Assembly (NCBI RefSeq): GCF_008831285.2
Contig: NC_045144.1
Location: forward strand, 3,216,268 to 3,280,267
Direction: 5' to 3'
Length of the DNA: 64,000 bases
From: Nymphaea colorata
Lineage: Eukaryota; Streptophyta; Magnoliopsida; Nymphaeales; Nymphaeaceae
The notes beneath the pieces were generated by a model, which saw only the letters and a list, made by a program, of their open reading frames with translations, searched no databases and was not told the origin of the DNA. Positions 1 to 64,000 of the stretch are shown piece by piece; within the stretch, counting starts at the first letter, position 1, and each line of letters opens with the position of its first letter. The position numbers were made by a program, and so were the translations under genes.

Positions 1-326
1 AAAGAAAAAAATTGAAATGGTACCCCATTCCACCACTGTTAGTATATTTGTTGGAAGAAAACCTGCCAAACCTGCCATTTTTATAACCATACTTAATTAC
101 CAAAATACCAGGTTTTAGGACATTGTTGACTTCCCAAGTTTGGTTATTAAGGATGGTTATAAGAATAACTTAGTTGTTTCAATTTTTTTCTTTTGTTCAC
201 CGTCTCGCTCAGTTGTTTATTTTCTTTCTGTCTCTTTGCGTGCCCATCTTTTTCTTTTTCTTACTCGACTTTCTGGTTCTCTGTTGGTGCCTTCTTTAGC
301 ATATTTGGTGCACTTGCTCAAGGTTC

Positions 327-745
327 GTGGAAAGTCAAGAAAGCAAGAAAATATCACCGCAGCTGACAGCATTGCCTGATGAAGATCCAGATATGTACAA
401 AGAGAGGCCCGTTGAAGGGTACGGCGAATATATTTTATCTCAAAGTGGAGGGCATATGGAAAAAGGAATTGCCAAAGTGGCGATGGAGGATGTGCCTCTC
501 ATGCCGGATGAAGATCAAGATATGTACAAAGATAAGAGGGGTGATGGCTGACGTGCCTCTCATGCTGGATGAAGATCCAGATATATACAAAGAGAGGCAT
601 GTTGAAAGATATAGCGAACATATCATCTCAGTATAGATGGCATCCAGGAAAAACATTGGGAAGGGGACGATGGTAAACTTGCCTCCCCATCTCCCTAAAG
701 ATCGTCGCTTTAGCAAGCATCCAACAACTCTGGATCAAGTTTTCT
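327..745 (+). pseudogene. G-patch-like unit 1 (broken)
   Basis: A 74-codon frame at 327-551 reads through ALPDEDPDMYKERPVEGYG and EYILSQ, but the loop is damaged (SGGHMEKGIAKVAMEDVP instead of a YGG..GKGIGKG form). A second half-module with a frameshift follows from about 571, ending in a PPHLPKDRRFSKHP-like tail before the T-rich spacer. No full coding frame survives. It is the first recognisable unit of the array; 1-174 holds nothing I recognise. Confidence 0.6.
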
Positions 746-1086
746 TTTTGTTTTGTCAACCGTCTTGTTTCGTTTATTTTCTTTCTGTCTTTTTGAACAC
801 CCATCTTTTCCTTTATTTTACTTGACTTTCTGGTTCTTAGGTATTGCTTTCTTTAGCATTCATGGTGCTCTTACTCAAGGTTCGTGGCAAGTCAAGAAAG
901 CAGGAAATGTCACAGCCGGCCGCATTGTCAATGTGGAGGGCGTATGGAAAAAGGCATTGGGAAAGTGGCGTATGGTTCTCAGGTATTGCCTTCCTTAGCA
1001 TTCATGCTGCTCCTACTCTAGGTTCGTGGCAAGTCAAGAAAGCAAGAAATGTCACAGCCTAACCATTTAAGCAACAGCTGGCCGCA

Positions 1087-1443
1087 TTGCTTGATGAAGA
1101 TCCAGATATGTACAAAGAAAGGCCAGTGGAAGGGTACGGCAAATTTATCTTACCTCAATATGGATGGCGTCTAGGAAAAGGCATTAGGAATGGGGCGATC
1201 CTGGATGTGTTTCCCTTGCCAAATGAAAATCCAAATATGTACAAAGACAAGGGGGCAATGCATGACGTGCATGGGCTGATGAAAATTCTGATATGTACAA
1301 AGAGAGGCCTGTGGAAGGATACGGCGAATATATCATATCTCAGTATGGATAGCATTCGGAAAAAGACATTGGAAAAAGGATGGTGGTGGACGTGCCTCCC
1401 TATATTGAAGTTCATCGCTTTAGCATGCATCCAACAAATCTAG
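1087..1443 (+). pseudogene. G-patch-like unit 3 (118-codon open frame)
   Basis: The frame opens with MLDEDPDMYKERPVEGYG, then a YGW version of the loop (QYGWRLGKGIRNGAILDV) and a second linker NENPNMYKDKGAM. After that the reading frame slips: DNA for the second half-module continues but is read out of frame as ICTKRGLWKDTANISYLSMD. The open frame is therefore partly an accident of decay. The pattern of two half-modules per unit is still clear at nucleotide level. Confidence 0.6.
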
Positions 1444-3060
1444 ATAAAAAAAATTTTTTTTGTCAATGTGGAGGGTGTATGGAAAAAGGCTTTGGGAAAG
1501 TGGCGATGGAGGATGTGCCTCTCATGTAGGATGAAAATGTAGATATGTACAAAGATAAGGGGGGCGATGGCTGACGTGTCTCTCATGCTGGATGAAGATC
1601 CAGATATATACAAAGAGAGCCATGTTGAAAGATGTGGCGAACATGTTATCTCAGTATGGATGGCGTCCAGGAAAAAGCATTCGGAAGGGGACGGTGGTGG
1701 ACTTGCCTCCCCATCTACCAGAAGCTCGTCGCTTTAGCATGCATCCAATAACTCTGGTTCAATTTTTTTTTGTTTTGTCCACTGTTTCGTTCAGTCGTTT
1801 ATTTTCTTTCTGTCTTTTTGAACACCCATCTTTTCCTTTATTTTACTTGACTTTCTGGTTCTCAAGTATTGCCTTCTTTAGCATTAATGGTGCTCTTACT
1901 CAAGGTTCGTGGCAAGTCAAGAAAGCAGAAAATGTCACAGCTAACAGATTTAAGCAGCAGTTGGCTGCATTGCTTGATGAAGATCCGGATATATACAAAG
2001 AAAAGTCAGTTGAAGGGTACGGCAAATATATCTTATCTCAATATGGATGACGTCTGGAAAAAGGCATTAGCAATGGGGCGATCCCGAATGTGTTTCCCCT
2101 GCCAAATGAAAATCCAAATATGTCAAAGACAAGGGGGCGATGGCTGACGTGCCTCCCATGCCTAATGAAAATTCTGATATATACAAAGAGAGGCCTGTTG
2201 AAGGATACGGCGAACATATCTTATCTCAGTATGGATAGCATTCAGGAAAAGACATTGAGAAAAGGACGGTGGTGGACGTGCCTCCCTATATCCCTGAAGC
2301 TTGTCGCTTTAGCATGCATCCAACAAATTTAGATCAAAAAAATTTTTTTTTGTCCATCGTCATGCTTAGTCGTTTATTTTCTTTCGGTATCTTTGCATGC
2401 CCATCTTTTCCTTTTTCTTTACTTGACTTTCTGGTTCTCTGGTGGTGCTTTCTTTAGCGTTCGTGGTGCACTTGTTCAAGGTTTATGGAAAGTTAAGAGA
2501 GTAAGAAATGACACAGCCTAACATATTTAAGTAGCAGCTAACCGCATTGCCTGATGAAGATCCGGATATATACAAAGAGAGAAATGTTGAAGGGTACGAC
2601 GAATATATCTTATCTCAATATAGAGGGCGTCTAGAAAAAAAGAAATTGGCAAAGGGGCAACGGCGGATGTGCCTCCCATGCCGCATGAAGATCTAGATAT
2701 GTACAAAGACAAGGGGGAGATGGCTGACGTGCCTCTTGTGCCAGATGAAGATCCAGATATGTACAAAGAGAGACATGTTGAAGGATAGACAAACATATAT
2801 TATTTCAGTATGAATGGCGTTTGGGAAAAGGCATTGAGAAGAGGACGATGGTGGACGTGTCTCCTTATATCCCTGAAGCTTGTCACTTTAAAATGCATCC
2901 CACAAGTCTGGATCAACAATTTTTTTCTTTTGTCCACCGTCTCGCTCAATCATTTGTTTTCTTTCACGCCCATCTTTTCCCTTCTTTTACTCGACTTTCT
3001 GGTTCGCATGTAGTGCATTCTTTAGCATTCTTGGTTCCCTTACTCAAGGTTCATGGAAAG

Positions 3061-3480
3061 TCAGGAGAGCAAGAAATGTCACAGCCTAACAGATTTAAGC
3101 GCTAGCTGCATTGCCTGATGAAAATCCCAATATGTACGTAGAGAGAATTGTTGAAGGGTACAGCAAATATATCTTATCTCAATATGGAGGGCGTCTGGGA
3201 AAATGCATTGACAAAGGGGCGAAGGCGGATGTGTCTCCCCTGCCGAATGAAGATCCACATATATACAAAGACAAGGGGTTGATGGCCGACGTGCCTTCCA
3301 TTTCAAATGAAGATTCCGATATGTACAAAGAAAGGTGTGTTGAAGGATACATAGAACATATCTTATCTCAGTATGGATGGCATCCAACAAAAGACATTGG
3401 GAAGGGGATGGTAACGGACGTGCCTCCCTATATCCCTAAAGCTCGTCACTTTAGCATGCTTCCAACAAGTCTGGATCAAC
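3061..3480 (+). pseudogene. G-patch-like unit 7, best preserved, both half-modules in one frame
   Basis: From 3111 one frame of 149 codons carries both half-modules: MPDENPNMYVERIVEGYSKY then SQYGGRLGKCIDKGAKADV, a linker NEDPHIYKDKGLMADVP, then NEDSDMYKERCVEGYIEHIL with SQYGWHPTKDIGKGMVTDV and a PPYIPKARHFSMLPTSLDQQ tail. The first loop has GG and the second GW, as in most units. The frame then runs into the T-rich spacer and stops at 3560, so the tail of the ORF is probably intron-like sequence. There is an in-frame stop just upstream of 3111. I see no sign that it makes a stable protein. Confidence 0.65.
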
Positions 3481-3814
3481 AATTGTTTTCATTTGTCCAC
3501 TGTCTCGCTCAGTTGTTTATTTTCTTTTTGTCTCTTTGCGTGCCATCTTTTCTTTTTTAAACTTTTTGGTTCCCAAGTGGTCTCTTCTTTAGTGTTCTTC
3601 GTGCTCTTGCTCAAGCGGTCATGGAAAGTCAAGAAAGCAAGAAATGCCACGGCCTGACAGATTTAAGCAGCAACTAGCCGCTTTACCTAATGAAGATCCA
3701 AGTATGTACAAAGAGAGGCATGTTGAAGGGTACAGCAAATATATCTTATCTGAATATGGAGGGCTTCTGGGAAAAGGCACTGGCAAGGGGGCGATGGCGG
3801 ATGTGTCTCCCATG

Positions 3815-3816
<2 letters not shown>

Positions 3817-3872
<56 letters not shown>
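3817..3872. repeat. (TA)28 microsatellite
   Basis: A pure TA run of 56 bp breaks off the last G-patch unit after its first half-module. Beyond it the sequence is unrelated to the array. Confidence 0.97.
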
Positions 3873-3873
<1 letters not shown>

Positions 3874-6600
3874 CCAACTAACTTTAGGGCTGAATGGTTA
3901 TTTTTTTATTTTGTGTTGCTAAAAACCACTGCAAAATGTGCATGCCAGTGTCTTAAGCATTGTTTTTAACAATGTGTTATAGTTGTTTTGATAATTCTTA
4001 ACGACACAAAATAAAAAGATTACCATTCAGCCATAGAGGTGGCCGACTTAATTCAATTTTTGTGTGTGAGTGTGTGTGTATGTATATATATAAGACGTGA
4101 AAAAACTTGTTCTTTTCATGTATTCTGCAATTTGCTAGATTTTTTAGAAAAAGATGCAATATTTTGTTGTTCTTTTATTGAAAATGTTTTTCACTTTTTA
4201 TAGTAGATGATCTTAGAAAATTAAAGCTGGCTACTCATGCCAGGTGACTTGGTTGAAGTCCAGTAGGCTGTAATGTTTGGCTCCTACTATGGCACTGGTT
4301 GCCCTGCTGCAGCCAAACCAAGTTTAATGTATGTCAATGATTTCTATAATCTAGATCTCAGATCCAGGCTTGGACTATAGAACTGAACTGAAAATTTGAT
4401 TTAGAAAACGTCCTGAATCACTGATAGTAGACTGAAAATTGAATCTGGAGATCTTATTGGAATTTGAAATAATAATCTAGATCTGGAGTGAATAACAACC
4501 ATGGATATTGAACTTGGATTGTGGACTTGGATCAAAATCCTGGGTCTATAAGGATAGAAATTTAGACCTTGGATATGAATGTATATTAGAAGATATGGAT
4601 TCACCCGAGTTTAGTTGGGTTTGAGCATGGGTTAGGTCAAGGTGGAACTGGTTGTTCAAGGATTTGACCAATGATAGGTTGAGTCTAGGATTTGACAGAG
4701 GCTTAGTGGTTAAGCTAGGCTGGCTGGAGTGGATGGGTCACATTGGACGGAGCCTAGACTGGATTCACCTTAGCGCGAGTTTGATTAAGTGGGTCTCAAC
4801 CTAGGTCTAGGAACAAGCCTTGGGCTTTTATCTAACTAGGGATGAGTCTAGTAGGCTCAACTACGGTGAACTAGGCCTGAAGTGAGGTTGACTCGGACCA
4901 GGGATCACCCCTGGGTTTAGACCTGGCTTCAATGAGCTAGGTGGGTTGAGGTATAGTTTGTGTGAAGTTTAATTTCTAGACATGCTAAATTGATGCGTGT
5001 CTAAAACTTAGATACATATTAAATTGGATGTTTAGAAAAAAGACCAAGGTGCCATTGGATGTCCTGACTTACAAAATGATTGTTTTACCCATCATATTCA
5101 CATCCAAATTTTGAACAAATTAGGCGGCACGGACCATACCATATCATAGGGCAGTAAAGCTTCATATGAAACTCTTCCTAGTTTATCCAAAAATTGGATT
5201 TTTAATGATCAGAGTGTGATAGAAATTGGAAATTTTGGGTTCCAAATGGAAATTTTCTAACATAAGTTTGGGGAGCGAAAATAGAGCTTTCTGATCATGA
5301 TGGATTGGAGAATGGGACAATCCTGATGAAAACGACCTATAAATGAGCTCATAAGGTCACTTGGAATGTCACTGGTAGGTAACTAAGCCTAGTGATGGAA
5401 GAACTTGAACTCAATATGAATTGAAGTTAGGCCAAATAGAGCTAGATGAACAGAATCCTGGAGTTGACTTAGATAGACTACACTTGGCTGAGTTAAAACT
5501 GGAATCAAGGACTCACTTAGATAAGTGAGCTTGTTTTAACAACAGCGTTTACTAAAGTTGAGATAGATTTAGGTGGATGAACTTCTTGAATTACTAAACT
5601 TAAGCTGAGGAAGTAACTCAGTGATTAGAGTTCCTCATTCTAATCTCCAAGATGCACAAGAACGCAAAGAATGGAAGGGAAAACAATGAGAAAAGAGGGG
5701 TAATTAAATAACAAAAAGGAATTAGGGTTTTCTTCATCATCAATTAGCGGTAAACAATAGAAAAGATGTCTACCTAAGATGCTTGACCCTTAGATCTGAA
5801 TTGAATCTCAGGTACAACAAATAAAAAGATCCAAACCCAAAATAACATTAATGTACAAATAAATCAATCCAAATCCTAACTAGATCCGAATCTGGGACAC
5901 GAGTTTTTATCTGGATGCTGATAATAAAAAATTGATAACAAGTTAGAGAATGTCTTCAAAAGAAAATTGAAACCAGTGAACAAAACAAAAGATTTTTTTC
6001 ATGAAAATTTATTAAAAATATTCTGCTCAAAATAAATTTCCCTTCTTGGGCGTAGGCCTTACTACGTATTAGGTTTCATTACGCGCTTGCCATTTTTAAT
6101 TTTTTTCATATGAGACCAACTTGGGAGGCAACTATAAAATGGAGGCTCAAAACTAAAAACAGTCAGCATGAAACAGGAAAAAAATAATTTTTATTTACTT
6201 TTTAAATGAAAACGAACCAAATTTAGCGTTATGAAAAGATTACATGAATCGACATTCACATCACATGCATATGAGTTTCTAGGTGATCTTAGGCAGTCAG
6301 CTTTCTTTTCAAATCAGTGATGCGTCAAAGGCAGCCGTGCAATTTGAAGTGCGGCGATGGTGGCACCTCAAGACGTCGGAAATGAAGAGTTGAGTGAGAG
6401 CTTCAACGTTCTACCAAGTTGTGGAAACCCCACTGGCGGGGAAAGTGACTTTCTAGCAAAACAAAATTTGGACATACATCTGAAATTCAGAAATTTGATG
6501 CTTGCTTTGGGGACAAGGACGAAAGCTTAGTCCCTAAGCAGAAGCATGGTAGAAAGGGAAAATATTATTGCCAAACTCTGACGCTCTTTTCCAGTCAAAA
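3873..6600. other. Intergenic, no gene recognised
   Basis: AT-rich non-coding DNA. About 4320-4980 is full of short imperfect repeats of the ggatttggattc and ctaggtctag kind, similar in style to 17160-17360, and may be decayed LTR-retrotransposon sequence. No ORF above about 65 codons has a recognisable product. No transfer RNA or other RNA gene was found. Confidence 0.5.
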
Positions 6601-6825
6601 CGCATTCCGACGCCTCATAAAAGCATTTAATTTTGACAACCATTTTCATGTGCATTTTAAGCAAAACTTTACACGTTTGGTGCAACGCGACAGAAAACAT
6701 TAAAAGACACCATTATTATTCTAATTGTTCATTTCCCCTACTCCAAGAGAAAGAATTTCCCCTACTCCAAGAGAAAGAAGAGAAGCCCAACCATTCGTTT
6801 CCTTCAACACTCTCTTCCGAAACGA

Positions 6826-7302
6826 ATGCAGATGAAGACAATTCCTCCGCAACATGCGCCTTTCTTCTTGTACATGCTGTGCATGATCATGGCAGTTCCG
6901 TTGGCCGTGAACTCCGCGACGACGATTTCCGAACAAGTTCCAAACTTGCCACCATCGTCATTCCGATTGACATGTGAGTATCCATGTCTGCCACCGCCGA
7001 TCGCTGTGACCAACTGCCCTCCACCGCCGCCGGCACCACCACTGCCCAGCTCATCTTCGGCCCCTTACACACCAGGTTCAGGCTACTATCCTCCAGAAAC
7101 TGGTTTCTATCCTCCTCCCTACATCATCTTTAACCAGGCACCACCTCCCCCCGATCCTCTCTTGCCTTATTTCCCTTTCTTGTATCTGCATCCCCCTCCC
7201 TCTCCCCCTCCTCCTCTGTCTTCATCAGCAGTAGTCATGGCTACTGCGCCATTCTGTTTGAGCCTCACTCTGGTTTTTCTTGTCTTATGTTCTGGCTTAT
7301 GA
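6826..7302 (+). CDS. Small secreted proline-rich, probably GPI-anchored extensin-like protein
   Basis: 158 codons, intronless. Residues 1-31 form a signal peptide (hydrophobic FFLYMLCMIMAVPLAV, likely cleavage after VNSA). The mature part has three cysteines (C50, C54, C64) in a CEYPCLPPP and TNCPPPPPAPPLP arrangement. Then comes a tyrosine/proline-rich stretch (PGSGYYPPETGFYPPPY, APPPPDPLLPYFPF) and a PPPSPPPPL block at about 123-131. A serine cluster (132-134) followed by a hydrophobic end (about 140-157) is a typical GPI-anchor signal. This layout matches a family of plant hydroxyproline-rich cell-wall proteins often annotated as extensin-like; the inferred role is at the plasma membrane or wall. 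A second in-frame ATG at 6832 could also start it and gives the same signal peptide. A TATA-like cctcataaaagc lies near 6611-6622. The protein family fits well, but the exact gene name is unknown. Confidence 0.85.
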   Translation: MQMKTIPPQHAPFFLYMLCMIMAVPLAVNSATTISEQVPNLPPSSFRLTCEYPCLPPPIAVTNCPPPPPAPPLPSSSSAPYTPGSGYYPPETGFYPPPYIIFNQAPPPPDPLLPYFPFLYLHPPPSPPPPLSSSAVVMATAPFCLSLTLVFLVLCSGL

Positions 7303-7379
7303 GCTCCCATTTGGGTGCTAAGAGAAGTTTGTAATCGTTCGACCATATTTGCATATTACTCGAACTCATGTATCCCTGC

Positions 7380-7403
7380 TAGAGAGAGAGAGAGAGAGAG
7401 AGA
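7380..7403. repeat. (GA)n microsatellite in probable 3' UTR
   Basis: A pure GA run about 80 bp after the stop codon of the proline-rich gene, probably within its 3' untranslated region. Confidence 0.9.
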
Positions 7404-10350
7404 TTTCCCTTGGTAATTTTCTGTTCCCTGTTCTTTGTTACTGTTCTTTTTTGTCAAAATCTAGAGGCAACCAGGTAATGCAGCAATGTTGAATGCGGAA
7501 GAAGAGGAGACGCGTCAGTTGAGTAACGTTGCCTGCTTCGCGGCTTTTCAATTTCTTTGGTGTTGTATGGACTACGATGGCGCCTGTCGTTATATGTGAG
7601 TTAAGGGGAGATAATGACAGCGAAATGGCTGTCATCCTCGCCAACTAATTTTTTTTTTGGGTGACGCTTTCACTTGACGTGACATTAATCGGCAAATTAT
7701 GAATCCCAATTACTTGAGAACGTTATATTAATGATGACAATTGAGGGAAGGTTAATTTAAAATAGTCTTGAAAATGAATTAATTGTTTTATCAATATCAT
7801 GCACTTATTTGACATGTACAAAAGTGAACTAAAATTTATACGATGATGCAATATGCTTTTAAAAATAGTGGTGTGTCGACTACTGTATTTACCTTCTTTT
7901 GAACTGGACATTGTAATCCGAATATCTTTTCGGTAAACCAAATAGGGACGGTCGGCCACCACGTTAAAGTTGGGGCGCAATGCTAATAATCGGTATTGAC
8001 GACATTTTCCCGTCCCGCGTCGGTGAAGTCTAATTTCCATCAGCCTTTGTTTTCGGACGTCGATGAAACGCAATCTAGACGCGTCTCTATGGATTAGGAC
8101 TAGGACACCCGTGGAAAAGACTCAACCTGTGTTTCGATCGGAACGCTAAACGGACGCCATAAGCCCAATAAAACAAACCCACGGTGAAACTTGAGGACAT
8201 TAATGTCCATGATCTGGGAAGACCAACGCAATTTGGTAATTGGCTAGTTGGCATGGACATAATTTTTGGTGAGTAACCATGGTGGGCAAATTAATCAAAA
8301 TTATCCCACGTTTAATCACAATTAAGCATTGTTATTACCTTATAATGATGGGTTAAATCTCTAATCATTCGGTTAATGAGAAATTAACCAAGTTAATCAA
8401 GATACACTTCAATTACTAATGTAATTAACGTAACTGGAGTTAATTTAAATCCAGTTAGGTGGCCCCATAGGGATGGTGCCACCCATACCGAGGCCAGCCT
8501 CCTTAGGAATAAAAATATTAATTTGTACTAAATTCATAATTAATTTATTATATAAAAAGGGAGCACCACCGCAGAAAAGGGAATTTTTTGTAGGAACGAA
8601 AAAGAACCCGAGAAAAGCGAAGAAACTAAAAAAGGATGTTTTTTTAAATAATTTTTCAAAATACCCAATTCCGACATTTTTCTTTTATATTGTTGCACCT
8701 ATAACAAATCAGTCCTCAAATTTTGAAGTTTAACAATGAGGCCCTTATCTTTTATCCAGCGCTCACAAATGACCAGCCATTTTTATTTATTTATTTTTTT
8801 ATTTTAGTGACGAGAATACCTTGCTAAATGGTTGGAAGAGGAAGGTGGCAAAAAACAAGACGAAAAAAAGTTTTTTTTTTTTTTCTAACGAGCAATTATA
8901 TCATGTAATACATGACCTCCGTAATTTATCATGCCGTTGAATGTGTGGAAGTTTGATCGGCGTTGCTTCATGAACATGCATCTTATAGGCCATTTTGTAG
9001 CGTCTTTCTTTCCAGTGCATTGTTCTAGTATGTATGTGCATTAGAGGTTGACTAAGGAAGTATGAAGAAGGATCGATCGTCCAAATCCAACATGGAGCGT
9101 TTCCATTGTTCTAAGGTGTGTGTTTGATCTCTTTTCCAAGTCCAACTAATCAGATATGGATTCTATAGGTTTGGACTGGGATCTCACAATTTAAAAATAA
9201 AATCTAGGACCAAACCAGCTTTAAGACAAGTAGATGAATCGGATGCTTGTGGGATTTCAGACTGAAAGCTGAAGCTGCATGTCGAACCTAAATCCAATTA
9301 ATAACTAGATCGTGTTCCTATTGACAAATTCACGTCCGATTTATATCTATCAGTTCAGTAAAAAGAAAAACACATACAACATCCGGATCAATTTACTAAC
9401 CAGATCTTAATTTTGTTCTTGAGTTCGATTCTACTTTAATATTTTGAATTTCAAACTGACATCTAATTATTTCCAAACTATCGACATCATAAAACCATAA
9501 CATAAAGACGAACAAACACATGCTCACACGAACAATCTCATATAAACTCAGACAGATCAAAATCAACATACATATGAAGAGTCCTAGATCGGGCCTCTCT
9601 GCTTTGGTCATTCGTTTTCTTCAATTCTATTTTTCTTAGATGATGAAGGCTTTTCTTTTGTGGGAGGATCCATAAAAGTTGTCATATTTAATTTCTTCTT
9701 TCACCATTTTTTTTTATAACAGAAAACTCTTCTTTTTAGTGTTTTTCGGCTGTAGAGAAGGGCTGTTTGGTACATTTTGTAGCTGAGTCAAATTTTTCCC
9801 GTCAACCACCGCCACAAAGGTGGTGGTTTGTGACTCATGAGCAAAAAATTGAGGGCCACTTTTAAGACGTAAGGATGGATTTGTTATAGGCGCAAAACGT
9901 GAGTGCTTAATGTCTTTGAGTGCGTGGGCATGCAGCAACCTGACTTTGGGACATGGATGGGCCAGGCCAAATCCCTTACTCGCCTAGGCGAAATCTTGAG
10001 GAATGCTGGCCAGGCCAAGGCTAGGTTGTGCAGGTCGAGGCTGCACGGGCATGCTTGACCTTTCTTTCTTTCTGGTATTAATCGCACAGCGAAATCATAA
10101 CGCTGGAATTGTGCATGGATCACTCAAACTGGGAGTTTACAAGTTTAAGCGAAAGCGAATGATGTAGGGTCTAAACGAACAGATCACAATACAATACAAG
10201 TTTAAGCGAATGAAACGAACGGATCACTGTACAAGTTTAAGCGAATGAATGATGTAGGGTCTAAACAATTAAACAAACATTATACTCTTCTATGTCCGTG
10301 TGGTTTATGGTTCAATGGTGAAAAGATTGTTCGCACCATAACTAGACCGT
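7404..10350. other. Intergenic, no gene recognised
   Basis: Open frames here, such as 7723-8073 minus and 8473-8733 plus, look like chance frames. About 9110-9600 has the same ggatttagg-type degenerate repeats as 4.3-5 kb. A short imperfect inverted repeat (accaccgccac / ggtggtggt) lies near 9806-9828. A duplicated phrase (caagtttaagcgaatgaa..gatgtagggtctaaac) recurs at about 10140-10270. Confidence 0.45.
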
Positions 10351-10420
10351 CACTACAACAAAACTGCTTCTCAGGCTCAGCTACGACTACGACCGCTGCC
10401 TAGGGCATTGGTCGTAGCGG
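10351..10420 (+). mobile_element. CACTA (En/Spm)-type transposon terminus
   Basis: CACTACAACAAAA at 10351-10363 is the typical end of plant CACTA transposons. It is followed by a subterminal region with short inverted motifs (gctacgactacgaccgctgc, then gcattggtcgtagcgg), as expected for transposase-binding subterminal repeats. No matching TTTTGTTGTAGTG end was found downstream, so the element's extent is unknown. Confidence 0.65.
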
Positions 10421-10908
10421 ATAACACTCCCGCAACCCGGTCCATTTGACCTCGCGAACTGTTTGAACGGGAACGCGTTGCCTTTTTACCTCCTGCCGAA
10501 TGAGGGAAGAAGACACTCGCAGCAACCGATCAGTGGGCACCGCTTTCGATCTCCCACGATCCGTTTTCGCTCTTTCGATCTTGATCGCAGTATCTCAATG
10601 GTCGCAGCTTCTGCCATCAATGCCACCAGTATGCCCCCCCCACCCTTGTTCGCCTTTCCATTCTCAGGCGATAATTTCTGTCTGCAGTCTGCCCTAATTT
10701 CTTTCGCTTTCAGAGGTAATTGTCGGCAAGGGGTGTTTACAGCAATTTCCCTGCGGGTGGAGTGAAGGCGATCTCGGCAAGGGGGTTTTGGGCGCTGCGT
10801 TCTACCTACAGCGCCGGCATCGACGACATTGGGGTTGTGGCGTCAGGGGAAGGGAGGCGGAGTTCTGATCCGATCATTTACACTGCAACAAAAGGGAGAG
10901 ATGATGAC

Positions 10909-11127
10909 GGGAATATGAACCGTCACAAACAAGGGGCTGATCGTCGTTATGATTGTTCGTAAGCCGCAGGAGCAACTCCAAAGCGCTGCTCAACAGTTCC
11001 TGGAAACAGCAGCAGAAATGGGAGGAAGAACGTCATTTTCCACACTCTGGATATTACTCAACCGCAGAGTGTGTAGGATTTCGTGAACTGGTTGAAGCGA
11101 AATGTCAGATTCCTCGATATTCTGGTG
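10909..11127 (+). pseudogene. Short-chain dehydrogenase/reductase (SDR) exon fragment
   Basis: From 10928 the frame reads NKGLIVVMIVRKPQEQLQ, SAAQQFLETAAEMG. After a one-base shift at about 11021 it reads NVIFHTLDITQPQSV, a stop, then DFVNWLKRNVRFLDILV. This follows the Rossmann-fold start of plant classical SDRs (neomenthol dehydrogenase / salutaridine reductase type): beta2, helix, the LD(I/V)T segment, then LDILV before the usual NNAG. Just upstream, a trace of the VTG start appears (gatgacgggaatatgaaccg), but the glycine-rich TGxxxGxG cofactor loop is missing. A frameshift, an in-frame stop, the lost glycine loop and loss of all catalytic Ser-Tyr-Lys sequence make this a dead fragment. 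Confidence 0.7.
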
Positions 11128-12106
11128 ATTTTTCATAGTCTCTTTCTTTCTCTCTGTCTCTCTCGCACAGACAGACACACAGGCAGGATTTGGTGGTTTT
11201 GCTCATTAAGTATGAAATTCGATCTTTAACTTCTGCTCATTTCCCCCTGTTTTTTCTTTGTTCTCCTTGATTTTTGCCTTCGAAGGGTCTATTTTACAGG
11301 AATTTTCAGACTGCTTGATGTGGAAAGGGCAATTTCAGAGATTTAATACTCTTGGATCCAGATTTTCAAACTATTGCATCACGAGGCACCTTTTGAATGT
11401 GTTATGGATTGCCCGGTGAAAAAATTGTTAAGGATCGATCTCATCTTTCTTGCCCGTAATTCCTCTATTTTTTGTCCCTTGGCATGTTTTTTCCTACACA
11501 TCTTCCTTTCTATCTTGCCCTACCTTATAAATTCTGTAAATATTCTAGGTTCTTCTTTATTAGCACCCACATCCATGTCTCCTTCAGATGAAAAGTAATC
11601 TGAAATTTCACGGCCACCGCAAACACTTTTTGGATCTGATGTTCCATCAAGATCCTATGAGTAGAAAACTGATGGGTTACAGAAATTTTTTAAATGAGAA
11701 TGAATAGCCCTGCAGATCGAATCCGAAAAAAGACTAAAAACCCTGTCTTCAAAATGTAATTTTACTTTTGCCAATATTCGCAGAAGTCAAACCTCTTAAT
11801 GAAGTAGCTGATGTAATTGATAAGTACCACCTTTCTGTAGTTATAAACAGAACATCGATTGTGATCTCATTGCTCATGCAAAGCAGATGAAGCTCATTAT
11901 GTAGTTGGCATTGCACTGGAAGGTGAACCCTGTTTCTCATTATTTTTTGATAGTATGACATCATTGTCAATTTTGCTACTGGCTAGTTTTCTCTCGCGTA
12001 GATTCGATGCCTGCCATTACTCTAAGGTTAACAAAAGTTCTGCTTAGAGAATAAGTCAATTTTTCTTTGTCTAGTGAAGACCATATCAATTGTGAAGAAT
12101 GTGACT

Positions 12107-12108
<2 letters not shown>

Positions 12109-12173
<65 letters not shown>
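12109..12173. repeat. (AT)n microsatellite, 65 bp
   Basis: A pure AT run between otherwise T-rich intron-like sequences. Confidence 0.97.
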
Positions 12174-12176
<3 letters not shown>

Positions 12177-12685
12177 CTTGTTAGAACTAATATGTTCACC
12201 TTTTTAGAACTAACAACTTGTTGGTTTTCTGTAGGTTCAAGTCGAATGGTATATATTTATGCCTTTTTTTTTTTTACAATCATATGCCTTAGCAAAGGTT
12301 AGTTTTCCTTTTGTTACATTTTATTGCTTTTTTCATAGGTAATATTCTAGTGATTTTTTATGTGCATGTTACAGTGTGAAATCTGAATTTCTCTGAGTTA
12401 TCAAGCTTTGAGTTCTTAATGGAGTCTGCAAGCAATTACTACATCAGTTACTTCATGGGCCTTAAAGACCTATATTTGAACCAGATGTAACGATGTCAAC
12501 ACATCAGATTCATACGTTGGAGCGTCATTCAGAAAATGGCTATAATCTTCAAAGGAAGAACCAAGTGCTGTAAACCAACATTCAGTTATTTTTTTCTCCA
12601 CATTTTCAATCAAGTCAAAATGTTGATTGAACTATATTTTTCATGATTTTCTATCTTAAATCCCTCTCTGATGGACCCTGTATGA

Positions 12686-12898
12686 ATTTGTCGGGCAACA
12701 AGTGCCTTACAAGTTCTTCAGAATGTCTTCGAACGTTCTAGTGGAGGAGGCTCTTCAATTACATATCCTGCATTTAGGGTGACCATCATGCATTTAGGCA
12801 TCATGGACAAGTCACCTCCTGTAAAGATAGTTGCAACAAGGTGTCCTACTGCACATTTGCCAGCATTGGAGATCCAGGACTTGGGCCAACAGAATTGA
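12686..12898 (+). pseudogene. Exon-like open frame, unrecognised
   Basis: Seventy codons without an ATG start read ALQVLQNVFERSSGGGSSI, TYPAFRVTIMHLGIMDKSPP and VKIVATRCPTAHLPALEIQD before a stop at 12896. The composition is protein-like rather than translated intron, and it lies among other broken exons. I do not recognise the family. It could be one more captured or pseudogenised exon of the same mosaic. Confidence 0.35.
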
Positions 12899-13448
12899 GC
12901 ACTTTGCAACATGTTGTGTCTTGGCAAGCATACATTTCCTTAAAGCAAATTATCTTGTTTAATTTTTTCTACCAAAATATTGAGTGATCTATCTTATTTC
13001 TTTGGTTCATTTTGTTTAATTAGTGCTTAACTTCCGTTCTTGTTATTTGAGGTGGGAATGAAGGTAATTGTCCATTGTCACATGGGTGAAAGGAAGATGA
13101 AGAGGGTTTTGCACAGCATTGATGGTAAATCATAAATGAACAGCGATACCCTTTTTTTCTCTCTTTTGCAGGAAGAAAGCTTGTTCTGAACTTCCTTCCT
13201 ATGGAACTAAAGAAATGTTGTAAGTTGTAACCATCTAGTGAGTTTTCAATATGATGCTTTCATGAAGGCTTGACCAACTTTCTTGTTTCACTACACAGAT
13301 TATTCCCTTTTTTTCAGTGACTTGTCGTCGTGCTTACTTGTGAGCTAAAATGGGATATGTTCCTAAGCAATATCGTGATCATATGCTTCTGGTCTTCGTT
13401 TATGCTTTTCCTGTTTTAAATGCATCATCTTGATTCTGCTTCAAAACA

Positions 13449-13890
13449 ATCTGAAGTTCATCAAGACATTTTGGAAGCAGAAACTGAGTGCTTCTGAGTG
13501 TGCCCCCTCCCCCCCTTCTCTCTCTCTCCCTCTGTCTAGCATTTTAAGTGCAAAAAAGAAAAGAATAGTAAGCTTATGTGGATGCATGGAGGCATGCTTG
13601 TTCCTTGCATTTGCATATGCTTGTTTACATGTGCATATATATATATATATATATATATGGAGGCATGCTTGTTCCTTGCAATCTGAAGTTCATGAAGACA
13701 GTTTGGAAGCCGAAACTAAGTGCGTCTGAGTGTGCCTCCTCCCCCTTCTCTCTCTCTCCTTCTGTCTATCATTTTCCTCTGTCTATCATTTTAAGTGCAA
13801 AAAAGAAAAGAATAGTAAGCTTATGTGCATGCATGTTCCTTGCATTTGCATATACTTGATTACATGTGCATATATATATATATATATATT
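13449..13890. repeat. 232-bp tandem duplication ending in (AT)n
   Basis: The segment from aatctgaagttcat through a C/T-rich run, gtgcaaaaaagaaaagaatag and a closing AT run (13635-13658) is repeated from about 13681 to 13890. ctgaagttca starts at 13451 and again at 13683. The second copy carries a short extra repeat of the tctgtctatcattt phrase. Confidence 0.85.
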
Positions 13891-14285
13891 GTCATCTGTT
13901 TGTCTTTCCCAAGGCAGGGTACCTTGTGGTGAACCAGCATCTTCTTGACAGAAGCAACTGAATGAGGTGCTTCTTTTTTGTGTGCATGTACTTAGGGGAA
14001 GTTCACTTTTCCCAAGTACCCAATATTTTCTCAAAAAGGGAGGGGGTGGTATCCTGGGCCTTCCTTTTGCTCTTGATTCCTACCCTGCCTACGAATCACA
14101 ATGGTGCCTGATATAGTTAATGATACATCACTAGTTTTTTACAGCTTTATTTGTCTCCTTTAGCTCTTGTTTTGTATTCTTATATACAGTCCTGCTAAAC
14201 ATTTTTATATTTGAAGTTAAGCCTATCTGGTGCTACATTTCAAATTTTGACATTGCATTTATGTGGGTGCAGTATCTAATTTCAG

Positions 14286-14368
14286 GTCTGGGACCCTTGA
14301 ATTTGTCGAGGGAAGAACCTCTTTCCGCTCTGGCTACAGCATCAGGAAAGCTTCAGCTTGTAGAGAAG
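14286..14368 (+). pseudogene. SNF2-family helicase exon fragment (first of two)
   Basis: An exon-like segment bounded by ttcag| upstream and |gt downstream. It reads GPLNLSREEPLSALATASGK then LQLVEK. SGKLxLL(D/E)K is the segment of SNF2 chromatin remodellers just before the helicase C-terminal domain. It joins naturally to the fragment at 14509. SNF2 proteins are nuclear ATP-driven nucleosome remodellers; only a tiny part is present here. Confidence 0.6.
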
Positions 14369-14508
14369 GTTCAACTTATTCTATGAATGCCAACATTATT
14401 TAAGCTCGTTTTCAAATGTATTATCTGTAATTTTCTTTTGTTTTTAAATATTTTTCTTCTGTTGGAATGATAAAAAGCTTGTGTCATTGTTCATATTGTC
14501 AATACCAT

Positions 14509-14610
14509 ATGCCGTTGCTTCCTAAGCTGAATGCAAGAAGAAATCGTGTTTTGCTTTTCTCACAGATGACCAGGGTGCTCGACATTTTGGGATATTTTCT
14601 TATATTGTAC
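14509..14610 (+). pseudogene. SNF2-family helicase exon fragment (second of two)
   Basis: Reads LLPKLNARRNRVLLFSQMTR then VLDILGYFLIL. This matches the start of the helicase C domain of SNF2 proteins (LLPKLK..xHRVLLFSQMTRLLDILEDYL), including helicase motif IV. The expected acceptor AG before it is gone (accat|atgccg), and after DIL the sequence decays. The ISWI, CHR12/23 and CHD groups are all possible; the short match cannot decide. The rest of the helicase is not found, so this is a fragment. Confidence 0.72.
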
Positions 14611-14810
14611 TCACATACTTCAGGTCAGTGTTTATTGAGGATAGCCAATGCAGCCTCTTTAACTATGCCTGAAAGAACATGTTGACCTTTTCTTTAAAAA
14701 GAAAATTCTGCTTGTTTGAGCATTAACAAAATGGTCTTAAATTGCACCATCATAGTGAAGCATGTGTTTAGGTCTAATTTATTTGATAAGCTATCCAATG
14801 TTGTAAAAAG

Positions 14811-15155
14811 CGTCTCGTAAGCCGTATCGGTCTGGTTTTAAGATACGCTGTATCGTAAAATATCGTAACGTATCGTAACCGTATCGTATTTAAAAAAAAA
14901 TCTGAAAAAATATAAAAAATTCTTAAAAATAATAAAAAATCAGTAAAAATTACTGTATCGTATATGTATCGTAACCGTATCGTAACGTATCGTAGCTATA
15001 TCGTAAGCATATTATAACCGTATCGTACGATCCGGTGCTTGTATTGTAACTATACAATTCAGGTGGTATATCGTATCACATTTTTGAAACGTGACAATAC
15101 ATATTATACGATACGGCTCCATATCGTACGATACGGCCCCGTATCGTACGATGAT
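14811..15155. mobile_element. GTATCGTA-rich foldback or MITE-like element
   Basis: About 345 bp packed with the octamer gtatcgta. At least eight copies lie on the plus strand, nearly all in the left two thirds, and complementary tacgatac copies lie toward the right end (about 15107-15135). The ends are roughly inverted (cgtctcgtaagccgtatcgg on the left; the complement of the right end also reads cgtacgatacgg). The centre is A-rich. There is no coding potential. The layout suggests a small non-autonomous DNA transposon with subterminal repeats; superfamily and target duplication were not determined. Confidence 0.55.
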
Positions 15156-15789
15156 AGCTTCATGGGTATAAAATGGCAGGTCACGGGAAAGGAAAGGAGA
15201 TGCATCAAGTATAGTGTCGAGTCTTGTGGTGAAAAAATTGTTCAAATGCAAGAATTACTTGTTTTTGTGCCCAAGTCTAGGTTTCTCCTTTTCAATTTTC
15301 TTGTTAAAGCCTTTTTCTGGATGCATGTGATATGATCTACCGAGTCTTTTGTCTCACTATCATACTTGTTCATCTGTTTATGTAAGCTTTCATCCATATG
15401 ATGATGACCGTGAAGTTTTTGAACGTTCAAACTAATTCTGTACCTCTGTTGTATTCAAAGGTCTATCGATCTTTGTGTTCTCTAAAACATGTGCAATTGT
15501 GAATACATTTTCCATTCTGGATTAGTAAATTTAGTTTAAAACAATGTATGAGCCACTGAGGTGTGTTACATAGATACTTCTGGATATCATTAATTTAGTT
15601 TAGTTAAAGAAAGCCGGATGCCAGTTAATTTATCAGGTTCAGAATTTGGCAGCTGAACCTAAGAAGTTTATTGATTATGTTTACGCTGGATACGTTTATT
15701 TCCTATGAGAAAATTTCAATGTGTAACTGCTGTAGGTTCACTTAATAAATATGTAGGGTAGTGCTAGTTTTAATTTCTCCCAAAAATTA

Positions 15790-15955
15790 AGACTATAGCG
15801 GTGAATACGATCACCGCGATAATTGACTCTTACTGCCCTCATGACTGGCCCTGTATAGCCGCTAGGGCAAAAGTCATTGCCAATAAGTTTATTGGCAATG
15901 ACTTTGAGCTTATTGGCAAGGGTGAGAGCCGTTGTCAATAGTATGATTTGTTGTT
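15790..15955. repeat. Cluster of short inverted repeats with a 14-bp perfect hairpin
   Basis: gtcattgccaataa and its exact complement lie at 15873-15902 with a 2-base loop. A second inverted pair, gcggtga / tcaccgc, lies at 15798-15817. The motif ttattggca recurs just after. Such clusters occur near the ends of CACTA and other DNA transposons, but no terminal motif could be confirmed here. Confidence 0.5.
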
Positions 15956-17458
15956 CTGCATAAATCAGCTAATTAAAGACCCTTAAACAATGGTCTTAAT
16001 GGCTCTACTGTGTTCATGCCTGCATTTTGCAGAGACGTTGGTCGACCCGTCATTAAGACATGTGGCCATTGGTTGGAGGTGAAACCACCATAGGGTTACT
16101 TATTATTGGCAGAGATGAAGCCATGGCCCGCTATGGATTTCGAGAAATGGGCATGGAATTAGCCCAGGAACATGATTGTCTATACATAGTGTGCCCAAGT
16201 TGTGACTTGTGAAGGTCACAAGATGAGCCATGACTCATGATGAACTAATGACAAGGCGTTTATGCTATTGTGGACCGAATGAGTGGTCAGTAGCCATGTG
16301 AGTATGGACGTGCATCGATGCTTGGTTCATGTGATAGACTGTAACCTTCAATGACTTTGTGATGTATTTCTTTCTATTGTATATCATAAGCATGCATTAA
16401 TTTCGTGACCTGAGCATGAGTGTGCGTGGGCAATGGCGTGTGGCTGGAGACATAAGATGGATCCTATATCAACTGTAGTAAGTCGAGCCCATCATCAAAG
16501 GGGTTCTGTTGGGCAGGACAGGGACCTAGATATTTATGGCCGGCATATGATGGAAGCGCTCCTCTCCAGGCTACCAACAAGGAGCCAATTTCTGTCCGTT
16601 CGATGGCTGCAGAGTGTGGAACTTGCCTCTGCAGCATATTTGATTGAATTGTTGAGGACACTTTCATCCAAATTTGATTGAAGATGGGTTCGACTTGATC
16701 AAAATCCTAATTGAGATTGTACGATTGTATATTTGACTCGTACGGCCTATAAGTTCAAATACGTAATTAGTCTGCTTAAAACCCTAAATTAGGATTTACC
16801 TTTTGAGCTTGACTAAGAGGGATAATTTTGTCCTAAAATTGAATTGATTGGATTATGTTCAATGTCCAATTCACGCTTTGACTTCGAAGTAAATTGGATG
16901 AAGTTTGATGATTTTAACACTTAGACAACGTTAAGTTATGCTTGTGCTAAGTTTAATTTGGATTGTGCTTTGACTAAACTTAGCCAAAGCTATGTAGGGT
17001 TCAGTCAAAGCCTATTTTGGTCCATGACGAGATTAATTGATGGGTTCAATGAGTTTTTTAGCCTGCTAGGTTTGGTGCCACCTTTGGGTGAGCATCGGCC
17101 GTGCAAGCCATGTGGGACCCACATGCGTGTCGCACATGACATTTTGGATGTCTAGTTGGATCCAATTTTGGATTTATAATCTAGATTTTGATTCATAATT
17201 GGATTTGGATTCCAAATGACAATTGCAAATGGATTTGGGTTGAAGATCTTAATTTGGACCTAGTATTATACACTGGAATGAGATTTGGATTCGTAATCCT
17301 GCATTGGGATTTTTGTTGCAAGTTAAATTCATGATTCAAACCTAATTGAGTTTGGGTTCGAAATTTAGTTTGAAATTAAGTATTTTCACTATCGTTAGTG
17401 TAAAATTCTTCATATATTTTGGAATTGCACTCTACAGCTGAATCACAAAATTTGGGGT
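15956..17458. other. Intergenic, possibly decayed LTR retrotransposon
   Basis: No recognised gene. 17160-17360 has ggatttggattc-type degenerate repeats. The 82-codon frame at 16433-16681 has no recognisable features. The sequence directly abuts the 5'-truncated copia remnant. Confidence 0.4.
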
Positions 17459-18398
17459 GTCAACAATGATATTTTGTTGGCCAGTAATGACATGGAGATG
17501 CTAAATACTATAAAAGACTGGTTCTCTATTCATTTTAAAATGAAAATCTTGGGTGATGCAGCATTTATTCTAGGAATTAAAATTAAAAAAAAAGATCATA
17601 TAGAAAGATTTTTGCTTTGTCGTGAAAGTCTTATATCAAGAAAATCTTAAGAATTGTAAGTCCATTGACACTCCAATCACTAAAGGTGGTAAACTTAGCC
17701 TTGAGTTGTGTCCTAAAACATCACAAGAAACTAAATTGATATATAGAAGCCTATATTCTAGTGTTGTGGAGCTGACCTGACATATGTCATGCAGTTTAGA
17801 CATTTAGTCAATATCAATCAATTCCTGGACATGGATATTGGAATACAGTCAAAGAGGAATCCATTCTTAAAATGGACAAGCAACTTGGCATTATGTCATG
17901 CAGTTTCAATAGTAGAGATATGCACATAACAAGATATATAGGTGCAGATTGGGGTGGTGATCTAGATGAGTTTAAATTCAGATTTGATTATGTATTCTTG
18001 TTGAACCATGATGGTAAATCCTAGTGTAGCAAGAAACAGACATGTGTGGCTTATCAACCATCAAAGTAGAATTTGTGGCTGGTTCAATGGCGATATAGGA
18101 AGGTGTTTGGTTAAGAAGATTGATTAAGTATTTAATAATATTTCATGATGCTAGGTTGCGTCTGACTATTTATTGTGGTAATCAATCAATGATCACATAT
18201 GCAAAGAATCTCCAATATCATAGTAAAATTAAACACATGGACACCAGATATAGGTATGCATGCAACGTTATGTCCAATGGAAGGGTCATGTTAGAGTTTA
18301 TGCCCACCCATGAGATGGTGGTTGATCCTTTTACAAAACAGATTGCCAACGGTTCATATTTGAAACATGTAAAGTCTGTGAGATTGTATAGAATTTGA
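17459..18398 (+). mobile_element. Ty1/copia retrotransposon remnant: reverse transcriptase and RNase H
   Basis: Starts inside reverse transcriptase with NNDILLASNDMEMLNTIKDW and FKMKILGDAAFILGIKI, the segment after the copia YVDD box. It then gives NCKSIDTPITKGGKLSLEL after a frameshift and a damaged YSSVVG..LTYVMQ region. RNase H follows, with an intact 92-codon frame at 18120-18398 containing LTIYCGNQSMITYAK, KIKHMDTRY and the ending MVVDPFTKQIANGSYLKHV. Gag, protease, integrase and most of RT are missing upstream. Several frameshifts and stops show that it is dead. The order (RT then RNase H) and motifs are diagnostic of plant copia elements. Confidence 0.88.
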
Positions 18399-19466
18399 CT
18401 TATTATTAATTGCTATTGTTTTGATTTCAAAAGCAGGAGCAAATCTATATGAGTATGCAACCAAGTTAAGATTGTCCTGTCCTATGAACTGATTACCACA
18501 GGCACTGCATGAAAGCAAGCTGGGATGTGATGTTCAAAACCAAGGGACATTATTGGTTAGCAAGACAATATTTTGAAAATAATAAAGAAATCTAAAATTA
18601 TCTTCACAAGAATAATATACATTGCCTTGAATAATTCAGGATGAAGTCTTATCGCACTTAAGGCTGACATAATGAGACCAAAATTTTGTAAACCTAGTAA
18701 ACCAGATTTCGAGCACTCAGATAATTTTAGTGGAAATAAAAGGAAAAACTTTTAGAGCTGGAGTCATTTATTTGGCAGAAGATAGACTCTTGCTGATCTG
18801 CACGATAAAAAATTTAATGCTTGCATGTTATTATTCAATATGAGTCATTTTGGCATAATGCATGAGACATACCACAAATATTGCACTAATATTTAAGTGA
18901 AAGAATAATGAAAAATGAGGAATGATCAATGATCACTGCTTGTTCATTGCGTGGGTCCTAGAGATGCAAGATTAAGAATCTCAAGTTATATATGTGCCCT
19001 CATGACATTTGACTGTATTTTGAGGAGGTGAAGTGGTGTTGCTACTTTAACATATCACTAAGACCATAAATGATTTGGTTGGATGGGCATGTCTAGGAAA
19101 GTAGTTGTCTCTAATTCAAGAGATACATGTAAAAAAGAAGATCATTTGCCTCTTCATAGATGAATACTTACAGCCGGTAATATTGAATCACTTAAAGAAA
19201 GTTTGATCCAATAATAAATATTAAGCTTGGTATGAGATCTTCGTCTAAACACATTTATCTTTATTAATATAGAGGGGTTGAATATTTTGAGACTCATGAA
19301 GATCGAATTTGATCTAGGATACAGCGGACAACCTCTGTATCAGATCTATACACTATATTGGTATAAAGCATCCTTTCATTGTTTATGCTTGTAGATCCCC
19401 ACAATATATTTGTCAGTTTGTATATGAGAAATGCACACAGTACAATGCATTATTTATGCCATCAAG
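18399..19466 (+). mobile_element. Probable 3' internal region of the copia remnant
   Basis: Non-coding sequence between the RNase H stop and the polypurine-like tract. It is longer than usual for copia elements, so another insertion may be present. No gene is seen. Confidence 0.4.
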
Positions 19467-19870
19467 TGCAAGTTGGAAAATGTCAGAAATTGGATTTGGA
19501 TCCATCTAGGATTGAAAAAAGAGGATTTAATTTGCTTTTTTCTTAGGTTCAAATTTGATTTTTCCAAAATTCAATGTTTTGAATGGATTTATGGAATGGT
19601 TTGGAAACCACCCCCTCTCCTTTTCTAAGGATGGTGGTTATTACAAGACCCTATAAATAGGGTAGATCTCTGAGTTTAAAAACATTGAAACAGTGAGCTT
19701 TAGGCCATATTTTCAGTAAAGGTAATATGGGAAAGAGTATGCGTTGCATCCTTTTTTGCAAAGAGAATTGTGGAAGTATACATTTCTCCATTTTGTGACA
19801 ATTGTTATCCGGTCGCATTCATCCTAGTGTGATGATCAGTAGCAAGTTACCTTTTATGTAGGTATAAATT
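19467..19870 (+). mobile_element. Polypurine tract and 3' LTR remnant of the copia element
   Basis: tgcaagttggaaaa followed by tgtcagaaattggatttgg (19467-19499) is a worn version of the plant copia junction gtgggagaatg|TGTTAGAAATTGG, so the 3' LTR should begin at 19481. A TATA box (ctataaatag, 19651-19660) sits inside it, as expected for an LTR promoter. The right end is not sharply defined. Confidence 0.5.
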
Positions 19871-21565
19871 TGTTTTTATTTCCATTTCAACTTCCTTTTA
19901 GATACACAGTTTCCTCCTTACCAGTGTGATGCAAAGGCCAATACCATCTCCATCAAATGTGGGTTGTATCTAGTATTGGCCTCTTGTATATATGATAGCA
20001 TGATCACTCAAAGTCATTGTACAGTTGAAAGTGAAGAAAGACCAAACACCACGCCTTCTAGGCCAATTATACGTAACCGGTTCACCCTTGATGCTGATGC
20101 CACCAATATTTGTTTTTTGCAGCATTTCCAATAGAAATGTCAGATATATATCAAGCATTGGGTCTAATTCCAAAGACCATTCAAGTTATTGTGGTTCAAA
20201 AATTATTCGCCTTAATCTAAAAGAGTACTGTGTCAATAGAATTAAAAACTCGTCTTTTCCCATCTCTAACTGAACCAGCCTGCTCCATAACTCAGTCGTC
20301 TTCCCTTTTCTGTCGCAGTAACCCTATAGCCCTCTATCTTCCACTTGGCTCATGTGTTTGAGGAAATTTAACAAAGTTGATGAGTTATATAGGTTTGCAG
20401 CAACAGAACATGAGATCATCCAGGATCAACGAAGGAACTACTGTGATGTGAGTCCATTCTCGCCAAAATCTGCCACTGGAGATCGCTTAAATCATGGAAC
20501 AAAAGACATGTTATCTGAACAACAGCATGGAGCACCTAAAAAATGTTCTGCAAGAGAAAGAATAGAGATGACCTCTGCATCTGCTGTTTGACAAGATAGG
20601 TGCCTCCTAACAATAGAAGGAATGTCTGGCATTATTTGTAAATTGAACCCTCGATCAAGGAAGCACTTGGGAGACCATGATTGAGAAGGCTTTTGCTTTA
20701 GTTGCTCCCTTAGACTTGAGAGGGAAAAGGGGTTCCCTTATGCAGCACAAAGCTGTGGCACCCATAAGAAAACGAAGAGGTGGGGAGAGAGAAGGAAACG
20801 AGAAGTTGAAAAGAATGAAACACTACGAAAAACTAATGGAGGCACAAACAAAACATCTTAGAGGGAGAATTTTTGTATGAACTTAACCAGAAGTTTTGGA
20901 CCCCAAAACAGCTTCATGATGGAAACAATCCCAGTCACAATCACAAAAAAACGTGTTTTTTAAAAGAAAATGAAAAAAAAACGCAAACAAACGCGTGTTT
21001 TTTTTCTTTTCTTTTTTTCATTTTTTCACATTTTTTAATGCCAAACCTTTTTTTTCCATTTTTAAATTTTTATTTGCTGCATATCTATTTATTTTTCATG
21101 TTTGTGTTATTAGTTTCTCACTTATTTTGTTTTATTTTTATTTTTAGTTTTTATTTAAAAAAATAATTGTATTTTTTTTTCAAGTTCGCTCATTACACTT
21201 GAGAAAAACCTCACTTTTTAAAATACTAGAAAGTTTTACTAGAAAGTTTTTTGTGATTATGATCTCGGGTACAATGAAAGGCAGAGAGAGACGGGTAGGC
21301 AGTAATTCATTATTTAAAGTCAGGAGTTATTTTGTTTTCCAAAAACAATAGATTGGCTCCTTGAGAGTACGTAGAATCTTTACTGAAACTGTTTCTATTA
21401 CTGAGTGATGTTCAACAGCGATTAGTAAATTTAACACGAAACAAACTGTAAGAAAATGAAGAACATGATCCCATACTTTTCCAATGTTTTTCTTCCGTTT
21501 AGCGGTCATGATGTTGTTGGTGACTCATGTAAGGAACAAGATTTCAAGCAGTCCACAGTGTTTGA
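19871..21565. other. Intergenic with two adjacent unrecognised open frames
   Basis: 20352-20591 (79 codons, FNKVDELYRFAATEHEIIQ then DQRRNYCDVSPFSPKS) and 20677-20880 (67 codons, strongly basic middle IRKRRGGEREGNEKLKRMKH) follow each other on the plus strand and have protein-like composition. I cannot assign them. 20940-21180 is very T-rich. Confidence 0.35.
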
Positions 21566-21730
21566 CAGTGGCGGAATTACATGTGGCCACACCAACCCAT
21601 TAAAAATCTCATTGCAATGTCTCAAGTTCACATTGTCATAACTAAAAAGTTACATGTGGTCACACTAAGCTTATGTTATGTCGTTAATGTAAGTGCTCCT
21701 TGGATAAAAAAATTCCTAACTCCACCACTG
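21566..21730. mobile_element. 165-bp hAT-type MITE
   Basis: Begins CAGTGGCGGAATTA and ends taactccaccactg, inverted ends of the CAGTGGCGGA family also seen at 28836. It is flanked by gtgtttga and gtgttttg, a near-matching 8-bp target duplication. Non-coding. Confidence 0.65.
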
Positions 21731-22279
21731 GTGTTTTGACCCTCTAACGTCCATCCCTCGCCCCTTCCCCTCAACCCATGTGTTTGCCCTTGATCAATCT
21801 ACCGGACAAGAGCTGATGGATGCAGAAATTCCTTAGCTCATGAAGGGCAGTAATACTTTTTTACTTAATAGTAATAATTTTTTACTTAACATGGTTTGTG
21901 GCTTTGTGCCTTTTATCGTAGGTACTGTTGACTTCCTCGGCGTACACACATTCCCATGCAGACCCGGAGAAGGAGGGAAAAGGTCGAAGCAATGTTTATA
22001 ATGTCGGTGTGTATGGGGCGATGCATGCACAGATTTTTTGGGGGCCGGGGGCAAACAAAATGATTAAGGTGGCCACACCAATATATATATATATATATAT
22101 TGCCGACTGATATACTATAAATAATAAAAATATCAACCAATTGTTCATGTTGTCTTAAAAGTTAAAACCAATTGCTAAAATCACTTGAAGCGATCGCTAA
22201 ATGTACCATAAGTCTGCTAATTCCTTTATGTCTAAAGATTTTTGAAGGCAACTTTCACATTTTTGTCTCTCCGACAACA

Positions 22280-22714
22280 TAGATGTCAAGATATCCAATT
22301 TGGATCACATATCCAATCAAATTATTCTAAAAAAATAAGATATATTGAAAAAAAAAAGTTAATATGCTATTAAGAAATTGGATTTAGATTTAAGATATAT
22401 GACACCTGATTCATATAAATATCCAATCGGATTCGGGTCGATCCAATCAAATTTAGTTTTAAATAAGTAACATATATCTATTATTACTATATTTGAAAAT
22501 CAACTAGATTGGGTTCAAAATTTGATTCAAATTTGGATGTAAACATAAAAATCAGATTCGAATTGGATTTAGATTGTGAAATCATATTTCTGATATAACT
22601 TTTCTTTGTTTATATTTGAAACCGATTTTGAACCCAAATTTGTAAATATAAAAAAACGAGTATGGTTATAGATATATCTGATTCTAATCCAAATCCAATT
22701 GGTTCACATCCCTA
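22280..22714. mobile_element. Dispersed non-autonomous repeat, GATGTCAA family, copy 1
   Basis: Starts tagatgtcaagatatccaat and ends ggttcacatcccta. The interior is made of alternating ccaatcaaatt and ggatttagatt phrases shared with the copies at 23265, 41224 and 49908. No target duplication could be confirmed. A (TA)n run at 22081-22100 lies just upstream. Confidence 0.55.
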
Positions 22715-23264
22715 CTAATTCCTTATGAAAAATTGCTATAATTCAAATTAGTTCATTTAATGGTGAAAACCTATCGATCGATATTTACAACACTGCTACA
22801 AATTGGAGGCAAGCGCTTTCAGCTGCTGTTGCCCCTAAGTCTAGTTCAGATCTGTCGCTCCGCCACTGTTTAAGGTCTTTGTTTGATTCTCATCTGTCTG
22901 TACTTCTCTCTCAGTTTGTTTGAATAATTCAAAACCTTTTCAATTATATCTGTATAATTTGTCGCCTCTCGTGTTGCTTACTATGGACCGGATCAGGGTT
23001 GAGACGTTAACATGAGTGGAGAGAAAAAGTCGGATCAGGTACAGACCCATTCTGCGCAAAATGGGCTTTACCCACCTGCCAAAATTCAATCCCAGCTCCA
23101 GCTAGTCTGTCTTGCTACAGGCTCAAGTTTTCCAAAAGGTGGTTTAATTGCAACATGAGTCTGACACAGCATGCAGCAGGTGAACATGGAGACCCACCAT
23201 TCTGGCTCAAAGTCTCACCTAACCTAACCTATGGAGTATAGGATTTCCTTTCGGTGCCTGAGGT
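22715..23264. other. Short intergenic spacer with a lone hAT-type end
   Basis: gtcgctccgccactg ends at 22868 and looks like the right terminus of the CAGTGGCGGA hAT family. A matching left end was not convincingly found; the nearest candidate, ggccacacca near 22071, lacks its first bases. No gene seen. Confidence 0.35.
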
Positions 23265-23716
23265 TAGGAACATCAATGGATCGAATTCTGTTCAGACATA
23301 TCCTTAATCATATCTACTTTTTCGGATATTCACATACTCTGATTCAAATTCAGATTCAAATTCAATTAAAAAAAAGTCATATTCGAATCCGAAATCTGAT
23401 TTTACAATCTGAATCCGATCCGAATGTAATTTTATATTTATATCTAAATCAGAATCTGAATTTTGAACCAGATTTTACCAATTTTCAAAATTTAATAGCA
23501 TTAGATACATGATATTTGTCTAAAAATGAATCCGATCTGAATCTGTATCTGAATCCAATAAGATATTTATGTATATCTGAATCTGATTGGATGTCATTTA
23601 TTAAATCCGAATCTGATCCGATTTCTTCCTCAGATATTAATTTTTTTTCCATATCTGATTTTTTTGGATTGGTTCTGTCGGATATCCAATTCAAATCAAA
23701 TATATTGACATCCCTA
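23265..23716. mobile_element. GATGTCAA-family non-autonomous element, copy 2 (452 bp)
   Basis: Left end taggaacatcaatggatc; right end tattgacatcccta (complement tagggatgtcaata). It is flanked by cctgaggt and cttggggt, matching at 6 of 8 positions, as for an old hAT-type 8-bp target duplication. The interior is a dense run of gaatctgaatcc-type phrases. ORFs on both strands here are by-products of this repetitiveness. Confidence 0.65.
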
Positions 23717-26700
23717 CTTGGGGTGCCATTTTCGCCACACTTCAACTTGCATGTCGGGTGGCTTTTATTTTGCAGCATACAAATTGACACACACGAGATT
23801 GAAACGGGGACTCGGCGCCTATCAGCTTCCACACCTCCGTTACACCAACCGCCTTGCAGATTACATAGTGTGCATGTAACTTAACTATGCTTCTTTAGAA
23901 AATAAGTCGAGCCCAAGCTTGAGAAAGGGCATGCAGTGGTGGAGACAAGTGTGGCTTTCTTGTGGGCAGTTGCCACACAGACCCCCCGAATAATGTACTT
24001 TGTGTTCTATCCTATAGTTTAGTTTATTACGTACTGGTGCCCTTCAAATATAAAATTTCTTATATTAATGCCTCTCTGCCGCAAATTTCTATCTTCACCA
24101 ATTAAAAAAACGCAGCTTGTTGCATCTACTAACATTATTGCTAATCATATTACTGTCGGCCAAGTATATTTAATCATATCTAACAATATTCGCATGTGCA
24201 GTATTGGATAGCTAAATTAAAATCAGAGAGCATGCATTCTTTTTTGAGTTTAAAAGTCAATAGTCAAAACCCAAAGGAGCTGTTTGATAGTTGAAATACT
24301 CAAGATTCATGAAACATTAATACTAGGAGTTTATGAATCTGTATTTTAAAGATTTATCAAACACTCCCAAAATGTTTAATTTACCAAATAATTGGCCTCT
24401 TAGTGGCATTATTTTTGTGTCCCTGCAGGTCATGAGTGTAATTTCAATGTGGCATTGGTAGCTCTATTATTTGTCTTAGTATACTAAGAACTGAAAGTTT
24501 TTTTTCCTTTTTTGGTACCACATTTACCTGAAGGGGAGAGCTTCAGCTCCCCATGTGGAACAGGACCGTAATATTGGAATTATCTTAATACTTTAATATT
24601 TTATGTGCGACGGTAGGCGCAGATGACCAGGTCCTGGTCAACCGCCTGCATCTGAAATATTGCATGCTTCCGATATTGTCAGGCATTTTCTGTGGGGGAC
24701 CGGAAATTCTGGGTCTGATGGTCAGGCTGGAACTTGTTCTTGTCCCCGAGTGTTTGAATCAAGTTGCTATTCTTACTACCTGTATGCGTTTTTACCGCAG
24801 GCCACTGAGAACGGTTCTTGTTTGTGTCGGACATGCTCGGTTAAACCCCAGCCGAAAACTTACTGGTCCTTGTGCTTTTTGGAGGATTTACCACATGTTA
24901 AGGCTGGCAAGAGAAATACGAGTTGTTGGCATGGTCACACAGAGCTGGTTTCATTATTAATAAAAAAATGCATCCTGGGGCCATGAAATTCATGTGGTTT
25001 TCACGCTGTTTTACATTAGAAATGATGAAATGTATACTGGGTAAGCTTGATCTATACAAGTTTCGACTTTCCTACTGTGGGAGTTTGAGTTCTCTGTTGT
25101 AGTATTTTATGATGAGTGGAAGGGTAATCTCACTGCTCCAATCGAATGAAGGTTAACCTTTCCCATCTCTTTAGAGTGGAGGAGAGTGGAGGGTTGCTTT
25201 CGGTGTCTTGATGTGGTGATTTTATTGTGCTTTAACTTGGGTATTAATACCTATAGAGTTAATGCAACAGAGGCTAACTGCCTAACATCCCCTGCCAAAC
25301 TCTATTTTATGCACTATTATTTACAGCATAAAGATTATATTAGGATTATGTTATCACCTTTTCTTAGGAATTTTCTTGAGCATACTGACATAACTGTGTT
25401 GACCACAACCATCCTTTCTAAAGAAGTACCTTTGTTCTAAATGGAGATTCTATGGGCTCGTTTGATGATGTTTTCTCAAGTAACATAATTAAAGAGATGG
25501 GGTACTTGAATCCCCTAATTAGTTTTCGGGCACGTAAAGGAAATTCTTAATTTCCCTAATTAACTAAATTTTCATATTAAAGACCGCCCAGTTTTGTGTT
25601 TTCTGTTCCTCCTAACTCCACAATAGTTGCAAAGTGAGATACGTTCATCATGTTTTTGGATGAAAAAGAATGATGTTTATGGTGTCAGTAGGATGGATTT
25701 AAATCACATATTAAGAAAATCAAATTACGAACAGATGACATATTAAGTAACCCTAATTTCACTCACTGATCAGCAGCAAAAGGTTACACTTGGTGGTGAG
25801 ATTTCATGTTACTTAACCTGTGCGCGCATGCCTTTTTTATATGTGTGTGTGTATGTGCATGGATGTTATGTGTGATAACTAAAAATTAACCTTATAGACA
25901 ATTTGAATGGTCTTATCTCAAAGTGGAAGAGCGACTTGTTATTTCTGATAGCGGCTCTGGACCCTCGGGAGTGGGGGTTGGGAGGGACTGGGAGATTAGT
26001 CTCTCGCTCACCTGACTTATTATATTTCTGGTAAGAAAAACCAAACCTACATCATATTTATAGGTCATATATATATATATATATATTGTGAATTTCAAGT
26101 TCAAATTAAATGATGTAAAAATTGACATTCGAAGTGATTGAAATCTAAAATGTCAGATAAGATAAGGCATTAAAGGCGGCGATGAGATATGAGCCACAAG
26201 GGCGTCCCATGAAATCCACTTACAAAGCAACGGAACCAAAAGCAAAGCGCACAATCTGATGCAGATTCTTTCGAGCTTTACAATCTATTTCAAGTCCTCC
26301 CTTTTATTTTTCCTTTTTCTTTTTGTGGTTATCGTCTCGCGCAAAGGAACGTATATCTGTCAAGATAACATTGATGATGCCCATATCAGAAAAAGCAATG
26401 CACCATCCCTGAAAAGGACTGGTGATTACTTCATCCACGGAACTTCTCTCAAGCAAGACGTCTAGTCTTCAAACCCCACTTTGTTCACCTAGATAAAACA
26501 GGCAGTAAAAAAAAAAAAAAGGGGAAAGAAGAAACAAAGGAAAGGATTGTGACAGGCTTTAAAACCCCAGAACAACTGCAGGATGGATCTGCAGGCACAC
26601 CCGGTCCAGGTGGGTCCATCTGAATCAGACCTGGTCTAAGTCCAGTACTAGGCATAAGAATCACGTCCTAGCTTCCACTGGAGGTGAGGAGAGACCAGAG

Positions 26701-28584
26701 TCAGTTCGCCGTCTGGGACAAGAAGCATTTAGACCGAGTTCTTGCAAGTTGGCGAGTCCCATTAGCTTGTCAAAGCATCACTCTCTTAGTCCAACTTTGA
26801 CTGTTCTTGTATGTTACCTTATCAGTTTGAACAGTTTTTCCCTTTTCCTGCTTCGGGATCTTTGCTTTTTTACCTTTTAAATGTCACTTTGTTTGAGGTC
26901 CTGCTTTTATGATATCTTGCTGGATATTTTGTGATATTGTGAGCAATTCATAAATTTACCTAACAAATGCGACATATTCGTATAAAACACTTTTTAAAGT
27001 ATCCAACCAACCTAACCAGGTTAGGTGCATCGGATAGTAACATAATGTTATTGTTCCCAAATGGCGCCCTTCCAATATCTTTCTTGTCTTTCAAATGATT
27101 TAAAAATTAAGAGAGTTGCACTTTTTTTGTGTGTTTCTGGAAAAGAAATTTCTTGGATTCCTGATTTCCCGCATCGTGTTTGAACTCACAAAAACAGGAG
27201 ATTGACTTCCAGAAATTTTCCAACAGTATGAATTTTTGGGATTGGATACATTGGAACAGTTTGGAAGTTAAAAGTCTGGCATCCAGGGAGAATAATCCTC
27301 TTGTTCATGTTGTTCTTTTCCCAGGACTCTAAATGGATCCATGGCATTGGATTTCAGAAGAACATCGATCACTATACATCGTATTTTTGCAAGGGAGATA
27401 TTATAGGACACCCTTAAAAAATATGGTCTCCTAGCTTGTGTTTGGATGACAACCAGCACGAGGTATTATGTGGAAAAAACGTTTGGGGCAGTGGGGAGGG
27501 GGGAGGGAGGAATTCACACCCTTTTGGAATCGGCACTTTGTCAAAATTGGGATTTTATATCTAATTTCAACCATCACTCAAACACGGCTTAATGGTTTTG
27601 ACAAAAGAGGATTCACAATATTAATTCCTTGAAAACTATTTTCACTAAAAAATTATCAAAATTACTGCTCAATTTTGTTGTGAGCTTCATGGGCTTGGGC
27701 CCCAACCCTTCTCATAATTCCATAGCATGAACTCCTGACGAAAATCTGTCGCTATTCTGAAAGATAATCAGGTGGCTTTGGTCCGTGCCTTGAAAGTTAG
27801 CTGTGAATATTCAAGACCCAACAGCACATAGAGTTCAATTCTCAGACTAAATTCATGGGCATGGAATCTTAATGCCTAGGAAGATGGCATCACTCAGCCC
27901 CCACAGCATAACTGGGAAATAATTTCTCCCGACAGTTAGATACTGTTTCGTTTGCCCTGAGGGACCATAGAGGTCCATCGCCATTAAAGGAAGGGGAGCT
28001 GCGACTTGCATTTTGTGAAAAAAGAAAAAGGAACCGGAGCTCAAACCACATCGAATAGAATATGCCAGTGAAATGCACCGAATTCTAACCAGGGAAAATC
28101 TCGATAACTCTACAACCAAGTAATTGGTAGCTTGATGGACTAGCTAGTGTTCCTGCGCTTTCGTTGGAGAAAAGAGATGAACAATGTTAATGAAGGCAAA
28201 ATAAGTATAATAAGAAGCGTAACAGAACATGGAGAAGCCGATCTTGTATCTTATACAACTCAGCACTACAGCTTATTAATATCTTAACAAAAATTTTGGA
28301 AGGTCCTTGTTTGTTTCTTCCTCTGGCTTGTGATGTGAAGCAAACAACAGTTTTCTGCTTAATGACACTATACAAGCTTGGGGGTAAGAGGAGACATCCC
28401 CGCCAACAAGCAAGGGGCAACATATTTTACGTTTTGCCATCAACCAGAGTCACAAAACTTTTGCTTTTTTAGCTTTTTGACTAGAAGTAATCATGAGAGC
28501 ATGGACTTCAGCCATTTTTGTTGGACTGGAGATGTGATGTACCAGTTATTTTAAAAAATTCAACTGTTTTACCTTTGATACACG

Positions 28585-28622
<38 letters not shown>

Positions 28623-28827
28623 GACTTTTGGCAAGTAGATGGCTGCAGAAAGAAATGTTACTGCGCCTCTCTCTGTTGTACTAGACTACACTGGTTATAC
28701 TTTTTCTTCTCTACTCGTTAAAGTAGGTGCAAGGGTTTCATCATCATGGTCGTGAAAACAGGAGGAGGGGAGGGTTTCAAGGATGACCCACCATGAAATC
28801 TGAAAGAATCGATCACTGTTCAAATGG
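23717..28827. other. Intergenic, no gene recognised
   Basis: Contains a possible hAT-family start (cagtggtggagacaag) at 23934 without a partner, a (TA)n run at 26066-26086 and a (CT)n run at about 28591-28618. Overlapping frames at 24660-24986, one cysteine-rich, and a 68-codon frame with a hydrophobic start at 26259-26465 were considered but not supported as genes. Confidence 0.4.
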
Positions 28828-28835
28828 ATCCGAAA

Positions 28836-29495
28836 CAGTGGCGGAGCCAGACAAGTTTTCTGGAGGGGGCACCCATTCATAGATTTTCACATACGAAGGG
28901 GCACTCACATATAGAACAAAGCAAATATTTAAAGATATTAATGTAAAAATAAACAAACATTGAGGGATGTTTGGCGAAGCTTTGATCTCCTCATTCCTCA
29001 AGTGCGATTAGATCGCCAAACAAAAATCCTTCATAAATTAGACAAATTTGAAAACTGAAATTCATTACAGGAAAATCCTATACTTTAAGTGCTACTGCTA
29101 TCAGATTCACCGCTTCTTCTTAATTTTCCACTAATAGTTAAGAAAAGAAACAAAAAAGCAGGAGTCAGGAGCAGCAGAGGCGGAGGAGACAGAAGCGATT
29201 AAATGTCAGACTCTCGGACATTTACCCCTTGGCCTGCCGCCAGCGATTTCGGTGTTGGCTTAGAATTCTCGAAAATCCCTGAACGAGATGCTTGCAGTAA
29301 CCTCGCCTAGAGGCTGGAGCATAACAGAAAGCGGGCTGGAGGCAGAAGAAAACGGTGGGGCGCGACCCAATTCTGGCATGGGCAACTGCCAAAACATGCC
29401 TTGAAGCTCCGCATGTGAAGCTCCTTTTCACATGGAGCTTTATTGGGCTGGTGTGGGCAGAGGCCCACGCCAGCCCACACGTAGCTCCGCTACTG
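28836..29495. mobile_element. Non-autonomous hAT element (660 bp) with exact 8-bp target duplication
   Basis: Left end CAGTGGCGGAGCCAGAC; right end gtagctccgctactg, whose complement CAGTAGCGGAGCTAC matches the left end at 12 of the first 14 positions. The element is flanked on both sides by atccgaaa (28828-28835 and 29496-29503). An 8-bp duplication and CAGTG ends are the signature of hAT transposons. No transposase frame is present, so it must have been moved by an element elsewhere. Confidence 0.88.
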
Positions 29496-29503
29496 ATCCG
29501 AAA

Positions 29504-31206
29504 CATGAGTTTGAAATATTTTGGAACTGTCTGCTCAGTTTCTGAAAGGTTGAAATGAGAGCTCAAGGAGTTCTGCACAACAGACGACTGGTTTAGTGGG
29601 AAGAATCACATTGTCATTGAGGAGAATATGGATATTACAGGTTCAACCGGTGGAGAAGTCTCCTGCCCCGAGGAGGCAAAACCTCAAGGGCCAAACCTTT
29701 TAAAATCATACTGTGCCAGCTAAGAACAAGAAAGTACCCGGTGTTTCCTTCCTCAAAGGACAATGGCATCAAGGAGACTCAAGCATCAGTCACAATATCT
29801 TAACGCTTTAGTTTAGTTAACGGCAATGGGAAACAGCTGATTTGTTTAGATGATCAGAACAGATTTACAGTTACTGCGTCTTTTCTCATCTCCTCGATGA
29901 AAATTAAGCTCCTTTCTATCTTGTCTCTGTTGCTGAGTAGACAGGTCTCTTCGTAGCCTTCATCACAAAGGCCATGGCTGTCCCGTCTGAGGCTTGAACG
30001 TGGGATGCCTCCCTAGCGGAGGACAGTCACGTTCTCCGCAGAGCCAGAGGAACGGGCCCCATGGGAGTGCGGTAAATAGTTTTACCCAACTTAAACAGGC
30101 CAAGACCTTCAAAAACAGTAGTTTTCTGCCCTATAATCTTGTAAAAACTATATCAACTCAATCGTCTGACAGATAAATGGAATAAGCAACTCTAGTGCAT
30201 CATTTCGACCTCATCAACGTACTTTCTGCTACAGCATTGGACATTTTGTCTTTAAGAGGATCTCGATGACTGGGAAAATCTTAAAAACCTTTCGAAATTA
30301 GCTCTTCTCAGGAAAATCTTGTACATTGCCATACATAAAAATTTAAGAAAATGGAAATGGTGCAGAAAATATTTCGATCAGCAACCTCAGACAAAAGTTT
30401 GATACTGCTAAAAGCTTAAAACTAATGACTACAAACTATCCTCATTATGTTTGCTTCTGCAAATATCAAGCAGAATCAAGGTACTTTGAAACATGCTAAT
30501 CACATAAATTTTCTGTTAATAAGGTCGAGGGCATATCCTTCAACAGGCGTTTTACCGGAAAATGATAGTTATATATGACACAGAAGGACATGTCAGGAAT
30601 CAATCAATATAATTTAGCCTCAATCTGCCGATGACGTCCTCTGTAAGTAATAATCCACCGTTCTCCATTATCGGCCCTGCAAGACTGCCTTTGCTACCAT
30701 CGCAACAGGCGGCATGGTTATCTTCATCATCATCACTACCATCGTCATCAACACAAATGTGTTAGTTGCTAGATGGTGCACCAACATGTTCATCTAGCGT
30801 ACCAGGATGAGATGAGCAACTCATATTTGTGCTTCTCGCAGTTTGATGGATCAGGAATCGAAAGCATCAGTCTATTCATTGATAAACTACAAATCATTCC
30901 TTTTCCTCAAATGGTAAATAATATTCTGATGAAATCACAGTGTTTTAAAACTTTATGGCATTCTGCAGTTAACAGATCCCAATAATGTAGAACACGAGAA
31001 AACGAGAAAATCAAGCAGCAGAGAGAGACACAGATAATTATAGACAGCACATACCAGCTTTTTATGTCTGCACAACGTGAGGCATCCTAAAACTCATTTA
31101 CATCTTCATCCTTCTCAGGTTTCACACTCTGCAGAAGCATTGACGAAATCCAGAAATACCCACCAAAAGAGGAAGAAAAGAAAAATGGGTTTCTGTTCAA
31201 CGGTTG
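29504..31206. other. Intergenic between hAT element and serine-rich gene
   Basis: No gene recognised. On the minus strand about 30605-30771 an acidic frame (VDDDGSDDDEDNHAACCDG) comes from a GAT-type triplet tract and lacks a start. The part nearest 31206 should hold the 3' UTR of the minus-strand gene. Confidence 0.4.
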
Positions 31207-31884
31207 TCAAAAAGCCTTCCGGTTCTTCTCCTTTCTGCAGAGGAAATAACCAAAACTGAACAGACTGCTTCTCCCTCTAGAAATGTAAGGTGGTGGCACG
31301 TTCAAAACTGGGTTGATTCTCACGCCGTTGTTGTGTTCCTTCTTCTTCAGCGGCGGTTTTTTCCCTGCCTTGATAGGATTTGCTGACAATAATGCCGGTG
31401 GTGGTGCTGCCGCTTTCTTTGCGGGCAGCGTCGCCTCCTTCGTGTTCGACCCCATTGATTTGCTTCTTGTCATCTTGTTCAGAGAAGAGAGCAAGCCAGA
31501 CTTCGTGATGCTCCTGCAATTCAGGCTGTTGCTTCTGCGGAATCCCCAGAAGGATTTGGATGCCGCAGGTGCCGGAGTCGGCTGCTTCTCACTATCTAAT
31601 ATCTCTTTCAGGCTCCCTGATCTTGAACTCCGGGGTGGAACGGAGGCAAGAGGTGCGCTGATGGCTGCAAGAGGGAGGATCTTTCCGTTGTAGAAGAGCT
31701 GATCAGCTGGGGAGGAGTAATTTTGCTCGGGAATGCAGAAATGGAAGTCACATGAGGATGATTGCAGGAGGGAGGAGTCTTCTCGGTGATCACCGATGCG
31801 ATCAGTTTGCGAAAGATCGCTCGAGAACGAGATCCGGGGGCTAAAAGTCCAGCCGGAATTATCAGAAACGATTTCGAGTGCCAT
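31207..31884 (-). CDS. Plant-specific serine-rich protein (MAKR / DUF1645-like), intact copy
   Basis: 225 codons, intronless. Residues 46-72 hold a hydrophobic/polar block CDFHFCIPE followed by SPADQLFYNGKILPL. This ADxLFxNGxI(R/L)P pattern is typical of a group of plant regulatory proteins annotated as membrane-associated kinase regulator-like or DUF1645-like. Residues 111-122 are SFWGFRRSNSLN, then a serine-rich stretch (to about 146), a lysine/alanine/proline linker, a conserved NPVLNVPPPYIS box (191-202) and a basic end with a CRKEKNRKAF tail. No transmembrane segment or signal peptide is seen; a cytosolic, membrane-edge or nuclear regulatory role is inferred from the family. The ATG at 31884 begins MALEIVSDNSGWTFSPRIS, shared with the duplicate at 43467. 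An 87-codon upstream ORF ends 14 bases before it. The left breakpoint of the tandem duplication (31547/31548) cuts through codon 112-113. Confidence 0.82.
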   Translation of the reverse strand: MALEIVSDNSGWTFSPRISFSSDLSQTDRIGDHREDSSLLQSSSCDFHFCIPEQNYSSPADQLFYNGKILPLAAISAPLASVPPRSSRSGSLKEILDSEKQPTPAPAASKSFWGFRRSNSLNCRSITKSGLLSSLNKMTRSKSMGSNTKEATLPAKKAAAPPPALLSANPIKAGKKPPLKKKEHNNGVRINPVLNVPPPYISRGRSSLFSFGYFLCRKEKNRKAF

Positions 31885-31898
31885 GAATGGTGCCGAAA

Positions 31899-32162
31899 CT
31901 AGAAACTTTTCAGTTTAGAGAGCTTAAAATTTTCAAAGAAGAAATGAGGTTGAAAGACATCATGTCTCAGCAAAAGCAATTCAGGAAGACTGGAGAATTT
32001 TTGAAAATCATATACAAAGAAACGGAGCGGAAACGAAGCGAGGAATTTGGAATAAATGATCAATCTCTCGACCGAGATATGGGAGTTTGGCAGTTGAAGG
32101 AAGTGACGTCTCGGTAGAGGAACAGGAAGAATTTGTCGAAATGGTGAAGATGGGAGAGACAA
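31899..32162 (-). other. Upstream ORF (87 codons) in the 5' leader of the serine-rich gene
   Basis: Starts MSLPSSPFRQILPVP and ends FKLSKLKSF, leaving 14 bases before the main ATG. It is basic and leucine/phenylalanine-rich with no known domain. The duplicate at 43482-43745 keeps the same start, stop, length and spacing. The two copies differ at about 18 of 264 bases by my count, of which about 12 change the residue, so there is no clear sign of protein-level constraint. If transcribed it would be expected to lower translation of the main ORF. Confidence 0.5.
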
Positions 32163-33430
32163 AAAAGAAGATCGGCTGGACTGTGTAACTACAATAACAA
32201 AAGAAAAGAGAACAGGAGAAATGAAAGGGCAAATCTGAGGTTTTAATCACAGAAGATGAAAGCCGAATTGGTTTGCCCAGACAGATCAATTCTCTCTCTC
32301 TCTCTTTCCATGTTCTTTAAAGGGGCTCCCTTGTAAAGCTTTATCATATCCTTCTCTCTCCCTCTCTCTGATGGTGGGTGCCAGAGAAGGAAGGAAACTG
32401 AAAAGTGCCGAGCAGAGTGAAACATGCCACAGACCATAAAGAAAATATGCTCCTCGGCCTTGTTTTCAACCGATGAACAGCGGTAAAGCACCTAATCAAT
32501 GTGTTTCTGTGAAAGACCAAGGATGTAAATTAGATTTATAAGACCGAAACGACAAAAAATGATCCATGAGAAGAGGAAAACTGAACGAGTCACTGTTACG
32601 TGGATTACAGGCGCATCCGATGCACCCTTCTTTCCCTTTCATTGTATTCCGATAAAATAATACTAAGTACATATTTGTGCTCTTTCTACAACCTAGCTCC
32701 TTCCCAATCTCCACCCTTTTCCATATATAGGATAATTCAACAGACCTTGAGGGATTAATTTCCATGTCCTCTATTACTGGTAACAACACGAATTATCAAG
32801 ATAATTTTTTGCCACTTCAGTAAAGTGGCGGTACGCGAGAGGTGAAGCCACCCTCCTTCCCATACTGACCAGCTACGTAAGTAACGCCCTCGGAACGCCA
32901 CTTCAGTTCAAGTGAATACCCAAAATCATGACTGTCTCTCTGCATCATGAGCACTGCCATAGTAGCATTATTGTAAGACATAGTAATTGGGTAGGCTCGC
33001 TTGAGGCTTGCCTATCAGAGTGGGTGGTTCATTAAGTGGTACCGGCTTTTGAAGGTTTCTGTCACAAAAAGTAAAACTGGAAAGGAATGATAGACAAAAT
33101 TCAGCACTAGAAGAGTACCTGCTCTGTTTTGCCATTTCCTGTTGATCTTTGAAAACGGTCTATTGCTTGCGCATCTGGTTAGTCAGATCAGCTTATGACA
33201 TTTAAGTTGAAGGAGGTCAAGAATTCGATACACATGCAGCTTGTCTTGTGTCCAGGCCAAGGCCGACTGGTGGACAATGGAGTTGCTGACCTTGCTAATT
33301 GGAAATATAAAATGAGATGAATCATAAAACAACCTCGCTAATTGAGTGGAAAATAGGTTCAGCAATTCTTCCTAGCTGTCTTTTCTGTTCTTCTTTGGGC
33401 AATTTTCTTGTGAAACAGATATAAAGAATG
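32163..33430. other. Upstream region of the serine-rich gene; 32312-33430 only in unit A
   Basis: The first 150 bp match unit B. From the (CT)n run at 32288-32310 onward, 1.1 kb has no counterpart in B, where the (CT)n run joins directly to the gttgtcatgggg segment at 43896. It would be the promoter-side region of the intact gene. No other gene seen. Confidence 0.55.
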
Positions 33431-35741
33431 TTGTCATGGGGACACTCCTGTTTAGCTAAAGAACAAACTACGCTATATCCAAAGCCATTTAGTACCTGTA
33501 CATTTGCTTAGGCCATCTGATAGTAGAACCTAATGGCAATTAGTCTATAATTCTTCAGCAAATAATTACTTTACAAAGGATGCTCTGTAGGATTACAACC
33601 GAGCCAATGAAAGATTTTCGAGCCATTTGGTTGCAGTAACAGTATGTTACCATCCCATGTAGCTGCTCTAAATGTTAGGGCAGATTCATTAAACAGTATT
33701 CCGAATGTCTCTTGAATCTGCTCCAACATTTGGGGCATATACATGGAAAAGTAGCATAATGTTACTGTTGCTAAACAATCCCTGAGGGCTAGACCATAGG
33801 ACTAATTGATTCTGGCCCAAATGTGAACTAAGGGTATACAGCATCAAACTTGAGCTATTCAAGCTTGGCCGTTTCACAACAACCAGCACTGCTCTGCTTG
33901 AACTCGGCTCGTGAATGCCAGTGAATTATATGGAACAAACCAAATTTAAAGCTCAGCAAACAGAGATCAGCTCCAGCAGCAAAAGTTCTGCTTAGAACAA
34001 ATGAAGCCGAAAAACCCATTTTGGAGGGAAATAGAGCAGTGGACGATTCAAATCATCTGCTTATCGTTGTCAATGCTCAACGTTCCCAGAGCTCCTGTGC
34101 TAAGCATGTAAAGTTGCATTTGACTATTTGGAACCAATTAAACTTAGGTAAGGCTTGAATGCAATGTGCAAGCTATACTGATCTATAAAAATAGAGTAGC
34201 TTCACGGCTAGTTGAACTTGACCTTTCATCCCATTTAATGTGCAAGCAGTGTGGTTGACAGAAATTTCTGGCGAAGGGACAATAGTACTCCAACTGAAAC
34301 TTTTAAGAGGCAGCCTTTGCATAAGTAAATATCTACGAAGTATTAGTATATAAGTAAGCAATTTATGTGCATCTATCATGTGCCTCCACCACTGACTCCA
34401 AGCCAAACATGTCTTAGCGTAAAATAGCTGACAAGTGCTCGTGGCGTTGCATTATACGCTGACAGTCTTTAAGAGGTTGCAGAACTTAAGGAGGAAGCAA
34501 TAAAGCTCATAAATATGGTCAGATTCTTGAGACCAAACTGGAACTTGAGTTGTGAGCGAGAATGATTGGCTGACCTTCACATATCATCTGCGGTTGAGAG
34601 ACTGCAAACAAGACCTTTCCTCTTTCTTCCTTCAGGTGAGCAGGAGGTTAATAACCCACCACTCGAAGAAGACCGGAAGGCTCCCCATTAGTCATTACTC
34701 TCTTTCATGAAATAAGACTTCTTTCTTTTGTTGGAACCGACAGGAAACATGCGAAATAAACTGCACAAGGAAAAGCTAAACCACCATTAATAATCTCTAT
34801 TATGCTATCTGCCACTCACAGAATTCCTTCACCATCACTATTGTGGAGATCCATATACCTCAACTCTATGATTACATCAGGTTTTCAAGTCCTGCTTCTT
34901 TCCCTTGTTACTTTGGTTGGGCTAAACTTTGATTCTACAGGTCTTTAATTATATCCTCTTGTAACATTCTTTCTTTCGTGGATGTGATGGTTTTTCCCCT
35001 TACCATACATCCAACCATGCATATTAGAAGAGATTATTTAACCTCCTTTTCCCATTTCTCTTTACTTGTAACATTCTTTCTTTCGTTGATGTGATGGTTT
35101 TTCCTTTTACCATACACCCAACCATGCATATTAAAAGAGATTATCTAATCGCTTTGATCTTTTCTATTTATGAATATGCATGTCTACTTTATTTATCTCT
35201 CATTTTACTTTTTACTCGCAAGTTTCTTACCTTCTAAACTGGATCAAACACCAGTTATGCCAGAAAAAAGATTTGGGGGAGAGGGAATGCAAGTGTGGCC
35301 ATAGTGTGGGCAATCGGCCACACAAGTCCAAAAAAGTTTTTTTTCACATTGAAATTTTATGGCAGTTTTTTTCATTTACATACAGGCATTTCTTAGAAAT
35401 TTTAAATTGTATAACTAATGCCCCTTTAGTTAATTTTTTTAATTTAAAAAAAATATATATGTAAATTTTAAAAAAAATTCATTTAACTTATATTAAAACT
35501 TTGAAAAACTATATTTCAGCTAGTATTAAAATTTAAAAACCATAGTTCGACCCCTAATGAAAAATTATTAGCCTGAACCGCGGAGTTCTGCCACTATGCA
35601 TGCAGCCTGAGGCTTTCCATGGAAGCAGACACGAAGGCATGAAGAAATATGGGCTAACATGCTAGGCGCGGCGCACTCCATGATTTGATCCTTTGAGTGT
35701 TCCTCCTTATCAAGAATTAGAAAGAGGAAAAGGTGCAGTAA

Positions 35742-36350
35742 AGGTTGCTTCATGTCTAATCTATTAGTGATGACAAGATCATTGATAATGCCACGTTATT
35801 TTCTTGTCCTTAACAAGAACTTTAGTGGGCCATCCATAAGAAAAGGATTTCTTGTATCCAATCCTGGTTGCTTAGGCTCTCCAGAATTTAAATATTGCCA
35901 ATCTGTATATCTTTTTCTGTGTAATGTTTTTTTCACAAAGTTTCTATGTCGCCCTCCAAGATCTTCCTTTATCAATTTTGGAGAATGACGTGACATTTAA
36001 GAATCTAAAGGGATACTACTGCTCATTTATGTGACTTTAAAATGCCTTAATTGAGTTCTGATGCTGTTAGAAAGAGTATGAAGAAGGTTAATATCCAACA
36101 ACTACAATACACAAGCATAGGACAACAATGACAACATCATCAGTATCGGCATAGCCATCACCGTCGTCAATAATAAATGCATTAAAAAAAGACCACCGAC
36201 AAACGGAAGAGCAACAGTACTATAGTTGTACACTTATAATTTTTGTTATTTTTATCTGGAAAGGACTAATACCGGCTTCAAACATGTAATTTCACTTGAT
36301 TGCAGACGACCAAGAAAAAAGTATTGTCTTCCTTTTGGTAAAAAACAAAA
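35742..36350. repeat. Nearly identical tract shared with 46251-46859
   Basis: About 610 bp differ from unit B at only one or two positions by eye. Frames on both strands (35752-35988 plus; 35796-35996 minus) are therefore preserved in both copies, but this follows from the overall identity and does not show coding. Neither frame resembles a known family. Confidence 0.6.
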
Positions 36351-36365
36351 AAAAGAAAAAGAAAA

Positions 36366-36366
<1 letters not shown>

Positions 36367-36397
<31 letters not shown>
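36367..36397. repeat. (GA)n microsatellite at an A/B indel edge
   Basis: The A-only segment (36398-37779) begins exactly at the end of this run. Confidence 0.9.
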
Positions 36398-36399
<2 letters not shown>

Positions 36400-37779
36400 A
36401 TTATAATAACATTTCACAGGTCCAACAAAAGTTCGAACAGAAATTATGACACAAAAAAGAAGATAATGAAATAAAGAAAATAGCAGGAGAAGTTAGTGGG
36501 GAGTAAGAAGCCCTTGCAACAACAAACAACCAATATATCCCTAGTGTTTCATTCACTTAGAATCAATGAAATGTTAGAATTATTATTTTTGTTCTTAAAA
36601 TGTGCGAATTGCATTATTGAAGAAAGAATTTTAATTTCACAATTATGCGCATTCATTTGTGGACACAAACTCCAGAATTATGATCCCACGTTAAGGTGGA
36701 ATTATGACTCCAAAAATTTTGATTTTTTTTTTTTCATTTTTCTTTGAAGCGCCGAGTGATTTCTAAAATTTTACTTTCTTTTCTATCACAGGTCTTTTTT
36801 TTTTTTAATTATGGAATCAAAATTCTAAACCATCAGGAACAGGCAGTTGGCCCGTTGAACTGCAGAAAGGAAGCGTAGAGTCCTGAAGTTAAAAATGTCG
36901 GTGAAGTAACCCTTTGGAATAATAGACTGGTGAACGAATTTGGGAAGTTTGGATTTGCAATAAATGAAACTCTCTGACCAATTAAGAACCACGCAATTTT
37001 ATATATCTAACTTAACTTTCCATCCCATGTAGTAATCTATGTATCTAGACTAACCCCACATTCTATGTGATCCGCCCTACTAATTGCAGTTAGTTCGTCT
37101 TCCTTATTTTGAGGTTGTATTTTGTTTCATGCAGATCTCAAATTCGTGGTGATCTGAGATTCCAAATTCGTGGTGATCTGAGATTCCTAAACTTAAAGCT
37201 ATGTCATCAGAGTGCCGGGTGCGGGTGCCGGTTCGGGTGCGAGTGTCAGAGCGGTACATTCCAAAAAATTTAGGTGCGGCGAGAATATTTTATTATTATT
37301 ATTATTATTTTTAATTTATTATATATATAACAGAAATAAACATATATATATTATAATTACAATTTAGTTATTAATATATATAACATACTTCAATAATTAT
37401 ATTGCATAGAAAAATACGAGAACAACATATATTATATAAGTAATAAAGTAATATGACATTTTAAATGGGCTCGAGTGTGAGTCGGAGCCACACCCATGTT
37501 CGGTGCGCACCAGACTCGATGCGACTCAGGTGTGGAAGTAAAATAAAAGAGTCTGGTGACTTAGCTTAAAGGTCGAACCTTTTCCTCACCCTTCCCCCCA
37601 AAAAATCTGACCATAAGTCTATGGTTTTTAATATCTAGCATAAATTTATGATCCATCTACTGCGAAAAGCTATCAAACACAATTTTAGGTAAAGCTTCTT
37701 CAAAATTGATGGGCAGATCATACAATCATGTGGAGTGTTTTCCTTAAGAAAGAGACCGATCATATCTTATCATTCAAAA
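36398..37779. other. 1.4-kb segment found only in unit A
   Basis: Non-coding. It includes a short direct repeat (aattcgtggtgatctgag twice near 37141-37185). It also has a GC-richer stretch, about 37215-37260, with repeated gggtgcgggtgcc phrases, and a related gtgcgcaccagactcg stretch at about 37490-37540 on the far side of an ATT/AT-rich core. These may be the ends of another small element. Confidence 0.5.
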
Positions 37780-37904
37780 GCATATTTGTTCTGTTTCCAG
37801 GACCTCACAGAGCCGTGTCTAGTTAAAAAATAGAATAATCCGAAAAAAGATTAAAGAAAAAAAAGTGAAAAGGAATAATGCCGGAACGTGGGCCTATTGA
37901 ATGG

Positions 37905-37906
<2 letters not shown>

Positions 37907-37963
<57 letters not shown>

Positions 37964-37982
37964 GAGAGAGAGAGAGAGAGAG
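37907..37982. repeat. (AT)n then (GA)n compound microsatellite
   Basis: AT run 37907-37957 followed by a GA run 37963-37982. Unit B has only a short AT run at the matching place (about 47055-47074). Confidence 0.95.
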
Positions 37983-39196
37983 GAAGATGTGGGTGGCAAT
38001 TGACCACATTGGTTATCAAACAATTTCTTATTTTACATTGATATTTCAAAACAATTTTTGTCATTTAAATATTGATGCATCTTAAAACTTTTAAATTTTA
38101 TAATTTTTTGACAGGTAAGTGGCCTACGTGTCTAAGAATCAGGAGGCCATTTATTGTGTTACTATGCATGAAATAGAAATATGGATGGGCTTTTGGAGTG
38201 GGGATGTTTGTCTCTTGATGAACCTCCGACCTCGTTATTGAATTGTTCTAACATGACTGACGTTGTCTGCACACAGTACTGGGTGCAATTAAATTATATC
38301 CAGTGCCATATAAAATTACAAGATCGCCATGATCTCTTTCTTTATTTAATGCACAGTACAACCAGGAATTGGGAGCTGCCAGGTCTCACATGACAATAGG
38401 TGCACCATTTTCAAAACTTAATTAGTGCAACTGTCGGCTTGAACGGTTTATTTTTAGTACTTTGAAAAATATTGCTTTTTTTCAAAAGATCTTGCTTATT
38501 AGATCAATCATATGGATTTCATAAGTCAAATTAGTTTTGCCTAACATGGTATATATATATATATAAGAGTGACTTTAAAAGAGAGACCAATAGATATATC
38601 GGGAACAAAAGCCAAACTTTTTAAATATGATATTTAAAGTGATTTTTGAAAAACTAACCTTACCAATATCATTTTAAGGATATGTTGCAAATATTATTAA
38701 ATTGATCATTTTTTGGGTTTTAATAGTGTTTTTATAATAAAAAACGCATGACTCTCGTTGCATCAACATTTTAATAATAGAAAAATCAATATTTTTTTAT
38801 AAAAACAACTTGGTTCAAAGCATGTATCAAAATAGTTTATATACATATTCAAAATCAAAATACCTGCTGTTATTTATCTTTTTGAAATTTAAGAAAATAA
38901 TAATGACAATTTTTATAATTTCGTTAGTTAATTTTCTCACGAGGACAAGCTTCTATATGTAAAAGTGATGTTGATGTTTTATATCGTAGTGTTTCATTTC
39001 AAAAGCCATTAATAAGGAAATCAATTTTGACCAGATTGTCCCAAATTTTGTTTAATTAAAATATTTGGACATTAGATTCTCACATCCCATTGTTAGGATA
39101 ATCCAAGAAACTTTGTTCTTTCTTGTACGCAAGTTATCCCAACTATAAGTCGTTTGACACACACTAGTCCCAACAGTAAGTTGTTATATATATATA

Positions 39197-39531
39197 TAAG
39201 ATTTGTGGATTACATCTGGGTTTGGATAGAGAAGTCTTCTGGCCTCTCCAGCATATTGCCCAATGCAATGTCATACTATACTGTAATTGAATGGAGCTTA
39301 AGCTGGAGGATTTCAGCGATTATATATATATATATATATGTAGGGGTGGAGGGAGGGGGCCCTGCTTAGGCCGTGGCCCCACTCAAGCTAAGTGAAAAAC
39401 AAAAATTACATTAACAAAATACAAAATTTTAATTGCATAATGTATTTTTTTGATTTGGATTTAGTTTAGCCTTACCCAGAAAAATTTGTTAGACCGTTTG
39501 ACTCGCCTCTGAAAAAAATCCTCGTTCCGCC

Positions 39532-39598
<67 letters not shown>

Positions 39599-39625
39599 CA
39601 CATAAAGAGAAAGGCAGAGGTGTTT
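39197..39625. other. A-only segment bounded by TA repeats, carrying a MITE-like core
   Basis: Unit B reads agttgttatactatatatat then ccagacatttg here, so ~430 bp are missing or were never present. Inside A, about 39340-39530 begins ggggtggagggaggg..ctgcttaggccgtggcccc. This is the complement-oriented relative of the insertion at 45571-45763 in B. (TA)n and (GA)n runs (39320-39340, 39532-39592) flank the core. Confidence 0.55.
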
Positions 39626-39915
39626 ACCAGACATTTGTACCTACTATATACTTTTTTGGGAAAACTCCCATGAGAGCCCAATGCTATGCAGCGCAATTCA
39701 CAAAGTCTTGCTCTCTAAAAATCTGCATTGGATAAGAAATTTGTAATGTTTGCTTTTACCAGCTGTAGTAAGATACTGGAAACCAGTTTGGTGGAAGATT
39801 TAGTTATTTCACTTAATAAATCAAATTGGGTAAGATTGAACAGTAAGAATGTCCTGTCAGAAGAGTCATGAGTAGGACTTTGCGGTTGTTGGTAGTGGTG
39901 TGCAACACGCATGAT

Positions 39916-40283
39916 TAGGGCTGCACAACAAGTCGATCTAGCTTGAGCACAAGTTCAAATATATGCTCGATATGTTAAACTAATCGAGTTCAAGTTGTAA
40001 GAACTCGAGTCGGCTCAGCTACATAATGAATATTGATTTATTATAAGAAAATAGTTAACGAGTCACAACTAAATGAGTTAATTGAGTTAAAAGAAATGAG
40101 ACATGCTTAACATAAACAAGTTAAACAAGTCAAACGAGTTAGTTTGAGCCCAACGTATTGTTGAGTCGACCTCAAGCTTGTTCTGTCGAGATAGAATCGA
40201 GTTGAAGCTCGAGTTTTTTGAGTCGATCAAGCTCAAGGTGACCCAACTCAACTCGAACTCGATTCAGCTTATGTGAAGCCCTA
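39916..40283. mobile_element. hAT-type MITE with TAGGGCT ends (unit A copy)
   Basis: Starts TAGGGCTGCACAACAAG and ends tatgtgaagcccta (complement TAGGGCTTCACATA). It is flanked by cgcatgat and ggcatgat, 7 of 8 matching, fitting an hAT-type target duplication. The interior is rich in ctcgag, gagtcga and cgagtt phrases typical of this common plant MITE type. Also present in unit B, so it inserted before the duplication. Confidence 0.75.
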
Positions 40284-41223
40284 GGCATGATACCTACACA
40301 TGTAAATATATTTATTAGGACATGATTTAAATTCATAACTTCCACAACTACAAATGTCTGATAAATTATACCCCCAATTCTGGCAATGGCTGCAAGACTA
40401 GAATCTGTCCGTCAAAGACATAAGACATCATTTTTACCATCTAAGGGACATCAAATCAATGTACTTTCCTTGATATTCTCTGCAATTTTTGAACAATGAC
40501 ATTGAGAAAACGCCACATTCGGATTGGAGTTTGCAACTCAAAGCACCACGTATGAACAACACACATCATAAGGGGATGCTTGACAAACAAATCCCTCTCT
40601 AATGGCACAAGATCTGGCCAAGCAACAGCCCCATGTGAAATTCAGACGTCCCTCGACCAATATCATGTGTTAGAAGTCCCCATCCAGCATCTCCCTTTGC
40701 ACGAGGACAACACTGGTACACTCACAACCTCATCTCAATTATTTTTTAAATGTTCTCCTACCGCTTCTTGTCTCATTCAAATGGCCTTGGCCTTCCTCTG
40801 GATACAGCTTATTAATATCGTAGAACGTTGACATCTATCCATGCATCTGTAATTGGATATGAAATTGAGTGCAAATATCATACGTTAATCGAATGCAGAT
40901 AGGATCTGCGGTGACTTAATTTTTTGATAGAATATTTAGGTCCATGAAGCGATGAATGTGGCCTATTCTCACATGCATGTGGTTCGCTTTTAGGCCATGA
41001 CTGCATCTGAATACCATCAGATTCAGATTTTGTCAGATTCACATTGTCATGAAAGTGTCAAATCCAATTGCAGACAGCAGGAAGGGACACCATAATACTT
41101 AGTCTGACATAGGAAGATGAAAACAGAGAGTTGCCAATATATCAGGAGATAGATTGAGAATTTCCAATTCTTTCTTCTTGAAGTCTGTTATTTTTCATTA
41201 TAGAACTGATTAATACATATGCT

Positions 41224-41687
41224 TAGAGATGTCAACGGATCAAATTCAAGTCTGATATAATCTTAATTGTATCAACCTTTTTAAATATTAACATATTGGG
41301 GTTTGAATTCAAATTTGAAAATGAACAATGAAAGGTCATATATTCAAAATTTAAATGTGAATTCAATTTCACAATCCAAAACTGATTCGAACCCTATTTG
41401 TACATTTATATCCGAATTTGAATTCAAATTTTGAACCAAATTTGACCAATTTTTAAAATGTAAGAGCATTAAATACAGGATATTTCTTTAAAACTAAATC
41501 TGATATGAATCCGAACAGATAATTTTGTTATATTCGAATCTAAATCTGAATCCGTTCAGATGTCATTTCTTAAATCTGAATAAGATCTGATCATTTTTTA
41601 ATTGAATATTAATTTTTTTTCCATATCCGATTTTTTTAGAATAGTTTGGTAGGATGTCCGATCCAAATTAAATATATGATAACCCTA
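41224..41687. mobile_element. GATGTCAA-family non-autonomous element, unit A copy
   Basis: Starts tagagatgtcaacggatc and ends gataaccctA, flanked by catatgct and cataaact (6 of 8). The copy in unit B keeps a cleaner duplication. The interior has the same gaattcaaatt and ccgaatc phrases as 23265-23716. Confidence 0.65.
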
Positions 41688-43122
41688 CATAAACTGTTGA
41701 AAATGAAAGCATAATTCTAAATGGAAATGATGTCATCTCAAGAAATTGCTAAGGGTAGATATGTATGACAGGTGTTCCGTTATAAACTAGAGATTTTGAA
41801 TTTTTGTGAAAAAGCAAAAGGGTTCATGATTTTTCTCGACAAAACACAATAATTGACATTATGGAAGGACATCTTTTGTTCTCTTGCGTGCCAACTCGAA
41901 AGTTGGCCTCTTTTCTGTGACTGATGTTAGTGAAAAAGGTAAAGTAATAAGCTGAGGGACAAAAGGCTGGACCAGATGCGTGAAATGAAACTAAACCCAT
42001 TCTGCTTTTGGATGGTGAATGAAGTTCATCATGGATCTGTTTGATTATATACCTCACGATTCTCTTAGATAAATATAATGTAGAGATTGTTGGAGTTTGA
42101 AGCTTAATTTATACTTAACAGACTTTGATAATTTTCGTGAATTCAAATAATTTTGTATATCTGTTAAGAATGAACTGATTTTTTTGTAAGGACTTTTATC
42201 TAATTAGGCATTTTGTAGGTTTGTCCTAATTTTTATGTTTACCATGGGGCGGTTTCTTGTAATCTTTGATCTTTCTGTGATAACGAAATCTCTGTGCAAC
42301 TGTGGATGCAAGAGAACCTTATCCCCAAACAACCTAAAATCCTTATGTCTTCTTCTTTTTCTTCTTCATTTTCTTTTCTTGGTGTTGTAAGAGAGAAAGA
42401 GGGTCTCGTTCCTAGAGATACAATAGAAATTGTACATCTGTTAGACTTTTTAAGAGCAACATCCAGGAGTCCCGATGCATAAAATGAGATCCGGGTGGAT
42501 TTCGTTTCCATTCCTGATAAGTTCCTGAACTTGTATATAAAAGATGCTTAACTTTTACCTGCAAGGGCTCCATCCACCTCATGACTAGCTAGACGACATT
42601 GCTTAAAGCTTGCAAGTTAACCCGTGCATAATTAAAGACTTGTAGTATGCATCTCATGTCGCCAAATCCAAAAAAATGCACACACACACACAGGACTAAT
42701 TAAATATTGATCAAGCTCACTAGTTACAAAATACATAATACTAATTAAATCTGAATCAAGAGGACCGATGCAAAATAATTGACACTTGAGTTTTTTTTTT
42801 CTTTTAAATTTAATGTCATTTCGGAGTTAGAGGAAACCAAGGGGCTTTAGCCTTTTTTTCAAGCTGTGAGTTGTTAACCTCTTGCTCACTCGAATTTAAA
42901 TGTCATTTTCTAAATTGTTAAAAAATTGTACCTTCCTAAAAAAAAAAAGTAGGAGGAACATAAAAAAAATGTATTAAAACAAATTAGTCTGAATCACGAT
43001 GTGAACTATTAAACATCACAGAATGTACAAGACATGAAAACGACTTCTAGGGACAGGGATGGAGACCGGGTAGGAGCTACAAAAGGTGGGTCCAGAACTA
43101 GATTCCCTCGATCCGACTTCTC

Positions 43123-43467
43123 TTAGTTCTGGCTACAGAAGGATTTGGATGCCGCCGGTGCCGGAGTCGGCTGCTTCTCACTATCTAATAACTCTTTCAG
43201 GCTCCCCGACGTTGCACTCCGAGGTGGAACGGAGGCAAGAGGTGCGCTGATGGCTGCAAGAGGGAGGATCTTCCCGTTGTAGAAGAACTGGTCAGCTGGG
43301 GAGGAGTAATTTTGCTCGGGAATGCAGAAATGGAAGTCACATGAGGATGATTGCAGGAGGGAGGAGTTTTCTCGGAGATCACCGATGCGATCAGTTTGCC
43401 AAAGATCACTCGAGATCCGGGGGCTAAAAGTCCAGCCGGAGTTATCAGAAACGATTTCGAGTGCCAT
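43123..43467 (-). pseudogene. Truncated duplicate of the serine-rich gene with a foreign four-codon end
   Basis: Codons 1-110 follow the intact gene (MALEIVSDNSGWTFSPRIS..., a two-residue deletion after RIS, ADQFFYNGKILPL block kept) up to KSF. There the tandem-duplication junction brings in flanking DNA that adds CSQN and a stop. The FRRSNS region, the serine-rich stretch, the NPVLNVPPP box and the basic tail are all lost. The remaining frame has no stop or frameshift, so a 114-residue shortened protein could be made if the leader is still transcribed. The 87-codon upstream ORF and about 420 bp of upstream sequence are retained; the next 1.1 kb of upstream DNA seen in unit A is missing. Confidence 0.85.
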
Positions 43468-43481
43468 AAATGGTGCCGAAA

Positions 43482-43745
43482 CTAGAAAAGTTTCAGTTTA
43501 GAGAGCTTAAAATTTTCAAAGAAGAAAAGAGGTTGAATGACATCATGTCTCAGCAAAAGCAATTCAGGAAGACTGGTGAATTCTTTAAAATCATATACAA
43601 AGATAAGTAGCGGATACGAAGCGAGGAATTTGGAAGAAATGATCAACCTCTTGACTGAGATATGGGAGTTTGGCAGTTGAAGGAAGTGACGTCTTAGCAG
43701 AGGAACAGGAAGAATTTGTCGAAATGGTGAAGATGGGAGAGACAA
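43482..43745 (-). other. Upstream ORF (87 codons) of the truncated duplicate
   Basis: Same start, stop, length and 14-base spacing as the upstream ORF at 31899-32162, with 12 changed residues. It remains open despite about 7% nucleotide difference and no indels. Confidence 0.45.
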
Positions 43746-45570
43746 AAAAGTGATCGGCTGGACTGTGTAACTATAATAACAAAAGAAAAGAGAACAGGAG
43801 AAAATGAAAGGGCAAATCTGAGGTTTTAGTCACGGAGGATGAGAGCCGAATTGGTTTGCCTAGACAGATCAATTCTCTCTCCCTCTCTGTCTCTCTTGTC
43901 ATGGGGACACTCCTGTTTGGCTAAAGCACAAACTACGGTATATCCAAAGTCATTTAATACCTGTATATTTGCTTAGACCATCTGATAGAACAGATGGCAA
44001 TTAGTCTATAATTCTTCAGCAAATAAGTAGTTCACAAAGGATGCTCTGTCGGATTACAACTGAGCAAATGAAAAATCTTCCAGCCATTTGGTTACAGTAA
44101 CAGTATGTTACCATCCCATGTAGCCGCTCTAAATGTTAGGACAGATTCATTAAACAGTATTCCAAATGTCGCCTGAATCTGCTCCAACATTTGGGGCATA
44201 TACATGGAAAAGTAGCAGAATGTAACTGTTGCTAAGCAACCCCTGAGGGCTAGACCATAGGACTAATTGATTCTGGCCCAAATGTGAACTAAGGGTATAC
44301 AGCATCAAACTTTAGCTATTCAAGCTTGGCCGTTTCACAACAACCAGCACTGCTCTGCTTGAACTCCGCTCGTGAATGCCAGTGAATTATATGGAACAAA
44401 CCAAATTTAAAGCTCAGCAAACAGAGATCAGCTCCAGCAGCAAAAGTTCTGCTTAGAACAAATGAAGCCGAAAAACCCATTTTGGAGGGAAATAGAGCAG
44501 TGGACGATTCAAATCATCTGCTTATCGTTGTCAATGCTCAACGTTCCCAGAGCTCCTGTGCTAAGCATGTAAAGTTGCATTTGACTATTTGGAACCAATT
44601 AAACTTAGGTAAGGCTTGAATGCAATGTGCAAGCTATACTGATCTATAAAAATAGAGTAGCTTCACTGCTAGTTGAACTTGACCTTTCATCCCATTTAAT
44701 GTGCAAGCAGTGTGGTTGCCAGAAATTTCTGGCGAAGGGACAATAGTACTCCAACTGAAACTTTTGAGAGTCAACCATTATATAAATAAGTAAATATCTA
44801 CGAAATACTATTACATAAATAAGCAATTGATGTGCACCGATGGTGTGCCTCCACCACTGACTCCAAGCCAAACATGTCTTAGCGTAAAATAGCTGACAAG
44901 CACTCGTAGAGTTGCATTATACGCTGACAGCCTTTAAGAGGTTCCAGAACTTAAGGATGAAGGCAATAAAACTCATAAATATGGTCAGATTCTTGGGACG
45001 AAACTGGAACTTGAGTTGTGAGCAATAATGATTGGCTGACCTTCATATATCATCTGCAGTTGAGAGACTGCTAACAGGTGAGCAGGAGGTTAATAACCCA
45101 CCACTAAAGAAGACCCAAGGCTTCCCCATTACTCTCTTTCATTAAATAAGAATTCTTTGTTTTGTTGGAACCGACAGGAAAAATGCGAAATAAACTGCAC
45201 AAGGAAAACATAAACCACCATCAATAATCTTTGTTGTGCCATCTGCTACTCCTAGAATTATTTACACCATCACTGTTGTGGAGATCTATGTACCTTAACT
45301 GTATAATTACCCAGGCTTTCAAGTCCTGCTTCTTTCCCTTGTTCCTTGGTTGCTTTTAAACGTTGAATTCTACAGGTCTTTAATTATATCCTCTGCTTTT
45401 CCAATTTTTTTTACTTGTAACATTCATTATTTCGTGGATGTGATTGTTTTTCCGCTTACTATACATCCAACCATGCATATTAAAAGAGATTATTTAACTG
45501 CCTTTTTCCAATTCTCTTTGCTTGTAACATTCTTTCTTTTGTTGATGTGATCTTTTACCATACACCCAAC

Positions 45571-45763
45571 CAGGTATGACAAGATTTTTTTTAGGTGCGG
45601 GCCAAAAGGTTCAACAAACTTATCCGAATAGGATCAAACTAAATCAGAATTCAAAAAATACATTACCCAACTAAACATGTTTAATTTTTTTAATGTGATA
45701 TTTTTTTAGTTAGTTGGGGTGGGGCACGGCCTAGGCAGGCCCCCTTCCCTCCCTCCACCACTG
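45571..45763. mobile_element. Small MITE-like insertion found only in unit B
   Basis: Unit A reads cacccaaccatgcatatt uninterrupted at 35111-35128. Unit B reads cacccaacca, then about 195 bp, then gccaaccatgcatatt. The near-repeat ccaacca on both sides is a plausible target duplication. The right end ccctccaccactg matches the CAGTGGNGGA hAT ends at 21566 and 28836; the left end is worn. Confidence 0.6.
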
Positions 45764-47582
45764 CAGCCAACCATGCATATTAAAAGAGATTATCTAATCG
45801 CTTTGACCTTTTCTATTTATGAATATGCATGTCTACTTTATTTATCTTTCATTTTACTTTTTACTTACAAGTTTCTTACCTTCTAAACTGGATCAAACAC
45901 CAGTTCTGCCAGAAAAGCATTGGGAGGTGGAGGAGGGAGGGTATGCAAGTGTGACCATCGTGTGCCCATAAATAAAAAAAAAAGTGTTTATTTTCACATT
46001 GCGATTTTATTTTTTTCATTTACATACAGGCATTTCTTAAAAGTTTTAAATTATATAATAATGCCCCTTTATTAGCCTATATTAAAATTTTAAAAAATTA
46101 TATTTCAAATCGTGTTAAAATTTTAAAATTATAGTTCGACCCCCTAATAAAAAATTATTAGCTCGAACGGCAGAGGTTCTGCCACTATGCAGCCTGATCC
46201 TTTGAGTGTTCCTCCTTATCAAGAATTAGAAAGGGGAAAAGGTGCAGTAAAGGTTGCTTCATGTCTAATCTATTAGTGATGACAAGATCATTGATAATGC
46301 CACGTTATTTTCTTGTCCTTAACAAGAACTTTAGTGGGCCATCCATAAGAAAAGGACTTCTTGTATCCAATCCTGGTTGCTTAGGCTCTCCAGAATTTAA
46401 ATATTGCCAATCTGTATATCTTTTTCTGTGTAATGTTTTTTTCACAAAGTTTCTATGTCGCCCTCCAAGATCTTCCTTTATCAATTTTGGAGAATGACGT
46501 GACATTTAAGAATCTAAAGGGATACTACTGCTCATTTATGTGACTTTAAAATGCCTTAATTGAGTTCTGATGCTGTTAGAAAGAGTATGAAGAAGGTTAA
46601 TATCCAACAACTACAATACACAAGCATAGGACAACAATGACAACATCATCAGTATCGGCATAGCCATCACCGTCGTCAATAATAAATGCATTAAAAAAAG
46701 ACCACCGACAAACGGAAGAGCAACAGTACTATAGTTGTACACTTATAATTTTTGTTATTTTTATCTGGAAAGGACTAATACCGGCTTCAAACATGTAATT
46801 TCACTTGATTGCAGACGACCAAGAAAAAAGTATTGTCTTCCTTTTGGTAAAAAACCAAAAAAAGAAAAAGAAAAAGGAGAGAGAGAGAGAGGGAAAGGTG
46901 AAAAAAAAAAAGCATATTTGTTGTTCTTTTTCCAGGACCTCACAGAGCTACCGTGTACAGTTAAAAAAATAGAACAATCGGAAAAAAGATTACAGAAAAA
47001 AAAAGGTGAAAAGGAATAATGCTGGAACGTGGGCCTATTCAATGGCCATAAACATTATATATATATATATATATTCAAGGAAGATGTGGGTGGCAATTAA
47101 CCACATTGGTTATCAAACAATTCCCTTCTTTTCACATTGTTATTTCTAAACAATTTTTGTCATTTACATGCATCTTAAAACTTTCAAATTTTATAATTTT
47201 TTGGCTCTACCCCTGAGGTAACAACCTGGGTTTGACCCACTGCCACGCAATTAAGTGGCCTACGTGTCTAAGAACCAGGAGGCCATTTATTGTGTTACTA
47301 TACATGAAACAGAAATATGGATGGGCTTTTGGAGTGGGGATGTTTGTCCCTTGATGAACCTCCGACCTCGTTATTGAATTGTTCTAACATGACTGACGTT
47401 GTTTGCACACAGTACTGGGTGCAATTAAATTATATCCAGTGCCATATAAAATTACAAGATCGCCATGATCTCTGTCTTTATTTAATGCACAGTACAACCA
47501 GGAATTGGGAGCTGCCAGGTCTCACATGACAATAGGTGCACCATTTTCATAACTTAATTAGTGCAGCTGTCGGCTTGAACGG

Positions 47583-48060
47583 TTTATTTTTAGTACTTTG
47601 AAAAATATTGCTTTTTTTCAAAAGATCTTGCTTATTAGATCAATCATATGGATTTCATAAGTCAAATTAGTTTTGCCTAACATGGTATATATATATATAT
47701 AAGAGTGACTTTAAAAGAGAGACCAATAGATATATCGGGAACAAAAGCCAAACTTTTTAAATATGATATTTAAAGTGATTTTTGAAAAACTAACCTTACC
47801 AATATCATTTTAAGGATATGTTGCAAATATTATTAAATTGATCATTTTTTGGGTTTTAATAGTGTTTTTATAATAAAAAACGCATGACTCTCGTTGCATC
47901 AACATTTTAATAATAGAAAAATCAATATTTTTTTATAAAAACAACTTGGTTCAAAGCATGTATCAAAATAGTTTATATACATATTCAAAATCAAAATACC
48001 TGCTGTTATTTATCTTTTTGAAATTTAAGAAAATAATAATGACAATTTTTATAATTTCGT
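47583..48060. repeat. Nearly identical tract shared with 38447-38930
   Basis: About 480 bp show no differences by eye except in an AT run. This contrasts with several percent difference in neighbouring parts of the two units. Confidence 0.6.
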
Positions 48061-48632
48061 TAATTTTCTCATGAGGACAAGCTTCTATATGTAAAAGTGA
48101 TGTTGATGTTTTATATCGTAGTGTTTCATTTCAAAAGCAATTAATAAGGAAACCAATTTTGACCAGATTGTCCCAAATTTTGTTTATTTAAGATATTTGG
48201 ACATTAGATTCTCACATCCCATTGTTAGGATAATCCAAGAAACTTTGTTCTTTCTTGTACGCAAGTTATCCCAACTATAAGTCGTTTGACACACACTAGT
48301 CCCAACAGTAAGTTGTTATACTATATATATCCAGACATTTGTACCTACTGTAGACTTTTTCTTTCTGTCTTCATGTTGCGCGATAAATCTCATGAAAGCC
48401 CAATGCTATGCAGCATAATTCCCTAAGTATTGCTCTCTAAAAATCTGCATTGGACAAGAAATTTATAATGTTTGCTTTTACCAGCTGTAGTAAGATACTG
48501 GAAATCAGTTTGGAGGAAGATTTAGTTATTTCCCTTAATAAATCAAATTGGGTAAGATTGAACAGTAAGCTTGTTCCGTCACAAAAGTCATGAGTACGAC
48601 TGTGCAGTTGTTGGGTGTGCAATACGCATGCT

Positions 48633-48968
48633 TAGGGCTGCATAACAAGTCGATCCAGCATGAGTTCAAATATATGCTCGAAATGTTAAACGAGTCGAGT
48701 TCGAGCTGTAAGGACTCGACTACATAAAGAATATTGAATTTTAATAACAAAATAATTAAACGAGTTAATTGATTTAAAAGAAAAGATACATGCTTAACAT
48801 AAACAAGTTAAACAAGTCAAACGAGTCTACTTTGAGCCGGACATTGTATTGTTGAGTCCAGCTCATGCTTATTCCGTCGAAATAGATTGGAGTTGGAGCT
48901 TGAGCTTTCTGAGTCGATCAAGCTCAAGCTGGCCCAACTCAAGCTCCACTCAGCATATGTGAAGCCCT
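48633..48968. mobile_element. hAT-type MITE with TAGGGCT ends (unit B copy)
   Basis: Counterpart of 39916-40283 with the same ends, shortened by internal deletions. It lies at the matching place in unit B. Confidence 0.7.
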
Positions 48969-49907
48969 CGACATGATACCTACACATGTAAATATATTTA
49001 TCACCACATGATTTAAATTCATAACTTCCACAACTACAAATGTCTGATAAAATTATACCCCCCAATTTTGGCAGTGGCTGCAAGATTAGAATCTGTACGT
49101 GAAGACTTAAGACATCATTTTTACTAAGGGACATCAAATCAATGTACTTTCCTTGATATTATTGCAGTTTTTGAACAATCACATCGCGAAAACGCCGCAT
49201 TGGGATTGGAGTTTGCATTTCAAAGCACAACAACACACATCATAAGGGGATGCTTGACAAACAAGTCCTTCTCTAATGGCACAAGATCTGGCCAAGCAAC
49301 AGCCCCATGTGAAATTCAGACGTCCCTCGACCAATACCATGTGTTATGTGTTAGAAGTCCCCATCCAGCATCTCCCTTTGCACAAGGACAACACCGGTAC
49401 ACTCACAACCTCATCTCAATTATTTTTTTTAATTTTCTCCTACCGCTTCTTGTCTCATTCAAATGGCCTTGGCCTTCCTCTGGATACAGCTAATTAATAT
49501 CCTAGAACATTGACATCTATCCATTCTGTAGCTGTAATTGGATATGAAATTGAGTGCAAATATCATACGTTAATCGAATGCAGATAGGATCTGCGGTGAC
49601 TTATTTTTTGATAGAATATTTAGGTCCATGAAGCGATGAATGTGGCCTATTCTCACATGCATGTGGTTCGCTTTTAGGCCATGACTGCATCTGAATACCA
49701 TCAGATTCAGATTTTGTCAGATTCATATTGTCATGAAAGTGTCAAATCCAATTGCAGACAGCAGGAAGGGACACCATAATACTTAGTCTGACATAGGAAG
49801 ATGAAAACAGAGAGTTGCCAATATATCAGGAGATAGATTGAGAATTTCCAATTCTTTTTTCTTGAAGTCTGTTATTTTTCATTATAGAACTGATTAATAC
49901 ATAAGCT

Positions 49908-50361
49908 TAGAGATGTCAACGGATCAAATTCAAGTCTGATATAATCTTAATTGTATCAACCTTTTTAAATATTAACATGAATTCAAATTTGAAAATGAAC
50001 AATGAAAGGTCATATATTCAAAATTTAAATGTGAATTCAATTTCACAATCCAAAACTGATTCGAATCCGATTTGTAAATTTATATCCAAATCTGAATTCG
50101 AATTTTGAACCAAATCTGACCGATTTTCAAAATGTAAGAGCATTAAGTATATGATATTTACTTAAAACTAAATTTGATCTGAATCCAATCAGATATTTTT
50201 GTATATATGAATCTAAATCTGAATCCGTTCAGATGTCATTTCTTAAATCTGAATCAGATCCGATCATTTTTCAGTTGGATATTAATTTTTTTTTTCATAT
50301 CCAATTTTTTTAGAATAGTTTGGTAGGATGTCCGATCCAAATTAGATATATGACAACCCAA
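49908..50361. mobile_element. GATGTCAA-family non-autonomous element, unit B copy
   Basis: Counterpart of 41224-41687. Flanked by cataagct and cataaact (7 of 8), which supports an 8-bp target duplication for this family. Confidence 0.7.
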
Positions 50362-50765
50362 CATAAACTGTTGAAAAATGAAAGAATAATTCTAAATGGA
50401 AATGATGTCCTTTCGAGAAATTGCTAAGGGTAGATATGTATGACAGGTGTCCCGTTATAAAGTAGAGATTTTAAATTTTGTGAAAATGCAAAAGGGTTCA
50501 TGATTTTTCTCGACAAAACACAATAATTGACATTATGGAAGGACATCTTTTGTTCTCTTGCGTGCCAACTAGAAAGTTGGCCTCTTTTCTGTGACTGATG
50601 CAAGTGAAAAAGTTAAAGTAATAAGCTGAGGGACAAGAGGCTGGACCAGATGCGTAAAATGAAACTAAACCCACTCTGCTTTTGGACGGTGAATGAGGTC
50701 CACCATGGATCTGTTTGATTATATACCTCACGATTCTCTTAGATAAATATAATGTAGAGATTGTT

Positions 50766-51305
50766 GGAGTTTGAAGCTTAATTTATAAGTATAATAGACT
50801 TCGATAATTTTCGTGAATTCAAATAATTTTGTATATATGTTAAGAATGAACTGATTTTTTTGTAAGGACCTTTATCTAATTAGGCATTTTGTAGGTTTGT
50901 CCTAATTTTTATGTTTACCATGGGGCGGTTTCTTGTAAACTTCGATCTTTCTATGATAACGAAATCTCTGTGCAACTGTGGATGCAAGAGAACCTTATCC
51001 CCAAACGACCTAAAATCCTTATGTCTTCTTCTTTTGGAGTTTGAAGCTTAATTTATACTTAATAGGCATCCAGAATTCTCGTGAATCCAAAATAATTTTG
51101 TATCTCTGTTAAGAATGAACTGAATTTTTTGTAAGGACCTTTATCTAATTAGGCCTTTTGAAGGTTTGTCCTAATTTTTATGTTTACGAGGGAGCAGTTT
51201 CTTGAGATCTTTGATCTTTCTGTGAAAATGAAATCTGTGTGGAGCTGTGGATGCTGGAGAACCTTGTCTCCAAACAACGTAAAATCCTTATGTCTTTTTT
51301 TCTTC
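50766..51305. repeat. 270-bp tandem duplication inside unit B
   Basis: ggagtttgaagcttaattta starts at 50766 and again at 51036, and similarity continues through aaaatccttatgtctt in both. Unit A has one copy (from about 42093), so this arose after the large duplication. Confidence 0.85.
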
Positions 51306-52045
51306 TTCTCCATTTTCTTTTCTTGGTGTTGTAAGAGAGAAAAAGGGTCTCGTTCCTAGAGATACAATCGAAATTGTACTTACGTTTTAAGAGCAACATC
51401 CAGGAGTCTCGATGCATAAAATGAGATCCGGGTGGATTTCATTACCATTCTTAATAAGTTCCTGAACTTGTATATAAAAGATGTTTAATTTTACCTGCAA
51501 GGGCTCCAAACACCTCATGACTAGCTAGACGACATTGCTTAAAGCTTGCAAGTTAACCCGTGCATAATTAAAGACTTATAGTATGCATCTCATGTTACCA
51601 AATCCAAAAAAACGAACACACACACAGAGGCCTAATTAAATCTTGATCAAGCTCACCGGTACAAAATACATAATACTAATTAAATCTGGATCAAGTGGAC
51701 CGATGCAAAATAATTGACACTTAAAAAAATTTAATCTCATTTGGGAGTCAGAGGGAACCAAGGGGCTTTAGCATCTTTTTCAAGCTGTGAGTTGTTAACA
51801 TCTTGCTCACTCGGAATTTAAATGTCATTTTCCAAATTGTTAAAAAATTATACCTTCCTAAAAAAAGTAGGAGAAACATTAAAAAAAATGTATTAAAACA
51901 ATTTAGTCTGAATTATGATGTGAACTATTAAACATCACAGGATGTACAAGACATGAAAGGGACTTTTAGGGACAGGGATGGAGACGGGGTAGGGGCTACA
52001 AAAGGTGGGTCCAAAACTAGATTCCCGTCTCTTAGTTCTGGCTAC

Positions 52046-54508
52046 TACAAATTTAGAGTCCGTTGGTGGGTAAATCATCAAAATTACTTTGAAACAAAAG
52101 AAAAATCAAATCTAAATAAAGAAACTTTCTATTCTTATTTTATTTCACAAGTTGTATCATGTACCACATGATTTGCATCCTAATAAATGGTTGATTCTCT
52201 TGTCATCACATAAACAGAAACATATTCATGTATGTAGGTGGGTGCATGTGGCAAAACTATGCCCATTTGTCTTGCATCTCTTTTTTAATGGCCTTTAAAA
52301 GCAAACCAATTGTCTGATTGAAAATTGCTGGAGAAAAGAAGGGGATAATAAATTAATTCAATTTGCTCATAGTTGTCTGCTTATTCTAAAGAAATCAAGT
52401 GATTAATATTTGGCTTGATAGTTTGTTTTTAAACCACCAAAATATCAATCAGAAATCAGACACATGCATGGCATGTGCCACTCTGAGCTACAGGGTTCAA
52501 GTAAGATAGAAGAAGAAGGCTCTAGTTGAGGCTTCGATGAAGAAAGAAGATGAAGACCTATCACCAATATTGCAGCCAAATGAAAATTGCCAAAAAGAGT
52601 TAGGAAGGCCAAACCCTGCAAACTCGCAACATGTCACAAGCCTCTAGTATTCGTCTCAAAATTGATACCAACCCAATATTTAATTAAACAAGGTTTTTTT
52701 TTTCTTCTTTTAGATGTAAAGAGACATATCCAGTTATAACAGATAGTTTATAATGTGAGTAAGGCCTTTTATGGCATACAGGTAGAAAATTAATGGACCT
52801 TCATGTACGGTGTTCTTGGTACCTTTACTTTCTTCTGGATGAAAACCCAAAATGGATAGAAGAAAATCACAAGAGATGCTTCTCACAGGCAGTCCAGAGA
52901 TTCTATTAATGAAACAACAGGAAGAATGAGTCAGCCTCACAGAGGACAAAGCTTCAATAAGCGGTAACGTGCAAACAAATTAAGGTGTGATGACAAGGTT
53001 GAAAAACGCCAGCTTCAAGAGCAAGGACTTGCAGTTCCAAGAACGCATTTTTTTTAACTAATAAATCAACTTCGAAGAAGGCATAAATTTGTCTCGTGGG
53101 TGTTATGTTTCTGCATCTTAAGTGATGGGATGAAGTACCTAAGTTGAAGGATGCACTATGTCACTACTGATGCCAATGCAGCCCAAGGCCTTGGAAGTAG
53201 GGGTAATGGAGGGGCCTTTGAGCCTCTTTTCCATGTGGCGTGTTGTTAACCTGATCACCTGCAGTGGAAGCCTAAATTTGACGGTGAAAATCTAATTTTA
53301 AGTCCCAAGTTGTGCCAAACATATATTTGGTTTATGTTGATTGGAAAGAATCTCATAACCATTTTTTTCAAGCAAATAACAGGAAGGGATGAGGCAGAGC
53401 TCTACCAGCTTATGTTAGGAGATGCCATCAAGCACCCAAGATGTCGCACCGCTTGGAAATAAAAAATGAAATTTGTTCCTGATGCAATGTTCATGACAGT
53501 TATGATATTTAGCTAGTTAGAAACCAAAAGAAATTAGTCAATTCCCTTTGTCGGGGGGGGGAGGCGGATGGTGCGGCGGTTGGAGCGGAGATGGTAGGCA
53601 GCCAGTATCATTTTGAATTTCTAGGGCATCGAGCTGAAGCATGGTGGGGTACAACACCTTCAGGCACTGAAGTCAGACCCTATACCGTAGGGAGATAACG
53701 GGTTGGGTGGTAGCTTTAGCCTTCTGTCTGGCGATGAGAAACCCAGCTAACCCAGAAAAGCAATAGGTCAACTTTGATTGAATGTTTTTCTCCTTTATAT
53801 ACATCGTTTGTATCCCTTTGTCAGAAGCTTTACAAGAAAAGTGACGTGTAGACGATGTCACTAAAAGGCATATTCAACTTAAACACCTTTTTCTATCAAA
53901 TAGAGCAGCAAGAGAGTGTATTTTGTTAGCTAAGATAGAAATTACTATGGATAAAGCACATCTGTAGCCTATTAATATGCAATAATAGGTCAATAGGTCT
54001 TTGTGGCAGAACATGTCAAATCATCAAGTACTTGGCCGACAGTACGCAGTAAATTCTAGTCATAGTGTAGTAAGAATTAATCAAAAGTTTTCAAAGTAAT
54101 TTTATCCAAACCCATTTTGTTTTTATGTACTCCCAATCAATACAAACATCATGTTAAGCATATGGCCTTATTGAAAGAAATGGAGTTACCAATAAAGGAT
54201 TGATTTTACTGGTAATAACATTTTTTGGGTAAATATAATGAACAAGAAAGTTAGGATGGTAAAAGTCTTCATAAAAGAGTTTCCATGGCTGAACAACATA
54301 AAAAATTGCATGCATCATTAAATTAATAAGATTAGAGTGCAATCGCATGTGTTGAAGATTAAATGCACTCTAGTTAAAATTAAGGCTATAATCAAAAAAT
54401 TGTTTCTATTTTATTATATTCCATATATCAGTATCCTAGTTGAATTGTTGAAGCTTCATTTTCTGGTTTAAATTTTGTTAGACACAAATACAAAGAAGAG
54501 AGGGAGAG
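52046..54508. other. Intergenic, no gene recognised
   Basis: Unique AT-rich sequence right of the duplication. A run of nine G lies near 53556 in a short GC-rich patch. No ORF with a recognisable product. Confidence 0.45.
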
Positions 54509-54660
54509 CACTACAACAAAAAGGACCATTAGGCATGGTCAAACCTGTGTACGATAGATCCAAAACTGTGGCTGAACAGCCAAAATCTTTTTTGTTGCTG
54601 TCAACTAAAGTGACCATGCAACAACCTTATAGCTATTGACCTTCGACCATGATTTAGACT
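54509..54660 (+). mobile_element. Second CACTA-type terminus
   Basis: CACTACAACAAAAAGG at 54509 is preceded by gag. Downstream are repeated catggtc, gctattg and accatg phrases like a subterminal repeat zone. No opposite end was found in the window. Confidence 0.55.
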
Positions 54661-57200
54661 GTGGCTGCTACTTGCAATAGCTACAAGTACTTATGCATTA
54701 GCCATGGTTATTGTTACTATTCTACATTTGTGATGTGTCTGTGTTATATATATATATATATATATATAGTTAACACCATAATAAGCTGTTACATTACAAA
54801 AGAAATTGTTTATGCATTTCAATATTACAGAAAAGTTACATGAGAATATTAAGAAAAAAGGCCTTGTGATTTCCTCGAGGCATGTTACTGCTCAGTATCA
54901 TGGTTGTTGATGGTGGAAGGCATATAAAAGAGTAAGGTCAAGTGAATGAGGAACAACATCTTTGCCAATTCTTGGCTTCCATTAATGGCGCTGGTGGCTG
55001 CATTTTATCTTCATTCAATCAAAGGCAGTTCTCCTTTGCCTCCCCTCCTTAGTGCAGATAAGAGAAAATGGTGCTGCATGAAGTACATGTCATGCAAAAT
55101 ATATTGTAACAAGAGATACGAACAACAACACTAACACATAAAGCAAAACAATGAACTGAAGTTACTATATTGATCATAGTTTCCTTGTTAAATCCTACTT
55201 CATTCATTGTGTCGGAAGAAGGAAAATTTGAAAGAAGATTCCAAACAGATTTTATTTCTTGCACCATAAAAGTTCAGAAGGTCAGTTAAACTTTTTACCT
55301 GAATGATAGCAACATAACGAAAACTATCAGCCCATTTTCTATTAAAAAACATTAAAAAGCATACCAAAATACAGAATTCTTGCTCAAAATAAAATTGACC
55401 TTATGAAATCAACCTCCCAAATATGAGATAAGCAGAAGTAGTAAGGACATCCAGAAAGCAGTCTAACCAAGAAAGATCAACATTGATTGGGGAATTAAAA
55501 TGCAAGAATATTTACATTTTAGGCCATAGAAATCACATACTGGCCAAATGATTTAGTCCCAAGTTCAGCTACAATGCAGAAAGTAACCAAAACATCCCTT
55601 TTATGAGTAGAAACCTGAAAATAATGTATTTGATACACAAGAGGGAGGCTGTTAATGAGAATGATTTTTAGAGAATTTTTATTCTATATAAAGTCAAAAT
55701 GAAGATTTTTTTTTTTACAAAAAATTAAGTTTTAACTAACTTGATGATTCACTTCAATGTAAAGTGATATGAAAATCCCAAAGGATAGAGAAGCATAAAG
55801 ATTAGTCATGTGATCATGAGAGGTTTCCTATCCATCTTTTTTTACCTGCAAGAATGCACATATGCAAAAGATGAAAGGATATGCATGTTTATGTAAATAA
55901 TTCCTAACTTTGTGCTCTCAATGAGTTTTTAAAATGGTCCCTCTGATACCTAGTACATATTCATGGTAGTTCATATAAAATTCAGAAAGCAGCCTAACAT
56001 TTTATGTTGATCATTGTCAAGGTGCCTGTAAAGCCTTTACATTTGATGCTCTATAGTGATTAAAAAGATAAGTTGGTTCATACCTCATTCCTCATAGAAA
56101 ACCAAGAAGTAGTTTGAAGGATAGAATTCAATGTGGAAAGAAGAAGGCATACCAACTACTTTGCCAGTGCCCAGAGCAAAGTCCAAATAAGAGTAAGTGA
56201 ATGACATGTTGCAGAAATGGAGAACTATAAGTTTGGTTGGAAACATATTTTCATCAAAAGTTTAATACACCCTATGTAAAAAACAAAAGTAAAATGAACA
56301 ACTTTTCACCTACCTATGAGGCGGTGCCTTTTCTGCTGGCTGTTAATCAACACGTGCAAGCAATCCAAGGCGAGCCCACTTTTTAATGAATGAATCATTC
56401 CATCTAATATAATAAGCAACTACAACCACTGTCAAACAATTGGAATGATGAATCCTGTCAAGTGTGTGATCATGAGCATTTGTTAGAGAACTAATACTTG
56501 CAATGCATGAAATGATGTATGCTTGTTTACTAAAAAGTTTTCATATATAAACAGATTTACATTTCTTTGACATCCAACAATCAATATATAAGTTGATTTA
56601 AGCAGTTAAAATTTTGGAAAAATGTCTAACCATTTAAGACAATGGGGACAATTGATATTTGATAAAACTACATCAAGAGAGAGAGAAAGAGAGAGAGAGA
56701 GAGACCCAACAAAATGTAAATTCATTGAAGAAAAACAAGTTCGGATGACAAGGTGTCACTAAGAAACAAAAGCAATAGAAGAAAAGAAGAAGAGGTACAT
56801 AAGAGAAAAATTAGCAAACAAACAAGAACAAAAAATAACAAGAAAAATAGAAAAATGAAGAGGCAGGATAGAGAAAGAGAGCTAGTAAGAAGCTAAAATC
56901 ATCCTCCAACCAATGTGAAGGGCAAAGTGGACGTCAACATAGATGATACATTCAACTGAAGCTACATTTCTTGTCAACTCTTTGAGCATTTGGTTTTTGA
57001 GCTTTTCTATCCACCACCATCAATTGATGAGCCAAGACATCAAGGTAACTCACCAACCATTATTGACGGAGGACAAAGGAGAAAGGAGAAAGGAGATGGA
57101 ACTGCCTTGGGGAGATGCAGGAGGGGAGGATGAGAAGGAGGGAAGGTAAGGTAGCAGAAAGAAAGTGATGGGAGAAAGGGTAGACAACAAAATGGTTGCA
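54661..57200. other. Intergenic, no gene recognised
   Basis: AT-rich. Contains a (TA)n run at about 54747-54768 and an imperfect (GA)n run at 56678-56703. If the terminus at 54509 belongs to a long CACTA element, this could be its interior, but no transposase frame is visible. Confidence 0.4.
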
Positions 57201-57700
57201 TTATCAACAATGGCTTGACCATATTCATTTCATTTTACTTTTATCTTTCTTCCATCTTTCAGTTGGACCACTTTTAAGTTGCTTCGTCCTCTTGCCTTGT
57301 GCTCATTTTAACAAATTCCTGTAAAAAATGTCAATAACATGTAATTAGTTAATATATCAGCACCAATGGCACAACTTCACAACAAAAGACCATGATCAGT
57401 TTAGGAAGCTTCCATGCTTCCATGCTTCCATCTTTTTCAAATGAACTAAATGTTGAATATTCAACGTGTGTCATAATTATTAGTACCTGTCATGCACAAG
57501 ACCATACATATAGACAAATAGAATGCACAAATAATTACATGCACATGAGATATGATGAAAGAATTGGATATGGATAAGTGAGAATTAAGAACAAATTAAG
57601 AACTCATGGCATTACATAATTGCAATGAAAATTGACAACCACTAAAAAAAAACTACTAAAACGTTCTCATTACATGAGTCAAATTATTGATAAAAGAAAA

Positions 57701-58036
57701 TTAATCAACATACGAAAGGATGTAGATTCGTAAGAAATTTTTCATGGCTTTATTGAGCTCTTCACTTCGAACATAAGAATGTTCAACAACTTTCTTCATT
57801 GATTTTATTGATGGTGTGCATTCACTATCATCATCATCTGAATCTGGGACAATGTATGACCACCATTCATCTTGTTCTTCAGTGTCAAGAACAATATTTG
57901 ATAATGTGAGATATTGTTCTTTGCTATCAAGGACAACCTCTAGTGAAAGTTCATCATCTTGTTTCTTGGTGTTTGAGATGACTTCTAGTAAAAGTCGATC
58001 ATCCTGTAATGGTACAACTTCATCTTTTTCAGTCAT
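57701..58036 (-). CDS. Acidic 111-residue open frame, unrecognised (unit 1 only)
   Basis: Begins MTEKDEVVPLQDDRLLLEV and contains three loosely repeated segments (ISNTKKQDDELSLEV, LDSKEQYLTLSNIV, LDTEEQDEWWSYIV), an acidic run DSDDDDSE and a basic end. The internal repeat and strong acidity suggest either a real small protein or a first exon of the decayed transposase gene. Unit 2 lacks the segment entirely (a junction at about 60320 joins its flanks). No domain recognised. Confidence 0.3.
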   Translation of the reverse strand: MTEKDEVVPLQDDRLLLEVISNTKKQDDELSLEVVLDSKEQYLTLSNIVLDTEEQDEWWSYIVPDSDDDDSECTPSIKSMKKVVEHSYVRSEELNKAMKNFLRIYILSYVD

Positions 58037-58159
58037 TGTGAAGATAACATTATAACACTATATCAAAATCGTAGAAACTTGGGCCATTTGTAAGAAGATT
58101 AGGCTACGAAAATTCCAGTTAATCCCTGATGGCTACCGTCATTCACAAATAGAAAAGAA

Positions 58160-58310
58160 TCTAAATAATCAATTTGGTGACCAGCATCATGTACTGTCTA
58201 AGGGGTACTATAAAAATAGATGGAGATTTAAATGTAGAGAGAAAAAGAGACAAACGATGCTCACCAGTGGTGTCTGTACGATGCTTTAGACTCTTACTCC
58301 TCAATCATTG
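58160..58310. repeat. 162-bp minisatellite, single worn copy (unit 1)
   Basis: Contains aaaaatagatggagat and the gtgtctgtacgatgctt phrase once. Compare four to five copies in unit 2 and three in unit 3. Confidence 0.6.
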
Positions 58311-58884
58311 GGAGGAAAAGGGAAAAAAAGTAGAGGAGACGAAGAAAGCTCCCTTCATATGCCCTTTTCACTTTTTCCTCTATTGGCCTCCTTGTTTTTG
58401 ATTTCTTTCCTTTTCCTTTTTCTTTTCCATCATTTGTGCTATGTATATAATAAATTATTTGAATGACTCTCTAAAACTCAGTTTTTTAAAAAAATTAATT
58501 TAATGAAAGCAAGTTTTTTCTTTTTTAAGTAGTTTTAAAAATTGGTTTGTGTTTGGGTAAGACACTGGCACATCTAAGACCTGATTTTGTAAGCAAAACC
58601 ACATTTTACCTCAAAAATGTTGTCATCCAAATGCAATTCAATCCGACAGTTTATATAGTGTTATATCGTGTCTTGTTTTTGCTTTTGCAATACCTGATAA
58701 AGAGTATCACTCTGTCCCAAAATTTTTTATACCAAGTACAAAATAAATACAAAGTCAAATGATGTGATCATGTTGTAAGCTGGATTACCTTCACCCTGTA
58801 TTTGATATATTGACCCATTACCTCTTAAATTTTATAATACAACACATGTTACATCGAAAATTTTTATCAAACTACACACATGCA

Positions 58885-59185
58885 AGAAATGACATCCTCA
58901 TCTAGTATCACCAGGCCACCGTCGTGATCCAATTTGATTAAGTCCCCTTTCCATTTCAAGTTCATCTATAGCAATTCTAAACGCAATTTCATATGATCGA
59001 GCTTCATGCCATTCATTATTACGTTTACTGCTTCCACTAACAACATTAATTATATATGTTAATTATTTAACAAAATTATGAACATCGATAATATCTTTTG
59101 AAGCTGTAACAAGAACTAGTCATAATTTGTGAGCAAAACAATGAACATAATACACATAAAGACATTCATTCAACATGTAAATACT
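58885..59185 (-). pseudogene. hAT transposase fragment (DUF4371/TTF-type), unit 1
   Basis: Minus-strand translation gives YVYYVHCFAHKL, then LVLVTASKDIIDVHNFVK, INVVSGSSKRNNEWHEARS, then IAIDELEMERGLNQIGSRRW and PGDTR. This is the plant hAT-family protein with a TTF-type zinc finger (YxYYVHCFAHxLQLALV, INIV..SCKR, GRGxNQxGxLQRxGDTRW). In-frame stops are present. hAT transposases move DNA elements by cut-and-paste; this piece is inactive. Confidence 0.82.
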
Positions 59186-59226
59186 ATAACACTACATAAC
59201 ACTATAACACTATATAACACTACACA
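59186..59226. repeat. actataacac microsatellite-like block (unit 1)
   Basis: Irregular repeats of actataacactacata. The unit 2 block (about 61914-61996) is twice as long, and the unit 3 block begins at the window edge (63990). Confidence 0.75.
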
Positions 59227-59383
59227 ATTCTCAAATTCGTGCTATACTTTTTGATCCAGTGTATGTGGAAACATCAATGTAGCCTGATTTGCCTTGTTTT
59301 GTTTTTGACTTTACATACAATTGAGCATAGCACACTCAAAAGTGTGACGTGTGGGTCACAAAAACATAGATTAAAATATGTAC

Positions 59384-59575
59384 CTTCCACTTTGGTGCAT
59401 TACATCTTGTTAAGCAAGTCTGCCGTTGTTGTAGTTCAACCATATTTGCTAATTCATCACCAACAAAACATTCTTCATCATTTTTGAATGGATCAAAGTA
59501 TTTTTTTTCTCTAGTTCACGTTTCTAGTCTGTCCATTTCAAGTTCAATTTTGTCAACACCCGCATCTTCATAGAT
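59384..59575 (-). pseudogene. CACTA ORF-type exon (YFDPF segment), unit 1
   Basis: Reads DKIELEMDRLE, a stop, then REKKYFDPFKNDEECFVGDE and LANMVELQQRQ before NAPKWK and a GT donor. YFDPxxxDEE is a typical segment of plant CACTA accessory proteins (Transposase_24 type), downstream of the PINYDSW segment at 59665. Confidence 0.5.
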
Positions 59576-59664
59576 TTATCCAACTTATTGCCTATATGAT
59601 GAGTTATATATTATATTACAAAACAAAAATAAACAAATGACAAGTATAAAGCAAATATACTTGA

Positions 59665-59760
59665 ACTTGATCCCACATGTTATCCTTAAATATAGTTGGC
59701 ATGTTTGTTCATGAGTCATAGTTAATTGGAAACCCTATTAGATGCCAATGTGCAACAAAA
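59665..59760 (-). pseudogene. CACTA ORF-type exon (PINYDSW segment), unit 1
   Basis: Reads WHLIGFPINYDS, a stop in place of tryptophan, TNMPTIFKDNMWDQVQ, then a GT donor. Plant CACTA Transposase_24-type proteins have a PINYxSWxxVPxxxKxxIW motif here. The unit 2 copy is better preserved. Confidence 0.6.
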
Positions 59761-60349
59761 GTCAGAAATTAATGGTGTGTTATTATCAACGGCTTGACCA
59801 TATTCATTTCATTTTACTTTCATCTTCCTTTCATCTTTCAATTGGACCACTTTTAAGTTGCTTCGCCCTCTTGTCTCATGCTTATTTTGACATGTTCATG
59901 TAAAAAATGTCAATAACATGTAATTAGTTAATATATCAGCACCAATGGCACAACTTGACAACAAAAGTTAGAAAACTTCATGATTTATTACCATGATCAG
60001 TTTGGAAAGCTTCCATGCTTCCATCTTTTTCAAATGAAATAAGTGTTGAATATTCAACATGTGTCACAATGATTAGTACCTGTCATGCATGAGACTGTAC
60101 ATATAGACAAATAGAATGCACAAATAATTACGTGCACATAGGTATGATGAAACAATCGGATATGGATAAGTGAGAATTAAGAACAAATTAGGAACTCATG
60201 GCATTACTTAATTGCAACAAAAAGTGACAACCACTAAAAAAAACTACTAAAACATTCTCATTACATGAGTCAAATTATTGATAAAAGAAAATTAATGAAC
60301 ATACGAAAGAATGTAGATTTACCGTCATTCACGGATAGGAAAGAAGATG

Positions 60350-61060
60350 AATAATCAATTTGGCGACCTACATCATGTACCGTCTAAGGGGGTTGTAAAA
60401 ATAGATGGAGATATAGATGTAGAAAGAAAGAGAGATAGAGGTCATTCACCGGTAGTGTCTGTGTGATGCTTTTGACTCTATATGTCGATTTGTCGTTCTT
60501 TTGTGTCTCATCCCCGTTTGTCTTACTCCTCCATCAAGTACTATCTAAGGAGGACCATAAAAATAGATGGAGATATAGATGTAGATGGAAAAAGAGATAG
60601 AGGCCACTCACCGGTGGTGTCTGTACGATGCTTTTGACTCTCTCTATCGATTTGTTGTTCTTTTGTGTCTCATCATTGTTTTTCTTACTCCTCCATCACG
60701 TATTGTCTAAGGGAGACTATAAAAATAGATGGAGATATAGATGTAGAGAGAAAAATATACATAGGCCGCTCACCGGTTGTGTATGTACGATGTTTTTGAC
60801 TCTATATCGATCCATTTTTCTTTTGTGTCTCATCCCTGTTTCTCTTACTCCTCCATCACGTACTATTGTCTAAGGGGGGGCTACAAAAATAGATGGAGAT
60901 ATAGATGTAGAGAGAAAAAGATGCATAGGCCGCTTCCCGGTGGTGTCTGTACGATGCTTTTGACTCTCTATATCAATCCGTCGTTCTTTTGTGTCTCATC
61001 CCTCTTTCTCTTACTCCTCCATCATCGGAAAGAAAAGTAGGCAAAAATAATGAAGGAAAA
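60350..61060. repeat. 162-bp minisatellite, four to five copies (unit 2)
   Basis: gtgtctcatc recurs at 60503, 60665, 60825 and 60991 (steps 162, 160, 166). Each repeat contains taaaaatagatggagatata, an A/G-rich run and cggtggtgtctgtacgatgc. Nested inside the transposase-derived unit. Confidence 0.88.
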
Positions 61061-61624
61061 AGACAAAACTCCCTTCATATGACCTTTTCACTTTTTTCTC
61101 TTATTGTCTTCTTGTTTTTCTTTTCTTTTGTTTCCTTTTTCTTTTTCTTTTCTATCATTTGTCCTCTATATATAACAAATTATTTGAATGACATTCTAAA
61201 ACTCAGTTTTTTTAAAAAGTTAATTTAATGAAAACAAGTTTTTTCTTTTCTAAATAGTTTTAAAAATTTGTTTGTGTTTGGGTAAGACAATGGCACATCT
61301 AAAACTTGATTTTGTAAGCAAAACTACATTTTACCTCAGAACGTTGTCATCCAAATGAGATTCAATCCGATGGTGTTATATGTTGTTATAGTGTTATATC
61401 ATGTCTTGTCTTTGCTTTTGCAATACCTCACAAAGAGTATCATTCTGTCCCAAAATATCTTAAACCAAGTACAAAATAAATACAAAGTCAAATGAGGTGA
61501 TCATGTTGTAAGCTGAATTAACTTCACCCCGTATTTGATATGTTGATCTGTTGCCTCTTAAATTTTCTTATACAACACATGTTGCATTGAATATTTTTAT
61601 CAAACTGAACATATACAAGAAATG

Positions 61625-61915
61625 ACATCTCCATCTAGTATCACCAGGCCATTGTGGTGGTCCAATTTTTTAAGTCACCTTCCTATTTCAGGTTCATCTA
61701 TAGAAATTTTAAATTCAATTTCATATGTTTGAGCTTCATGTCATTCATTATTACATTTACTGCTTGCACTAACAATGTTAATTACATATGTTAATTGTTT
61801 AAAAAATTTACGAAAATTGACAACTTCTTTTGAAGTTGTAACAAGTATAAGTTGTAAACTATGAGCAAAGGAATCAACATAATATGCGTAAGGATATTCT
61901 TTCAACATGTAAACA
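61625..61915 (-). pseudogene. hAT transposase fragment, unit 2
   Basis: Minus strand reads YPYAYYVDSFAHSLQLILVT, TSKEVVNFRKFFKQLTYVIN, IVSASSKCNNE, a stop, then IEFKISIDEPEIGR. Homologous to 58885-59185 but with different mutations. Confidence 0.82.
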
Positions 61916-62164
61916 CTATAACACTATATAATACTATAACACTACATAATACTATGTAGCACTATAACACTACATAATACTATATAGCACTATATAATTC
62001 GCAAATTTGTGCCAAACCTTTTGATCCAGTGTGTGTGGAAACATCAATTTAGCCTGATTTGCCTTGTTTTTTTTTTTACTTTGCTTACAATTGAGCATAG
62101 CACACTCAAAAGTGTGATGTGTGGATCGGTTCAACGTAGATTAAAATACGTACCTTCCACTTTG

Positions 62165-62335
62165 GTCCTTTACTTCTTGTTCAGCAAGAATGGTGGAGTT
62201 GTAGGTCAACCTTATTTGCTAATTCATCACCAACAAAACGATCTTCATCCTTTTTTAATTGATCAAAGTATATTTTTCTTTAGTTCACATTTCCAATCTT
62301 TCCATTGCAAGTTCAATTTTGTCAACATCCACGTC
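62165..62335 (-). pseudogene. CACTA ORF-type exon (YFD segment), unit 2
   Basis: Reads EDVDVDKIELAMERLEM and, after a frameshift, YFDQLKKDEDRFVGDELAN then KVDLQL. The pair with unit 1 helps place the exon. Confidence 0.5.
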
Positions 62336-62424
62336 TTCATAAATTTATCTAACTTAAATTTTGCCTACATAATGAGTTATACATTATATTACATCACAAA
62401 AAGAAACAAATGGCAAGTATAAAG

Positions 62425-62520
62425 CAAATATACTTGAACTTGATCCCACATTTCATTCTTAAATATAGATGGCACGTTTGGCCATGAGTGATAGTTGATT
62501 GGAGACCCTATTACGTGCCA
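62425..62520 (-). pseudogene. CACTA ORF-type exon (PINYHSW segment), unit 2
   Basis: Reads HWHVIGSPINYHSWPNVPSI then FKNEMWDQVQ and a GT donor, without a stop. Best preserved copy of this exon and the main support for the CACTA assignment. Confidence 0.62.
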
Positions 62521-62639
62521 ATGTGCTACAAATGTTGGAAATTATTGATGTGTTATCATCAATGGCTTGACCATATTCACTTCATTTTACTTTCTTTCTT
62601 CCATCTTTCAGTTGGGCCACCATCATTCATGAATAGAAA

Positions 62640-63170
62640 AGAAGCTAAATAATCAATCTGGCGACTTGCATCATGTACGTCTTAGGGGAGCTATAAAATA
62701 AATGGAGATATAGATGTAAAGAGAAAGAGAGACTGAGGCCACTCACTAGTGGTGTTTGTACGACTTTTGACTGTCTATATCAATCTGTTGTTCTTTTGTG
62801 TCTCATCCCTGTTTCCCTTACTCCTCCATCATGTATTGTGTAAGGGGGGCCAAAAAAATAGATGGAGATATAGATGTAGAGGGAAAAAGAGAGAGAGGTC
62901 GCTCATCGGGGGTGTCTGTACAATGCTTTTGACTCTCTATGTCAATCCGTCATTCTTTTGTGTCTCAACCCTGTTTCTCTTACTCCTCCATCATGTGCTA
63001 TCTAAGAAGGGCTATAAAAATAGATGGAGATGTAGATGTAGAGAAAAAAAGATACAAAGGCCACTCACCAGAGGTGTTAGTATGATGCTTTTGACTCTTT
63101 ATATTGATCTGTCGTTCTTTTGTGTCTCATCCTTCTTTCTCTTACTCCTCCTTCATCGGGAAGAAAAGAA
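62640..63170. repeat. 162-bp minisatellite, three copies (unit 3)
   Basis: gtgtctca recurs at 62798, 62960 and 63122, exactly 162 bases apart. 162 is a multiple of three, so a plus-strand frame of 154 codons (62749-63213) stays open across all copies with a repeated FFCVSSLFLLLLHHVLSKGG-like segment. The frame is most likely a by-product of the period. Confidence 0.88.
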
Positions 63171-63699
63171 GGCAAAAATAGTGGAGGAGAAGGAGAAAGC
63201 TCTCTTCGTATGACCTTTTCAATTTTTTCTCTTATTGTCTTCTGGTTTTTGTTTTCTTTCCATTTCCTTTTTCTTTTCCATCATTTGTCCTCTGTATATA
63301 ACACATTTTTTGAATGACACTCTCTAAAACTTGGTTTTTTTAAAATTTGTTTGTGTTTGGGTAAGGCACTGGCGCATCCAAAACCTGATTTTGTAAGCAA
63401 AACTGCATCTTACCTCAAGAACACTGTCATCCAAATGAGATTCAATCCGACAGTGTTAGTGTTATAGTGTTATATCGTATCTTGTCTTTGTTTTTGCAAT
63501 ACCTGAGGAAGAGTATCACTCTTTCCCAAAAATTCTTATACCAAGTACAAAATAAATACAAATTCAAATGACGTGATCATGTTGTAAGCTGAATTAACTT
63601 CACCTTGTATTTGACATGTTGATATGTTGCCTCTTAAATTTTTTAATGCTACACATGTTGCATCAAACATTTTTATCAAACTGCACACATACATGAAAT

Positions 63700-63990
63700 G
63701 ACATCCCCATTTAGTTTGACCATGCCACTGTAGTGATCCAATTTGATTAAGTTCTCGTCCTATTTGAAGTTCATCTATAGCAATTCTAAATGCAATTTTA
63801 TGTGTTTGAGCTTCATGCCATTCATTATTACATTTACTGCTTGCACTAACAACGTTAATTACATATGTTAATTATTTAAAAAATTTATGAACATCGACAA
63901 CTTTTTTTAAAGTTGTAACAAGTATAAGTTTACCCTATGAGTAAAACAATGAACATAATATGTGTAAGAACATTCTTTCAGCATGTAGAC
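63700..63990 (-). pseudogene. hAT transposase fragment, unit 3
   Basis: Minus strand reads INVVSASSKCNNEWHEAQT then IAFRIAIDELQIGRELNQI, GSLQWHGQTKWGCHF, with an upstream stop-broken YTYYVHCFTH. Third independent copy, ending at the window edge. Confidence 0.78.
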
Positions 63991-64000
63991 ACTATAACAC

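Follow-up and report, generated by a model that had tools for sequence, protein, structure and literature searches.

A decayed head-to-tail array with G-patch ancestry in the genome of Nymphaea colorata

The window analysed here, i.e. the whole stretch of 64,000 nucleotides from Nymphaea colorata (assembly GCF_008831285.2, contig NC_045144.1, positions 3,216,268 to 3,280,267 of the forward strand), carries near its left end a tandem array at positions 175-3815, as a preliminary description of this DNA had proposed. Its estimate of seven or so units was a fair one; we delimit eight head-to-tail units or part-units, four of them whole and 562-580 bp long. Indeed, self-comparison of the window reveals direct-repeat families with many copies 562-580 bp apart from position 180 on, with pairwise matches starting at 175, and a probe reading GATGAAGATCCAGATATGTACAAAGA (coding for DEDPDMYKE) occurs 17 times, each time with at most 5 mismatches in 26 positions. 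Outside the array, matches to the consensus unit in the 64 kb are limited to three of 14-18 bp in the DNA and one at the protein level with an E-value of 4.4. A whole unit is composed of a T-rich spacer, a short lead (consensus MSQPNRFKQQLAALP) and three modules, here denoted A, B and C, a composition absent from the preliminary description. The units and the right edge of the array are as follows.

175..736, forward strand: unit 1, T-rich spacer and modules A, B and C; 17-nt deletion; +1, -2 and -1 frameshifts
737..972, forward strand: unit 2, spacer and a truncated remnant of A; 21- and 65-nt deletions relative to the consensus
973..1453, forward strand: unit 3, partial spacer (part missing) and A, B and C; TAG at 1350; deletions of 1, 4 and 3 nt
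1454..1761, forward strand: unit 4, truncated, with the tail of A followed by B and C; TAG at 1527; +1 and -2 frameshifts common with unit 1
1762..2336, forward strand: unit 5, whole; two 1-nt deletions; TGA at 2048; TAG at 2236 (common with unit 3)
2337..2916, forward strand: unit 6, whole; TAG at 2532; +2 and -1 frameshifts
2917..3479, forward strand: unit 7, the least decayed unit with A, B and C, which are open in one frame; 4 nt missing from the lead
3480..3815, forward strand: unit 8, spacer and module A, cut by the TA repeat; remainder free of stops and frameshifts
3817..3872, no strand: (TA)28 microsatellite, right edge of the array

Just past the TA run, positions 3882-4038 form an inverted repeat with 44-nt arms that are 84% complementary and separated by 69 nt, which looks like a small MITE. 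Further into the window, the segments 31548-43136 and 43137-52045 constitute a large tandem segmental duplication with seven collinear pieces longer than 200 bp, the identity being 88-99% for six pieces and 74% for the remaining one. A 703-bp block inside this duplication (35686-36388 versus 46195-46897) is 99.3% identical, compared with 74-93% for the other pieces, and may have been homogenised recently by gene conversion or copied separately at a later time. The region 57191-64000 contains nested direct repeats, including arrays of a 162-bp tandem repeat at 60367-61024 and 62695-63156. An open reading frame (ORF) at 18099-18395 resembles, by eye, the RNase H end of a copia-type retrotransposon, with nothing found in Pfam at an E-value of 0.01; at this threshold the Pfam scan, which covered 10 of the 40 ORFs of at least 95 codons outside the array, gave no match.

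Within a unit, A and C each represent a complete G-patch-like module, while B starts alike and is about 23 codons shorter; RFKQQLAALPDE represents the lead sequence. Where the spacing is undisturbed, 129 nt separate the starts of A and B and 60-61 nt those of B and C, from which it follows that B lost 69 nt (23 codons), in frame. Representative modules are these.

1093..1221, forward strand: A module of unit 3, beginning with DEDPDMYKERPVEGYGKFILPQYGWRLGKGIRNGAILDV
3246..3305, forward strand: B module of unit 7, shortened to 60 nt instead of 129 nt
3306..3479, forward strand: C module of unit 7, beginning with NEDSDMYKERCVEGYIEHILSQYGWHPTKDIGKGMVTDVPPYIPKARHFS

For a comparison we took six modules of type A and six of type C, leaving out every B module and what remains of A in units 2 and 4. 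Identities were 82% among A modules, 81% among C modules and 72% between A and C, with the C modules clustering apart from the A modules with a support of 0.998. The split between A and C thus predates the amplification of the units. Module B is present in all six units that hold the respective region (units 1, 3, 4, 5, 6 and 7), so it is probably as old as the A/C split.

The G-patch ancestry claimed for the array is well supported by the consensus, and by no single copy. A script-made majority consensus matches the Pfam family PF12656 (G-patch_2) with an E-value of 5.8e-8 and 33.1 bits, in two stretches lying in one frame, and so exceeds the curated cut-off of 26 bits (that of PF01585 is 22 bits). 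A 132-residue hand consensus, picked by eye, reaches 1.4e-13 and 51.1 bits. A 110-residue hand consensus containing one module scores 22.4 bits, and a 41-residue module consensus built from 12 copies scores 18.6 and 17.9 bits (E-value 0.002), all under the cut-off; the score of the majority consensus is thus carried by its two stretches together. The C module covers positions 4-49 (hand consensus) or 7-49 (majority consensus) of the 61 positions of the profile. When five pieces of the window itself were scanned, two matched PF12656 below the 26-bit cut-off, namely 1066-1260, the stretch with the A module of unit 3 (E-value 0.0023, 18.4 bits), and 3102-3500 from unit 7 taken alone (0.018, 15.5 bits), and three matched nothing. 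As for controls, neither the reversed consensus nor any of four shuffled versions (0 of 5) matched any Pfam family. Of the remaining five frames in which the consensus can be read, three were tested and yielded no G-patch, their best matches being weak and to other families (E-values of 0.11 and above). A search of NCBIfam with the hand consensus returned no match. The motifs quoted in the preliminary description proved to be partly idealised: in the three forward frames of the array its 20-residue string occurs once (at 378), SQYGW twice (at 1649 and 3366) and GKGIGKG never, whereas looser forms do recur (VEGYG five times, IGKG three times).

Two of the three forward frames are free of stops throughout the coding block of the consensus, over 136 codons in the G-patch frame and 135 codons in the next one, whereas the third has 11 stops. 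Base shuffles, which do not preserve the internal repeats, were open in 3 of 5000 cases in the G-patch frame and in 1 of 5000 for any forward frame; given this property of the shuffles and the openness of the second frame, we attach little weight to the open consensus, and the idea that it is good evidence of a coding origin was dropped, as the second frame is open too. Differences between units lean weakly towards the third position of that second frame (p=0.065), which may once have been under constraint; it has no significant match in Pfam (best E-value 0.11). One might therefore ask whether the G-patch resemblance is fortuitous, the unit being an unrelated tandem repeat or one that codes for something else in the second frame, the more so as the majority consensus matches unrelated proteins in the PDB (E-values 0.052 and 1.2). 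We consider this highly improbable in view of the majority-consensus score above the curated PF12656 cut-off, the empty reversal and shuffle controls, the lack of a significant Pfam match for the second frame, and the fact that G-patch proteins account for three of the five sub-threshold PDB matches obtained with the module consensus. In the G-patch frame, unit 7 is still open across A, B and C, and a TGA in the spacer reads CGA in units 1 and 7, so that an ancestral frame reading through the spacer is possible; pyrimidine-rich DNA has few stops, however, and for this reason we give the read-through no weight.

The preliminary description named MOS2/GPKOW as the parent of the array and proposed a profile search of its consensus against PF01585. 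The hand consensus matches PF01585 with an E-value of 0.0079 and 16.5 bits, below the cut-off of 22, as against 1.4e-13 for PF12656. The module consensus shows the same preference (0.032 versus 0.002), and PF01585 is absent from the Pfam matches of the majority consensus. As we take PF12656 to be the Spp2/GPKOW/MOS2 type of G-patch, MOS2/GPKOW parentage is favoured by the profile comparison. In searches of solved structures, the module consensus has five PDB matches with E-values below 10, none significant, and its three G-patch proteins are SUGP1 (0.51), TFIP11 (0.53) and, in fourth place, GPKOW (0.82). With the hand consensus, GPKOW comes first (0.12) and SUGP1 third (0.75), again non-significantly, and PDB searches with the majority consensus, a six-sequence module profile and the ORF of unit 7 returned no G-patch protein. 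Being non-significant and not singling out GPKOW, these matches leave the MOS2 parent at the level of a favoured candidate. Derivation from a different G-patch protein, such as one resembling SUGP1 or TFIP11, would fit the slightly better ranks of these two proteins with the module consensus, but it appears unlikely considering that PF12656 outscores PF01585 for both the hand and the module consensus, that PF01585 is unlisted for the majority consensus, and that GPKOW is the top PDB match of the hand consensus. No KOW family was found in the Pfam scans of the array consensus or of the 10 ORFs (out of 40 of at least 95 codons) scanned outside it.

The preliminary description further suggested that the array arose by amplification of an exon plus intron of a MOS2-type gene, in which case the spacer would be a complete MOS2 intron. 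The spacer is indeed rich in T, which makes up 48% of its first 130 bases, and contains the acceptor-like sites TTCTCAG and CTTCTTTAG. A complete intron in the unit is nevertheless not supported: a search with simple patterns found no GTRAG or GTANGT donor in the consensus unit, though a non-standard donor may be present. The first GT dinucleotides past the end of module C, in TTTGTCCAC and ACCGTCTCG, are unlike donors, and the only rather donor-like site, CAG/GTAGTG, is located behind the T-rich stretch. An exon-plus-intron unit is thus supported at most on the acceptor side, and we regard its amplification from a MOS2 gene as improbable.

The pseudogene decay that had been proposed is supported. 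Seven of the eight units bear truncating deletions, stops or frameshifts; the exception, unit 8, is undamaged up to the point inside module A where it breaks off, and the array contains no intact open gene. Across 408 columns and eight units, pairwise differences at codon positions 1, 2 and 3 of the G-patch frame amount to 0.213, 0.190 and 0.165, i.e. there is no third-position excess (p=0.92). Changes from the consensus unique to one unit comprise 148 nonsynonymous, 49 synonymous and 3 stop changes, compared with a neutral expectation of 142, 51 and 7; stops are fewer than expected, and the test as a whole is non-significant (p=0.25). Had the array grown while coding, differences would be expected to cluster at third positions, and none of this is seen. 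Moreover, certain lesions occur in more than one unit: a TAG in units 3 and 5, and both a one-base insertion and a two-base deletion in units 1 and 4. It follows that amplification partly copied DNA that was already broken, unless gene conversion spread the lesions later. Larger blocks were copied too, as positions 427-916 match 1450-1941 at 89% and 973-1461 match 1856-2350 at 88.5%. The order of events originally envisaged, amplification first and decay afterwards, is therefore not upheld by the array. Corrected distances between units range from 0.11 to 0.31 (20 of the 21 pairs of seven units, unit 2 left out, having enough columns). With a plant substitution rate near 5e-9 per site per year, these distances would correspond, as a rough estimate, to 10-30 million years.

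One may also consider that the array goes back to a real, protein-making gene, a plant relative of splicing helpers, in which two or three G-patches followed one another in a single open frame. The array would then be the relic of this gene, or the decayed neighbour of a copy that may still be live at another place in the genome. Modules A, B and C do lie in one frame (with spacings of 129 nt and 60 nt and the 69-nt loss), the consensus is open through all three, and unit 7 remains open across them. Yet the consensus A and C modules differ at 9, 8 and 9 sites by codon position, so that the branch linking the two shows no sign of coding constraint; openness says little in favour of the G-patch frame when a second frame is open too, and an in-frame period combined with an in-frame loss would arise by chance in about 1 of 9 cases by our estimate. 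We therefore hold such a founder to be distinctly improbable. A live relative with several G-patches, if it exists, would be unusual: according to a 2026 review, a G-patch protein always has a single G-patch domain (PMC13111387), although a plant paper states that the G-patch proteins of Arabidopsis vary in the number of G-patch domains (PMC5767255).

The scenario that we find quite probable is that a fragment of a G-patch gene, most likely of the Spp2/GPKOW/MOS2 type, was multiplied first internally and then head to tail, giving rise to a satellite-like pseudogene array that has no product. The fragment, consisting of the acidic lead and the G-patch, would have been cut off from the remainder of the gene and multiplied internally into A, B (with the in-frame loss of 69 nt) and C. 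The A-B-C block, together with the T-rich stretch upstream of it, would then have undergone head-to-tail amplification, with unequal crossing-over as the probable mechanism rather than, for example, gene conversion spreading the lesions, and partly in blocks that exceeded a single unit. At none of these steps is the G-patch frame seen to be under coding constraint, which is why we read the array as product-less; it presumably has no function and is most likely a fossil, not a working gene. It would thus be a case of a splicing-cofactor module that has spread as freely decaying tandem DNA, with lesions in common giving the order of events.

Satellite-like or pseudogene arrays built from gene fragments are known as a general kind, and the array described here resembles them in its head-to-tail growth, its block duplications and its decay without codon bias; what differs is the source module, here a G-patch. 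No report of a G-patch pseudogene array was found among the matches listed in the open-access literature. Plant MOS2-like genes can turn up at new places, a further point of likeness: one allele of the radish Rfo locus holds a predicted MOS2 homologue, and two MOS2 genes are present in Arabidopsis (PMC2848758). Those, however, are described as genes, whereas in the array only the decayed G-patch part was found. The proteins with a PF12656-type domain provide a further close comparison. GPKOW and MOS2 have one G-patch and two KOW motifs (PMC4266926); a whole unit of the Nymphaea colorata array, in contrast to their one G-patch, contains two full modules and a shortened one, arranged in tandem and mostly broken.
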